NCBI GenBank assembly: GCA_963575745.1
Contig: CAUYUJ010014760.1
Span: 838,201 to 902,200, forward strand
DNA: 64,000 nt
Origin: Prorocentrum cordatum
Taxonomy: Eukaryota > Sar > Dinophyceae > Prorocentrales > Prorocentraceae
Reading direction: 5' to 3'
A program made the position numbers and the translations under genes. Shown piece by piece: positions 1 to 64,000 of the stretch. The stretch's first letter is position 1. Every line of letters starts with the position of its first letter. Below the pieces are notes generated by a model. It saw nothing but the letters and a program-made list of their open reading frames with translations, was not told where the DNA came from and made no database searches.

Positions 1-19
1 ACCGTCCACCGTCTGTCAG

Positions 20-243
20 GCAGTGGCGAAGCGTCCTGGTTCGCATATAGCCCTACCAAAGAATGTTCTAAGAACCTTTTGTGGTTTCCACGAAATGTTC
101 TTAGAACGTTTCTGGCGGATATTGTTTTGTTTGAACACGTCGGGCTAATGTTCTAAGAACATTGCTGTTGTTCTTAGACCTTTTTTTGTTCTAAGAACAC
201 TTATTGGTAGGACTATAGGAGTGCCGGGACGGTCGGTCCCTGC
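20..243 (+). mobile_element. MITE-like element, family F1, copy 1
   Basis: This 224-bp element has related copies at 6389-6613 and, inverted, at 48595-48810. Its two ends form imperfect inverted repeats of about 50 bp: the left end runs GCAGTGGCGAAGCGTCC, then ATAGCCCTACC; the right end is the complement of GCAGGGACCGACCGTCC, then ATAGTCCTACC. The body carries several copies of the palindromic motif GTTCTTAGAAC or GTTCTAAGAAC. No protein is encoded. In copies 2 and 3 the ends are flanked by TCAA on both sides, which may be a 4-bp target duplication; here the flanks are TCAG and GCAA. Confidence 0.7.
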
Positions 244-883
244 GCAAGTCTGGGCGATCGATTTTCCTGGGCGGCGCGCTCGGGATCCCTGCCCCCCCCC
301 CCTGGGGGTCCAAGGGCATCTCTGTCCCCACGGTTGGTGGTCGTGTTGGACGCCTCGCCGCCACGCAGCGTCGTGTGGGGGGCGGAAGCCTCGGCAGCGC
401 GCGCGGGGAAGTGGCGTCCAGGGCGGCGGCCCTGTAATAGGAAGGCCAGGTGGGCCCTCTCAGCGCGAAGGAGGAGGACGGTGATCGGGAGGGAGGAGGC
501 GGAGAAGGAAGGAGGGACGGACAACGGGGAGGTGGGCTCATGACGAAGATGTCTGGGCGCCTGGTTCTCGGCGGGAGGGCAGTCGACTGGGGGCATCGAG
601 AGAATCTTGTAACGCAGCGAGCCTAGGCGGCCCTGACGCGCCACACCTGGCCCAGGAGGCACTGGGACGGTGCAGGTGCTCCCTCGGGTTACTATGAACT
701 CCCGAGAGGTTATTGTTCGTGGTGTTAAGTTGGGTAGGACAGTGGAGCCTCTAGACCTCCCCCTCCTCCTCCTCCTCCTCCTCCTCCTCCTCCTCCTCAG
801 CCGCCGTCGCCTGCTCTAGCCCCTTTCTTCGCGGCCCAGCAGGCACCCCACGCAGAGCAGCTTCCGCCCCCAGGGCACCCTTC
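244..883. other. GC-rich spacer with a short CTC tract
   Basis: No gene is apparent. The stretch is GC-rich, so several frames stay open by chance on both strands. A (CTC)n tract of about 42 bp lies at 757-798. Confidence 0.6.
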
Positions 884-3190
884 ATGTCATGCCAGCGCGG
901 CTGGCCATCCATATTTACTTCGTTCGCGTTCTTCTGGACGATATTCCTGAGATGGGGTGTGTCCAACCCGCTCAGCACGGTCGCGCCGCCGAGAAGCTGG
1001 CAGAGAAGCTGGCAGATGTCGAGACAGTTCAGCGCTGACGACTTCATCATGTTACCAGCCACTCGTGGGAGGCAGTTCGCCACCACCAGCCCCGACGACC
1101 AGCATCAGACCTACCTGCACCGCTTCGACAAGAGGAGCTTCGGCAACGGCCCTACCACCAACAACCAAGCGGGAGTGGCCAGCGCGATCTGCAACCTCTA
1201 CCGCATCAATCGTGTGACCGCGCTTCCCAGCCCGCCACCGAGCATTCAAGGACGTGCAGGAGCAGTTCGCCTTCGCCGAGGAGGACTCGACACGAAGGTC
1301 ACTGTTGCGTCTCCACCCTTACGGTCAGGGCTCGCCAAGCACCACTACGCTCGGGTCAAGCAGATCAACGAGAAGCCCCAGAGGACCAACCAGACTCAGA
1401 ACGTGAAGCACAACAGGAGTACGCCGATCCCCGGCCCAGTCCTGAACGACAACTACGGCAAGGACGGATTGCTTCCCGCCAAGTTTAGCAACGTGATCGG
1501 CGACCCAGGCGCTATAAGAGTACCTGGAGCGGCAACCGCTGCCATCCACTACACGCTCGACGTGCACGGCAGGTGCATCCTGAACAATTCCTGGGAAGCG
1601 GGGCCCACGTACTTCAGTGACCACGGGCAGGCCACAAGTCTCGACCACATTGCAGTGCCTCACGGTCCATGCTACCACACTACGTATTGCAGAGTCTGGT
1701 GGCGAATGATTAAGGCCCCCCAACTCATCAATTACAACGTGACGCGCGACCTTGCCCTACCGAATGCAGCCGCCAACGTCATCATCCCGAATGTGTTCAT
1801 CGACTTAAAGAGGACCGCCTGGGACTACGACAAGACGGCCCGGGCTCTGCAGAAGGGCAAGTACCACAAGGAGTTCAATGACGTGACGGAGTTCTACTTC
1901 GGCAAGCACCAGGACAAGCTGAAGAAGTTTGTCGGGGACAACACAGTGGACGAGTTCGTGGGGCTCCCCGCGATCCTCATGAAGGACGCAGCCATCGAGG
2001 AGCGCACCCACGAGGTCAGGCAACGACGACAACACGCCGAAGTTCTTCAACAGTCTCGCATAATGGCCAGCTCCAAATACGGCAAGCGCAACCGCAACTA
2101 CAGCCGCGCGACCAGAGCACGCCCCAGTGTGCAGGAGTGGGTAGTTCACATTGCAGCAGACGGCCAGCACGGAGGGTTTAGTGCTCGCCAGCTCGACCTC
2201 GAGGAGGAGCAGCGCATCTCGAAAGAGACCTCCCACGAGTTCACCACAGAGCACAACCTACAAGTTCGCCAGGAACAAGAGGACGCCAAGGACGGCATCA
2301 AGCGAGCTATCTACGGCGTCGCCAAGCGGCTCAAGTACTTCAAGAAGTGCGCCCCCGTGCCAGACTGGATACTGCCCGCCGAGATCTTCCAGATAACCTT
2401 TCAGCTCACCTACTTCACCAAGCAGCAGCCGAAGTCGACTGGCGCGGGCTACGATGACGAGCTCGCCGCGCCCCCCCTCGCGCAGGAGAGCTCCGAGCCA
2501 GTCCTCAACCACGCGTACCGCGTCGGCTTCAAGTCCAAGCCGTGGCCACTTCCACCTCCCCTGGCTCGCGGCTGCTGGCCTCATCGGCGTCGCGAATACC
2601 CCGCGCGCCAACAGCGCGGAGGAGAAGCCTACCAGGCCAAGGGCGACCTCAAGCTGAAGAAATCGCTCACGGAGATGATCAAGCAAGTGATGTCCAACAT
2701 TCAGCAGATCGCCTGGGTCGTTTTCGCCGTCTACAGCACGTATCCGACGTCGGCTCAGTCCGAGGGGATCGAGGCGCTCCATGCCTGCAGGAAGAGCTAC
2801 GCGGGCAAGCGCAAGGAGGCGGGCAAGGGACGCTCGCTCGCTTCGTCCCCCTGCCCCGCGGACGTGGGCGACAATACTAAGAGCAGTCTCACAGAGCACG
2901 GGGAGTTAGTGGACCAGTTCAGCGTGGAGACAGACCTCTACAAAGTGAAGCACCCGAAGCTCAGCACGTGCGATGACAGCTACCACGCGAAGTTCACACT
3001 GCATCTCGCGCAGGGGCCCAGGACCGTCGCCGAGGCAGAGGAGGTTCCGCAAGAGGAGCCGAAGCAGCAGTGCAACACCAGGGACAGCAACCACAGCGCG
3101 CCGATCCAAGTGGGAGCTACGGCGAAGACGGATCAACCACTTAAGGGAGTCATGGAGGCCGAGCTGGCTGCGTGGAGGGCAGGGCTATGA
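884..3190 (+). CDS. LINE-type retroelement ORF fragment, endonuclease-like part (decayed)
   Basis: A 768-codon frame stays open here. Around residues 195-270 it resembles the C-terminal half of an endonuclease/exonuclease/phosphatase (EEP) domain as found in dinoflagellate LINE ORF2 proteins: the segment GPTYFSDHGQATSLDHIAVP matches the usual PTYF...S-x-x-D-H/F-x-x-P pattern, where the Asp sits near the active site. Following segments (TAWDYDKTARALQKGKYHKE; later a charged helix-rich linker ending in AKRLKYFKKCAP) resemble the linker between EEP and reverse transcriptase. The N-terminal EEP motifs look scrambled, and I see no reverse transcriptase YxDD motif before the frame ends, so this is a truncated or decaying copy. 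The ATG at 884 is only the first Met of the frame. The strand and the EEP likeness are fairly sure; the exact limits are not. Confidence 0.5.
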   Translation: MSCQRGWPSIFTSFAFFWTIFLRWGVSNPLSTVAPPRSWQRSWQMSRQFSADDFIMLPATRGRQFATTSPDDQHQTYLHRFDKRSFGNGPTTNNQAGVASAICNLYRINRVTALPSPPPSIQGRAGAVRLRRGGLDTKVTVASPPLRSGLAKHHYARVKQINEKPQRTNQTQNVKHNRSTPIPGPVLNDNYGKDGLLPAKFSNVIGDPGAIRVPGAATAAIHYTLDVHGRCILNNSWEAGPTYFSDHGQATSLDHIAVPHGPCYHTTYCRVWWRMIKAPQLINYNVTRDLALPNAAANVIIPNVFIDLKRTAWDYDKTARALQKGKYHKEFNDVTEFYFGKHQDKLKKFVGDNTVDEFVGLPAILMKDAAIEERTHEVRQRRQHAEVLQQSRIMASSKYGKRNRNYSRATRARPSVQEWVVHIAADGQHGGFSARQLDLEEEQRISKETSHEFTTEHNLQVRQEQEDAKDGIKRAIYGVAKRLKYFKKCAPVPDWILPAEIFQITFQLTYFTKQQPKSTGAGYDDELAAPPLAQESSEPVLNHAYRVGFKSKPWPLPPPLARGCWPHRRREYPARQQRGGEAYQAKGDLKLKKSLTEMIKQVMSNIQQIAWVVFAVYSTYPTSAQSEGIEALHACRKSYAGKRKEAGKGRSLASSPCPADVGDNTKSSLTEHGELVDQFSVETDLYKVKHPKLSTCDDSYHAKFTLHLAQGPRTVAEAEEVPQEEPKQQCNTRDSNHSAPIQVGATAKTDQPLKGVMEAELAAWRAGL

Positions 3191-3200
3191 CAACGAGTAT

Positions 3201-3203
<3 letters not shown>

Positions 3204-3243
<40 letters not shown>
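3204..3243. repeat. (TA)n microsatellite
   Basis: About 40 bp of uninterrupted TA lie directly after the retroelement-like frame. Confidence 0.95.
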
Positions 3244-3246
<3 letters not shown>

Positions 3247-3390
3247 CGATGCGACTACGCCTCGCTCGGCAAGGTGATTGGCGTGCGTGGCGCCGAGATC
3301 ACAATGAAGGTGCCGCTCTGAGCGGCGACGGCGGGGGTTTATCCTTGCGGCCGAATGCACTACCTTGCCCCCCAATGCCGCTCTATCTAC

Positions 3391-3664
3391 CTCCTCCTCC
3401 TCCTCCTCCTCCTCCCTCCTCCTCCTCCTCCTCTCCTCCTCCTCCTCCTCCTCCTCCTCTTCCTCCTCCTCCTCCTCCTCCATCCTCCTCCTCCCTCTCC
3501 CCCTTCTCGGCCTCCCTCCCCCTCCTCCTCCTCCTCCTCCTCCTCCTCCCCCCTCCCCCTCCTCGTCCTCCTCCTTCCTCCTCCCTCCTCCTCCTCCTCC
3601 TCCTCCTCCTCTTCCTCCTCCTCCTCCTCCTCTTCCTCCTCCTCCTCCTCCTCCTCCTCCTCCC
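3391..3664. repeat. (CTC)n polypyrimidine tract
   Basis: About 270 bp are almost pure pyrimidine on the plus strand, mainly CTC/CCT with short C and TTCC interruptions. All frames read as Ser/Pro/Leu or Glu/Arg/Gly homopolymers, so no protein should be called. Confidence 0.95.
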
Positions 3665-4220
3665 TTTCTCCTGGCCCCTTTTCCTCCTCCTGCTGGAGGA
3701 GGACCGGCGGGGATAGAGGCACGTGGGGGAGGAGCGGGGCGGGAGCGGCGCGGATGAGTCCGGAGGGTGGCAGGGGCAGAACAGAAGTGCGAGGACGAGT
3801 GTTGAGGATCTGTCAGTCCGACTGCCCACGGAACCTTGGCCAGTGCAGCTGGCGATTCCGACCTAGCTCATATCCTAGAGGATCCCTCGCGGACCACGCG
3901 TGCTGGGCTTGGCTTGAGAGCTCGTGGGCTCTCGGACATCACGCTCGAATTCGTACGCTACGCAAGTTTTAAGTCGGGCGTGTCCCTCTGCAGGAGGAAT
4001 ATTCGAATACAGTCAAGAATGGTCTGGGGACGATTTGTTGAGCATTTGTTGCTAAGTTTCTGCGTTGTTTGATTTTTTACCTAACAGCGAAGACTGATAG
4101 GTTTCTAGTGGTCTCAAAATAAAGCATCATGACTCCCCAGGGGGGGTCTGGGCAGATGCCGGACGGGTGCCGGGGAGAATCCGCGGAAGTCGTTTTAAGC
4201 AAAAAATTATATACACACAA

Positions 4221-4560
4221 TTCGTGGTCTTCGAGGTCCCAGAACTCCATTCTTGGGCATGATGTTGAATGCCCGGAGCCAACTGTAGGCCACTTCGTGT
4301 TCTTCGAGTTCCCAGACTTCCATTCCTGGGCATGATGTTGAATGCCCGGAGCCAACTGTAGGCCATTTCGTGGTCTTCGAGTTCCCAGAACTCCACTCCT
4401 GGGCATGATTTTGTATGCCCGGAGCCAGCTGTAGGCCACTTCGTGGTCTTCGAGTTCCCAGAACTCCATTCTTGGGCATGATTTTGAATGCTCGGAGCCA
4501 ACTGTAGGCCACTTCGTGGTCTTCGAGTTCCCAGAACTCCATTCCCGGGCCACATTTTGA
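4221..4560. repeat. 73-bp tandem repeat, about 4.6 copies
   Basis: The start motif TTCGTGGTCTTCGAG recurs at 4221, 4294, 4367, 4440 and 4513, exactly 73 bp apart. Because 73 is not a multiple of three, the same peptide rotates through all three minus-strand frames; this argues against coding. Units differ by a few substitutions. Confidence 0.95.
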
Positions 4561-4561
4561 A

Positions 4562-5392
4562 TGCTGAGGCAGGCTGATGCTGAGGCAGGCCGAGGCTGAG
4601 GCCTGAGGCTGAAGGCTGATGAGGCTGAGGCTGAGGCTGAGGCTGAGGCAGGCTGAGGCTGAGGCTGAGGCTGAGGCTGAGGCTGAGGCTGAGGCTGAGG
4701 CAGGCTGAGGCTGAGGCCGAGGCTGAAGGCAGACTGAGGCTGAGGCTGAAGCAGGCTGAGGCTGAGGCTGAGGCAGGCTGAGGCTGAGGCAGGCTGAGGC
4801 TGAGGCTGAGGCTGAGGCTGAGGCTGAGGCTGAGGCTGAGGCTGAGGCTGAGGCTGAGGCTGAGGCTGAGGCTGAGGCTGAGGCAGGCTGAGGAGGCTGA
4901 AAGGCTGACTGAGGCTGAGGCTGAAGCAGGCTGAGGCTGAGGCTGAGGCAGGCTGAGGCTGAGGCTGAGGCAGGCTGATGCTGAGGCTGAGGCTGAGGCT
5001 GAGGCTGATGCAGGCTGAGGCTGAGGCAGGCTGAGGCTGAGGCCGAGGCTGAAGGCAGACTGAGGCTGAGGCTGAAGCAGGCTGAGGCTGAGGCTGAGGC
5101 AGGCTGAGGCTGAGGCTGAGGCAGGCTGAGGCAGGCTGAGGCTGAGGCTGAGGCTGCAGGCTGAGGCTGAGGCAGGCTGAGGCTGAGGCTGAGGGCTGAG
5201 GCTGAGGCTGAGGCAGGCTGAGGCTGAGGCTGAGGCAGGCTGAGGCTGAGGCAGGCTGAGGCTGAGGCCGAGGCTGAAGGCAGACTGATGCTGAGGCTGA
5301 AGCAGGCTGAGGCTGAGGCTGAGGCAGGCTGAGGCTGAGGCAGGCTGAGGCTGAGGCTGAAGCAGGCTGAGGCTGAGGCTGTGACTGCGACT
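4562..5392. repeat. GAGGCT hexamer minisatellite
   Basis: About 830 bp consist of GAGGCT repeats interrupted at intervals by GCAGGCT variants, which give a higher-order pattern. The minus strand reads as a long Ser/Ala/Leu/Gln/Pro frame, an artefact of the period-6 repeat. Confidence 0.95.
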
Positions 5393-6006
5393 GCCGTTGC
5401 CACTTCGACTGTCACCGCGAATGCGACTACGACTGCGAGAACAGCAGAATTCTACAACTGGATTCTCATCTGAATTTTAAGTGGAATGCTTCCAGATATG
5501 CTCCTACACATCGCTGCTAGGTTGCTTTGCCGGGATAATTATGGTTCGTCGAAAACCCGACTGTATGAGGACATGCCCGACCTAATCTAGGTTCGTACAC
5601 TACGTAAGTTCTAAATGTGGTTGAATATTTGCAGTGGGATCAGCTGCGCTTCTCAACTCATGGACTTGCCACTCGCACAGCTCTATGGTAAGCTCTCTTC
5701 TCCGACGGTTTCCAATCGGGCGACGCCTGCTTCAGTTCATGTCGCCTACTTGTTTCTGGACGGCGAGGCCTTTCGTCGTGGACTCTGCCTGAGAAGTTGC
5801 GCTGGCACGCGCTCCCCGCAGACCAGGACTCTGCCGACCAGGACTCTGCCAGGCCCGGCCAGGGCCACGTCGGCATACGACAAGGTGCGCTCTGAATGGG
5901 GGGGGTGGCGAGGGTGGTCCGAAAAGGCACCCCAACTGTGCCTGAGCGAGCCCCCTGGGGCTCCGGAGGGCCCGAAACGGGCACGAAGGGGGACCGTTTC
6001 TGACCC

Positions 6007-6238
6007 CCCCATGTATGACTCGGCGACTGCAAAGGGTGCGGTTACGCCAGGGTGCGGTTTGCGATCGGCGCCATGGGGGCCTGGAGGGCACGATACTGTC
6101 CTCGTCGGGCCTCCTCGGGGCGCGGCGGGGAACTCTATCGAGGCATCCGCCCGCCCCCCATGGTGCCCCCCAGGGTGCCGATTGCAAACCACACCCTTTG
6201 CAAACCGCACCCTTTGGAGTCGCCGAATGACCCTCCCA
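6007..6238. mobile_element. Small element with about 65-bp inverted ends
   Basis: The left arm contains GACTCGGCGACTGCAAAGGG and then GGTTTGCGATCGGCGCC. The right arm is its imperfect inverse, ending in GGAGTCGCCGAATGACCC. The core of roughly 80 bp encodes nothing recognisable. I found no other copy in the window. Confidence 0.55.
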
Positions 6239-6388
6239 GGAAGCCACGCCCAAGCGCTGGAGCCCGGGGGTCACGCGCGCCAGGGCCCCGGGGGGGGGGC
6301 TCGCGCGCCGGATAGCCCGCGGGGGGCATGCGCGCAGGCCCCGGGAGATGTTTTGGGAACTCTGGGCCCGTGCTTCCCGAAAGGTCAA

Positions 6389-6613
6389 GCAGTGTCGAAG
6401 CGTCCTGGCTCGCCTATAGCCCTACCAAACAATGTTCTAAGAACCTTTTGTGGTTTCCACGAAATGTTCTTGGAACATTTCTGGCGGTGTCTCTTTTGTT
6501 TTAACACATCGGGTTAATAGTCTAAGAACAGTGTTCTTGTTCTTGTACCATTTTGGGGTTCTAAGAACACTTCGTGGTAGGACTATAGGAATGCCGGGAC
6601 GGTCGGTCCCTGC
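6389..6613 (+). mobile_element. MITE-like element, family F1, copy 2
   Basis: This copy is collinear with the one at 20-243 and clearly similar along its whole length, including the GTTCTAAGAAC palindromes. TCAA precedes GCAG at the left end and follows CTGC at the right end. A family A element begins about 10 bp downstream. Confidence 0.75.
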
Positions 6614-6622
6614 TCAAAAAGA

Positions 6623-6819
6623 TGAGTCGGGCTTGTCCCTCTGCAGGAGGGATGTTCAAAGACATAGGCAAAACAATAGCAGGGGGACGAGTTTCCCCGC
6701 CCCCCTTACCCCCCCCCCTGCACTTCCCCCCTCATTTGTTCACCATTCCTGCGTATTTTTGGGATTATGACCATCTTTCGTCCAAGATCCGCCCGTATGG
6801 GGGACACGCCCGACCTTAA
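6623..6819. mobile_element. MITE-like element, family A, copy 2
   Basis: The left end (TGAGTCGGGCTTGTCCCTCT, then GCAGG) and the right end (CGTATGGGGGACACGCCCGA, then CCTTAA) are inverted relative to each other. The left interior, GATGTTCAAAGACATAG, matches other family A copies; the middle differs, with C-rich sequence. Confidence 0.65.
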
Positions 6820-7940
6820 CCCCAGAGACTTCTCAGCACTGAGGGTTGAGGCTCCATAGTTGGGCAAAGGGCCCGAGGGCACGCGCACTCCCAGACCCGA
6901 GGACACGCCCACGCCGTGCCCGAGAGGCACGGTGGCTGACGTCTCCCTCCTCCTCCGTTCCTCGACGGAGGCCGAGTTCGTAAACTCAAAGTCACGCGGA
7001 TCTCCTTTGGACCTCGTTGGATCCGCGCTGGGGCCTTCCTCGCGACGCCTCCCGCACCGCCTTTGGTGCGCTCCGCGCGGGGGGGGGAGAGAAGCGCTGC
7101 TCCCAGAACTCCGCATGGACCTCCGACGTTTTGTATGCTCCCGCCAAGTCTCCTTCGTCCACTTGCTCCCTCTCCCCCGAGCACGGAGAGACGACTCGAG
7201 CCTTCCGCCCCGAGAGGGCTCAGGAGGCCTCGAGAGGGCCAATGTAGGCCCCCAAGGAGCCCCCAGGACTCCCCCGCGACAGCTCAGGAGGCCCACTGCT
7301 CCCGGAGGAGGAGGGGGAGGAGGAGGGGGAGGAGGAGGAGGGGGAGGAGGAGGGGGAGGAGGCCAGTCCTCGGGGGCACTGTCACGGGGGGGACGTGCTC
7401 GCGGGGGCGCGCCTCGACCCCCACGGGCCCGTCGATCGCAGACCAGGGGAGAGCCCGCCCTCGCCCGCGGCCATGGCGGCTTCGCCACGGGGGGTCCGTC
7501 GCCGATCTGGCGGCGATGCATCGGCGATCCTAGCTTGACGTTTCCCTTCCTGCGCCAGTGCCCCCTGTCGTTCCCCTTCGCTGTCTCCTCCGATCTAGTC
7601 GGACCGAGGTATGAGATCGAGGGCGGTTCGGGGAGGGTGTGCTACCGTTTTTCGTGCCGGTTGGACGGATGTTCTTGTGCGTCCTGGGGAGGGCACCCTC
7701 GGATGTTCTCTGTGTTTTGGACGGCGCAGCCGTCCCGTGTTCTCGAAGGGTGTTCTTCTGGCGCAGGTCCGTTTTACGATTCGTCACAAATCGCGGCCCC
7801 AGAGGTGCCGTCCTGGGTCAGTTCATGATGATCTTGGGGCCCGCTAACAGGCCCCAGGGGCCGAAGTCGACGGAGAACGCCAGGATTCAACGAATCGTAT
7901 CGTTGGAGGTTTGGGTCCACCTGTTTCCTTCGGGGAACGA
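6820..7940. other. GC-rich spacer without a supported gene
   Basis: A 322-codon plus-strand frame (6860-7828) stays open, but overlapping frames are open on both strands, and it crosses a (GGA)n tract at about 7307-7366. I see no domain, signal peptide or splice pattern to support a gene. Confidence 0.55.
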
Positions 7941-7941
7941 G

Positions 7942-8124
7942 CAATGACATAGACATCAACTTTGCGGAGGTCCGCGCGGAGTTCTCGGATCGGGTCGGCG
8001 CTGGACCCCCTCACTGGCGCGCGGATCGCGCCACAGGGGCGGCGCCAGAGGCGCCGCTAGGGGCCCCCAGCGCCGATCCGAGGAATCCGCGCGGACTTCC
8101 GAGAAGTTCATGTTTGTGTCATTG
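7942..8124. mobile_element. 183-bp foldback element
   Basis: The left arm begins CAATGACATAGACATCAACT and continues GGTCCGCGCGGAGTTCTCGG. The right arm is its inverse, ending GAAGTTCATGTTTGTGTCAT, then TG. The arms are about 65 bp with a few mismatches, and the core is under 60 bp. Nothing is encoded. Confidence 0.65.
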
Positions 8125-8134
8125 CCCCCTTCTG

Positions 8135-8215
8135 TTAAGTTGGGCCTGTTCCTCTACAGGGGAATATCCAAACATAGCCAAAATTTAGTCCGGGGACTAT
8201 TTTTGAGTATTGTGG
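8135..8215 (+). mobile_element. Family A element, left end only
   Basis: TTAAGTTGGGCCTGTTCCTC, then TACAGG and a body with CAAACATAGCC and GTCCGGGGAC, match the left half of family A. No right end follows; the match fades into AAT-rich sequence. Confidence 0.55.
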
Positions 8216-8349
8216 AACAAACTATGATAATAATAATACTACTAATAATAATAACAATAATAAAATAATAATGCAGAATGAGCTACAACGAAGCTTTTTG
8301 CATTCGTTGTAGGGTGGGGGTGGTTCTTGGGATGTGGGGGGTGGGAAGC

Positions 8350-8870
8350 CGCCACGAAAGGAATCCTTTTTGTATTCCTCAACAAAAAAAATTTCTGTTG
8401 TACTTCTCCACGCCAGGAATCTATTTGTATTCCACAACAAACAAAATCCTTTTTGTATTCTGCTACAAAAGGAATTCTTGTGTATTCCGACCATAAAAGG
8501 AAATCCTGTTGTATTCCGCAACAAAGGAAATCCTTTTGTATTCTGCTTCAAAAAGAATTCTTTTGTATTCCGCCATAAAAGGAAATCCTTGTGTATTCTG
8601 CTACAAAAGGAATCCTTTTGTATTCCGCCACACATGAAAAAGAATTCTTTTGTATTCCGCCATAAAGGAAATCCTATTGTATTCTGCTACGAAAGGAATT
8701 CTTTTGTACTCCGCCATAAAAGGAATTCTTTTGTATTCCGCCATAAAGGAAATCCTTTTGTATTCTGCTAAGAAAGGAATTCTTGTGTACTCCGCCATAA
8801 AAGGAAGTCTTTTGTATTCCGCCACAACAGGAAATCCGTTTGTATTCCGCCACACAAGGATTTTTATTGT
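8350..8870 (+). repeat. Left arm: tandem array of about 28-bp units
   Basis: The unit is roughly AAAGGAATCCTTTTGTATTC, then CGCCATA, with variants GAATTC for GAATCC and CTGCTA for CGCCATA. Around 17 degenerate units are present. The array at 9527-9890 is the same unit in inverse orientation, so the two arrays are arms of one large palindrome. Confidence 0.85.
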
Positions 8871-8872
8871 AA

Positions 8873-9056
8873 TTCACCTGGATACTGGTAACATTGTGTT
8901 TTCGCAGAGATTCAGATAATTTCAGCTAAAACAATGAAGCACAATTGGTTTTATCTGTGTTTTCCCAGAGATTCAGAGATTTTTAATTACAAATATTGTT
9001 TTTCATTGACAGGCTCAGGGATCTCAGAGATTGTATTGATTTCCCATTATGTTATG

Positions 9057-9126
<70 letters not shown>

Positions 9127-9525
9127 ACGCTGTGGAAAAAAAAGAAAAGAACAACGTTTGCCTTGGTTTTGCATCAGAGAATGATTGACAACCGTGTGTT
9201 TTCACAGAGATGGCAAACATTGTTCCATACAGTTATTCCCTCTCTGTGAAAACACATGGTTTTCAATGAGCTGTCAAGCAAAAACAAGGAAAACCATGTG
9301 TTTTCACAGCGCTTTCATCAAAACCACTACCCATAGTAGGAAAATCATTACAATCTCTAACATATCTGAGCCTGGCAACTAAAGATCATTATTTGTAAGT
9401 AAAAATATATGAATCTTTGTGAACACACAAATGAAACCAATTGTTGTCTGTCCTTGTTTTAGTTTAAAGTATCTGAATCTCTGTGAAAACACCATGTTTC
9501 CAGTATCCATATGAATTACAATAAG
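8873..9525. mobile_element. Central 650-bp segment with about 50-bp inverted ends
   Basis: The left end reads ATTGTAATTCACCTGGATAC, then TGGTAACATTGTGTTTTCGC and AGAGATTCAGATA. The right end is its inverse: TATCTGAATCTCTGTGAAAA, then CACCATGTTTCC and TATGAATTACAATAA. The interior repeats GTGTTTTCACAGAGA in both orientations and holds an (AT)n(GT)n tract at 9057-9123. No protein is encoded. Confidence 0.75.
9057..9123. repeat. (AT)n(GT)n compound microsatellite
   Basis: About 36 bp of AT are followed by about 30 bp of GT. Confidence 0.95.
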
Positions 9526-9526
9526 G

Positions 9527-9890
9527 GTTCCCTTTTGTGAAGGAATTCAAATGGATTCCCTTTGTGGTGGAATACACATGGATTCCCTCTGTGGCCGAAT
9601 ACACAGGAATTCCTTTTGTAGCGGAATACCAAAGATTCCCTTTTGTGGTGGAATACAAAAGGGTTTCCTTTGTGGCGGAATACAAAAGGATTTTCTTTGA
9701 GCAGAATACAAAGGGATTCCTTTTGTAGCGTTATACAAAGGATTCCCTTTAGTGGCGGAATACAGAAGGATTTCCTCTGTGGTGGAATACAAAAGGGTTC
9801 CGTTTGTGGCGGAATATGAAAGAATTTACATTTGTGACATAATGCGAAGAGATTTCTTATGTGGCGGAATACACAGGGATTTCCTTTGCC
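9527..9890 (-). repeat. Right arm: inverted tandem array of about 28-bp units
   Basis: Units such as GGATTCCCTTTTGTGGCGGA, then ATACAAAAG, are the reverse complement of the left-arm unit. About 12 units are visible, including the CAGAATAC variant that mirrors GTATTCTG of the left arm. Confidence 0.85.
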
Positions 9891-10004
9891 TCCCGCCGTT
9901 TTTCTCTCTTCTCTCTCTCTTCGCTCTCTGTCTCTGCCTCTCTCAATCGCTCTCTTTCTCTCTCTGTCTACCTCTCCTGTTTCTCTCTCTTACTATTATG
10001 ACTA

Positions 10005-10005
10005 T

Positions 10006-10068
<63 letters not shown>

Positions 10069-10075
10069 GACTACG

Positions 10076-10171
<96 letters not shown>

Positions 10172-10174
10172 GCT
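10005..10174. repeat. (ACT)n trinucleotide array
   Basis: About 170 bp of ACT repeats contain rare CAC, CGA and ACC interruptions. A CT-rich stretch (about 9900-9990) precedes it. Frames reading poly-Thr, poly-Tyr or poly-Val are artefacts. Confidence 0.95.
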
Positions 10175-10288
10175 ACTTCTAAGAGCACCACATATCCTAT
10201 GAGCACCACGGAGACGGCGGAATGGAGCGCGAAGCGCAGGTGTGTATTTTTCCTCGCGTTGCGTCTCTGTAGGAAATCCAAGCGCGCG

Positions 10289-10325
10289 GTAGCTAGCAGC
10301 TACCGTGGGCGTAGCTAGCAGCTAC
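10289..10325. repeat. Two copies of a palindromic GTAGCTAGCAGCTAC motif
   Basis: The 15-bp motif GTAGCTAGCAGCTAC occurs twice within 40 bp. It is short and its role is unknown. Confidence 0.6.
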
Positions 10326-10595
10326 ATTGGGAATGCTAGCGAGCAGCCAGCTTAGGGCGATAACGAGAGAAGATGATAGCAGTAATTCAATATCTAACAA
10401 ACACTTCTGCCAGAAAATCATAGCGGCTCACCGTGCGGAGTTAATAAGACTACAAGGTTTAACGGTGTTCAACTCTACTCCGCTCGGTGCTATATATGCG
10501 AATGTTCGATCCGTTTGAAGTACCCATATGATCTGAGATGCGCTGCTGGCCTTTTGTAGAGCTGCTAGCGGCGCTGCCGCTATTGGCTGAGATTG

Positions 10596-11177
10596 TCAAG
10601 CTCTGCCTCCTTCATTGCCAAGTACATTTCGTATGCAAGCGAAAAAGCCTGCCCCCTGCCCGCCCAGCTCGATAGCGTACTCGTGCATGTCCAGCATGTG
10701 CATTGCATTCAGCAGTGTACGCCCCACGTCGAGCTTGTGCCCCTGGAACACCAACGCCCTCTGAAATCTCACCGGCACAAGGCATGCAACCATTGCGTCA
10801 TCTGGGCCAGACAACTCTTGGAATTTGGTTCCGCTAGCAAGAGGGCGATATTCCCTTAAGTGAGCTGGCAGGCAAATCAGCATCCTGGGGTCCCTCGTGT
10901 CTGGCCTTCCCTTAGGATCCGGATAGCATGGGTTCCAAAATTCGATCCTGTAGAACTTTGGAAAGGTGAGCATGGTGAGCGCGCTTCCTGATTGCCAACT
11001 CATTGATTCGAATGCAGTCGTCTTGAAAACGGAGCTCGATTTGAACGTCGCCGTCTCCTTGTCGTTTGCCGCAGCCCCCCAGTGCGGGGATCCCCAGAGT
11101 AGCGCGCCAAACTTCTCGTTGTCTCGTAGCAAAGAAGGGCACTGCTTGAACTCAGGATTGGACGTGCCAGTGACCAA
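10596..11177 (-). CDS. Orphan ORF, 193 aa, possibly the 3' part of a frameshifted gene
   Basis: This minus-strand frame has protein-like composition (mixed hydrophobic and charged residues with Trp, Tyr, Met and His), unlike the Pro/Arg/Ala frames around it. Segments such as ALTMLTFPKFYRIEFWNPCY and LNAMHMLDMHEYAIELGG look like folded protein. The first Met is not a clear start: the frame extends upstream to an in-frame TAG near 11213. Beyond that, another minus-strand frame (to about 11527) has similar composition, including AAFERLLLADLEAQPLPGDG and KTTKHVDRLTDMGAK. The two may be one gene broken by a frameshift near the seven-T run at about 11178-11184, or joined by an unrecognised intron. 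I do not recognise the family. Confidence 0.4.
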   Translation of the reverse strand: MVTGTSNPEFKQCPSLLRDNEKFGALLWGSPHWGAAANDKETATFKSSSVFKTTAFESMSWQSGSALTMLTFPKFYRIEFWNPCYPDPKGRPDTRDPRMLICLPAHLREYRPLASGTKFQELSGPDDAMVACLVPVRFQRALVFQGHKLDVGRTLLNAMHMLDMHEYAIELGGQGAGFFACIRNVLGNEGGRA

Positions 11178-11639
11178 AAAAATCGCCCTTTCGCGCCCAT
11201 GTCGGTCAGCCTATCAACATGTTTCGTCGTCTTCGCGTAAAGCTGGTGCCCCCCCACCGCGGCGCCATCTCCTGGCAGCGGTTGCGCCTCCAGATCTGCG
11301 AGAAGCAATCTCTCGAACGCAGCCTTGCTCGACGTTGCGCCGGTGCTAAAATGGGCATTGCTGCTGCTTGGTGCGGGCGTGATCGCCGGCAAAGGGCAAG
11401 CCGCGACCAGCCGGCAAAACTCTCGCAGCCAAGCCGCACTGGCGACGGAGAGAGAGGGGGGAGAGGGTAGCGCTCGAGCGATTTCCCCTTCATTTTGAGC
11501 TCGCCCCCCGCCCGCGCTGACTTGCAAATCCCCCAGCCCGCCGGCTTGCAGCCCCCCCTCTTCGTTGCAGCAGCTGGACTGAGCTCGAGATGCAATCCAC
11601 CAGCCCTTTAGGGCGTAGGTGGTTTAGGGCGTTTCCTCT

Positions 11640-11820
11640 TGCGCCCCCCCCCCCCCCCCCCTTCCGGGGAGGGATGCGCCCCTCCCGCCCTGCCCCCCCC
11701 CCCCCTGGGCCTGGGGGGGGCGTTCCGCGGGTCGCCCGAGCGCCCAACACGGCATCGGCGGGGGAACCGAAATCATTGGCCCCACAAAGGTTTTGGCTCA
11801 ATTTTGGCATTTGGGGGGCG
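11640..11820. other. C- and G-homopolymer-rich spacer
   Basis: Several runs of more than ten C occur, with no supported gene. Confidence 0.5.
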
Positions 11821-12255
11821 GCCCGAATTTACGACCCCGCCTTCTTTGATCGATGTCCTCCGAGATGGCCCCAAGAGCGCCCCCGAGGCCCCCCAGGGCG
11901 CCCGAGGAAGGCGTCAAGAGGTGGCCAGGAGGCCCCAAGAGGCCGCCAGGAGGCCCCCAGGACATGCCCTCAAAAGGCCCCCACCAGACCCCCAAGCGGC
12001 CCCAAGAGGCCCCCCAGCGGCGCCCAAGACGCTCCAAGAGGCCTCGGCGAGAATGCCAAAATCATTTATTTTATTGAGGTTTTGGCCACGCGTTGGCCTT
12101 CGGGGGGGGGGGGGGGCGCTGCTTAAGATGACTCCGAGGGCGCCTGGGGGGGCCCAAGATGACCTCCAAGATGGCTCGAGATATCCCAAGATGCCTCAAG
12201 ATTGCTCCCGCGATGCTCCAAAAGGCCCCAAGGCCGCTCTAAGACGACGGCCCCA
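11820..12255 (+). repeat. Degenerate CCAAGAGGCCCC array, family L
   Basis: Short, roughly 12-15-bp variants of CCAAGAGGCCCC and CCAGGAGGCCCC recur. The start, GATCGATGTCCTCCGAGATG, then GCCCCAAGAGCGCCC, matches the reverse complement of 25150-25230, so this is a dispersed family rather than a local array. Related stretches are at 16070-16400, 16500-16680 and 25085-25600. Confidence 0.6.
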
Positions 12256-12411
12256 AGTGGCCTAAGGGCTCCGTTGGCTAGTTTTCTCTACTTGTGGCTT
12301 TGAACCACTCGTGGCGAGGCGAGGAGGGAAAAGAGGAGAATCACGAAAATGATAGACGGAGGAGAGGAGAATAATGAGAATGATGAGACCGGAAATGAAG
12401 AATATGATACC

Positions 12412-12755
12412 GATACATAGTATAAAGCATGTACAAGACGAATTGAAGCGCAGTTATCTTCAGCTCCTGTCGCAGCGGCGGTTTCTCTCCCAGCGGTGAA
12501 AGCCCCTGTCGCATCAGCGGCGTCTGTCCTAGCGGCGATCTCTCGTCCAGCGGCGGAAGCTAAACTGCGAGAGCGGATGATGCTTATCATACAGTATGTA
12601 TAATATGAATTGAAGCGCAATTGTCGCCAGCTCCTGTCGCGGCGACGGTCTCTCTCCCAGCGGCGGAAGCTGCTGTTGCAGCAGCGGTCTCTATCCCAGC
12701 GGTGGTGTCTCTCTGCAGGGTGGTGTCTCTCCCAGCGGCAGCCAGCGGTCTTCTC
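12412..12755 (+). repeat. About 170-bp tandem duplication, diverged
   Basis: Two similar blocks each contain GAATTGAAGCGCA, CAGCTCCTGTCGC and TCTCTCCCAGCGG, at about 12440-12510 and about 12608-12664. No gene is supported. Confidence 0.6.
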
Positions 12756-12760
12756 CCGCG

Positions 12761-13235
<475 letters not shown>

Positions 13236-13711
13236 GGAGGGCGAGGAGAGGAGGGCGCGCGGTTCTGCTCCAGGAGCGCTCCGAGCAGGTCTGCGCCCCG
13301 CGCGGCGCCGCAGCGCTCCGTCGAGGGGCGCCCGCGCGCAGAGTGGCTCCTACCCCCTACCTGAGGTTCCCTGGGGCTCCTGAGGTCCTTTCCCTTCTCC
13401 ATCCTTTCCCTTTTCCGTTTCTTCTCCTTCTCCTCTTCCTCCTCCATTTTTCTCTTTCCCCCCTCCTTTCCCTCGCCCCCCCCCCCCCCCCCCCCTCCAC
13501 CCCCTTTCTCCCCTCCCCTCTTTCTTCTTCGCCTCAAAGAGAGGGAGAGAGGCAATCATGCAATCGCAATGCATTCCCAGAGACGAAAGAGGGTGGGCGA
13601 CCCCCCGCCCGACAACGAATATTTTCAGATTCGATGTCACTCGGCCTCCAATAATAATAATACCAATAACAATGATACGTATAATACGTATAATAAGTAT
13701 ACTAATACTTA

Positions 13712-14038
13712 CCCGTTACGAAAGTTATTCATCTTGACCACTGACGACTAGGGCGTCTCCGAGTGGCCCCCCCTTCCCCCCGTAGACTCCTAGCGCGGCA
13801 GTCTTCGGTTCGGCTTGGCGGGAGAGATTTCCGGGGTTCTCCCTGGTAACATTAATGGTATATAACCAATTCAGGATAAAATCTCTCCCCCGTAAATTCC
13901 AGGCACTCCCGGTCACTTCCAGGCAACTCTGAATCTCTCCCCGTGTGAAACCACAAGGAAGAATCACTCCCATACCACTTCTCACCACAGCGCCCACACA
14001 TGTCAACTTTAGCCAAGATGAATTAACTTTCGTAACGG
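13712..14038. mobile_element. 327-bp TIR element inserted in AAT-rich DNA
   Basis: The ends are inverted repeats of about 28 bp: left CCCGTTACGAAAGTTATTCA, then TCTTG; right CAAGATGAATTAACTTTCGT, then AACGGGG. Both flanks are AAT/ATA-rich microsatellite-like DNA, and the interior is unrelated GC-balanced sequence without an ORF of note. Confidence 0.7.
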
Positions 14039-14044
14039 GGATGT

Positions 14045-14180
14045 AGTAGTGATAAGAATCAGAAGAATCATGATAATAAAACTAATAATAGTAGTAATAA
14101 TGATATTATTAATATTAATAATATTAATACTAATAATACTACGAATATTATTAATAGTAATAATAATGACAATAACGCTA
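14045..14180. repeat. AAT/ATT-rich degenerate microsatellite
   Basis: AATAAT and ATTAAT triplets recur with scattered changes; similar sequence lies on the other side of the 13712-14038 element (about 13650-13710). Confidence 0.8.
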
Positions 14181-14716
14181 ATTAAAAATGAGTATCCTGG
14201 GGCATCGGTTGAGCATTTTTTGTTTTTGTTTTTTTGTTCTTCGTCCAAAGTCCCCCAGTGGGGTGGTCCTCCGCGGCCGCCCCTTCCCCTTGCCCCCCCC
14301 CTCCTTTTGCGCGCCAGCCCATCCGGCGTGTCAGTTGGTCGCCCCGCGTCGCCGCCCCCTGGGGCAGCTTCTCGGGCTCGCCGCGGGCGAGAGACACTGT
14401 TCGGAGCTTGGAGCACGGGCGTTGCCAGCGGCGGGCGGCTTCCCGATCCCGGGCCTTTCTTGAAGGGCGGGGGCGACGTCGGGGCGGCGCGGTGCATGCT
14501 TGTTTCCCCGTTCTCCCGTGGAAATAGCAAAACACGTATGCACCAAGATGCCGTATACACCATAATCCGCTTCCGGTGCGAATCTCAGTGCGGGATCGGA
14601 GAAAGCATCGGTGTATAAAGTTCGGTTCCTTCATTGTTTCATGTCTCGTCCCCCTACGGTGGGCTCGCGTCGTGTCGACCGGCGGCGGCCCCACCGCCGG
14701 CGTTCAATCGGGCGTC

Positions 14717-14866
14717 GCTAGAAGTGCCCCTGGCCCAAGGTGCCTCCAGCTTTTCGCTCCATTTTGGAGCCCCTTGGGCCCTCTGGGTCTCGTGAGGCGT
14801 GCCCTGGAGGCCGTCTGGGCCACCCTGAGAATCCTGGGGGGGCCTCGGGCCAGGGGTACCTCTAGC
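14717..14866. mobile_element. 150-bp TIR element, family G, copy 1
   Basis: The left end GCTAGAAGTGCCCCTGGCCC, then AAGG, is mirrored by the right end CCTCGGGCCAGGGGTACCTC, then TAGC. A second copy, alike throughout, is at 51656-51803. Confidence 0.65.
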
Positions 14867-15164
14867 AACACCCGGTTCAATGTTGAACGCCGACGGCGGC
14901 CCCTGTTGAACGATCGGGCGGCGCGCAAGCGGCCGATCGTGCAGGGTTGAACGATCCCCGCGGTGTCAGGAACCAACGCCCCGGGTGACGCGAGCCTGCC
15001 GCAGATGTTGCGGGGGCGCCCATGGGGCACCCATGCACGCGTGCTGCATGCTCTGGGGGCGGTCGCGCCCTGTCCGGGCTTGGCCCTGCCCGCGAGCGCT
15101 CGCCCAAGGCGCGCTCGCCTCCCGTGCCCCCTCGTTGGGGGGCGTGGAGGCGGGGGGGCGACAA

Positions 15165-15350
15165 CCCAGACGCTCTCGAGTCATGAAGAAAAATCGCGAC
15201 GGTTTTTTTCCTAATTTTCGGCCTCTTGGGGGCCTTTGCCGGGCCTCTGGACCGTCAAAGAAGGGCTCAGGATGAAGACTGGTCCCGAGCAAGAGGTCGA
15301 GACCTCTGGGGGTCGACGTCATGAAAAGATCATGACGTCGGGGGTCTGGG
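15165..15350 (+). mobile_element. 186-bp dispersed element, family E, copy 1
   Basis: It begins CCCAGACGC and ends GTCATGACGTCGGGGGTCTGGG-like sequence (ATGACGTCGGGGGTCTGGG here). The core includes CTTTGCCGGGCCTCTGGACC and GAGGTCGAGACCTCTGGGGG. The same sequence occurs at 22795-22980 (also 186 bp) and 23754-23920, with more diverged copies near 48985, 50520 and 50762. The ends are short inverted repeats (CCCAGACCCCC consensus). Confidence 0.7.
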
Positions 15351-15549
15351 AAGTGGGCTGGTGGCCCTGGCAGCGCTCCCAGAGGGGCCCCCTCGGGCCC
15401 CGCAGGGAGCTTCCAGGTTCCGGCCAGGGCGCCTTCCTCTTCCCCCCATGGATCGCCCCCCCCCCCCCCTTCTGGCATCGCGGCCCTGACCTCCTCCGTC
15501 TGCCACTTCGCCTCCGTGCTCTCTGACCACCTCGTTGGGCCGTTCCTGC

Positions 15550-15680
15550 TCCTCCCTCCCTCCTCCTCCTCCTCCCCTCTCCTCCCTCCTCCTCCTCCTC
15601 CTCCTCCTCCCTCTCCTCCTCCTCCTCCTCCTCCTCCTCCTCCTCCTCCTCCCCCCTCCTCCTCCCCCTCCTCCCCCTCC
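15550..15680. repeat. (CTC)n polypyrimidine tract
   Basis: About 130 bp of CTC/CCT repeats lie next to a C-homopolymer run. Confidence 0.95.
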
Positions 15681-16069
15681 CCCCCCCCCGCGCGCGCCCC
15701 CGCTCGAGGACCTCCACCGGCACACGTGCTCCGTGGACGGCCTGCCCGCGCGGGCACCCGTCGGCACGGAGGTGCGCGCCGGGCTCCTCCGGCCGGCCTT
15801 CCGGCGGCCCCGCGGGGCGGCCGTCGGGGATCGGCCGGGGGCCGGCGGGCCGCCCGACGGCCCGACGGCCCCCGGCCGCCCGACGGCCCGACTCGGGCGA
15901 GGATCCTTCCGTCCCTTCCTGGAGCGGCCTCGGAGCCCGGGGCCGTGTCTTCGCTGCGGCCCCGTCCTATACGGGAAGGGCGGGTGCGAGGCAGAGGCGA
16001 GGGGGAGGACGAAGACGGAACGAGAGCGAAGAACACCGTTTAGGTTCAGCCCTGTCAGAGCCTGCCAGC

Positions 16070-16400
16070 GGGTCCCTCTTGGGGGCCTCGTGTGCCGTCT
16101 CGGGGCGATCTTGGGGGCTTCTTGCGCCGTCTTGGCGCGTCGGGAAGCGGAAGAGGCAAGAATTCCAAATTCGTTCAAAAGCGTACGGGAAATCCATGAA
16201 TTTTGCCTCTTGGGGTGCTCGTGGGAAAGCTCCTGGAGGCCTAATGGAGCACTTTGCAGGCCTCTTGGCCCGTCTGGAGGCCGTCAAGGCGTCTTGGACA
16301 GATCGTTCGGCGATTCGGGGTTCTCTTGGACTGTCTTTGGGGCCTCTTGGGGCACTCTTGGCCCGTCTTGGGACTTCTTTCGGCTCCTGGACTCCCGGGG
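16070..16400 (-). repeat. Degenerate CTCTTGGGGC array, family L
   Basis: CTCTTGGGGCC-type words recur every 12-20 bp, the reverse complement of the family L unit. No gene is supported in this stretch. Confidence 0.5.
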
Positions 16401-16499
16401 GGGGCGTCGTATCTGACCCCCCCCCCGCGGAACCCTTTTTCTGAATGAATCTGCTTCAGGGCGGCCCCCATGGCCTGATTCCTGTATTTTTGTTCGGGT

Positions 16500-16680
16500 G
16501 AAGCGGCCAGAGGGCCCCAAGACGGCCCAAGAGGGCCCCAAGACGGCCCAAGAGGGCCCCAAAACGGCCCCGAGGATCACAAGGCGGCCCCAAGAGTGCT
16601 TCAGATGGCCTCCAGACGGTCCAGGAGAGCCTCAGGACGGCTGCACAGGCCCTCAAGAGGGCTCCTGAGAAGGCCCGAGA
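16500..16680 (+). repeat. Degenerate CCAAGAGGGCCC array, family L
   Basis: The phrase GGCCCAAGAGGGCCCCAAGA is repeated almost exactly, then decays into related words. Confidence 0.6.
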
Positions 16681-16745
16681 AGGCAAAAAGCATAAATGTT
16701 CTATCGGTTCTGAATGCTTTTCGGGTTTCTCCCCTTTTCCGCAGC

Positions 16746-16890
16746 AGGAGGAGGAGGAGGAGGAGGAGGAGGAGGAGGAGGAGGAGGAGGAGGAGGAGGA
16801 GGAGGGGGAGGAGGGAGGAGGAGGAGGAGGAGGGGGAGGGGGAGGAGGGAGGAGGGAGGAGGGAGGAGGGAGGAGGGAGGAGGGAGGGCC
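16746..16890. repeat. (GGA)n array
   Basis: About 145 bp are GGA repeats with GGGA interruptions, pure purine on the plus strand. Confidence 0.95.
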
Positions 16891-17011
16891 CTTTTTTTCC
16901 TCGTGGTTTTGCCGAGGGGCGCGGGCCCTCGCCCCCTTCCTTCCCCCCCCCCCCCCTTATGGAGCAGGTCTTGGCTGTTCCTGGCGCCTGCTTCGGGCAG
17001 GTGGCGCCTCC

Positions 17012-17237
17012 CCCATTCTGCACGCGCGAAGTGGGTACTGAAAGAATGGGTACAGTGCCCAACAGCGGATCTTGTTCGTTTTGAGCAGGGCTCGCTGTCC
17101 ACGCCGCCGCGTCCTGTGCCCATTCGAGACAGGAGGCCGCCTGCCCAATAGCGGCCGCTGTTTGTTTGGGACAACATTTGCTGCTTGGCATTGTTTCCAT
17201 TTATTCGGTACCCATTTCGGGCGTCCAAACCCATGGG
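17012..17237. mobile_element. 226-bp foldback element with about 80-bp imperfect arms
   Basis: The left arm has GCGCGAAGTGGGTACTGAAA, then GAATGGGTACAGTGCC. The right arm inverts it, with GGCATTGTTTCCATTTATTC, then GGTACCCATTTCGGGCG. It ends about 350 bp upstream of the spliced-leader relic. Confidence 0.55.
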
Positions 17238-17590
17238 ACGCAGAGGCCTGGAGCCAGACCCCCTCCCCCCCCTTCCGCCGAGCGTCGAAGCGCCGAGTCG
17301 GAAAACGCTCACACGCAGGAGACTGGTGCATCCCCAGATTCCAACCTGCTTTGGGGGCGCCTTCCTGCCTCACGCGTCGAGCGCTTGTCCCGCCTCTCTC
17401 GTCTTCGGGGGCGAGGGCGGCGATCCGACGCGCCTCCGGCGCCTTCCTACCTGGTGCTTCCACCCGCTTCCTCCGACCGGTAGGAAGGGCTCGCGTGCCG
17501 TTGCCTCTTTTGGTCAGGATGCATCTTCTGGGAGTTTCAATTCGGCGTCGGCACTGGCATGCCCGTGGCCAAAATCAGGCCCAGCTTGGT

Positions 17591-17612
17591 CCGTAGCCAT
17601 TTTGGCTCAAGA
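17591..17612 (+). other. Relic dinoflagellate spliced leader (22 nt, exact)
   Basis: The 22 nt begin TCCGTAGCCATTT and end TGGCTCAAG. They match the dinoflagellate trans-spliced leader consensus (first base A, G or T) with no mismatch. This sequence is normally added to mRNA 5' ends from a separate SL RNA. Finding it in the genome 21 nt upstream of the first ATG of an intronless gene is the known signature of a processed mRNA copied back into DNA. It is not an SL RNA gene: the leader is followed by ACATTG, not a GT donor. Confidence 0.9.
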
Positions 17613-17633
17613 CATTGTGGCAGCTCTTCAGGA

Positions 17634-18218
17634 ATGGGGAACATTTGGTTTGCGCCTATTGCTGCCAAGCCCATGTTACTCCGCCGTTGCCGCAATGAAC
17701 GTCGGGTGCTTGCGGGAGCGTTCGCCATCCTGCTCGTCGGCCGCGGCTGCGTTGCCGCCGATGACTTAGTCAAGACCCCGGAGGAACGCTGCCTGATGGA
17801 GGACGATTCGCACAACTGCGACGCCACGAACGAGGCCGATGGCGTGGGGCTACTCCAGTCACGGGCGTCGGGCCCCAGCGAACCGCAAATCGCGAACATT
17901 TGGAAGGACGAGACGCCTGACCACAAACAATATGAGGAGGCGAGAGTGGAGGATATACCGATCGATGTCCAGAACCTCAACTCTACCATGCATCGCCAGC
18001 ACAAACATCCTGGCGACGTGCATCTCCGTTCCTCGAAGTGTGAGATGGAGTGCCCTCAAGCAAGCACTCACTGCTGCATTCAGGATGGTTATGAGGTAAC
18101 CCAATCTTGCTGTGTGGGTGATAAGGTTGCTCCAGGATATCAGTGCCCATATGGATCAGGGAATAAGTGCACAGAGGGGCATTGTTGTGATAGTCACGCG
18201 ATCTGTAGCCCGTGCTAG
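17634..18218 (+). CDS. Small secreted Cys-rich protein, intronless retro-copied gene
   Basis: If transcription or the ancestral mRNA began at the leader relic, the first ATG is at 17634 (194 aa); a second in-frame ATG at 17673 (181 aa) gives a more classic signal peptide, MLLRRCRNERRVLAGAFAIL, followed by LVGRGCVA and ADD. An acidic stretch follows with the motif EADGVGLLQ, a pattern I associate with secreted dinoflagellate proteins and also seen at 26419. The middle is hydrophilic and has a possible N-glycosylation site (NST). The last 60 residues are Cys-rich with three CC pairs (HCC, SCC, HCC) and end CSPC; this suggests a disulfide-bonded extracellular domain. I do not recognise the fold. 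The frame is unbroken and ends at TAG; no poly(A) tract follows. Codons upstream of 17634 in the same frame include the leader itself and should not be coding. Confidence 0.8.
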   Translation: MGNIWFAPIAAKPMLLRRCRNERRVLAGAFAILLVGRGCVAADDLVKTPEERCLMEDDSHNCDATNEADGVGLLQSRASGPSEPQIANIWKDETPDHKQYEEARVEDIPIDVQNLNSTMHRQHKHPGDVHLRSSKCEMECPQASTHCCIQDGYEVTQSCCVGDKVAPGYQCPYGSGNKCTEGHCCDSHAICSPC

Positions 18219-18658
18219 CTCAATTGGCCTCTTCTGAATCCCGTGCGCGCTCATTTTAAAGTCGCGTTCGCCGGGTCTGTCCGCCCGGCGCGACCCCAGC
18301 GAAGCGAGATTGGCAACGCGAGATGGGGGAAGCGAGCCGTAATGGCAACAAACAAAAACATATCAAGCCCAGTTTGGCAACATCCCGCTCGATTATGTGC
18401 AATCCTGCTCAGTCCAGCTCAATCTTGGGCTCAATCGGACCCGATCCGTTTCAATGACCACGAATCGGGCCTTATAGTTCTGACTCGATCTTGCGAAGAC
18501 CTACCAGGAGTTGTTTCCTTCGATGTCTGTTCATGGGAGCCTGGGGCGGCGACATTGAAATCAGCTTTTCCTACATTTGGACAGCATTTGGCCCTGCCTC
18601 CTGATCCTACTCGCCCTTCACCTCCTCGCTCTCCTCGTCTCCCTTGTGAGGCGGCGAA

Positions 18659-18755
18659 TGCGGCCCCAATCCGGTCCACATCCGGTGGCACCAAATCCGG
18701 TCCAAATCAGGCCCAAATCCGGTCCAAATCAGGTCCAAATCAGGCCCATACACCC
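18659..18755 (+). repeat. 12-bp tandem repeat, AAATCCGGTCCA type
   Basis: About seven degenerate units alternate AAATCCGGTCC and AAATCAGGCCC. Confidence 0.8.
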
Positions 18756-19218
18756 ATCCGCTCTCTGCACTCTCTCCTTTTGTCCTTTCTCTCCCCCGTC
18801 CGCTTGGCCCAGCGTTTACGCCGCTTGCAGGAGGAAAGGACGATGACGGTCCTGCGGCAGGTTTACCTGCCGACTCCACTTTTTTGTTTTCGGTGTTAGT
18901 GGCATGCTTGCGAATGGGAGTCAGGGCGATCACGGTCCTGTGGCAGTATGGCCTGCCAGCTCCTCGTGGTGGTCACTCGTTGGCGCGGTCTCCCTTTCGC
19001 CTCTTCCTCCCCCTTCTCAAAAAAAATCGGACTGGGCCAGTGGCTGCGTATCGGACGGGTTTAGAATCGAGCGAAATCCGTTCCAGAGCGTGCCGGAACG
19101 CTTTGAGAAGCCCGCGTCGCCCGAGACATCCTCCAAGCCCGCCGATTCTCAGAGATTCGATTCATGTCGCTCCGATTCTGTCTCGATTCTGCATTCGTCT
19201 TATTTCCTGATCCTGGCC

Positions 19219-19379
19219 TTAAGTCGGGGTGTCCCTCCACAGGAGAAATATTGAAACATAGTAAAACAGAAATAGTTTTGGGGCGAGTTTGGGGTATTGT
19301 TGAAGCATCTTTGATCACTCGTTCCCTATCTTTCATGGTTCGCCCAAGCTCTCCATGTAGGAGGACGCTCCCGATCTGA
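19219..19379. mobile_element. MITE family A, copy with 8-bp target duplication
   Basis: The left end TTAAGTCGGGGTGTCCCTCC, then ACAGGAG, and the right end CATGTAGGAGGACGCTCCCG, then ATCTGA, are inverted. TCCTGGCC lies directly outside both ends (19211-19218 and 19380-19387), a perfect 8-bp target site duplication. The 161-bp element encodes nothing. Confidence 0.8.
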
Positions 19380-19844
19380 TCCTGGCCCCCTGCCCCGCGG
19401 GGCCCGGGCCTCGGCGCCGAGGCGGCCTTCCAGTTCCCCTGAGGGGCGGCGCCCGCGCTCGCGGGGCGCGCAGGGCGCGAGGGCGCGCGGGGGGGGGGGG
19501 GGGCCCCCCCCCCAGCCGCGGGCCCCGCGCCGCGCCGCGAAGCGGCGAGAGGGGGCGCCCGGCCGCAGGCGTTGCGGGGAGAAGGAAGCGCGCAACGTCG
19601 AGCCAGGCACGGGAGATGGGTCCGAGCGATGGCGGGGTCCCCCCTCCCTGCTGGGCCGTGTGGTCTCAGCCCCACCATCGGTTGGGGACACGTCCCGCGT
19701 GAACCGAAGGGAGCAGCATATTGAGTATACATGTTTCTACATTTGCATGTTTGTACTGTATCTGTACGTGTGTATATACCTATACGACCACCCTTCGGGT
19801 GATAAGGAGGTTCGGGGGGGAGGAACCAACGTCTCACTCGATCG

Positions 19845-20080
19845 GTCTCACTATCGATCTCAAAATCGATCTCACTATCGGTGTCGCTCGATCGATCCCA
19901 CTCGATCGATCTCACCATCGATATCACTCGATCTATTTCATTCGATCGCTCTCACAATCGATCTGACTATCGATCTCACAATCGATCTCACTATCGATCT
20001 CACTATCGATCTCACAACCAATCTCACATTCGGTCTAACTATCGATCCCACTATCGATATCACAATCGATATTACAATCA
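19845..20080. repeat. 12-bp ATCGATCTCACT tandem repeat
   Basis: About 19 degenerate units of ATCGATCTCACT or ATCGATCTCACA run into the CAT array that follows. Confidence 0.9.
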
Positions 20081-20084
20081 ACGT

Positions 20085-20243
20085 CATCATCATCATCATC
20101 ATCAACATCATCGTCATCAACGTCATCAACATCATCATCAGCATCATCGGGAAACCATCATCATCATGATCACCTCATCAGCATCATCACCTCATCACCA
20201 TCATCATCAACATCATCATCACCAACACCATCACCATCACCAC

Positions 20244-20295
<52 letters not shown>

Positions 20296-20358
20296 GGAAC
20301 TCCATCATCGTCATCATCATCGGGGCACCATCATCATCAGCAGCAACATCACCATCAA

Positions 20359-20410
<52 letters not shown>

Positions 20411-20468
20411 GGGGCACCATCATCGTCACCACCATCACCATCATCATCATCGTCATCAACATCGTCAG

Positions 20469-20511
<43 letters not shown>

Positions 20512-20574
20512 GGGGCACCATCATTATCACCACCATCACCATCACCATCACCATCACCATCATCATCGTCATCG

Positions 20575-20633
<59 letters not shown>

Positions 20634-20635
20634 GG
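20085..20635. repeat. (CAT)n array, about 550 bp
   Basis: CAT repeats are interrupted four times by a GGGGCACCATCATC or GGGAACC-like phrase, which gives a higher-order pattern. Poly-His and poly-Ile frames here are artefacts. Confidence 0.95.
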
Positions 20636-20735
20636 GACACCGACGGGACACCGACGCGACACCGGCGGGACACCGCTCGCCACCGGCCCCCGAGCGGGAC
20701 ACCGGCGGGACACCGCGGGGCACCGGCCGCCCGGT
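20636..20735. repeat. 11-bp CGGGACACCGA tandem repeat
   Basis: Seven or more degenerate units of CGGGACACCG lie directly after the CAT array. Confidence 0.8.
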
Positions 20736-20924
20736 CAAGGTTCTTTTGCTCCGGCCGCGCCTCAGCTACAGGAGGCTTATTTCTCGCCCGCCCACGCAGC
20801 TTCGCCTCGCCCGCACGCACGGCACGCACGAACACGAAACCGAAACCGATTTCCCGGTAGGGGGGCTCTCCGTTCCACTTCGAGCTCACCCCCTCACCTC
20901 CGACATCTAGACACCACACCACAC

Positions 20925-21025
20925 AACACACACACACCATCCACACACACACACACCACACACACCCACACCCACACCCACACCCACACCCACACCCACA
21001 CCCACACCAACCCACACCAACCTGC
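20925..21025. repeat. (CA)n and CCCACA repeat
   Basis: CA repeats pass into CCCACA hexamers. Confidence 0.9.
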
Positions 21026-21383
21026 ACACGGGAAAAGGCCCGCGGAGAGGGGCGAGCCGGACTCCGGGCGGCCCCGTCGGCGTCCAGCTGTGCCAGGAGG
21101 GGATGAGGCGGGGGGCCCGGGGAATCCGAGGTCTTCGAACGCTCCCGTCTCTTCTCGGCGGTGTTAAAGCCTCGGGATGCCTTCCAGCGGCCGCGCCGCG
21201 TCGAGGGCGTTCTCCAGGGAGGCCCTGGGGCGTCCCGAGCGGCCGCGCGGAGACCCGAAGCGTGGGACCCGAGAGTCAGGCGACGTGGAGCACTGGTCGG
21301 TGCCGCGGGGGGGGGGGGGGGATGTTGAGGGCAATGCGGGGGGTGGGCGGCTCAGGGGGGGGTGCATCTCCATCCCCAGTCTT

Positions 21384-21526
21384 TACAAGTCGGGCATGTC
21401 CCTCTACAGGAGGAGTATGAACAACAAAGAGAGTCAGAGCACGGTCTGGGGACGATGCTTTTTTTTCATATGTTTCCGCTCCTTCAAAATCTGACTGTAG
21501 GACGCAGGAGGACATGCCCGACCTAA
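21384..21526. mobile_element. MITE family A, copy 5
   Basis: The left end ACAAGTCGGGCATGTCCCTC, then TACAGGAGG, is inverted as GGAGGACATGCCCGACCTAA at the right end. The body contains GGTCTGGGGACGATG, shared with the copy at 3969. Confidence 0.75.
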
Positions 21527-21830
21527 CCCCGCTCGCCCGTTCATCGCCGATGAGGGCCCGATTGCCCACCCCGCCCAGGAGCGTGCAGGTTTCCGTAGAC
21601 GCGCTGACGGTGTGTTGGCGAATTGCGAAGTAGGACATCCAATTGTAGGAAGGCGTGGTTCGTGGCTAAACCAATTGTCGGAACGCGTGGTTCGCGTTTT
21701 CCCACAACTCGCTGTGTCGTTCTCGTTCGATACACTCGCACTTCTGCGATGCAGGGAACGGTGTTCCAAGGTCTCCTGCACTTTGTTTTGCGTGAGCTCG
21801 GTGTCACAAAAACAAGCCGCACCGTTAGCC

Positions 21831-21987
21831 TTAAGTTGGGACTGTCCCTCTACAGGAGGAATGTTCAAACATAGTCAAACATAGTCGTGGGACGATTTTG
21901 CTACTGGTTTTGAGTCGTTTCGAGCATTTCTCGACCATGTTTTTTCCTCGTCCAATATTCGCCTGTAGGGGGACATGCCCGACCTGA
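21831..21987. mobile_element. MITE family A, copy 6
   Basis: The left end TTAAGTTGGGACTGTCCCTC, then TACAGGAGG, and the right end GCCTGTAGGGGGACATGCCC, then GACCTGA, are inverted. Flanking octamers CGTTAGCC and CGTCAACC agree at six of eight bases, consistent with a decayed 8-bp duplication. Confidence 0.75.
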
Positions 21988-22022
21988 CGTCAACCGAGCG
22001 CGCCGTCGGCGCGGCCCTGGGG

Positions 22023-22444
22023 TTAAGTCGGGCGTGTCCCCCTGCAGAGGGGTTTTCGACGAAAAATGAAACATACCCCAAACATGCTCCAACATGGCCA
22101 ACAAAGATTCCAAAACATAGTCCCCAGACTATGTTTGTTACTATTTTTGGATATCCCCCCTGTAGAGGGACAGCCCTGACTCCAGATCCGCCCTACTTTG
22201 GCTTTTTTCCAACTTAAAATTGCGTCGGAAATCCACCTATAAGGAGCCGAAAAAGTAGGGCGGACATTTCTGCACCCAACATAAAACGGGGCGAAAATCC
22301 ACAGAAGTAGGGCGGAAACAACAACAGAAAAGTAGGGCGGAAATTGGCATCAGCGTGGCTTGAAAAGTAGGGCGGAAATTCCAAGCCCTGCTTACGAATT
22401 TCCCCAAAGTAGGGCGGATCCGGAGTCAGGGAGGCCCGACTTGA
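22023..22444. mobile_element. MITE family A, copy 7, with a nested element
   Basis: The left end TTAAGTCGGGCGTGTCCCCC and the outer right end GGCCCGACTTGA are flanked by a perfect 8-bp duplication, CCCTGGGG (22015-22022 and 22445-22452). The right terminal repeat is split after GAGGGACA by a second element (22174-22431). Confidence 0.8.
22174..22431. mobile_element. 258-bp TIR element, family B, nested in family A
   Basis: The ends are a 28-bp inverted repeat with one mismatch: CCCTGACTCCAGATCCGCCC, then TACTTTGG, at the left. Inside, AAGTAGGGCGGA recurs several more times, so the terminal motif is also a subrepeat. No protein is encoded. Confidence 0.8.
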
Positions 22445-22609
22445 CCCTGGGGTCCGTCGTCGGGGGCCTGCCGCCGAGATGCCTCGGGCGATGTGCCCCG
22501 CCGCTGCCCGCTCGACGCCTCCGCCCCCTGGGGAGCCGCCGCCCCCCTCCCGACGGCGCCCCCTCGTCGGTGCAGGTCGCTGCGGGTGCCGCGGCGGAGG
22601 GTCAGGGAG

Positions 22610-22785
22610 GAAAAAAAACACACACACGCAATTCATCGTCGACTCCCAGGAAAAAGTATGGCAAAACATGGGAAGTGGGGGGAAAGACCAGAGACCAGAA
22701 CATCTTGTGGGAAACTATGGGGCATCCTGCTATTTGTGTGTATTTCTTTGCGTGTCCCAGGGCCCCTTCAGAGGGGGCGACGACC
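22610..22785 (+). repeat. Dispersed repeat family D, copy 1
   Basis: Landmarks are CGTCGACTCCCAGGAAAAAG, a GGGGGGAAAGAC phrase, and TATTTGTGTGTATTTCTTTG, then CGTGTCCCAGGGCCCC. Copies are at 25695-25858 and, inverted, at 48842-48990 and 50003-50170, with a partial one near 49195-49255. Confidence 0.65.
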
Positions 22786-22794
22786 GACGGCAGT

Positions 22795-22980
22795 CCCAGA
22801 CCCCCTCGGGCAAGGGGAGATACACGACGGGAGGTGCTTCGCCTCTTTCGGCCTCGGGGTTCTCTCGCCGGGCCTCGGGGCCGTAAAAGAACGGCTCGGG
22901 ATGAGAAGCCGGTCCCGGGGAAGAGGTCGAGACCTTTGGGGGTCGAGGTCATGAAAAAGTCATGACGTCGGGGGTCTGGG
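22795..22980 (+). mobile_element. Dispersed element family E, copy 2
   Basis: It begins CCCAGACCCCCTCGGGCAAG and ends TCATGACGTCGGGGGTCTGG, then G. It is 186 bp, exactly as long as copy 1. It follows a family D repeat at once. Confidence 0.7.
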
Positions 22981-23753
22981 GTCCCTGTCAGTGTCCGTTG
23001 GAGCGGGGCTCGTTGCCGGGGTCGCCGCGGACGTTGCTCGCTCGAGGCAGCAGGTGGCCTGCCAAGCTGCGGTCGCTGCCTGTCTGTCTTGCACAGCAGT
23101 CGCTGTTGGGCGGGCGGCGGTTTCCGCATCCATTTCGGGGCGAGTGCCAGCCTTCAGGGCCGGGCGACTATTTTTCGCCAATCGACTTTTGCAGAGTCCA
23201 TCTCGATCCGATCGGTCCGGTCAGATTTCGGTTCTGGCTGGCCCGGTCTGATTCGGTTCTGGTGTGCCGACGATCCGATGCAGCTGGATGCTTGCAGTCT
23301 GAGGTGATTTCTCCCAGTCAACGAGTTTCTCCCCGCAACATGGCGGCTCGGTACAGAAGAGAAGCTCTGGGATACACCCGGTGGGGGCGGAGGGGGGGCG
23401 ATGCGGACGGACCCCTTATCGACGACGGATGCCCTCCCTGATATTCGGCCCCACAGGCCCCCAAGACGCGCCAAGGAGGCCCCCGAAGAGGCAAAAGTTG
23501 CTGCAGTGTTTTTTTATGATTCCTGTGGGTACTTATTCGAGTCCCACAGCGTGCAAAACAGCTGCACAGATCCCGCAGATTGCCCCGAGACTGCCCTGGT
23601 CCTGGAGCTCTCCCCTTCCAGGGCATCCAGAGGCGCGCTCCCTTCCGGGCGTGCTCACCTGCGAGCCCGGCAACACCGGTGCTGGACGAAGAAGAACAGC
23701 CTGGGAGGCCGGAAACGCGGCGGGATTGGACGGGGCGGGAGTGGATCCTTGTT

Positions 23754-23920
23754 CCCAGACCCCCTCGAGCAATGACAAAATCATGACGGGAGGTTTTTCT
23801 CCGTTTTCGACCTCTGGGGGCCCTTGCCGGGCTTCGGGACCGTCAAGAAACGACCCCGGGAATAGGTGGAGACCTCTGGGAGTCGACGTAATGAAATAGT
23901 CATGACGTCGGGGGTTTGGG
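23754..23920 (+). mobile_element. Dispersed element family E, copy 3
   Basis: It begins CCCAGACCCCCTCGAGCAAT and ends TCATGACGTCGGGGGTTTGG, then G. The core GCCGGGCTTCGGGACCGTCA matches the other copies; it is about 20 bp shorter. Confidence 0.7.
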
Positions 23921-24850
23921 TTTCTGTCGCGGGGGGGCGGGAGTGGGAGGCAGCTGGATTGCACCGCGAATGGGGAGACCAAAAGGTACCGATGCCGCTA
24001 TTCCGCGGACCTCTTCACGGTGGCGACGAGTGCTTCCAAGGAGGCCGAAAGACACGAGAACGGGCGAACGGGTAGAGGTATGGGTACCTTTTCCTCCTCT
24101 GAGCGAAATGACAGTGAAGTTAAACGAGTCCTGCGTTGTTCAAGGGCACCGGAAACATCTTCCATCGCATATATGTCCCGGTAGCCATCGTGGATCCGCG
24201 GTCTGCGGGTCGCCAGTATTATGCGTGGGTTGTATTGCGTTGGGATATGCATGTGGAAGTCGAACTACAATGTTGCGTCTCTAGACATACCGATTCGTTT
24301 GGAGTCTAGACATAGTTGTGTTTGTGTAGACGTTATTTCCGAACAGATGTCTCGATGAATCGCTCCTTCTCGCACCGACCCAGAAGTCTAGACATGGCTG
24401 GCGGCGTCTAGATGGTGATAACGACTGCCCGACGCAATGGCCACGCGTTGACGAACACCCGTTGAACTCGCCAGCTACGTTGGGACCCTGGGGAAAGCGG
24501 CGACAGCTGGGGCAGGGTGCGAATCCGGTGGGGAGGTCAGGCCAGGGTAACTGGCGGAGGGTGCAGCGCCAACTGGCGTTCGCGCAGATTCTTGGAAGCT
24601 TTGCAATCCAGACATGCGCATGCGTGTGCGCGCTTCGGTGCAACTCTGGCGCCCAACTTTCGATCCAGCCCCGTGCGCTATACAGCCCCGCTCTCGGCGC
24701 GCTGGGAAAAGTTTTTGTCGGAGGTCTGCGCCCGATGCCGTGGGTCGGCGCTGCGCCAGGGGCGGCGCCGCACGCGAGTGATCAGGAAAGTGTGAGAGCA
24801 CGCAGCCGAACAGAGAAGGTCGGGGGCGGCAAAGAGGGGGGTGACGACTA

Positions 24851-24982
24851 GGGGGGGTGGATATCATGGCGTGGGCCATGATATTTGCCCAGATTTCGTG
24901 GCGCCTCCTCTTATTTCATTTCGTCCCTGGCCCCCCCCCTGGGGCCGCGCACATGCCGCCGGCCATGATTTGCATCCCCCCT
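24851..24982. mobile_element. Possible 130-bp TIR element
   Basis: GGGGGGGTGGATATCATGGC at the left is mirrored by GGCCATGATTTGCATCCCCC at the right, with several mismatches. It is a single copy in this window. Confidence 0.4.
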
Positions 24983-25084
24983 CTTGGACGGCCCCCCTCT
25001 TGGCCGCTCCCGAGAAGGGGATCCGCAGGCTCGGGAGTCAATCAGGAGTGCCTTTGCAGATGTTTCGGCACGGGAGAGGTTGTC

Positions 25085-25600
25085 AGCAGCTTGCTCGGGA
25101 CCCCTTGGGGTCATGCTGGAGGCCTTTGTGGCGCTCGCGGGGCCCTCTCGGGGCGCTGTTGTGGCGTTTTGGGGGCGCTCTTGGGGCAATCTCGGATGCC
25201 ATCGATCACAGATGCGGGGTGTCTAAGTTCCCCGCCGCTCGTCGGAGACCAGCCAAATAATGGCCTCTTGGGGCCCTCTTAGGGCGCTCTTGGACGCTCT
25301 TGGTGCCGTCTTGGGCACGTGTTGGGACTCTCTTGGGCCATGCTGGATACATTTCGAGACCTCAATCGCCCATCGGAAGCGAAGCTGTGAGAAGACAAGA
25401 ACATATTCCAAAGGGTTTGGAAGGATGTTGGCCTCTCGAGGGGGCCCTTGGGAGGCTTCGTGGCCACCTGGAATCATCTTGGGGCAGTTTGTGGGCCTTT
25501 TGGACGCATGCGGGAGGCTATCTGAAGTCATCAGGAGCTATGTTGCGCGATCTCAGAGGCTGCCGGAGGCCATCTCGGAGCCATCTCAGGCAACCTTGGA
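25085..25600 (-). repeat. Family L degenerate repeat, inverted
   Basis: CTCTTGGGGC-type words recur, and 25150-25230 is the reverse complement of the start of the 11820 copy (shared words GATCGATG, CCTCCGAGAT and GCCCCAAGAGCGCC in that orientation, with changes). Confidence 0.55.
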
Positions 25601-25694
25601 CGCTCCTGCGCGGCGCAGCCCCCCCCCTCCAGACCCAGAGCGGGAGGGGGAGAGCGAAACTTTTCTCCCCGAAGGGGAGTCAAGAGGTTTCAGG

Positions 25695-25858
25695 GGGAGA
25701 AAAAACACACAGACACAAGTAATCGTCGATTCCCTAGAAAAAGATGGGGAAATATGAGAAATGGGGGGGAAGACATAAAACCAAGAAAATATGGGAACAT
25801 ATGGGGAATCCTGTTATTTGTGTGTATTGATTTTTGTGTCCCAGGGCCCCTTCAGAAC
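25695..25858 (+). repeat. Dispersed repeat family D, copy 2
   Basis: It is collinear with 22610-22785: ATCGTCGATTCCCTAGAAAA, then GGGGGGGAAGACATAAAACC, TATTTGTGTGTATTGATTTT and TGTCCCAGGGCCCCTTCAGA. Confidence 0.65.
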
Positions 25859-26418
25859 TTCTTATACCAACTCAGCCCAGACGCGCGGCCTAAAACCACG
25901 TGGCCGCAGCATTGGGTGATTGCTCTGAACCGTGCATCGCGCACGCCTGCGCATAGTGAGAAGTCAGCGCGAATGGCACTCATCCAGCGATCTCCAGAAA
26001 ACGTGCGGATTGAAAGGGGCCCCCCAAAAAGTCCTCAGGGGGCCCTTTGGGAGGTGCCAATCATGCCATCAGAGACCACCAGAGGCTTCCAACTGGCCTC
26101 CAGCCGCGAAGAGACCCGGTCCGAGAGGTGTTCACGCCCCATCCTCGCGCGGCGAGGCCTCCAGGGAAGTGCCGCAACGACGGGCAGGCAGAGGGGCCAC
26201 CCCTTCCCCGAGCTGAGACGATGGGGCCCGGCAGAGGTGACGTGGAGGACCCCACACGCCCCGAGGGCTCTGCCGAGCCAGGAGCGCGGCGCCCCCGCAG
26301 CAGAGCACCGCATGCCTCCGGACGTGCGGCAGCTAAAGCTATCGAGCCCTCGAGCGCCCACGGCCCCCGCGGCCTCGAGCACCCGTGCAGCCCACCGGGC
26401 ACCCGCCGCGCCGCGGGG

Positions 26419-26745
26419 ATGGCGGGGAGCACGGCGGCCGCGCTGATCGTCGCCGCGGCCGCGTGGCGGCCCCTCGGCGCCGGAGCCGCCTGCGACGCCG
26501 CAGCGGGAGACTGCCCGCGCGCGCCCGCCGCCGACGACGAGGAGGCGGCGCTGCTGCAGAGGCTGAGCGTCGGGGGCGCTCGGGAGCGCGCGCGCGAGTC
26601 GGCCCGCGCAGGGCAGGAGCCAGCGGCGAGCGAGGGGGGGAAGCGACGAGGAGGAGGAGGAGGAGGAGGAGGAGGAGGAGGAGGAGGAGGAGGAGGAGGA
26701 GGAGGGGGAGCGAGGAGGAGGGCCCTGAGCTTCCTTTCGGCGTAA
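26419..26745 (+). CDS. First exon of a secreted-type protein (partial)
   Basis: From the ATG at 26419 the frame reads a signal-peptide-like start, MAGSTAAALIVAAAAWRPLG, then AGAACDAAAGDC, an acidic stretch and the motif DDEEAALLQ. This is the same N-terminal layout (signal peptide, Cys, acidic residues, LLQ) as the gene at 17634. After about 70 residues the frame enters a (GGA)n array and becomes poly-Gly, then ends in an unrelated dispersed repeat. The true exon therefore probably ends near 26640 and the rest of the gene is not visible. It could also be a chance GC-rich frame; the signal peptide plus LLQ pattern is the only positive evidence. Confidence 0.4.
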   Translation: MAGSTAAALIVAAAAWRPLGAGAACDAAAGDCPRAPAADDEEAALLQRLSVGGARERARESARAGQEPAASEGGKRRGGGGGGGGGGGGGGGGGGGGARRRALSFLSA

Positions 26746-26972
26746 AAATAAGTCTTACGCCCGCTCTCGAGCGTAAAATCTTATTTTACGCCGATGCGCA
26801 TGCGATTGTCGTATTTTATTCCTTCGTCGTTTTTTTTTCGATCGCGAGCTTATTTTACGCCTGCGGGCGTATTTTATGCCGAAAGGCGTATTTTATGACA
26901 TTTCTGTCATTTATGTTTCTGTCATTGTAAAGTCTGTCATTCTGGTTTCTGTCATTTTGGCTGGGTATTTGC

Positions 26973-27006
<34 letters not shown>

Positions 27007-27260
27007 GTATGTATATACATATGTATATATGCATATATGTATATATATATATGTATATATATATACATATATATATTATGCATAGTTGTACATATATTTA
27101 CATGTTGTAAATACATGTATACGTTGATTTACATTGTATATATATGTGTGTAAACAGATCGCATGTGTATTTCATACATGTACGCATACAATGCCACATG
27201 TATATTCATATATATATATATATATATGTACGTACATAAAATCACGATCATATGTGTATA
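26721..27260 (+). repeat. AT-rich dispersed element family K, copy 1
   Basis: It begins GGCCCTGAGCTTCCTTTCGG, then CGTAAAAATA, has repeated GGCGTATTTTATG and TTTCTGTCATT words, and passes into TA/TATG microsatellite. The inverse copy at 45780-46279 ends ACGCCGAAAGGAAGCACAGG, then GCC. Confidence 0.65.
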
Positions 27261-27339
27261 CATGTGCACACGTACACACATGTGCAACGCGTCTGAGTTC
27301 GGAGGGATAGGGCGTGGAGAAGGCGGAAGGGGGGAGGCG

Positions 27340-27355
27340 GACAGAAGACAGAGAA

Positions 27356-27386
<31 letters not shown>

Positions 27387-27960
27387 AAGGGACTGCATGA
27401 GGGAGGAGAGAAATAAGGAGGATACTGATGAGAAGCAAAAGGGGACTGAGGAGGAGGAGGAGGAATCATTTGATTTTTGTTCCAGATACGAGTTCATGGT
27501 TTTCCCTGTCCATAACATACGTTTACGAAACATTGTACTTTAGTGCAGCCAACGGTTGCCCGCGGTTCCTTACAATTAAACGCTTCGGCATGGGGGGGGC
27601 GGCGCGGCAAAAGCCATGAGGATAGGATGAAGCATGGCAAAGCGTAGGAGAAACCTTGAGGGTAGGATGAAGCATGGCACGGCGCAGGAACAACCTTATC
27701 CACGACGCTCTTGCCTCCTCTCGGGCCTTCCTTTCTCGCCAACGTTTCTCCTCAGAAGGCGGGGGGATCGATACAAATAGCCCCCTCCCCCCGACGGGCT
27801 CGACAGTTCACAGCGTCGGCTGGCCCACTCAGGGCTCCCTCCCCCCGAACCCAAGTGGGGAATCACGATCTCCCCGTCCGATCCTGGAGCGAGGATATAG
27901 CTTGTTTCCTCCATGTTTCCTCTGCGTCCTCCGTGTTTCCTTGGCGTCGGAGTCGCTTCC
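27340..27960. other. Spacer with a short (GA)n tract
   Basis: A GA tract of about 30 bp lies at 27360-27388. Nothing else is recognised; no frame carries a motif I can place. Confidence 0.4.
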
Positions 27961-28042
27961 GTGTTTCCTCGGCGTCGGAATCGTTGTCGATTTCGATGTC
28001 TGTCTCATGACGGTCACCGTCGCTCTCCTCGCTCTCCTCGTA

Positions 28043-28080
28043 AGGTCCTGACGGAAGGCATATGTCTTCCGTCAGGACCT
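28043..28080. repeat. 38-bp near-perfect palindrome
   Basis: AGGTCCTGACGGAAG is followed by an 8-bp centre and then its exact reverse complement. The centre GCATATGT is itself palindromic except for its outer pair. Confidence 0.9.
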
Positions 28081-28690
28081 CGGCATCATCTTCGTCCTGC
28101 CCGCGTTGCTCCAAAGCGTCCTCCGCGTCGCCTCGGAGTTGTTTATCTTCGTCATCGTTGTCATCCTCCTTGTTCTCCTCGGTCGCATCGTCACGGGCAC
28201 CACGGCTTTCATCATTCAACGTGTCGGGGTCGACATCGCCATGCACGGTGGTGAAGGTGGGGGGCAGTACACGGCGTCGTTTTTCCGAATCCATCTTGGG
28301 CCCAATGCGGGACGGTGGGGCTATCGGGGGTGGATGGGGCGGGGGAGGGGCCGACACCCCCATAGGATTTTCCCTCCCCTCACTCGTCCCCCCCTGCCTC
28401 CCCTCCATCGTCTCCCCTCCCTCTCCTCTCCTCCCCTCCCCTCCCTCCCCCTCCCGCTCCTTCCCTCCCGACCCCTCCCCTCTCCTCTCTAGTTTCTTCT
28501 CGTGGCCTCGTTGTGATCTCTGGGTGAGCTTTGCCCCCCTCCCCCAAACCCACCTGGGGCGCTTGGTATCCAGTATCGGGGCGGTCGTTGGAGTAGTTTG
28601 GGTTCCAATTTGGGACAACCTTGGGAAACCTTAAGCCCTCTCTGATCGACGCGGCCTTGGGGGTCTAGGGGCTTGTCTCGAATTGGTTGA

Positions 28691-28718
28691 CAATGTGACC
28701 AGAATTCTGGTCACATTG
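28691..28718. repeat. 28-bp perfect palindrome without spacer
   Basis: It is centred on GAATTC, with arms CAATGTGACCAGAA and the inverse. Pairing continues outward for several bases after one mismatch. Confidence 0.9.
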
Positions 28719-29073
28719 CCAGTCAATGCGAGATCAGTGCACTCCACCAGTATGGTGCATCACGAACACGGAGACTTCGACTGTCGGCTGCCGTGGGAGC
28801 GAACGACGATGGTGAAGCGTAGAAGGAGGAGCAGCAGCAGGAGACCGAGGAAGAGAACGAGGTGGAGAACGATGAGGAGGAGGAGGGGGAGAATGGGGGA
28901 GGAGTTGGAGGTGGAGTTGAAGAAGGAGCTGGATGGTCAGACACGTAGGGATGGAACACGGCTGCAAGAGAAACACCGTTATTTCCAGCATCCTCCCCGC
29001 GTGCTGGTGGCTAGCAACAGGTCGCACAGAAACGCATGGCCGCACCTGAGAGGTGCCCCGCACCGCCATGCTA

Positions 29074-31405
29074 TTACAACTGTCGCAGTCGGTAGCGCTG
29101 CAAAAGAAGGGTGGCCAGCGTGCGTGGATAGCAACCCTTGGCAAGCTCTACGGCATTGCCGATCTCGCTTTCATCCGAGTACGCCCAGTACGAGCGAGGA
29201 CTGTCGAACAACGCAACCTGGTCTTCACAACAATGGAGGAACAAGTGGTGCTTTGGGTAGAACCACCAGAATGGTGATTCCTCATTGATGTTCAGCGCTC
29301 GAGACCCGAGCTCCACGTACGCAGCCACGTGCTGGCGCGCATATTTTGCGAGCAGGGGTGGGGACGTGGCGGGGTCCCAGTCAGAAACTGAAGCGACCTC
29401 ATACATACGATGCAGGGCGTCAACGCAGTCGAACCTAAGCTTAGCGTGTTCCGAATCCTTGAGGAAACAATTCTCAAGCAGCCCCCTCACGACAATCAGC
29501 ATACGTCTACCCTCGGCTGCCTGAGAGGTGGTAGGATGAGGAGAAGGAGGAGGAGGAGGAGGAGGAGGAGGAGGAGGAGGGGGAGGCACGGTGAGGAGGA
29601 GGAGAATAAAGAGGAGGAGGAGGAGGATACTAACGAGGAGGCGGGGGAGGAATGGCAGGGGAGATGGTAAAGACGGAACCCCAAGCCTTCAACTTCAGCT
29701 TGGGCTTCGCAGTCGCCGTTGCACGTATCATCGTCACCGTGATGTTGTTGAACGGGCATTCTACCCCAAGGTGGTGTGACATCATTTTGACTAGGCCCGT
29801 CAACTTACCGCACGCCTTAGCTGGGGCATTGAACGCGCCTTGCAATTCTTTGAACATCTCCCACACTACGTTCCCTAACAAATATTGTAAGATGCCGAGG
29901 CACGCGCAGTGCATCAAGTCGGCCACCACCATCTCGAGCCGGAAGCCTGGCACCGAGAACAGACCGCACAGGTATTTCTGGTGCTCTAAAACGTCGTTTA
30001 AGAAGTCACCATGGGTAACCAGAGTTCTGCGCCACGGCGCAGTTGGTGATATATCTCGCATCTCATGCTGTGTGCACTTGCACTTGAAACACATCCTCTG
30101 GGGAGCCTTCGATCTGGTGTCCCAGCCTGTCATACCGAGCCCTTGTCTGAGCCATTGCCAGTCCCCCCGAGCTTGTATCAGCAGCGCCTGGATCGATAAG
30201 GCTCCCCCAGCTCTACGGGCGCGAGCTTTGTCGCCAACGCGATTGGAGTCACTAAAAAGCACTCCATCGTGGCGACGGTCAGGGTGACGACCGCAAATCC
30301 GCGTTGAAACACTCCAGCGGAGTACTTCCCACGCGACCGAGCGGAGGAGAGCGGAAAGCAGGAGAAACATGACAAGGGATGGGACAGGAGGAGGGGCGAT
30401 GAGGAGATGGACGCGAACAAGAGAAGACTAGCAGGTGGGGCATGGATTAGGAGGGGATGACGGAGTGAGGGGTCGGGGGGGGGGGCGGCGGGAGGGGGAG
30501 GTGGAGGAGGAGGAGGAGGCGGAGGCGGAGCAGAAGGAGGAGGAGCAGGAGGAGGGAGAGCAGGAGGAGGAGGAGCAACCGATAAGATATGGAAGTGTTT
30601 GAGAGGAGTGGGTGAGATCAGATACAGAGAGGGTGACACAAGAAAGATACGCTGACCTTGAATGTACACCGCCCCTGGCACCCGCAACCACACACGATCT
30701 TCTTTGGGAAGGCAGTGAACCACCAACGACGGTGCTCTGGACCTGACACAACGTTCCACAAGCAGAGGTAGAGACTGTCGCGCGTAGCGTACGGGGCGCT
30801 ATCGCCCCAAACGCCGATGCCAGCCCAATTGCCCCGAGTACCGTCAATGCCCAGTTCGCGCTGGACGGATGCAAGGGTGCTCTGAGCTCCGATCTGGCTT
30901 GACTCGAAGGTGCACATAGTAGCTTCACTACCTGCAGGTGTAATTGCGCTAAGAAGCTCATGTGGTAAGATGAAGTTGAGCTTGTCTTTAACTTGTTCCC
31001 CCAGGGTGGGATCCCAGAAGACGCAGTCGACCTGATAAACCTCTGGCAACTTTGCGCAATTACCCAATCGTCGGCATAGATCGCTGGGGTCAGCAGCAAT
31101 GGCGAACGACGCGGGCGCTCAAGGACGTTTCCAAAACCAACGCGCGTTGGGCTTTGAAAAATGGGACCTGGAACATCGGCGTGTGAGTGCTGGGTGGGTG
31201 CGTGGTTGGCCATGCTAGCCAGACCCCTAAGTCCTGTGAGCGTTCCGAGATAGTTTGCCATTTGCTGCCGACACAGGTGCCAACGCAGATCTCGCACCAG
31301 GCCTATCACGTTGGGCAGCGTGGATGCCCTCGAACACTTGCGGCGCTGACAGCTTGCCGCGATTGAACAAGGTGCTCAACCACTCCTCAGAGTGCGACCT
31401 TGGGA
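29074..31405 (-). CDS. Gene C: transposase-like dinoflagellate repeat-family protein, multi-exon
   Basis: Coding blocks in order: about 31405-31234 (EEWLSTLFNRGKLSAPQVFE), about 31050-30661 (WDPTLGEQVKDKLNFILPHE, GVWGDSAPYATRDSLYLCLW and a Cys cluster CGCGCQGRC), about 30330-29697 (GRHPDRRHDGVLF, RGDWQWLRQGLGMTGWDT, a second Cys cluster, then VVADLMHCACLGILQYLLGN and ending ATAKPKLKLK) and 29520-29074 (AAEGRRML to the stop). The last intron, 29696-29521, is 176 bp with a GC donor and AG acceptor, joins in phase, and contains a (GGA)n tract. I recall this block order from a large dinoflagellate family; the D-x-M-H-x3-L-G motif resembles those of some DDE-type transposases, but function is inference. 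I could not find clean junctions between the first three blocks, so the gene may be decayed. Confidence 0.6.
29538..29640. repeat. (GGA)n array in the last intron of gene C
   Basis: It is about 100 bp of GGA with interruptions on the plus strand (TCC on the coding strand). Confidence 0.9.
30470..30575. repeat. GGA/GGC-rich array inside gene C
   Basis: It lies between coding blocks two and three of gene C, in a probable intron. Confidence 0.85.
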
Positions 31406-31964
31406 GAAACAAGGGCGAGAATGTGGCGCATCGGCTAAACATGCCCCCATCCCCGAACCGTGACGGGGTCGTTGGTGTGGAGATCAGTTTCGGACACGGA
31501 CCTCGCCCGCTTCTCGCCGCCAGGTTCCCCCAGGCCTAAGCGTTGCCTCACGCCGCGCTTCACCATTGCGTTGCCTCACGCAGCGCTTCTCCGTCGGTGG
31601 CCGCTAGAGGCAACATCCTACAAGCAAAATGCTTGGGCTAAAAGCTGAGGCGAGGAATGGGATCAATCACAATGGCGGCGTCACCCAACGTTGCGATACC
31701 CGACACTCAAAAAGTACATGGACGCCTTCTCGCGCAGCAGTTCTGGTAGAATGCCTGTGTGACCACGACCACATTTCGCGAAGCGCGGATATCTTCGCGC
31801 CGCGTGGGGGGGGGGTCATTCAGAAAGGCGATGCGATGTTACACCCCATCGTAGCGGAGGAGAGGGAAGATGAGACGTCGCATCGAACTCGGGACTTCAA
31901 ATGTTGCGGCCGAGCTCCGCGTGCACGCACTAGTCCCAGGTGCGCACCAGCATGCGAGCTCTAC

Positions 31965-33909
31965 TCACGACTTGTCGGGCTTCACCGACATCTTCTTTAA
32001 GTCGGCCCACGTCGACTTCTGAAACCTGGGCCACGGCCCCAAACATGGAGGAGGACGGGAGGAGGAGGAACAGGAGGAGGTAGAGGGGGAGGGGCAGGAA
32101 GGCGGAGGTGGAGGAGGAGGAGGAGGCGGAGGAGGAGGAGGAGGGGGAGGGAGAGTGTCGGAACGAGGCTTAGGAGGAGGAGGAGGAGGAGGAGGAGGCG
32201 GAGGAGGAGGAGGAAGGGCACGGTTGGCTTGTTCTGCATCGATCTTGGGTTGTCGTTTGCCAACGGCAGGCACAGCACAGGAGGGGGAGGAGGAAGAGGG
32301 GGAGGAGGAGGACGAGAAGGAGGAGGAGGAGGAGGAGGAGTTACTCCCTCCTCCTCTCTCCTCCTGCTCCCTCTGCTCCCTCTGCTCCTCCTTCTCCCAC
32401 TCCTCCTCCTTCATCTCCTCCTCTCCTCCTCCTCCTCCTCCTCCTCCTCCTCCTCCTCCCTCCCCTCCTCCTCTCTGGTCCTCCTCATCGTTCTCCTCTT
32501 CCATCGCCTCATATCTTCTTCCTCCCCCTCCTCCTCCTCGTCCTCCCCCCCCCTACTTGTCCTCGCCCTCCCCCCTATCTCGCGGCCCTTGGTGAGGGCA
32601 GGGAACAGCTCGTGCTGGTCCGAGAATGTCTTCTTGAGAGCGTCCAGCTCCTGCGCGCTGTCGTCCACCTCGGGCGGGGATCACGCGCGGGCTAGTCATG
32701 TGTCTCCTCTTCCTTCTCCTCATTCTCCTCGTGCTCCTCCTCCTCCTCCTCCTCCCTCCCCCTCCTCCCCCAACGTGCCCCTCACATTACACCTAACCTC
32801 CAATCCTCCTCCTTCCCCCCCGTCGGTATACGATGGAAGCCGACAAGACGACTGCCCCATGTATGATTCATCCCTGTGGTTTCTTAGCTCTCATGCCCCC
32901 CCCCCCGACCACTCCCCCGTCGTCGCCATCGCCAATAATGTTTGGATCTCGGGGGGCGGAGTAGTGTGGCGCGGCGCCTGCTTCTGGGTGCCGTCGAACG
33001 GCGTAGTCTTCCACTTGAGGATGGCCGCGTCCAGGGGTTCCAGCGCCTTGCGCTGGTCGGTCACCTGAGGATTTGGGCGATCACTGACGGGAGGCCGACG
33101 ATTGGAGGATGGGAGGGGAGGGAATGGAGGGAGGTCGGGGAGACGAGAGGAGGGGTTGGGAGAGGGTGAGACGGACGGAGAGGATGGACAAGGCAAGAGG
33201 GATTGGAGGAGGGAGGGAGGGGGTGGAGAGGGATAAGGGAGGGAGAGGATCGAGATCGAGAGAGAGAGAGAGGGAGAGAGAGAGAGAGAGAGAGAGCGAA
33301 CGAGAGAGCGAGAGTAAGAGAGCGAGGAGGGAGAGAATATGAGAATAGGATGATGAGGATGAGGAGGGGAAGGAGGATGAGGAGGATGGGGAGACATTTG
33401 AGGATGACAGGTTCGGAGGAACCTGCGAATCCACGAACGTCAGCATGGCTTCGGGGTACTTCTTCGAGATCAGGGAGTTCTTTACAAAGGGCAGGTTGTC
33501 TAGGTCATTCTTGACGCCGTTAATGTACCGCAGCGTGTCATTCACTTTCTTGTTGTAGGCCGTCTTCCTCGCTGCCTCCTCCTTCTTTTTCTGCTCCTGC
33601 TCCTTCTTCTTCTTCTCCTCCTCCTTCTGCGCGTCGCCCTCATCACCACTGTCGTCGGAGGCAGCTCCCAAGGCGGGGTCGCTCTTCTTGGGCGTGCTGA
33701 AATCGTCGTGGTCAGCGTCGGCGATGCGCCTGGGTTGGGGGATATGAACAACAGATGCAGCTGCCCTCCCATGGTCGATCCTCTCCTCTCCTCTCCTTTC
33801 CTCTCCTCTCCTCTCCTCTCCTCTCTTCTGCTACTCGCCTCCCTCCATCCCTCCCCCCCCATCCCTGCGCACCTTCCCACCCGTCTCTCTCTCTCTCTCT
33901 TTCTCTCTC

Positions 33910-33953
<44 letters not shown>

Positions 33954-35310
33954 TCACTCCCTCTCTCTCCCCCTCTGCCCTCGCTTTCCCTCCCTGCCTC
34001 CCACATCCCTCACTCGTTCTCTGTCTCCCTCACCACCACCCCCCTCATCTCCCTCTCGCTCTCTCTAGCCCTCCCCTCTCCCCTCCCCCCCCCCCCCTGC
34101 ACCCGCATCCTCTCTCCCTGCCTACCCCGCCGTTCCACGGCAAGCGCCTGCGCTTCGACGTATCCTCGGCGTTGTTCTTCCCATGAGTCAGGGAGCGCCC
34201 CATCGCCTGATGAGATAGCGTCATTCACATAGCCACAGCCGCCCCCCCCGTACATGGCACGCTCTGTTTGAAGAGGCCGTGCTTGCAGCACCGCGCAAAC
34301 ACACCTCCAGGCAGGGATCCCTCGAGCAAGCCATGTACCATCTGCATATATCCTTGCACGGTGCTACATGCATAACCTCATCTGCACAGCTGTGCCAGCA
34401 CAAGTACCACCCCCTCCACGTTTCACAATGTGCCTTCTTCACTCTCGCGTAGTCCTCAGTGCTGATCTCTGCCCCAGTGCACTCCACGTCATTCTTTTCC
34501 GTGACCCCCTCGATCTGTTTGAAGATGCTCCACGAGAATTTGTATTGTTTGATGCCTTGTCGAGCCAACGACTTGTACTCGCTGGGGCGCTCCTCTAAGT
34601 CGCCCGACTCGCAGAGTATGTGCGCGTGCCTTCCCTCCCGCGCTTGCCCGATCAGCACATAATCTTCCCCAACAGGAGGGCGCCCCTTGGCTGGCGATTT
34701 CAGCCGTGGGTTTCTTGATAAGGGAGATTGGAGTCGGCGGATTGGCGTCAGCCTCTTGAATACCTTGCCCTCCTGTCCCCTATCATCCGTCATCCTGCTG
34801 CATCCGCGCGTACACGCTGGCGCATCCTCTGACGTGCTGCGCCGTTGTCGTCCTCCCCCTCCGATCCTCATCATTATTCTCCTCCTCGTTATCCTCATCG
34901 TCATCCTTATTCTCCACTCCTCCGTTTACTCTCCCTCGCCACCCTCGTCTTGGATCAGCCCGCCGTTTTTGTTCGGGGACCATGCTGGCACGCAGCCCCC
35001 CCCCCCCCCACCCAATGCACGAGTCACGGCCCTGACATGCCCCTCCCCCCACTGTTTCGAGTTCAGCCACTGCGGGCCCGCCAATTGCTCCTCGTGGAGC
35101 CACTGCGTGGCAGCTTCGTCCTTCTCCTCTTTGCTCACGGTGGTGGAGCTGTTGGCGCTGCAGGTGCCGCAGCTCGGGTCCACAACGAACCTGGGCTGAC
35201 GGACGCCCTCCTCGTCCCTTCCATTCTTCACCAAGCCAATCGTCCCCCAGTCTCCTTGCAAGGTTTGCTTCGTGTCTACTTCCTCCCCAGCCTCTCTCTT
35301 CCATCATGTC

Positions 35311-35360
<50 letters not shown>

Positions 35361-36100
35361 GAGCTCTCTCTGACTCAACTATCTCTCCCTATCCCTCTCT
35401 TTCTCTCTCTCTCTCATTCCCCCCCTCCCCCCTCCATCTTGAGGGGCGGAAGGGAGCAGGTCGGAGAGGGTGAGAGGACAGGACATACATTACATCCCTC
35501 GCGCAGGCTGGTCTCCCCCTCCACTCACCCATTAGGTTCAAATGAACACCTGCAGATCCACTGTCGGCGCTCCTCGTCCGTCTTGATCTTGGCGTACTCT
35601 TCCGCCTGGGCTGCGCTGGAGGGATTTGCTCTCATTGTGTCCCTGGGATCGTTTTTACGCTGAATTACTTTCTGAGAGCACCTTCGTTTCGTTTTCAAGC
35701 TTTGTATTTCGAGGTGGCAGTGGGGATTACCATCGTTTCGTGATGTCGTTCTCGTTTGGCTTCTGATTGTTTAACATCTGGTAAAACTAACGCAGCCCCT
35801 GGCGAATCAAACAAGAGTGTTCGAAGCAAGGCACAGGCGCCTTGTCGCCTAAGTTGTACTTCATAGCGGAAAAGAGGTCGGCCCTCATCTTCCTGGGAAA
35901 TTTCTTGATGTCATCAGGCGATAGATCCTCCAGAGCCTTGCCAGCCTCCAGGATCTTCTTGCGGGCACAAAGCACAGCCTCCAGGGGGGGAGCATGGAGA
36001 GGACGAGAGAGGACGGGAGAGGAGAAGGTATCCCAGCCTTCGGGGTTTTCTCCTTGTCGCTCTCGGAAGCCGAAGCAGCTGCCTTCTTGCTCTTGGCCAT
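31965..36100 (-). CDS. Gene B: dinoflagellate repeat-family protein, at least nine exons
   Basis: Modelled exons (5' to 3'): 36100-36038, 35978-35841, 35605-35550, 35190 to about 35020, 34592 to about 34400, about 33690-33423, 33064-32978, 32650-32588, 32018-31965 (stop TGA). It starts MAKSKKAAASASESDKEKTP. Conserved-looking parts are MRADLFSAMKYNLGDK joined to AEEYAKIKTDEERRQWIC, then RFVVDPSCGTCS, LHEEQLAGPQWLNSKQW, RQGIKQYKFSWSIFKQIEGV, a Lys/Glu coiled-coil-like stretch, KKYPEAMLTFVDSQ, and a final STWADLKKMS. This order matches a widespread dinoflagellate family as I recall it; its function is unknown and it may be element-derived. Donors are GC (exons 1, 2, 7) or GT (3, 6), acceptors AG|G; the exon 4, 5 and 8 ends lack a clear donor. 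Introns hold long purine/pyrimidine arrays. Confidence 0.7.
32080..32475. repeat. Intronic GGA tract followed by CTC tract (inverted pair)
   Basis: GGA repeats occupy about 32095-32340 of the plus strand and switch to CTC/TCC repeats at about 32345-32475. The two tracts can pair with each other. Both lie in the last intron of gene B. Confidence 0.9.
33240..33990. repeat. (GA)n tract and (CT)n tract in gene B introns
   Basis: GA repeats lie at about 33255-33320 and CT/CCTCT repeats at about 33780-33960, on either side of the exon at 33690-33423. Confidence 0.85.
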
Positions 36101-36344
36101 GGCGAGGCCCCCCCTTCCTGCACGTACAGACGTTGCAAAACCGTTCTGGGCCCGATCCAGCTGCATGGGGATCATTGTAATTATCTGCCCTGTCCTCCTC
36201 CTCCTTGTCCTCCTCCTCCTCCTCGTCCTCCTCCTCCCCCTCCTCCTCGATCCTTCTTCCTCCTCCCCCTGACCACCGCAAACCTGGCAAGTCAAGGGCG
36301 GCGGGAGGTCCCGCGGGCGTTTCGGTGCAGGCTTCGACGGACAC

Positions 36345-36650
36345 ACGGGAGAAATGACAGACACACGGGAGAAATGACATAAAAAATGACAGAAACAATG
36401 ACAGAAAACCTTAGAAAACCTGTAAAAACACAGGTAAAACCATCAATCCTGAGATTTCTGTCATTTCAAAATGCCGGAAAAAATGCCGGAAACCCTTACG
36501 AAACCTGTAAAAAAACACTATAAACCTACTTTTTCTGTCATTTACATAAATGCCGGAAATCTTAAGCAAACCCTGTAAAAACACAGCTAAACTCAACTTT
36601 TCTGTCATTTTCATTTTTTCTGTCATTCCAGAAATGCCGGAAAAATCTAC
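36345..36650. repeat. About 95-bp imperfect tandem repeat between genes A and B
   Basis: Three units share CCTGTAAAAACACAG, TTTCTGTCATTT and ATGCCGGAAA. A 20-bp phrase, GACACACGGGAGAAATGACA, is duplicated just before. TTTCTGTCATTT is also the key word of family K. Confidence 0.75.
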
Positions 36651-36817
36651 CCGACGAGGTCCGAAACTGGCCCGAACGGGCGCGCGAGACGGGCGAAACG
36701 GCCTCGAGTGGGCGCAAAAGGATTTTTGGAGGCAGGAGGGTGGGAGGAGCCATAGTTCCGAGGACAACGCAGCATAATCCACGTTGCGATCTGTACGCTG
36801 CTAGCTCTTAGGATACC

Positions 36818-39800
36818 TCACTTGTCGTCACTACCAGACCTGAACGCGGCGAAGGGCATCATCGGGCGAATGTGGGACGGCCGCTCTGCGCTCGGACTGC
36901 TGCCAGTCGTCCTGCGGGCGAGTTTGCGACCGCGAAGCACTTCTCCGAAGTCCTGGGTCGGTTTCTTCTCTGGGGGATCGGAAGACTGATCAGGTATAGG
37001 CGTAGGCGAGAGAGGCAACGAGTAGGAGAGGGAAGAAGGTGATGAAGATGAGGCGGAGGTCTGGCTTGTGGGAGCTGTATTCGTATCCTGGTCAGGTGTA
37101 GTCCGCTTCGTCGGGCTGGGAGTAGGCGACTCAACCACACTTGGACCAACTTCGTTCCGCACCGCCTGCGAGTCACACATCTGGGGGATGTTTCCTGTTC
37201 GCAAGTTCAGCCACGGGACCAGCCCAGCTCGAGGAGGAGGAGGGCGAGCAAGAGGGAGGAGGAGGTGGGCAGGAAGAGGACGAGGAGGAGGAGGATGAAG
37301 CGGGGGAGAAAGAGGGGGGGAGGGGGAGGGAGGAGGAAGATGAGGAGGAGGAGGAGGAGGAGATATCACATTCTGAACGGATGTCCTGAACCAGCCCCAT
37401 TCTTCTCCGAAGCAGGCCCTGCATAAATCATGCTCTCCTCGTTCCTTTTAGCTAGCTTACTCCTCCATATGCTTCTCTCCATTCACCTTGTGATCCTCAT
37501 GGTTCCACATGGGGTTGCCCTGCCTGCTGCCACTGCTGTTCCGCCTCTTCCTTCCCCTCTTCATCCTCTTGTTCATCCTCCCCCTCCTTTGCCCCTAGGC
37601 CTCACTGAAAATAAAAACTCAAACAGTGAGCGCCTCCTCCCATGGCGGCACATCAGTAGCACCATCACCACCAACTGGCTCACCATCGCTTGGAATAACG
37701 ACCCCCCCTACTGCAATGGCACCATCACCCTCAACTGGCTCACCAACCTTTGGAAGAACGGCATGCAAATCAGTAGCACCATCACCGCCAACTGGCTCAC
37801 CAGCGCTTGGAAGAACGGCACCTGATACTTTAGGCAAATCAGTAGCACCATCACCCTCAGCTGGCTCACCAGCGCTTGGAAGAACGGCATCCGATACTGG
37901 TGCCGAAGTTCCCCTTCCCGAACCCGATGCAGACGGTGAAGGCACAACCTAACGTGGCGAGGGGCGGAGCCATAACCAATGGTCCTACCCACACTGTCAA
38001 AATCACCACTGTGGTTTCGATGAGCTTGGAACGGCCCATGGGGCCATGATCGAAACCGTGTTTATGATATCATATCTCGTGTGCACGGGGCCCAGGGTTA
38101 ATTAAGAAAGGGGGTGCTTGGCATGTCCAAGCTTGGGGGTTACAACGATGCCAGCGAGTGGACTAAACATAAACGGAGGTGGGGGATGGGGGAGACGCGC
38201 AGCGGCTGCGTAGTTTTCCAGGTGAGGCGTTTGCGCCCAAAGCGAGGGGAGGGGTGGTTCTCGGGTGAGGGCGCGGAGCGGGGACAGTGAGGTGGATCGC
38301 GCCGAGCAGGGGAGTTGGGCTCAAGGGATGACCATTGCCAAGATCGACGTTGCGCATTCGCCGCTTGGCATGATGCCTCTCCCCCCACCACCGCACCTCT
38401 TCCACGCCCTGCCCCCCTCACGTTGCTTGCTCCTGCTGGCGCTGACCCTCTCTGAGTTTATCGAGGCGCTTCCCCCCGCAATGATGTGATCGGCCCCATC
38501 TTTGCCCCACGTCTCGAGAGGCACGTTCAGCGCATGTATGATCATACATGCGCTGAACGTGCCTCTCCTGCAGCCTTGCGTCCTTTGCCTCCGTCTCTCG
38601 GCGCCAACTTCCCTTCCACCTGTCCCATTGGGCCTGGGCATCCCTCTCCCTGACGGCGGCCGAGGGCTCGCCTCCATCTTTGATCGGACGCCCAGGGATG
38701 CCCCATCTGCAGCATCTCCTGCTCCCTCCACGATGTGCGGCTGCTCGTCCTCAGCTAGCTCTCCCTTTCAGCGGCGCCGTCCTCGATCCTCGATCCTCAC
38801 GGCATCCGCATCTCCTTCCCCCCTTCTTCCCACCCCGACCTCCTCATCAGGCCTAACCCTTTGTCTCATTCAACCGATGAACTCCGCCATCCCACACCCC
38901 CTGCTTTCCCCCCAGCAACGTCCAACTGATAAACTACCATATCCCTTGAACTTGCTGCTTCGGAACATGCGAACGCGATCCTGGAAGCTCGTCGGCGCGC
39001 CTGATCCGCTGGCCGTCATCTGGGCAATGTCGCTGGCGCTGGTCTCGCCTCGTGGTCGGGCTGTGGAGGGGCGCGAATGAAATGGGAGATCGGATGGGAG
39101 GGTTGCGATGGATGAGAGTGGGAGGGTGGGGGGAACGAGTGATGGAAACATTCGGATGAACGCAGGAATCGCCTGACTCCGATATCACACCAGCAGCTAG
39201 TGGAATACGCTCTTCGGCCAGATGTTCGATATCTCTAGCAAAGTCCGTGAACAACTTTACCACCTTGAGACAAAACTGCAGATGGTGACCTTGTCTTCCA
39301 GATTGATCGGCGAGCGTGGAATTGGGGCCGAAAAGGAAGCAGATGGGAACGGGTCACAGAGAGCCTGAATTGGGTTTAAAGGGGCCTGGATTCCAAGCGC
39401 ACACGGGGGCCCATCCGCCTTGTGGGGAACGGGTCACGGGGGCCAGGAGGCTGGTAACTTAGACGGGGGAGTGGGCGGCGGTAGGAAGAGGAGGCGCACG
39501 AAGGGAGGGGGGCGGTGGGCGAGAGGAGGAGGCGGAGGAGGAGGAGGAGGATGATGATGACGCGAATGATGATGCGGATGCGTTGCTGCCCCAAGATAAT
39601 CTAAGCCGCGGACGTGCCGCGGAAGCGTCCGTCTGCTGGTGGTGCGCCACGCCTTCCACCGTAGCAGCCAGCAGTTCCACCCAAGGGGGAGTGCCGATGA
39701 ACTTCCACGACTTGGATGGTGTAACGCGAGCGGCAGCAGCGCCGAGCGGCTCCATGTCCGCAACGCTCATGTATAGTCTCAGGTCTTTGAGGCATGTCTG

Positions 39801-41133
39801 AAGCGGTGGGAACTCGAAGAACTCGCTCGTGCAAGGGCCAACCAGGATAACCCAGGCGCCTCTCGCTAAAGCGAGGCGAATGAATTGGCACACGCTGACG
39901 TACTTAACCACCCAGCTGAACCCAGGCTCACTCGCGGAACGCCCGTGGTCATCGGGCGCCCGCGGCCATTCGCGAGGCAGGGCAATCCAGAGGATGCCCC
40001 CTTGTTTCAACCTGCTAATCACCGATTCTGCACGTTCTGAGCCCTCATGCGTCGATATGTCGTCCGACGCCCCTCTGGATTTATCCAGGCCGTCAGCTCT
40101 GTAACCGTGCTGCCGAAATGCACGGCACATGTTCCAAGAGTCAGCGAAGAGCTCGACCATGTCTAGGGCAGGCAATGGCCTGGGCTGCTTCGGCGCCATC
40201 GCAACCTCACACGGGCCCACCGCACTGTGGCGCCGAGGCAGCCCGCAATGAGAACTGCCAAAACGGCGATGCAGGAATGGGAGGAGGTGAGAGGAGGAGC
40301 GGGAGGATGACGGGAAGGAGGTTGATGTCGACGACGGTGTTTGGGATGATGGCGACAGTGATATAAAATGATGACGGTGATGACAGTGTGATGGCGATGG
40401 TGATGGTGATCGTGTTTGTGTTGGTAAGTGCGACTGTGATGAATAAACGGATGATGATGCGTTACGAGCCCTCTCACGGTGGGCGAGGTTCGCTTGTCGA
40501 CGTCGCTAGCGCACCCAGGTGCCCAGCGATCGGGTTTCGTATACACTGTTGCAGGCTCAGAAGTTGTCCCTCACGCGCTTGGCCATCAACCTGACCGCTC
40601 CCAGTGCCTCTCGGCCCATATCCTGGCGAGGAGGGGCCCACGCATCGGCCCCCTCAATCATCCATCCAAGAACTTGCATCCCCGACCCGTCGAGGTCTGA
40701 TATTTTAAATCCAGTTTTTTGGAGGGGGGGACGATCGAGGGACCAGCGGCCACGTCGGGCCGATCAGCAAACGCATGCCATCAAACGCACGCCCCGATCT
40801 TCAAAACCAGCGCGAGATCTTCGAACCTCTACGCTTCATCTTGGAAGGCCCCATCCTCGCCTTCCTCGAGGCCCCATCCTCAAGGCCATCCTCGAGGCCC
40901 ACATCCTCGCCTCCTCCTCCTCCTTCTCACCGCCCCCCTCATCATCCTGCCCATCGTGCTCGTCAACCCGCAGGGGGGGGGGGGGGAGTCGGAACCGATC
41001 GCGCCAGCAGTCCTTCACACGCGTGTTCTCAGGGATCTCGGCATGCTCCTCAAGGTAGCTCTTGATGGTCTCCATGGCTTGCTTGGGCGCGCGGGCGGCA
41101 CGAGGGCTCTCTCCCTATCTCTCTGTCTCTCTC

Positions 41134-41174
<41 letters not shown>

Positions 41175-41194
41175 CCCGTACCCTTTGTTCTTTC

Positions 41195-41254
<60 letters not shown>

Positions 41255-44200
41255 TCATCTTCCTTCTGCTCCCTCCTCCTCCTCCTCCTCCTCCTCCTCT
41301 TCCTCCTCCTCCTACCCCCCCCCTCTCCTCCTCCTCCTCCTACCCCCCCCCTCTCCCTCCTCCTCCTCCTCCTCCTCCTCCTCCTCCTCCTCCTCCTCCT
41401 CCTCCTCCTCCTTACTGCTGCTGCTGGTGCTGCTGCTACTGCTCCCCCTCCCTCCCCTCGAGGCAGAGAGGAGACGGCGACGACGACACGCTGGAGACGC
41501 CTTCCCCACGACTGGGACGTTGGCATCGTCGAACGCCATATCCCACTTGAGAGCCACAATCTCCGTCTCCACAGTATCCAACTGTTCCAACATCTCTTGC
41601 GTGTCGCATTCTGGAACGTCAGTCTGGACGTGCGCCTGGCGACACAACAATGAACTACTACAAGCACGACGTTGGAGATCGTGGAGACAGGGCTTGCGGG
41701 CCCCAACTGATGCGTCGATAGTGGCGGTGGTAACGATAATGCAACGACGATGTCAACGATGACTCCGCTTAACTGCGATACAACACGTGTCAAACTAAAA
41801 ACAAAAACACAAGTCCTCCACGGTCTGATCCGTGCCCGCCTGGTCCGCACTAACCTGAACTATCTGCGCCTTGTCGTTCGACTCCGTCTGCAAGAATAGG
41901 CACAGCATCTGATCAGCACCGCCGTGCCCCGCCCTGACCACGAACGACGCAGTTTGGCACTCCTTCTTTTTCTCATCGGGCTTCTCTGCCGCCTTCTTCA
42001 CTGCCTCCTCTGCGTCCTCCTCTGCCTTCTCCTCCTCCGACCCGTCGTCATCAGGTTTGAAGCTGTCGCTCTCAGCAGGGACGTCATCTGCCGCTGCTGG
42101 TTTCTTGGCTGCCTTGGCGGCTGGTTTCTTCGCGGGGGGGGCCTCGATATCATCCTCATCATCAGCAGCTGCAGGCCTCTTGACCAGGGCGGCCTTCCCC
42201 TTAGCTTTCCCTTTAGCTTTCCCTTTTGGTTTGCCCTTCGGCACAGCGATCGGCTTGGCTACCTCGATCGTGCCGTTCTCACTCAACATCTGATTCAATA
42301 TCTCGGTCTCCACTTCGTGAAGGTCATCGTGCACTGCGATGAGGAAGCCCCTCTCGGAAATCAAACCATCATACATAAGGAGGGGGGGGGGGCGCTACGT
42401 ACAGCCGCTGCCGCTGACCGACGGATCGATCAGAAAGGGACGACGCCTTTTCCACACGCTGGCACGAATTTGCAAACCCAGGACTCGAGGCGAGCTCGTA
42501 AACTGAAGCGAGTGGACCTTGTTCAGCGGCCCGACTGTTCTGCACAAGGGCAGCTCAACCCCTCCCCTAGCATTCATCATCATCACCACCATCATCATCA
42601 TCATCAATCTCTCTCTATCTTTCACGTCTCATGCCTCTTATTTTTCCAGGTGTCCCACCTTGGCCCCTGCTTCAGCGTGCCCGTTGTGCTGTGACCGTCC
42701 GCGTATAGTGTAATGGGCTGGCGCGGTGGTCTTATAGCGCACGTGGGTTCCAAATGCGGAAGATGGGCCGAGCGCTGATTGGACGGCAGCGGACAGAGGC
42801 AGAACAGGGAAATGAGAGACGGAATTGACGAAGAGATGACACGCGAGGAGTCTGGAAAGTTGGGGGTTGGAATGGCAGAGGGACGGCAACGGAAGCGAAC
42901 GTGAACGCGAAGGGTGCGGAACACATTTCTGACGACAAGGGGAACCGATGGAAGCGGTGAAGGTTTGCACTTGGAAAGGCAGAGGGTGGAGACGCAACAA
43001 AAACGAGTATGAAACGTGAATAAAACTACACCCCAACAGTTCGAAACAAAACTCCGATCCTCTTTCCCATCGAAGTAGCGTGCCACGACGTGCTTCGCGT
43101 CTGGGTCGGGCTCGTCGGATGCTTCGGGCCCACATGTGTCCTCGGCAGCACTCGTCGGCCCCGTGCGGAAATTCACGAATGGGTTCTGAACGACCTGGGG
43201 TTTCGTCTTCTCCGCTGTGGCGCTGGCGGTATCGGGGTCCCTCTGCTCAGCGTGGCGGTGGATCAGCTCGAACGCGCGAATGTTATCATTTGGGGGGCGG
43301 CGCCCTGGGGCACGGGGCAATGAAGGGGGAGGCGGAGGAGGAGAAGCAAGACGAGTGGAAGGACTGCGTGAAGGAAGGAAGGACGGAAGATGAGAAGCAG
43401 GAGGAGGAGGAGGAGGAGGAAGAGGAGGAGGGGGCACACTCTCGTGAACATCCCACACCTCCTCACCGCTCCCACCCTGGTCGCTCTCCCCCCCTGGATC
43501 ATCACGCGCCTTCTTCGCGCCCTCGCGGCGGCTGCTATCCAGTAAACTTGCGCCCCCTGGCTGCTCACGCCGCACCCGCGATGCGCGATTATCTTGGCGA
43601 CCACGGGGGATGTTTCATGGTCCGACTGCGCTTGCCTAGCACCCAGCAGCAAAAAAACAGCAAATGCGAACATCCTGGAACAGCTTCGCCATCCGTTCGG
43701 AGACCTTGGTCTCTGCACCGTCGTCCTTGGAGGCCTTGCGTTGCAATGCGCTAGAGTTGAAGCGCATGGGAAGGGAATACGAGAGAGAGAGAGAGAGAGA
43801 GACCGAGAGCGTGAGAGAGAGAGATAGAGAGAGAAGCAGGGACGCAGATGAAGGGAGAGAGACAGATAGAGAGAACTCGACAGAGACAGCACCAGGGGCA
43901 TAGACAGAGACACGGTGACATCTGTATATATATAGAGAGAGAGAGAGAGGGAGAGGGGAGAGAGAGAGAGAGAGAGAGAGTGAGAGAACGAGGCAGAGAA
44001 ACACACAATGCGCTGTGCGTGCCTGGAGGGCGTCGTAGCGCAGCCGCACGTGGCTGCACATGACCCTGAACCCGTAGGCGATCCGCTCCACGGCCTCGAG
44101 ACATGTTATTTCACGCTACCGCTGACCCGCTGTTACCCACCTCGCAGATCGACCCCTCGGCTTGAACTGCTGTGGGCGTCAACGCCATCTCCACCATCAC

Positions 44201-45246
44201 CACCACCCCCATCATCATCATTATCATCATCAGCATCATCATCATCGTCGTCATCGTCATCATCATCATCATCATCCTCATCATCACCACCACCATCATC
44301 ATCATCATCATCATCATCATTGTCAACATCGCCACACTATGTTCAAACTGCTTCTCATCGTTGCCTTGCACCCTCACCCATGATCATTCATCCACCTCTC
44401 ATCTTCCTCCTCATCTATCTTTCTTATCCCTCGTCTACCCTCTCGCAGGCCTCATTCTCCGAACACTTGAGGCTGTGAGAGAAGAAGTTGAGCTTCTGCT
44501 TGATGATGGGCTTCTCCTCATCGCTCAGGTTCGCGATGGCCTTGTGCGCTGCAATCTTGAAGTCCTCCTGCGGGTTCGTGGGGCGGGGTGGGTGGCGGCG
44601 CGGGTTGGGGAGGGAGTCGGGGCTCCTGGCAGAAATAGCCACCGCGTGGGTCGAGCTTGAACAGTTGCTCCAATGAGTCGAAGCACGACTCCATGTACGG
44701 CTGGCGAGGCGGGCCAACGGGGCGGGGGCAGCAATGAATCATCGGAGGTTGGGGGAACATGCGAACCCACTAGAACAATATCAACGATGGGGACAGCTGG
44801 ACAGAAGACAGGACAACCGTGCCAGAACACCATCGGAGTAGTATGGTGAAGGGGAGGGGAACGCGGAGGAGAAGGAAGGAGGAGGAGGAAGATGGGGAGG
44901 AGGACGACGACGAGGAGGACGAGGGGCAGGACGAGGAGGAGGACAAGGAGGATGAGGAGGAGGAAGAGGAGGATGAAGAGGAGGAGGAAGAGGAGGAGGA
45001 GGAGGAGGGGGAACATAGAAGGAAGATATATGCAACGTGGTAGCTCAAAAATGAGGTTCCTGATCATAACCACTCCTGAGCTTCATGTCGTTGCTCATGT
45101 AGGGCCCCTTATCGAGAACGAAGCTCAGGCTGGGCACAATACAGGGGGCCAACGCAGCTGGGGTATCGCCATCGTCGGCTGCCCAGCACTTGACCCGCCC
45201 CATCTAGATCTCTCCCGTGCACTTTGGGCCAGCAAGTCGGCTCCGA
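36818..45246 (-). CDS. Gene A copy 1: large multi-exon family gene with methyltransferase-like module
   Basis: Coding blocks in order: about 45200-45060 (weak); to 44626 (SLEQLFKLDPRGGYFCQ); 44567 to about 44455 (EDFKIAAHKAIANLSDEEKP); about 44100-44025 (ERIAYGFRVMCSHVRLRYDA); about 43745-43680; about 43560-43445; about 43300-43065 (NDNIRAFELIHRHAEQ); 42376-41816; 41635-41501; about 41076-40990; about 40714-40568 (MQVLGWMIEGADAWAPPRQD); 40179-39601 (methyltransferase-like). Further blocks down to a stop at 36818 (VVKLFTDFARDIEHLAEERI; SASDIAQMTASGSGAP; an AVLPSAGEP repeat; a Ser/Pro-rich end) may be the same gene or another. A 58-bp intron (44625-44568) has a GA donor, AG acceptor and CAGGAG at both junctions; other donors are GA (after 41816) and GC (after 41501). 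I recall this order from a dinoflagellate repeat family. Its start is not resolved. Confidence 0.55.
37655..37905. repeat. Four imperfect 57-69-bp tandem units, possibly coding
   Basis: Each unit contains ACTGGCTCACCA and TTGGAAGAACGGCA. On the minus strand the open frame reads four copies of an AVLPSAGEPVGGDGATDL-like peptide. The same array is at 56421-56671. Confidence 0.7.
38516..38567. repeat. 52-bp perfect palindrome without spacer
   Basis: It is centred on TGATCA; each 26-bp arm contains GAGAGGCACGTTCAGCGCAT. All 26 pairs match. Copy 2 at 57282-57333 is also perfect. Confidence 0.95.
39601..40179 (-). CDS. Gene A exon: Rossmann-type methyltransferase-like domain, probably inactive
   Basis: The exon reads PLPALDMVELFADSWNMCRA, then FRQHGYRADGLDKSRG and DDISTHEG. 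This is the ELFA...A-x-R-x-x-G-x-x-x-x-G-x-D pattern of C5 cytosine methyltransferase motif I and II as seen in a dinoflagellate-specific family. Later come LKQGGILWIALPREWPRA and RGAWVILVGPCTSEFFEF. In active C5 methyltransferases the first of these segments carries a Pro-Cys catalytic pair; here the aligned place reads Pro-Arg, so catalysis is unlikely. The end, after SAARPRL, runs into an intron with GGA repeats. Copy 2 is nearly identical (about 58945-58367). Confidence 0.6.
41265..41415. repeat. (CTC)n tract in a gene A intron
   Basis: It is preceded by (CT)n stretches (about 41100-41255). Both are shorter in copy 2 (about 59870-60118). Confidence 0.9.
41501..41635 (-). CDS. Gene A exon, 45 codons, intact in copy 1
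   Basis: It reads AHVQTDVPECDTQEMLEQLD, then TVETEIVALKWDMAFDDANV and PVVGK. The acceptor is CCAG|GCG and the donor AAG|GCG (GC type). Length is 135 bp, a multiple of three. The same exon in copy 2 (60342-60207) is 136 bp. Confidence 0.65.
41816..42376 (-). CDS. Gene A exon: N-terminal conserved part plus Lys/Ala/Pro-rich linker
   Basis: The exon opens YDGLISERGFLIAVHDDLHE and VETEILNQMLSENGTIE, a segment I recall from the same dinoflagellate family, followed by a basic linker of GKPKGKAKGK and PAKKPAAKAAKKPAA type, an acidic stretch, then FVVRAGHGGADQMLCLFLQT and KAQIVQVSADQAGTDQTVE. The donor is GAG|GACTTG (GA type). The linker would suit nuclear localisation; this is inference from composition only. 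An upstream block (about 42575-42400; SVYELASSPGFANSCQR) may join here in another frame. Confidence 0.65.
42570..42605. repeat. Short (CAT)n tract
   Basis: The corresponding tract in copy 2 (about 61281-61338) is longer. Confidence 0.85.
44205..44325. repeat. (CAT)n array in a gene A intron
   Basis: About 120 bp are CAT repeats with CAC and CGT interruptions; it differs in length from copy 2. Confidence 0.9.
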
Positions 45247-45509
45247 TGCGAAGGCGGGTGACAGGGCAGGACGATGGCAAGGCTTGGCTGGGAACAGCAG
45301 GAATGAAAGAGAGAGAGAGAGAGACGCACAGACAGACACACAGATAGAGGGGTGAGAGAGGGGTGCAGGATAGAGGATCTGCCGACCCCCGCGAGCTATG
45401 GGATACAAGGCGTGTGGAGAAGCTGATTGATGTCTTCCTCCGTCTTCCGCGGGTTGGCAATGACACATTATGCGTTGCAACGCTACGTTGTGCAATCTAT
45501 GTGGTGCGA

Positions 45510-45765
45510 TCTAAGTACCGCCACCGCCTTCGCCATCACCACCGCCAACCACCGCAAATCGTCAACCACCAATTAACACAACACCTCCACCACCGCCACC
45601 GCACAACACCCCACCCCCGCCACCACAATCAACGCCGCCTGCCATCGCCACCTCCGCCGACTACCGCCGCAACCACCAGCACCCATGACCTGCAACCGCC
45701 ATCGCTATCGCCACCGCGTCGACACCGATACCAGCACCATGCCCGCCTTCGCCATCGCTAGATCG
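45510..45765. repeat. Degenerate CCACCGCCA-rich stretch
   Basis: CACCGC and CCGCCA words recur irregularly. No gene is supported. Confidence 0.6.
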
Positions 45766-45779
45766 TATGTAGTATGCAG

Positions 45780-46279
45780 TGTAAAAGTATAGTTTATTAT
45801 ATATGGTTGTATATAATATATAAGTACAATATACCGTATATAATGTGTGGTAGTCATATAGAATACATCATAACATACATATTATACAATATATTATGAA
45901 TATCATACAATATAGAACACCGTATATACTATGTAACATATAACACAGTATGCAACACATGTTTACAGTACATATATACAATATAACATATATATATATA
46001 TATGTATACAACATACATGTTATAGTATATATTAGCATACCAATACCAGTTTTCTGTCATTTCTTGTGTTTCTGTCATTTTTTCTGTCATTATGTTTTTT
46101 TTCTGTCATTTTGCTTCTTGATGTTGTTGAAGTCATATTTTATGTCTTTTGGCGTATTTTATGTCTTTTGGCGTATTTTATGTCTTCAGTGGTTATGATT
46201 TATACCTCGGGCGTATTTAATGCCCGCAGTCGAAAAATATTCCCTAGAATATTTTTACGCCGAAAGGAAGCACAGGGCC
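45780..46279 (-). repeat. AT-rich dispersed element family K, copy 2 (inverted)
   Basis: TA-rich microsatellite is followed by repeated TTTCTGTCATT and GGCGTATTTTATGTCTTTT words, ending ATTTTTACGCCGAAAGGAAG, then CACAGGGCC. This is the mirror of 26721-27260. Confidence 0.65.
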
Positions 46280-46423
46280 AACCATCCCTTGGTTGGGTTC
46301 TCGTTTTGAATACATAGCGCAGTGTGGGCCCACCTCCTTCTTCGCATCCCGCCCCCCTTCTCCCTCCTCCCCGCCTCACCGTCATCCCCTCCCCTTGTCC
46401 CCATCCCCCCTCGAAGAGGCCTC

Positions 46424-46909
46424 GCGGCTCCGTGGGGGTGCTGCGCACCGCGCACCTGTCGCCACTCTCGTGGGCCCCTGGGGAGGTCCAGCGGAGTGCA
46501 GGCCCACGTGGACCTGCCGAGACCTCGCGGCTCCCTGCGGGGCAGCGGACCGCGCAACTGTCGCGCCAGCGGAGTGGAGGTCCACGCGGATCTGCCGAGA
46601 CCTCGCGGCTCCCTGGGGAGCAGCGGACCGCGCAACCGTCGCCACTTTCGTGGGCACCTGGGAGGTCCAGCGGAGTGCAGGTCCACGCGGACCCAGCCGA
46701 GACCTCGCAGCTCCCAGGGGCGCTGCGAACCGCGCAACTGTCACCACTTTCGTGGGCTCCTGGGGGGTCCAGCGGCGTTGCGGTCCACGCGGGCCCAGCC
46801 GAGACCTCGCGGGCCCTGGGGGACTGCGAACGGTGCAACTGGCCTGCATGTCGTGGGCTCCTGGGAGGTCCAGCGGAGTGGAGGTCCACGCGGACCCAGC
46901 CTGGACCTT
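46424..46909. repeat. About 102-bp tandem repeat, five units
   Basis: Units start at 46424, 46528, 46605, 46707 and 46809 with lengths 104, 77, 102, 102 and 101 bp. Shared words are GTCCAGCGGAGTG, GTCCACGCGGA and CCGAGACCTCGCGGCTCC. Because 102 is a multiple of three, long frames stay open on both strands; I do not call a protein. Confidence 0.9.
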
Positions 46910-47479
46910 GTGGCTCCTTGGGGGGCTGCGAAGTGCGCGTCTTTCATCACGTTCGTTTGGGTTGAGCGGTCCTTCATATAGCTGCCCCGTGTAAGTAAGG
47001 GCAATGGATAATTTCACGACGCCAGCATGTCTGGGATGGGGGGCTCACGCGTCTGTGAGACCTCCGCGGCGGCGCCCCTTGGCGGCGCAAACAGAGGGGT
47101 AGGGGGGGGGGAAGGCTTCTTGGAAGGAGGCTGCTTCTCCGAAGGCGCCGGCCCTAGATCTGTAGATGAGACCCGCGCCTCCTCAGAGGCAGGGCTGCCT
47201 CTAATAAGCCCTCCCCCCTCCCCTCGAGGAGTCGAGGCCCTCGAGGAGTCGAGGCCCTCGGGGCCAGCACCAGCACCAGCAGGCCCCTGGTACCACCCCG
47301 CCGAAGAAGCCTCTCGAAGCCCCCTCTAAGAAGCCCGCCCCTCTGCGCGTGGCTGAGCCCCCCCTCCAGGAGGGCGGTCCTCGCCGCCGGGGGGCCCCGG
47401 CGGGCGCCGCCGGGCAGAACGGCGCGCGCGGTGGAAAAGGCAGAGCTCCTGCGCGAGGGGAGGGGGGCACGTCCACGTC

Positions 47480-47600
47480 TCCGTCCTCCTCCTCCTCCCC
47501 CTCCTCCTCCTCCTCCTCCTTCTCCTCCTCCTCCTCCTCCTCCTCCTCCTCCACCGCCTCCTCTTTCTCCTCCTCCTCCTCCTCCTCCTCTTCCATCCTC
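47480..47600. repeat. (CTC)n polypyrimidine tract
   Basis: About 120 bp of CTC with short interruptions, followed by a GGA-rich stretch to about 47760. Confidence 0.9.
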
Positions 47601-47894
47601 CTCCTCCTCCGTCATCCTCCTCCTCGGGAGCACTGCAGAGGGAGATAAGGAACAGGAGGGGAAGGATGAGGGGAATGGAGAAGGATAAGAGAGGATAGCG
47701 AGGAAGGAAGAGGAGGACGAGGAGGAAGAGGAAGAGGGAGAAGGATTGGGAGACGATGAGCGCAGCGAGCAGGAATGAGGGAGAAGTGTGCGAGGGGAGA
47801 GGAGGCAGGAAGCGAGAGAGGCGGAGGGAGGACGGGGCAGAAAGGACGGGGCGTGCAACAATTGCACAAGAGAGCCGAGCACACGGTGAGGCCC

Positions 47895-48080
47895 TAGCTG
47901 GATCAAATCGCAAATCGGATCGGATCGGAAACGGATCGGATCGCCAGCGAATCGCCCCAAATCGAACCGAATCGAAATCGGATCGCCGCACCCAGCTCCA
48001 GCTGGCCCCGGCCCGTGCTGCTGAATCGAGCCCAACCGAATCAAATCGGAGTCGCGAGACCAGCCCGCGAATCGAACCAT
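47895..48080. repeat. Degenerate ATCGGATCG-rich stretch
   Basis: AATCGGATCGGATCG and CGAATCGAACC words recur. Similar GATCGG-rich stretches occur near 23200 and 52420. Confidence 0.6.
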
Positions 48081-48333
48081 GTCGAATCGGATCGTAGGCG
48101 ACCCTGAAAGTGGCCCTGGCAGTGTCGAGTGCTCGGGTCCTCCCAGGAGATCTCGCGACTGTCGTCGCCGTCGGCGCCCTGGAAGAACTCCAGCACGGCC
48201 TGCCGGGAGGCAGCCTCCTGGTGGATCTCCGGGGGGAGGCCGAAGAGGGTCGCGACATCTGGGCGCCGGCGGCAGGTCCCGATGAGCTCCCTCAGGCGGA
48301 TGCTGCCTGGGACCAGTGTAGGGGGCCACGTGC

Positions 48334-48457
48334 GAACCCTACCCCTACCCCCCACGATTTCTGAGGGGGAGGGTGAGGTTCACTTCGCTCGGGAGTTCCC
48401 GAGCGAAGTGAACCCTACCCTCTCCCTCAGAAATCGTGGGGGGTAGGGGTAGGGTTC
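48334..48457. repeat. Hairpin with 61-bp arms and a 2-bp spacer
   Basis: The arms 48334-48394 and 48397-48457 are inverse with only about two mismatches; each contains CCTACCCCTACCCCCCACGA and CACTTCGCTCGGGA (or the inverse). No ORF. Confidence 0.95.
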
Positions 48458-48594
48458 CCATACAAGCCCCTACCAGTGTGCACGAGGCGGAGCGGTTGTA
48501 TTGGTAAGGCTTCGGGCTACGCACAAGCAGCCCCTCCAGATAGTCCTGGCGGGCCTCAGAAGACCCCCCGAGCTACTGCAGCTCCCCCTGTTGA

Positions 48595-48810
48595 GCAGGG
48601 ACCAACCGTCCCGGCAGACCTGTAGGCCTACCACGAAGTGTTCTTAGAACCCCAGAATTCCCGAACACACCAAAACAATGTTCTTAGAGTCAAACCAAGA
48701 CGGTCTCAGCCAGAAATGTTCAAACAAAAACCATTCGCGCAGACCACAGAAGGTTCTCAGATCATGTTTTGGTGGGCCTATAGAGGCCGGCCAGGACGCC
48801 TCGCCACTGC
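48595..48810 (-). mobile_element. MITE-like element, family F1, copy 3 (inverted)
   Basis: It is the reverse complement of the copies at 20 and 6389, shortened by small deletions. It is bounded by TTGA on both sides. Confidence 0.7.
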
Positions 48811-48841
48811 TTGACCCTGGTCTCAGCAGGCCTTATAGCCC

Positions 48842-48990
48842 AGGGCGGTCTCCACTAAAGGGGCCAAGGGACACACAGATAAATCCCCCATCTCTTCCCA
48901 TGTTTCCGCGGTTTCGTCTTCCCCCCCACATCCCATATTTTTCCATCTGTTCCTGGGGATCGACGATGGATTGTGTGTTTTCCCAGACCT
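48842..48990 (-). repeat. Dispersed repeat family D, inverted copy
   Basis: CTGGGGATCGACGATGGATT and GGGGCCAAGGGACACACAGA are the inverse of family D landmarks. Confidence 0.6.
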
Positions 48991-49105
48991 CCGACGTAGT
49001 GTTTTTTTCCATACGGGGTCCCCGGAAGTCTCGACCCATTCCCCAGGACCGGTTTCTCATCCTGAATCGTTCTTCGACGGTCCCGGGGCCCGGCGAGGGC
49101 CCCTA
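48991..49105 (-). repeat. Dispersed element family E, inverted copy (partial)
   Basis: GAAGTCTCGACCCATTCCCC and CGACGGTCCCGGGGCCCGGC, then GAGGGCCC, are the inverse of the family E core. Confidence 0.55.
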
Positions 49106-49659
49106 AAGGCAGAACATTGCGAAAAGCGTCCGTCTTGATTTCTGGGTATTTCCGGGATCTCTGGGTATTGGCAGAACCTTGGATCTCTGGGCATTTCTCC
49201 ATGTGGTCCTATGGGGATCGACGATGGACCGTGTGTGCTTTTTTCCTCCCCCTGAGCCACACCCCTGGGATCCGCCGGGGTGCCGCCGCCGCCCCGCCGC
49301 TTTGCCTGCGCGGGGAGGCCCCGTGCAGACCGGCATACCCATCGGTCGGAAGAAGTAGGTAGAAACACGAAGCAGGAAGGCGTTGGAAGTAGATTGGGTT
49401 TCCGCCCTCCTCCTGGAGAGGAGGGAAGAGGGAAAACCACTCGACTCTTGAAGTAGGAGGGCGCTGAAAGTAGATTGGAATCTGGGAATCCAAAAATACC
49501 TACTTTCAACGACTGATGGGTAACCATGGCACTGCCCAGGGGCGCCCGTGGTGACGCCAGCGGACCACCCTCACGTCGGGCCTGTAAAGTCGAACCGCGC
49601 TGTTCGGCACCTAGCCCACGAGCATTCGGCACCCAGGATCCATCCTTGTGGAGCTCGCA

Positions 49660-49850
49660 TGTTTACTCTCGTATTCAATTACAGGCTCACGTGGAGCTTC
49701 TCTCATGGGTCCCACTGAAGCTTACATGGGCCTTGTTACGCGGGGCTTGCTACACTACATCCCTGATACTACATGGGGCTCCTTTATTGCATGGGGCTTA
49801 CGCTACATGGAGGCTGATTACTACATGGGACTTACGCTACAGGGGGATCT
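49660..49850. repeat. Degenerate tandem of CTACATGGGGCTT words
   Basis: TACATGGGGCTT, GCTACATGG and TTACTACATGG recur about every 22-26 bp. Confidence 0.5.
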
Positions 49851-49861
49851 TGTACGACAAA

Positions 49862-49976
49862 TGAGACATACCCCAAAATGTTCAAAAAGAGTGAGGAAAT
49901 GCTCGAGGGATCGTCCCCTGACCATGTTCTAAGTATTTGTAAATATTCATCCTGTAGAGGGGCAGGCCCGACTTAA
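49862..49976. mobile_element. Family A element, right part only
   Basis: ATGAGACATACCCCAAAATG matches the interior of copy 7, and the end CCTGTAGAGGGGCAGGCCCG, then ACTTAA, is the family A right terminus. No left terminus is seen. Confidence 0.6.
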
Positions 49977-50002
49977 TTAATAGTGACAACCCTGGGGGGC
50001 GG

Positions 50003-50170
50003 GGGCTGCTGTGAAAGGGGCCCACAAACACACGGACAACTACACACAACTCCAAGGATTCCCTACATGTGTCCCTATGTTCTGGGTTTCCGCATTCCCC
50101 CCACTGCCCATGTTTCCCCACATTTTCTCTAGGATCGACGATTGATTGTGTCTGTGGGTTCATTCCCCTG
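50003..50170 (-). repeat. Dispersed repeat family D, inverted copy
   Basis: GAAAGGGGCCCACAAACACA and CTCTAGGATCGACGATTGAT are inverse family D landmarks. Confidence 0.6.
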
Positions 50171-50306
50171 CTGGTGTTGTTTGATTGACCCAAAAGGGGG
50201 TCCAGCTGAAAGGGGGTGGCACAGCAGGTTTGGGGCAGTCCACAAAATTGTACTGCATTGTACTGTAACGAATGCACTGCACGCGAAAGCCCAGCAATGC
50301 ATTTGC

Positions 50307-50442
50307 GCACCGGAATGTATCGCACGCCCCAGGCCTACTGCGGCCCCACAGACCTATTGCACCAGATCTACTGCGCACCGGAATGTATCGCACGCCCCAG
50401 GCCTACTGCGGCCCCACAGACCTATTGCACCAGATCTACTGC
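50307..50442 (+). repeat. Exact 68-bp tandem duplication
   Basis: Units 50307-50374 and 50375-50442 both begin GCACCGGAATGTATCGCACG and are identical, so the duplication is recent. Confidence 0.95.
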
Positions 50443-50519
50443 ACCAACCCCTCGTCGCTGGACTCCCTTTTGCGTCAACCAGACGTCGGCGTGCAGCCCC
50501 AAGCCTCACCAGGTCACCC

Positions 50520-50940
50520 AGGCCCAGGACGCCATGATCTTTGCTCAGAACGTCGACCCCAGCAAAGGTCTGGACCCATTCCCTGGGACCAGCATTTCGT
50601 CCTGAGTCGCTTTGGCTGACGGCCCCGAGGGCTGGTGAGGGCCCCAGAGGCCGAAACAAATGTGGAAAAACCTCCCGTCGTGATTCTTTCATAACTCCAG
50701 CGGGTCTGGGCATATCGACCAGAGGGAGGGGCCCCCTGCCTCCTCCCGCTGCAAACCACAACAGATTACGACGGGTGCTCTCTCGCCACTTCCGGCCTCC
50801 CGGAGACCCTTGCCGGGCCCCGGGACCGTCAGAACACGACTCAGAGGATGAGCGTTTGGTCCCCAGGGACGGGATCCAGACATCTGGAGGTCGCGCTGCG
50901 AGAAAATCACAACGTCGGAGCTCTGAGGAGACGTCGGGAG
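50520..50940. repeat. Two diverged family E copies, head to head
   Basis: The part at about 50520-50700 is inverted (ACCCATTCCCTGGGACCAGC, GAGGGCCCCAGAGGCCGAAA). The part at about 50762-50940 is forward (CTTGCCGGGCCCCGGGACCG, then a diverged GGAGGTCGCG end). Confidence 0.5.
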
Positions 50941-51655
50941 GCAGAGCGGAGAGGAGCCCAATCGATCCGCATCGCCGGCATCTGCAACTGGCGTGAGGCG
51001 GCCCAGACGCTGCGGAGTTCCCAGATCGCTTCGCGTGCCACCTCCGAAGAAATTCGCAGGTGAAATCGAAGTGCTTCGAAGGTCCCTCCGAATGGCTCCC
51101 AAGGTACGTGCCCGCGGGCCGCTTCGAATGTCAATCCCCCCTACCCCTCCACCTCCCCTCTCGCATATTGTTTGTGGTGTGGGCCCCTGTGGCTCTCGAC
51201 CCCTTCCCCAGGGCCAGTTGTTCATATCCTGGGTATAACTGTTTCACTGCCCCAGGGCTGGTAAACGGCGCACAGAGGCAGAGAACGCAGAACACTGGCC
51301 GCCGCGATTCTGGCGTGCGATGCCCAGATCTGAGCACAGGAATGGAGATCTGAATACACATACGTGATCGGCGCTGAACGCGCCGCCAGGGTTGCGCGGG
51401 CCTCCGAAAAAAAGAAAAAAACATGCTTATGTCGTTCTTTGTACTCAAAATGATCGCAGAGACGTCAGACTCGGGTTCGGGGGACGCGGGAGGGCCAACG
51501 GGGCCGCCAGGAAACGGCGAGGCCCAGTCTGGAAGTTGATGCGAAACCCCGCTGCAGGCATCCCACGAAAGCTGGACCAGGTCCGTCAGAAAACCGCTGG
51601 CGAACCAGAGATTTCTGGCGAAATCGAGCCTCCTCGCGCAAGGCTCGGGGTTTGC

Positions 51656-51803
51656 AGCAGGTGCCCCTAGCGCAAGGTACCTCCAGCTCTCCGTTCCCCT
51701 TAGGGGTCCCTCGGTCTCTCTGGGCCTCGTGAAAAGTTCTCTGGACGCCGTTCAGGCATCCTTGAAAATCCCGGCGGCACCTTGGGCCAGGGGCACTGCT
51801 GGC
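51656..51803. mobile_element. 148-bp TIR element, family G, copy 2
   Basis: The left end GCAGGTGCCCCTAGCGCAAG and the right end CTTGGGCCAGGGGCACTGCT are inverse, and the interior matches 14717-14866 (CTCTGGGCCTCGTG, GGCATCC and CTTGAAAATCC against diverged counterparts). Confidence 0.65.
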
Positions 51804-52644
51804 AACACCCGAAAAGTTTACTCGGCCCTGGCTGCCGCGGCCGTTGGCGTCGCAGGACTGAAACACCGCCCGCAGCGCTTGGAGGTCGTCGGCGTCGGCC
51901 GCTCCTCCGTCAGCATGGCCACTCGCCTCTCGGCCGCGCAGAGGTGCTGCGGTGGTCTGGCAAGGCTCTGCTTCGAGTTGCGCGCGGACGGGCCCGGACA
52001 GCCCTCCCCCAGGAAGTCCCCGCTGGCCTGAAAGGGCGCCCCCAAGTAGTCCTGGTTGGTCTCAACAGGACCCTCGGGCGGCCTCAACACCCTGGCGCCG
52101 CCGGGGTGTTGAGGCCACCCCGGGATTTTCTAAAAACCCGCTGAGGCCAGCCGGGACGAACTACACCGTGGGCCTGTTGAGGCCAGCCCGGAACCCCTGG
52201 GGGTGCTGTCTATGCGCAACCCGAAACGTGACCCATGTGGTCAGGGCCCCCTGAACCAGGACATCGCGAACCAGAACTGGGAACTCAAGAGAATCGAAGA
52301 ATGGAGAACGCTTCGACCCACGGCTGCCATTTCGAGGGGCGCGCCAGCGTCCTCGTTTGTCTGATCCCTCGTTTAAGAGGCTCAGGCGGGGAGGGCAGGG
52401 TCGGTCGGCACCAGATCAAAATATCGGATCGGATCAGAGCGCGCATCGGATCGGGCCGCCATGGCGACGCTCGTGGAAGGGCGCGGGGGGCACCCGTGCT
52501 GCCCAGCAAGAGCACGGGCGGGGTGGGCGGGCGGGGGACGCGGGGCAGCGCTGAGGACGCCTCGCACGGCGCATGGGCCGCTGCCACGCCCGCCTCTCCA
52601 AACTGCGTCTGGGGGCGCCGCAACACCCCCCGCGCGCTCTCCCT

Positions 52645-53270
52645 CTACAGGGAAACGGAAAATCGCTGGGCGCACTGGTCCGCAACGAGTGCGGCGTTTT
52701 CCCCCGTGGCATCAGCCACCAGCTTGGCTAGGACCCCGAAGGCCCTGCGCGCCTCGCGGCCCCAACCCGCCGCCGCGGGCGTCCACCGCCATGGGGGGAA
52801 AGTGAAGCCCTGTGCCGCGTACGCACTCGCGGTGTCCTGTCGATGCCTTTTGAATTCCTCGTGCGCTTCCGTCGGCGCGCCTGACGAAGCGGCCGACGCG
52901 GCGAAGAGATCGGCGCGCAACCTGGACGTCGCGGCAAAATCCCAAGCGGCCGCCGTGTCGTTGCGTCGCCGTGGCGGGCAGACCTCCGCATGGCGGCGGC
53001 CGTCGTCTCCCACCTGGGACCCACCCTGCTCGCCCCCGGGGCTGGCCTCCCCAGCGGGGCGCTGGGATAACAGCACCGGCCCCCCCAAAACTCCACCCCA
53101 GCGCGGCCAGCGGAGAAGGCGTCGAGAAAGCATGGTTGCGCAGTGCAGGGTTCTTGTGGCAGTCGGTCCCGTCGCCGTGGCAGGCGCGGACTCAGGCGTG
53201 GTCGCGACAGACGTCCATCACCTCGCCACAGGCGGGGCAAAAAAACACTCCTTCTGCAGCGTTGAGACCG
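52645..53270 (-). pseudogene. Decayed LINE ORF2 C-terminal domain
   Basis: At about 53270-53150 one minus-strand frame reads EGVFFCPACGEVMDVCRDHA, a stop, then CHGDGTDCHKNPALRNH. This fits the Cys-rich CPxC...GDH...GDRT-x-RHN motif near the C-terminus of dinoflagellate LINE polyproteins. In another frame (52960-52645) the text AAAWDFAATSRLRADLFAAS, EEFKRHRQDTASAYAAQGFT and GWGREARRAFGVLAKLVADA matches the domain that normally follows, ending in RFSVSL. The in-frame stop and the frame change show that it is inactive. A long plus-strand frame over the same DNA (52235-53344) is a GC-rich shadow. Confidence 0.65.
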
Positions 53271-53823
53271 GCAGCCGCTGCTGCAGACCGCACCGCAGCC
53301 GCCAGGCTTCCCCCGTCACGATAGACCAGGATGAGCCAGGGTAGAGCAACCGCGCCGTTGGAGCAGCCAGAGTGGAGCTACCAACAGGGGTCGGTGCTCT
53401 TCGCTCGGGAAGCAACGTAAGCGGCAACGGCGGCGTGCTTTGCCGCGGAGCGCAGGCCGGGCACAGCAGAAGAGCAGGCACTTTGCTGGCGCAGGGGCGC
53501 ATGCACCAGGAAACTGGAAACACACGCGGCCGGATTCACATGTGAAGCATCTGGAGGCCACCGACTACATGCACGTGCGGCGGATGGCCGTGCCCAGCCA
53601 CAGAGGGGCCGAGCGCCGGAAAAACGTGTGGCCAAATGCGTATCCAACTCTCGCCCAGGTCGCGTCGTCTTTCAAGCCGTGCGCGTTACTCATTCAAAAT
53701 TCGTGCAGATGGTAAAAGGGGTCGTCTGACTTGCGTGAAAGTGCCACGCTTGCTCCCATTCCGAGCGGCTGGCGCATTGTGTTGCGGCGTGGGCTGCCAA
53801 TGGTCCCGGCTTCTCCCCGCGGA

Positions 53824-53923
53824 NNNNNNNNNNNNNNNNNNNNNNNNNNNNNNNNNNNNNNNNNNNNNNNNNNNNNNNNNNNNNNNNNNNNNNNNNNNNN
53901 NNNNNNNNNNNNNNNNNNNNNNN
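53824..53923. other. Assembly gap (100 N)
   Basis: There are exactly 100 N, the usual placeholder for a gap of unknown size. The sequence to its right is the start of the duplicated block. Confidence 1.
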
Positions 53924-54065
53924 GCAGCTCGGGTCCACAACGAACCTGGGCTGACGGACGCCCTCCTCGTCCCTTCCATTCTTCACCAAGCCAATCGTCC
54001 CCCAGTCTCCTTGCAAGGTTTGCTTCGTGTCTACTTCCTCCCCAGCCTCTCTCTTCCATCATGTC

Positions 54066-54108
<43 letters not shown>

Positions 54109-54845
54109 CTCTCTCTGACTCAACTATCTCTCCCTATCCCTCTCTTTCTCTCTCTCTCTCATTCCCCCCCTCCCCCCTCCATCTTGAGGGGCGGAAGGGA
54201 GCAGGTCGGAGAGGGTGAGAGGACAGGACATACATTACATCCCTCGCGCAGGCTGGTCTCCCCCTCCACTCACCCATTAGGTTCAAATGAACACCTGCAG
54301 ATCCACTGTCGGCGCTCCTCGTCCGTCTTGATCTTGGCGTACTCTTCCGCCTGGGCTGCGCTGGAGGGATTTGCTCTCATTGTGTCCCTGGGATCGTTTT
54401 TACGCTGAATTACTTTCTGAGAGCACCTTCGTTTCGTTTTCAAGCTTTGTATTTCGAGGTGGCAGTGGGGATTACCATCGTTTCGTGATGTCGTTCTCGT
54501 TTGGCTTCTGATTGTTTAACATCTGGTAAAACTAACGCAGCCCCTGGCGAATCAAACAAGAGTGTTCGAAGCAAGGCACAGGCGCCTTGTCGCCTAAGTT
54601 GTACTTCGTAGCGGAAAAGAGGTCGGCCCTCATCTTCCTGGGAAATTTCTTGATGTCATCAGGCGATAGATCCTCCAGAGCCTTGCCAGCCTCCAGGATC
54701 TTCTTGCGGGCACAAAGCACAGCCTCCAGGGGGGGAGCATGGAGAGGACGAGAGAGGACGGGAGAGGAGAAGGTATCCCAGCCTTCGGGGTTTTCTCCTT
54801 GTCGCTCTCGGAAGCCGAAGCAGCTGCCTTCTTGCTCTTGGCCAT
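53924..54845 (-). CDS. Gene B copy 2, 5' exons only
   Basis: Exons match copy 1: 54845-54783, 54723-54586, 54350-54295, and the first 22 bases of exon 4 (from 53945) before the gap cuts it. Splice sites are unchanged (GC, GC, GT). One residue differs in exon 2: FSATKYNLG for FSAMKYNLG. The (CT)n tract in intron 3 is about 10 bp shorter than in copy 1. Confidence 0.7.
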
Positions 54846-55556
54846 GGCGAGGCCCCCCCTTCCTGCACGTACAGACGTTGCAAAACCGTTCTGGGCCCGA
54901 TCCAGCTGCATGGGGATCATTGTAATTATCTGCCCTGTCCTCCTCCTCCTTGTCCTCCTCCTCCTCCTCGTCCTCCTCCTCCTCCTCGATCCTTCTTCCT
55001 CCTCCCCCTGACCGCCGCAAACCTGGCAAGTCAAGGGCGGCGGGAGGTCCCGCGGGCGTTTCGGTGCAGGCTTCGACGGACACACGGGAGAAATGACAGA
55101 CACACGGGAGAAATGACAGAAAAAATTACAGAAAAAATGACAGAAAACCTTAGAAAACCTGTAAAAACACAGGTAAAACCATCAATCCTGAGATTTCTGT
55201 CATTTCAAAATGCCGGAAAAAATGCCGGAAACCCTTACGAAACCTGTGAAAAAACACTATAAACCTACTTTTTCTGTCATTTACATAAATGCCGGAAATC
55301 TTAAGCAAACCCTGTAAAAACACAGCTAAACTCAACTTTTCTGTCATTTTCATTTTTTCTGTCATTCCAGAAATGCCGGAAAAATCTACCCGACGAGGTC
55401 CGAAACTGGCCCGAACGGGCGCGCGAGACGGGCGAAACGGCCTCGAGTGGGCGCAAAAGGATTTTTGGAGGCAGGAGGGTGGGAGGAGCCATAGTTCCGA
55501 GGACAACGCAGCATAATCCACGTTGCGATCTGTACGCTGCTAGCTCTTAGGATACC

Positions 55557-58500
55557 TCACTTGTCGTCACTACCAGACCTGAACGCGGCGAAGGGCATCA
55601 TCGGGCGAATGTGGGACGGCCGCTCTGCGCTCGGACTGCTGCCAGTCGTCCTGCGGGCGAGTTTGCGACCGCGAAGCACTTCTCCGAAGTCCTGGGTCGG
55701 TTTCTTCTCTGGGGGATCGGAAGACTGATCAGGTATAGGCGTAGGCGAGAGAGGCAACGAGTAGGAGAGGGAAGAAGGTGATGAAGATGAGGCGGAGGTC
55801 TGGCTTGTGGGAGCTGTATTCGTATCCTGGTCAGGTGTAGTCCGCTTCGTCGGGCTGGGAGTAGGCGACTCAACCACACTTGGAGCACTCCTGGTTTCAA
55901 GCTGGTCAGGACCAACTTCGTTCCACACCGCCTGCGAGTCACACATCTGGGGGATGTTTCCTGTTCGCAAGTTCAGCCACGGGACCAGCCCAGCTCGAGG
56001 AGGAGGAGGGCGAGCAAGAGGGAGGAGGAGGTGGGCAGGAAGAGGACGAGGAGGAGGAGGATGAAGCGGGGGAGAAAGAGGGGGGGAGGGGGAGGGAGGA
56101 GGAGGATGAGGAGGAGGAGGAGGAGGAGATATCACATTCTGAACGGATGTCCTGAACCAGCCCCATTCTTCTCCGAAGCAGGCCCTGCATAAATCATGCT
56201 CTCCTCATTCCTTTTAGCTAGCTTACTCCTCCATATGCTTCTCTCCATTCACCTTGTGATCCTCATGGTTCCACATGGGGTTGCCCTGCCTGCTGCCACT
56301 GCTGTTCCGCCTCTTCCTTCCCCTCTTCATCCTCTTGTTCATCCTCCCCCTCCTTTGCCCCTAGGCCTCACTGAAAATAAAAACTCAAACAGTGAGCGCC
56401 TCCTCCCATGGCGGCACATCAGTAGCACCATCACCACCAACTGGCTCACCATCGCTTGGAATAACGACCCCCCCTACTGCAATGGCACCATCACCCTCAA
56501 CTGGCTCACCAACCTTTGGAAGAACGGCATGCAAATCAGTAGCACCATCACCGCCAACTGGCTCACCAGCGCTTGGAAGAACGGCACCTGATACTTTAGG
56601 CAAATCAGTAGCACCATCACCCTCAGCTGGCTCACCAGCGCTTGGAAGAACGGCATCCGATACTGGTGCCGAAGTTCCCCTTCCCGAACCCGATGCAGAC
56701 GGTGAAGGCACAACCTAACGTGGCGAGGGGCGGAGCCATAACCAATGGTCCTACCCACACTGTCAAAATCACCACTGTGGTTTCGATGAGCTTGGAACGG
56801 CCCATGGGGCCATGATCGAAACCGTGTTTATGATATCATATCTCGTGTGCACGGGGCCCAGGGTTAATTAAGAAAGGGGGTGCTTGGCATGTCCAAGCTT
56901 GGGGGTTGCAACGATGCCAGCGAGTGGACTAAACATAAACGGAGGTGGGGGATGGGGGAGACGCGCAGCGGCTGCGTAGTTTTCCAGGTGAGGCGTTTGC
57001 GCCCAAAGCGAGGGGAGGGGTGGTTCTCGGGTGAGGGCGCGGAGCGGGGACAGTGAGGTGGATCGCGCCGAGCAGGGGAGTTGGGCTCAAGGGATGACCA
57101 TTGCCAAGATCGACGTTGCGCATTCGCCGCTTGGCATGATGCCTCTCCCCCCACCACCGCACCTCTTCCACGCCCTGCCCCCCTCACGTTGCTTGCTCCT
57201 GCTGGCGCTGACCCTCTCTGAGTTTATCGAGGCGCTTCCCCCCGCAATGATGTGATCGGCCCCATCTTTGCCCCACGTCTCGAGAGGCACGTTCAGCGCA
57301 TGTATGATCATACATGCGCTGAACGTGCCTCTCCTGCAGCCTTGCGTCCTTTGCCTCCGTCTCTCGGCGCCAACTTCCCTTCCACCTGTCCCATTGGGCC
57401 TGGGCATCCCTCTCCCTGACGGCGGCCGAGGGCTCGCCTCCATCTTTGATCGGACGCCCAGGGATGCCCCATCTGCAGCATCTCCTGCTCCCTCCACGAT
57501 GTGCGGCTGCTCGTCCTCAGCTAGCTCTCCCTTTCAGCGGCGCCGTCCTCGATCCTCGATCCTCACGGCATCCGCATCTCCTTCCCCCCTTCTTCCCACC
57601 CCGACCTCCTCATCAGGCCTAACCCTTTGTCTCATTCAACCGATGAACTCCGCCATCCCACACCCCCTGCTTTCCCCCCAGCAACGTCCAACTGATAAAC
57701 TACCATATCCCTTGAACTTGCTGCTTCGGAACATGCGAACGCGATCCTGGAAGCTCGTCGGCGCGCCTGATCCGCTGGCCGTCATCTGGGCAATGTCGCT
57801 GGCGCTGGTCTCGCCTCGTGGTCGGGCTGTGGAGGGGCGCGAATGAAATGGGAGATCGGATGGGAGGGTTGCGATGGATGAGAGTGGGAGGGTGGGGGGA
57901 ACGAGTGATGGAAACATTCGGATGAACGCAGGAATCGCCTGACTCCGATATCACACCAGCAGCTAGTGGAATACGCTCTTCGGCCAGATGTTCGATATCT
58001 CTAGCAAAGTCCGTGAACAACTTTACCACCTTGAGACAAAACTGCAGATGGTGACCTTGTCTTCCAGATTGATCGGCGAGCGTGGAATTGGGGCCGAAAA
58101 GGAAGCAGATGGGAACGGGTCACAGAGAGCCTGAATTGGGTTTAAAGGGGCCTGGGTTCCAAGCGCACACGGGGGCCCATCCGCATTGTGGGGGACGGGT
58201 CGCGGGGGCCAGGAGGCTGGTAACTTAGACGGGGGAGTGGGCGGCGGTAGGAAGAGGAGGCGCACGAAGGGAGGGGGGCGGTGGGCGAGAGGAGGAGGCG
58301 GAGGAGGAGGAGGAGGATGATGATGACGCGAATGATGATGCGGATGCGTTGCTGCCCCAAGATAATATAAGCCGCGGACGTGCCGCGGAAGCGTCCGTCT
58401 GCTGGTGGTGCGCCACGCCTTCCACCGTAGCAGCCAGCAGTTCCACCCAAGGGGGAGTGCCGATGAACTTCCACGACTTGGATGGTGTAACGCGAGCGGC

Positions 58501-59868
58501 AGCAGCGCCGAGCGGCTCCATGTCCGCAACGCTCATGTATAGTCTCAGGTCTTTGAGGCATGTCTGAAGCGGTGGGAACTCGAAGAACTCGCTCGTGCAA
58601 GGGCCAACCAGGATAACCCAGGCGCCTCTCGCTAAAGCGAGGCGAATGAATTGGCACACGCTGACGTACTTAACCACCCAGCTGAACCCAGGCTCACTCG
58701 CGGAACGCCCGTGGTCATCGGGCGCCCGCGGCCATTCGCGAGGCAGGGCAATCCAGAGGATGCCCCCTTGTTTCAACCTGCTAATCACCGATTCTGCACG
58801 TTCTGAGCCCTCATGCGTCGATATGTCGTCCGACGCCCCTCTGGATTTATCCAGGCCGTCAGCTCTGTAACCGTGCTGCCGAAATGCACGGCACATGTTC
58901 CAAGAGTCAGCGAAGAGCTCGACCATGTCTAGGGCAGGCAATGGCCTGGGCTGCTTCGGCGCCATCGCAACCTCACACGGGCCCACCGCACTGTGGCGCC
59001 GAGGCAGCCCGCAATGAGAACTGCCAAAACGGCGATGCAGGAATGGGAGGAGGTGAGAGGAGGAGCGGGAGGATGACGGGAAGGAGGTTGATGTCGACGA
59101 CGGTGTTTGGGATGATGGCGACAGTGATATAAAATGATGACGGTGATGACAGTGTGATGGCGATGGTGATGGTGATCGTGTTTGTGTTGGTAAGTGCGAT
59201 TGTGATGAATAAACGGATGATGATGCGTTACGAGCCCTCTCACGGTGGGCGAGGTTCGCTTGTCGACGTCGCTAGCGCACCCAGGTGCCCAGCGATCGGG
59301 TTTCGTGTACACTGTTGCAGGCTCAGAAGTTGTCCCTCACGCGCTTGGCCATCAACCTGACCGCTCCCAGTGCCTCTCGGCCCATATCCTGGCGAGGAGG
59401 GGCCCACGCATCGGCCCCCTCAATCATCCATCCAAGAACTTGCATCCCCGACCCGTCGAGGTCTGATATTTTAAAGCCAGTTTTTTGGAGGGGGGGACGA
59501 TCGAGGGACCAGCGGCCACGTCGGGCCGATCAGCAAACGCATGCCATCAAACGCACGCCTCGATCTTCAAAACCAGCGCGAGATCTTCGAACCTCTACGC
59601 TTCATCTTGGAAGGCCCCATCCTCGCCTTCCTCGAGGCCCCATCCTCAAGGCCATCCTCGAGGCCCACATCCTCGCCTCCTCCTCCTCCTTCTCACCGCC
59701 CCCCTCATCATCCTGCCCATCGTGCTCGTCAACCCGCAGGGGGGGGGGAGTCGGAACCGATCGCGCCAGCAGTCCTTCACACGCGTGTTCTCAGGGATCT
59801 CGGCATGCTCCTCAAGGTAGCTCTTGATGGTCTCCATGGCTTGCTTGGGCGCGCGGGCGGCACGAGGG

Positions 59869-59899
<31 letters not shown>

Positions 59900-61297
59900 C
59901 TACTCTCTCTCTCTCTCTCTCTCCTCCCCGTACCCTTTGTTCTTTCCCTTCTCTCTCTCTCTCTATCTCTCTCTTCATCTTCCTTCTGCTCCCTCCTCCT
60001 CCTCCTCCTCTCCGCTCCTCCTCCTCCTCCTCCTACCCCTCCCTCCTACCCCCCCCCTCTCCCTCCTCCTCCTCCTCCTCCTCCTCCTCCTCCTCCTCCT
60101 CCTCCTCCTCCTCCTCCTTACTGCTGCTGCTGGTGCTGCTGCTACTGCTCCCCCTCCCTCCCCTCGAGGCAGAGAGGAGACGGCGACGACGACACGCTGG
60201 AGACGCCTTCCCCCACGACTGGGACGTTGGCATCGTCGAACGCCATATCCCACTTGAGAGCCGCAATCTCCGTCTCCACAGTATCCAACTGTTCCAACAT
60301 CTCTTGCGTGTCGCATTCTGGAACGTCAGTCTGGACGTGCGCCTGGCGACACAACAATGAACTACTACAAGCACGACGTTGGAGATCGTGGAGACAGGGC
60401 TTGCGGGCCCCAACTGATGCGTCGATAGTGGCGGTGGTAACGATAATGCAACGACGATGTCAACGATGACTCCGCTTAACTGCGATACAACACGTGTCAA
60501 ACTAAAAACAAAAACACAAGTCCTCAACGGTCTGATCCGTGCCCGCTTGGTCCGCACTAACCTGAACTATCTGCGCCTTGTCGTTCGACTCCGTCTGCAA
60601 GAATAGGCACAGCATCTGATCAGCACCGCCGTGCCCCGCCCTGACCACGAACGACGCAGTTTGGCACCCCTTCTTTTTCTCATCGGGCTTCTCTGCCGCC
60701 TTCTTCACTGCCTCCTCTGCGTCCTCCTCTGCCTTCTCCTCCCCCGACCCGTCGTCATCAGGTTTGAAGCTGTCGCTCTCAGCAGGGACGTCATCTGCCG
60801 CTGCTGGTTTCTTGGCTGCCTTGGCGGCTGGTTTCTTCGCGGGGGGGGCCTCGATATCATCCTCATCATCAGCAGCTGCAGGCCTCTTGACCAGGGCGGC
60901 CTTCCCCTTAGCTTTCCCTTTAGCTTTCCCTTTTGGTTTGCCCTTCGGCACAGCGATCGGCTTGGCTACCTCGATCGTGCCGTTCTCACTCAACATCTGA
61001 TTCAATATCTCGGTCTCCACTTCGTGAAGGTCATCGTGCACTGCGATGAGGAAGCCCCTCTCGGAAATCAAACCATCATACATAAGGAGGGGGGGGGGGC
61101 GCTACGTACAGCCGCTGCCGCTGACCGACGGATCGATCAGAAAGGGACGACGCCTTTTCCACACGCTGGCACGAATTTGCAAACCCAGGACTCGAGGCGA
61201 GCTCGTAAACTGAAGCGAGTGGACCTTGTTCAGCGGCCCGACTGTTCTGCACAAAGGGCAGCTCAACCCCTCCCCTAGCATTCATCATCATCACCAC

Positions 61298-61338
<41 letters not shown>

Positions 61339-63032
61339 ATCTCTCTCTATCTTTCACGTCTCATGCCTCTTATTTTTCCAGGTGTCCCACCTTGGCCCCT
61401 GCTTCAGCGTGCCCGTTGTGCTGTGACCGTCCGCGTATAGTGTAATGGGCTGGCGCGGTAGTCTTATAGCGCACGTGGGTTCCAAATGCGGAAGATGGGC
61501 CGAGCGCTGATTGGACGGCAGCGGACAGAGGCAGAACAGGGAAATGAGAGACGGAATTGACGAAGAGATGACACGCGAGGAGTCTGGAAAGTTGGGGGTT
61601 GGAATGGCAGAGGGACGGCAACGGAAGCGAACGTGAACGCGAAGGGTGCGGAACACATTTCTGACGACAAGGGGAACCGATGGAAGCGGTGAAGGTTTGC
61701 ACTTGGAAAGGCAGAGGGTGGAGACGCAACAAAAACGAGTATGAAACGTGAATAAAACTACACCCCAACAGTTCGAAATAAAACTCCGATCCTCTTTCCC
61801 ATCGAAGTAGCGTGCCACGACGTGCTTCGCGTCTGGGTCGGGCTCGTCGGATGCTTCGGGCCCACATGTGTCCTCGGCAGCGCTCGTCGGCCCCGTGCGG
61901 AAATTCACGAATGGGTTCTGAACGACCTGGGGTTTCGTCTTCTCCGCTGTGGCGCTGGCGGTATCGGGGCCCCTCTGCTCAGCGTGGCGGTGGATCAGCT
62001 CGAACGCGCGAATGTTATCATTTGGGGGGCGGCGCCCTGGGGCACGGGGCAATGAAGGGGGAGGCGGAGGAGGAGAAGCAAGACGAGTGGAAGGACTGCG
62101 TGAAGGAAGGAAGGACGGAAGATGAGAAGCAGGAGGAGGAGGAGGAGGAGGAAGAGGAGGAGGGGGCACACTCTCGTGAACATCCCACACCTCCTCACCG
62201 CTCCCACCCTGGTCGCTCTCCCCCCCTGGATCATCACGCGCCTTCTTCGCGCCCTCGCGGCGGCTGCTATCCAGTAAACTTGCGCCCCCTGGCTGCTCAC
62301 GCCGCACCCGCGATGCGCGATTATCTTGGCGACCACGGGGGATGTTTCATGGTCCGACTGCGCTTGCCTAGCACCCAGCAGCAAAAAAACAGCAAATGCG
62401 AACATCCTGGAACAGCTTCGCCATCCGTTCGGAGACCTTGGTCTCTGCACCGTCGTCCCTGGAGGCCTTGCGTTGCAATGCGCTAGAGTTGAAGCGCATG
62501 GGAAGGGAATACGAGAGAGAGAGAGAGACCGAGAGCGTGAGAGAGAGAGAGATAGAGAGAGAAGCAGGGACGCAGATGAAGGGAGAGAGACAGATAGAGA
62601 GAACTCGACAGAGACAGCAACAGGGGCATAGACAGAGACACGGTGACATCTGCATATATATGTATAGAGAGAGAGAGAGAGAGGGAGAGGGGAGAGAGAG
62701 AGAGAGAGAGTGAGAGAACGAGGCAGAGAAACACACAATGCGCTGTGCGTGCCTGGAGGGCGTCGTAGCGCAGCCGCACGTGGCTGCACATGACCCTGAA
62801 CCCGTAGGCGATCCGCTCCACGGCCTCGAGACATGTTATTTCACGCTACCGCTGACCCGCTGTTACCCACCTCGCAGATCGACCCCTCGGCTTGAACTGC
62901 TGTGGGCGTCAACGCCATCTCCACCATCACCACCACCCCCATCATCATCATTATCATCATCATCAGCATCATCATCATCGTCGTCATCGTCATCATCATC
63001 ATCATCCTCATCATCACCACTACCATCATCAC

Positions 63033-63074
<42 letters not shown>

Positions 63075-64000
63075 TGTCAACATCGCCACACTATGTTCAA
63101 ACTGCTTCTCGTCGTTGCCTTGCACCCTCACCCATGATCATTCATCCACCTCTCATCTTCCTCCTCATCTATCTTTCTTATCCCTCGTCTACCCTCTCGC
63201 AGGCCTCATTCTCCGAACACTTGAGGCTGTGAGAGAAGAAGTTGAGCTTCTGCTTGATGATGGGCTTCTCCTCATCGCTCAGGTTCGCGATGGCCTTGTG
63301 CGCTGCAATCTTGAAGTCCTCCTGCGGGTTCGTGGGGCGGGGTGGGTGGCGGCGCGGGCTGGGGAGGGAGTCGGGGCTCCTGGCAGAAATAGCCACCGCG
63401 TGGGTCGAGCTTGAACAGTTGCTCCAATGAGTCGAAGCACGACTCCATGTACGGCTGGCGAGGCGGGCCAACGGGGCGGGGGCAGCAATGAATCATCGGA
63501 GGTTGGGGGAACATGCGAACCCACTAGAACAATATCAACGATGGGGACAGCTGGACAGAAGACAGGACAACCGTGCCAGAACACCATCGGAGTAGTATGG
63601 TGAAGGGGAGGGGAACGCGGAGGAGAAGGAAGGAGGAGGAGGAAGATGGGGAGGAGGACGACGACGAGGAGGACGAGGGGCAGGACGAGGAGGAGGACAA
63701 GGAGGATGAGGAGGAGGAAGAGGAGGATGAAGAGGAGGAGGAAGAGGAGGAGGAGGAGGAGGGGGAACATAGAAGGAAGATAAATGCAACGTGGTAGCTC
63801 AAAAATGAGGTTCCTGATCATAACCACTCCTGAGCTTCATGTCGTTGCTCATGTAGGGCCCCTTATCGAGAACGAAGCTCAGGCTGGGCACAATACAGGG
63901 GGCCAACGCAGCTGGGGTATCGCCATCGTCGGCTGCCCAGCACTTGACCCGCCCCATCTAGATCTCTCCCGTGCACTTTGGGCCAGCAAGTCGGCTCCGA
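55557..64000 (-). CDS. Gene A copy 2, with an exon frameshift
   Basis: All coding blocks of gene A copy 1 are present in the same order, including the YDGLISERGF exon (61083-60523), the methyltransferase-like exon (about 58945-58367) and the stop at 55557. The exon at 60342-60207 has one extra C on the plus strand (136 bp), so it shifts frame relative to copy 1 unless the junction also moves. A 27-bp in-frame segment encoding DQLETRSAP is present near 55884-55910 and absent from copy 1. The 5' end runs out of the window. Confidence 0.55.
57282..57333. repeat. 52-bp perfect palindrome, copy 2
   Basis: It is identical to 38516-38567. Confidence 0.95.

Follow-up and report, generated by a model that had tools for sequence, protein, structure and literature searches.

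A probable processed cDNA bearing a spliced leader, with a probable target-site duplication and A-tail remnant, in Prorocentrum cordatum

A 772-nt segment at 17590-18361 of the window, by which we mean the whole 64,000-nt stretch of Prorocentrum cordatum contig CAUYUJ010014760.1 analysed herein, is best explained as the processed cDNA of a leader-bearing mRNA, inserted by a LINE-type mechanism together with a target-site duplication (TSD) and an A-tail, and we put the probability of this reading at roughly 0.77. As summarized in Table 1, the features seen in the sequence itself are the dinoflagellate spliced leader (DinoSL), the duplication, the A-rich stretch, a leader-UTR-signal block in common with two related proteins, and a 1-nt difference from these relatives at the old start codon. 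The GC content of the window was 58.15%, and a value of 59.7% is stated for P. cordatum in a passage of PMC10666404.

Table 1. Features of the retroposed segment and its flanks (window coordinates)
Feature	Position	Strand	Remarks
Putative earlier leader (degenerate; not part of the insert)	17498..17518	+	15/21 ungapped; low confidence
5' TSD copy ATCAGGCCCAGCTTGG	17574..17589	+	Ends exactly at the leader; 14/16 to 18362-18377
Complete DinoSL relic	17590..17611	+	22/22; followed by ACATT, without a splice donor
5'UTR of the retroposed mRNA (83 nt)	17612..17694	+	Equal length in P0002 and P0003
Start ATG of the first-pass annotation	17634..17636	+	Excluded by the residues of P0002 and P0003
Conserved start codon	17695..17697	+	Not in frame with the long ORF in this copy; Met in 3/3
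Signal-peptide core and next residues (LAGAF...LME)	17709..17801	+	27/31 with P0002
Main body of the uninterrupted frame	17709..18218	+	Cys-rich tail at about 18012-18215
Inferred 3'UTR	18219..18345	+	Placed between the stop codon and the A-rich stretch
Decayed poly(A) tail CAACAAACAAAAACAT	18346..18361	+	11/16 A, directly before the 3' TSD copy
3' TSD copy ATCAAGCCCAGTTTGG	18362..18377	+	14/16 to 17574-17589

The first-pass annotation had reported a mismatch-free 22-nt spliced leader in genomic DNA, and this was borne out by a 22/22 match to DinoSL on the + strand. With up to 3 mismatches allowed, the window holds no other; none was found in 100 shuffles, and a chance occurrence was thus ruled out. 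Directly 3' of the leader stands ACATTGTGG, which holds no splice donor, and the leader therefore does not belong to an SL RNA gene. A search of the window against Rfam, which may not cover dinoflagellate SL RNA, returned 0 matches. A genomic DinoSL located outside an SL RNA gene and upstream of an open coding frame is accordingly what is found at 17590-17611. The leader ends at 17611, so that the distance to the ATG at 17634 is 22 nt and not 21 nt as previously counted.

A search for a tandem leader remnant found nothing downstream to 17760 at 11/21 or better, except for an 11/21 match overlapping the leader itself. Upstream, an ungapped likeness of 15/21 is seen at 17498-17518, a level reached at just one other + strand place, and its gapped score of 10 compares with a null expectation of 0.33 peaks per 64-kb strand (6 random sequences). 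The same letters can also be read as a pyrimidine tract followed by an AG/G acceptor (AG at 17516-17517, the preceding 18 nt including 14 pyrimidines). We regard a degenerate upstream leader outside the duplicated target with low confidence and place no reliance on it; if real, its order, decayed upstream and perfect downstream, would run opposite to simple recycling.

The earlier interpretation of the locus as recycled processed cDNA was strengthened by the flanks, because the last base of the 16-nt duplication directly adjoins the leader, while an A-rich tail (CAACAAACAAAAACAT, which includes C's) immediately precedes the second copy. The 3' copy at 18362-18377 is the sole match of at least 13/16 to 17574-17589 elsewhere on the + strand of the window. 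With thresholds that were set after the site was seen, at least 14/16 identity combined with at least 11/16 A at a distance of 640-1000 was met with at 1 of the 125,968 start positions on both strands, namely the leader site, whereas at least 14/16 alone was not rare (852/125,968). Looser cut-offs over the same distance gave 2/125,968 (at least 14/16 with at least 10 A), 10 (at least 13/16 with at least 10 A) and 29/125,968 (at least 12/16 with at least 10 A), and when the distance was widened to 500-1500, the same four cut-offs gave, from strictest to loosest, 2, 7, 28 and 86 of 124,968. Among 144 assumed boundaries ranked by score and then by A content, the exact leader boundary came first; boundaries 17582 and 17583 likewise reached 14/16, but without an A-tail. 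The pair had been missed by the repeat finder, whose seed of 7 exceeds the longest exact run of the pair (6).

Two marks of a LINE-type insertion are thus present, a TSD ending at the cDNA 5' end (14/16 at the exact boundary, imperfect and judged post hoc) and an A-tail right before the 3' copy (11/16 A, decayed). An AAAA run (17571-17574) preceded by CC lies at the start of the duplication, giving CC/AAAA, whereas a LINE endonuclease would favour TT/AAAA. Further downstream, at 18680-18750, a short satellite-like repeat (AAATCCGGTCCAAATCAGGCCC) resembles the start of the duplicated target.

To search for relatives, a word-based screen of 5.8 billion proteins was carried out with the window protein (P0001), in which 58 candidates were scored and one match was obtained, the 136-aa P0002 encoded on a 493-bp NCBI contig (27/31 residues over LAGAF...LME). 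With P0002 as the query, P0003, a 78-aa EukProt entry labelled Pyramimonas, was found, and a further search of the protein collection after this yielded no more relatives. Both relatives are known as proteins alone; the nucleotide differences given here are accordingly minima, and the flanks are comparable over 9-10 codons. The leader-frame translation of the window reads SVAILAQDIVAALQ...SAVAAM, its first seven residues being the translated leader. From the leader to the start Met, P0002 aligned with it gap-free over 36 codons (21/36 residues; at least 17/108 nt differences), and P0003 aligned gap-free with at least 9/108 nt differences. The residues of P0003 are compatible with an unchanged leader (0/30 differences over the first ten codons), and those of P0002 require at least 3/21 leader changes. 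Of 127,826 placements of the UTR segment of P0002, none fitted as well as the window 5'UTR (14/87 minimal mismatches, against 30 for the runner-up), and over LAGAF...LME the minimal nucleotide differences were 4/93. The match to P0002 ends after LME, where an intron in P0002 is possible.

P0003 departs from the window at its end, where RSAV-stop fits another window frame at 17782 with 2/12 differences and the same stop, a frame change of its own, with 12 nt after DDL versus 13 nt in the window. Its protein reads through the relic from upstream, the frame extending 10 codons 5' of the leader. A DinoSL-compatible relic with a matching UTR is thus recorded under a green-alga label (Pyramimonas), and the P0003 record is probably a case of contamination or mislabelling.

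Both relatives plainly resemble the window once the leader begins but show no clear resemblance over the 27-30 nt before it, which likewise strengthens the recycling reading. Over the ten codons from the leader on, the window site beat all other + strand places for each relative (1.6e-5 of positions), whereas the upstream flanks fitted with 15/30 differences for P0003 (as good as 19% of positions) and with 12/27 differences for P0002 (as good as 8% of positions). A likeness that starts at the leader is what is expected from separate retropositions, and judging from these sequence comparisons the same mRNA family, represented by two relatives that maybe come from other species, appears to have undergone retroposition at further loci.

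Searches for further related loci added the following. In the protein-collection searches no intron-bearing full-length parent was found. Within the window the gene is present once: the best tblastn match elsewhere has E 0.15, and the one DNA match is of 34 nt at 51146-51178 (E 5e-4). P0001 gave nothing against viral contigs, and P0003 against genome contigs gave 295 pattern matches with 0 confirmed. Eight viral contigs (L002-L009) matching GGCTCAAGACATTGTGGC were dismissed for absence of the leader (2 to 4 of 13 leader bases upstream).

The frame at 17634-18218 is open over 194 codons plus stop, as the first-pass annotation had stated, and it is uninterrupted; it is not, however, bounded by the leader, and 17634 is not its conserved start. 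The stop-to-stop open frame spans 17484-18215, and the ORF listing begins it at the ATG at 17559; being open past the leader up to 17484, the long frame does not have the leader as its boundary in DNA. In the gap-free alignment from the leader, the Met common to the window, P0002 and P0003 corresponds to the ATG at 17695, 83 nt after the leader. Neither of the two relatives can have an ATG at 17634, and one at 17673 is excluded by the residues of P0002, while P0003 could have one. The distance between the ATG at 17695 and LAGAF is 14 nt in the window and 15 nt in both relatives, so by comparison with these proteins the window copy shows a 1-nt shift of frame at the old start, be it genuine or due to a sequencing error. 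Being 1 nt short here, the window has its 194-codon frame begin in the old 5'UTR, and the first 20 or so residues of the protein as initially annotated would be former 5'UTR. If the copy is expressed, translation of the long frame would, the conserved ATG being out of frame, begin at 17673 or 17634, in the former 5'UTR, or further upstream. The window copy may be a retrogene with an altered N-terminus or a decaying retropseudogene. Position-specific GC was mildly coding-like, with a third-position GC of 0.50 in the Cys tail versus 0.71-0.81 in front of it.

The signal peptide, LLQ motif and CC-pair tail noted previously are all present, with a hydrophobic signal-like stretch (LAGAFAILLVG) whose core was judged by eye. 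No family was found for P0001 in Pfam, searched to E = 1, or in NCBIfam, searched to E = 5, and the Cys-rich tail had no match in the protein collection, its sole PDB sequence match being meaningless (E = 5.4). The NCBIfam matches of P0003 (E = 0.011; 15.3 bits, cut-off 418) and of P0002 (E = 0.12) were too weak to be accepted. As to its function, the product is probably secreted and disulphide-rich.

On the basis of these features we infer reverse transcription and a LINE-type enzyme as follows. An mRNA encoding a small protein destined for secretion would have gained the 22-nt DinoSL via trans-splicing and then been polyadenylated, reverse transcription would have reached its very 5' end, and the cDNA would have been inserted by a LINE-type, target-primed mechanism, leaving a 16-nt TSD and an A-tail that both decayed later. 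Processed-cDNA recycling accordingly stands as the best explanation, but the recent date formerly read from the perfect leader does not: the TSD copies are 14/16 alike, the tail is 11/16 A and the frame has changed at the old start. The argument for recency is weak because the duplication and the tail have decayed, and at about 6% drift per copy an unchanged 22-mer is expected, by our estimate, in about 1 of 4 cases.

The insert resembles mammalian LINE-1 processed (retro)pseudogenes, in which an uninterrupted cDNA carries a 3' A-tail and a TSD of about 16 nt that ends at the cDNA 5' end. It differs from them in its trans-spliced leader at the 5' end and in a target that starts CC/AAAA. Closer to the present case are DinoSL retrogenes, with which the locus has in common a genomic DinoSL before an uninterrupted coding copy and related copies with leaders. 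In passages of PMC6050394, genomic DinoSL serves as the retrogene tag (Song et al., 2018), 22-23% of the genes in two Symbiodinium genomes are counted as mRNA-derived, and the relic-DinoSL recycling of processed cDNA reported by Slamovits and Keeling (2008) is described, as it also is in parts of PMC12014239 and PMC7245778. Caution on relic frequency comes from PMC7245778, in which one relic was found in 0.68% and 2.31% of full-length Polarella transcripts. Unlike these retrogenes, the window locus has a visible leader-anchored TSD with an A-tail remnant, and its conserved start codon is out of frame. No TSD or A-tail was reported for DinoSL retrogenes among the literature matches listed; a part of PMC7789003 uses the term TSD in discussing introners and MITEs. 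DinoSL retroposition is thus a known class of which the window locus is a new member, and its value is as a TSD and A-tail case.

A leader of DinoSL type was also seen in L001 (IMGVR_UViG_3300045993_001077), an AT-rich contig (22% GC) from a viral collection, on which collection its viral nature rests. It has two exact copies on the minus strand, at 2746-2766 and 2893-2913, one of which lies directly 5' of a 254-aa ORF (1936-2700, minus strand). The leader-ORF region accounts for the sole 500-nt bins at 40-50% GC, 10/15 bins having 12-20%, and it adjoins a 975-aa glycosyltransferase gene. This arrangement is suggestive of a host cDNA, tagged with the leader, that was acquired by an AT-rich virus. 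In the P. cordatum window itself, blocks of about 10 kb at 35169-45246 and 53924-64000 are 98% identical in direct order and represent a segmental duplication, and internal repeats at 4563-5388, 12761-13253 and 19825-20641 overlap several long ORFs. Among 18 other window ORFs scanned with Pfam (of 123 of at least 150 aa), 0 reached the curated cut-off, which lent no support to the earlier remark on intron-rich neighbouring genes, and no reverse transcriptase was found among these 18.

The perfection of the leader might reflect selection rather than age, if the leader still functioned as part of a promoter (TTTT motif) or as a DNA-encoded 5' end, and this explanation, which is compatible with retroposition, we consider unlikely, though less so than the other alternatives. 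A promoter role of TTT(G) has been proposed for retroposed DinoSL in a passage of Song et al. (2018; PMC6050394), and the leader is unchanged whereas the TSD and tail have decayed. However, the P0002 leader needs at least 3/21 changes, the above drift estimate already makes an unchanged 22-mer unremarkable, and the P0003 frame running 10 codons 5' of the leader would, if it is a transcript, place the start further upstream. Ordinary DNA duplication of one old retrogene, with an inherited leader and a flanking duplication arising by chance, would account for the leader and UTR common to P0002 and P0003; the 98% duplicated block in the window is a case in point, and since the P0002 flank ranks among the top 8% of positions, the two loci could conceivably share a flank that has diverged. 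We nevertheless hold it to be improbable, as the upstream likeness is unclear over 27-30 nt, the leader-anchored TSD with A-tail occurs at a single one of the 125,968 positions, and the gene has no second copy within the window.

As for the machinery, the part of PMC6050394 on this point describes the element type behind mRNA retroposition as not known, and LTR elements (Ty1/copia) were there held more likely on expression grounds (Song et al., 2018). Retroposition via an LTR-type element seems decidedly improbable for the window locus, where the length of the duplication (16 nt) and the presence of an A-tail are in keeping with a LINE and the longest direct repeat listed within 17400-18560 is 24 nt. 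Duplications made by LTR insertion are usually of about 5 nt. Least credible of all is an assembly artefact in which a cDNA read was joined to genomic sequence: a sequencing error could explain the 1-nt frame difference, but at either end the insert passes into flanking sequence, and the 16-mer copies differ at 2 bases, unlike the product of a chimera.

Insertion of the processed cDNA by a LINE-type mechanism therefore remains our preferred reading, and the locus suggests that the insertion scar can persist in legible form. Since the exact cDNA 5' end is given by the leader, each relic provides a fixed boundary for genome-wide testing of duplications and A-tails; the leader-anchored duplication with its A-tail makes the question of the retroposition machinery testable. 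More tentatively, dinoflagellate mRNA recycling might proceed by LINE-type target-primed insertion, of which this locus would be a direct physical record, and an mRNA family composed of leader, constant 5'UTR and signal peptide might have been retroposed repeatedly, like a non-autonomous retroposon.
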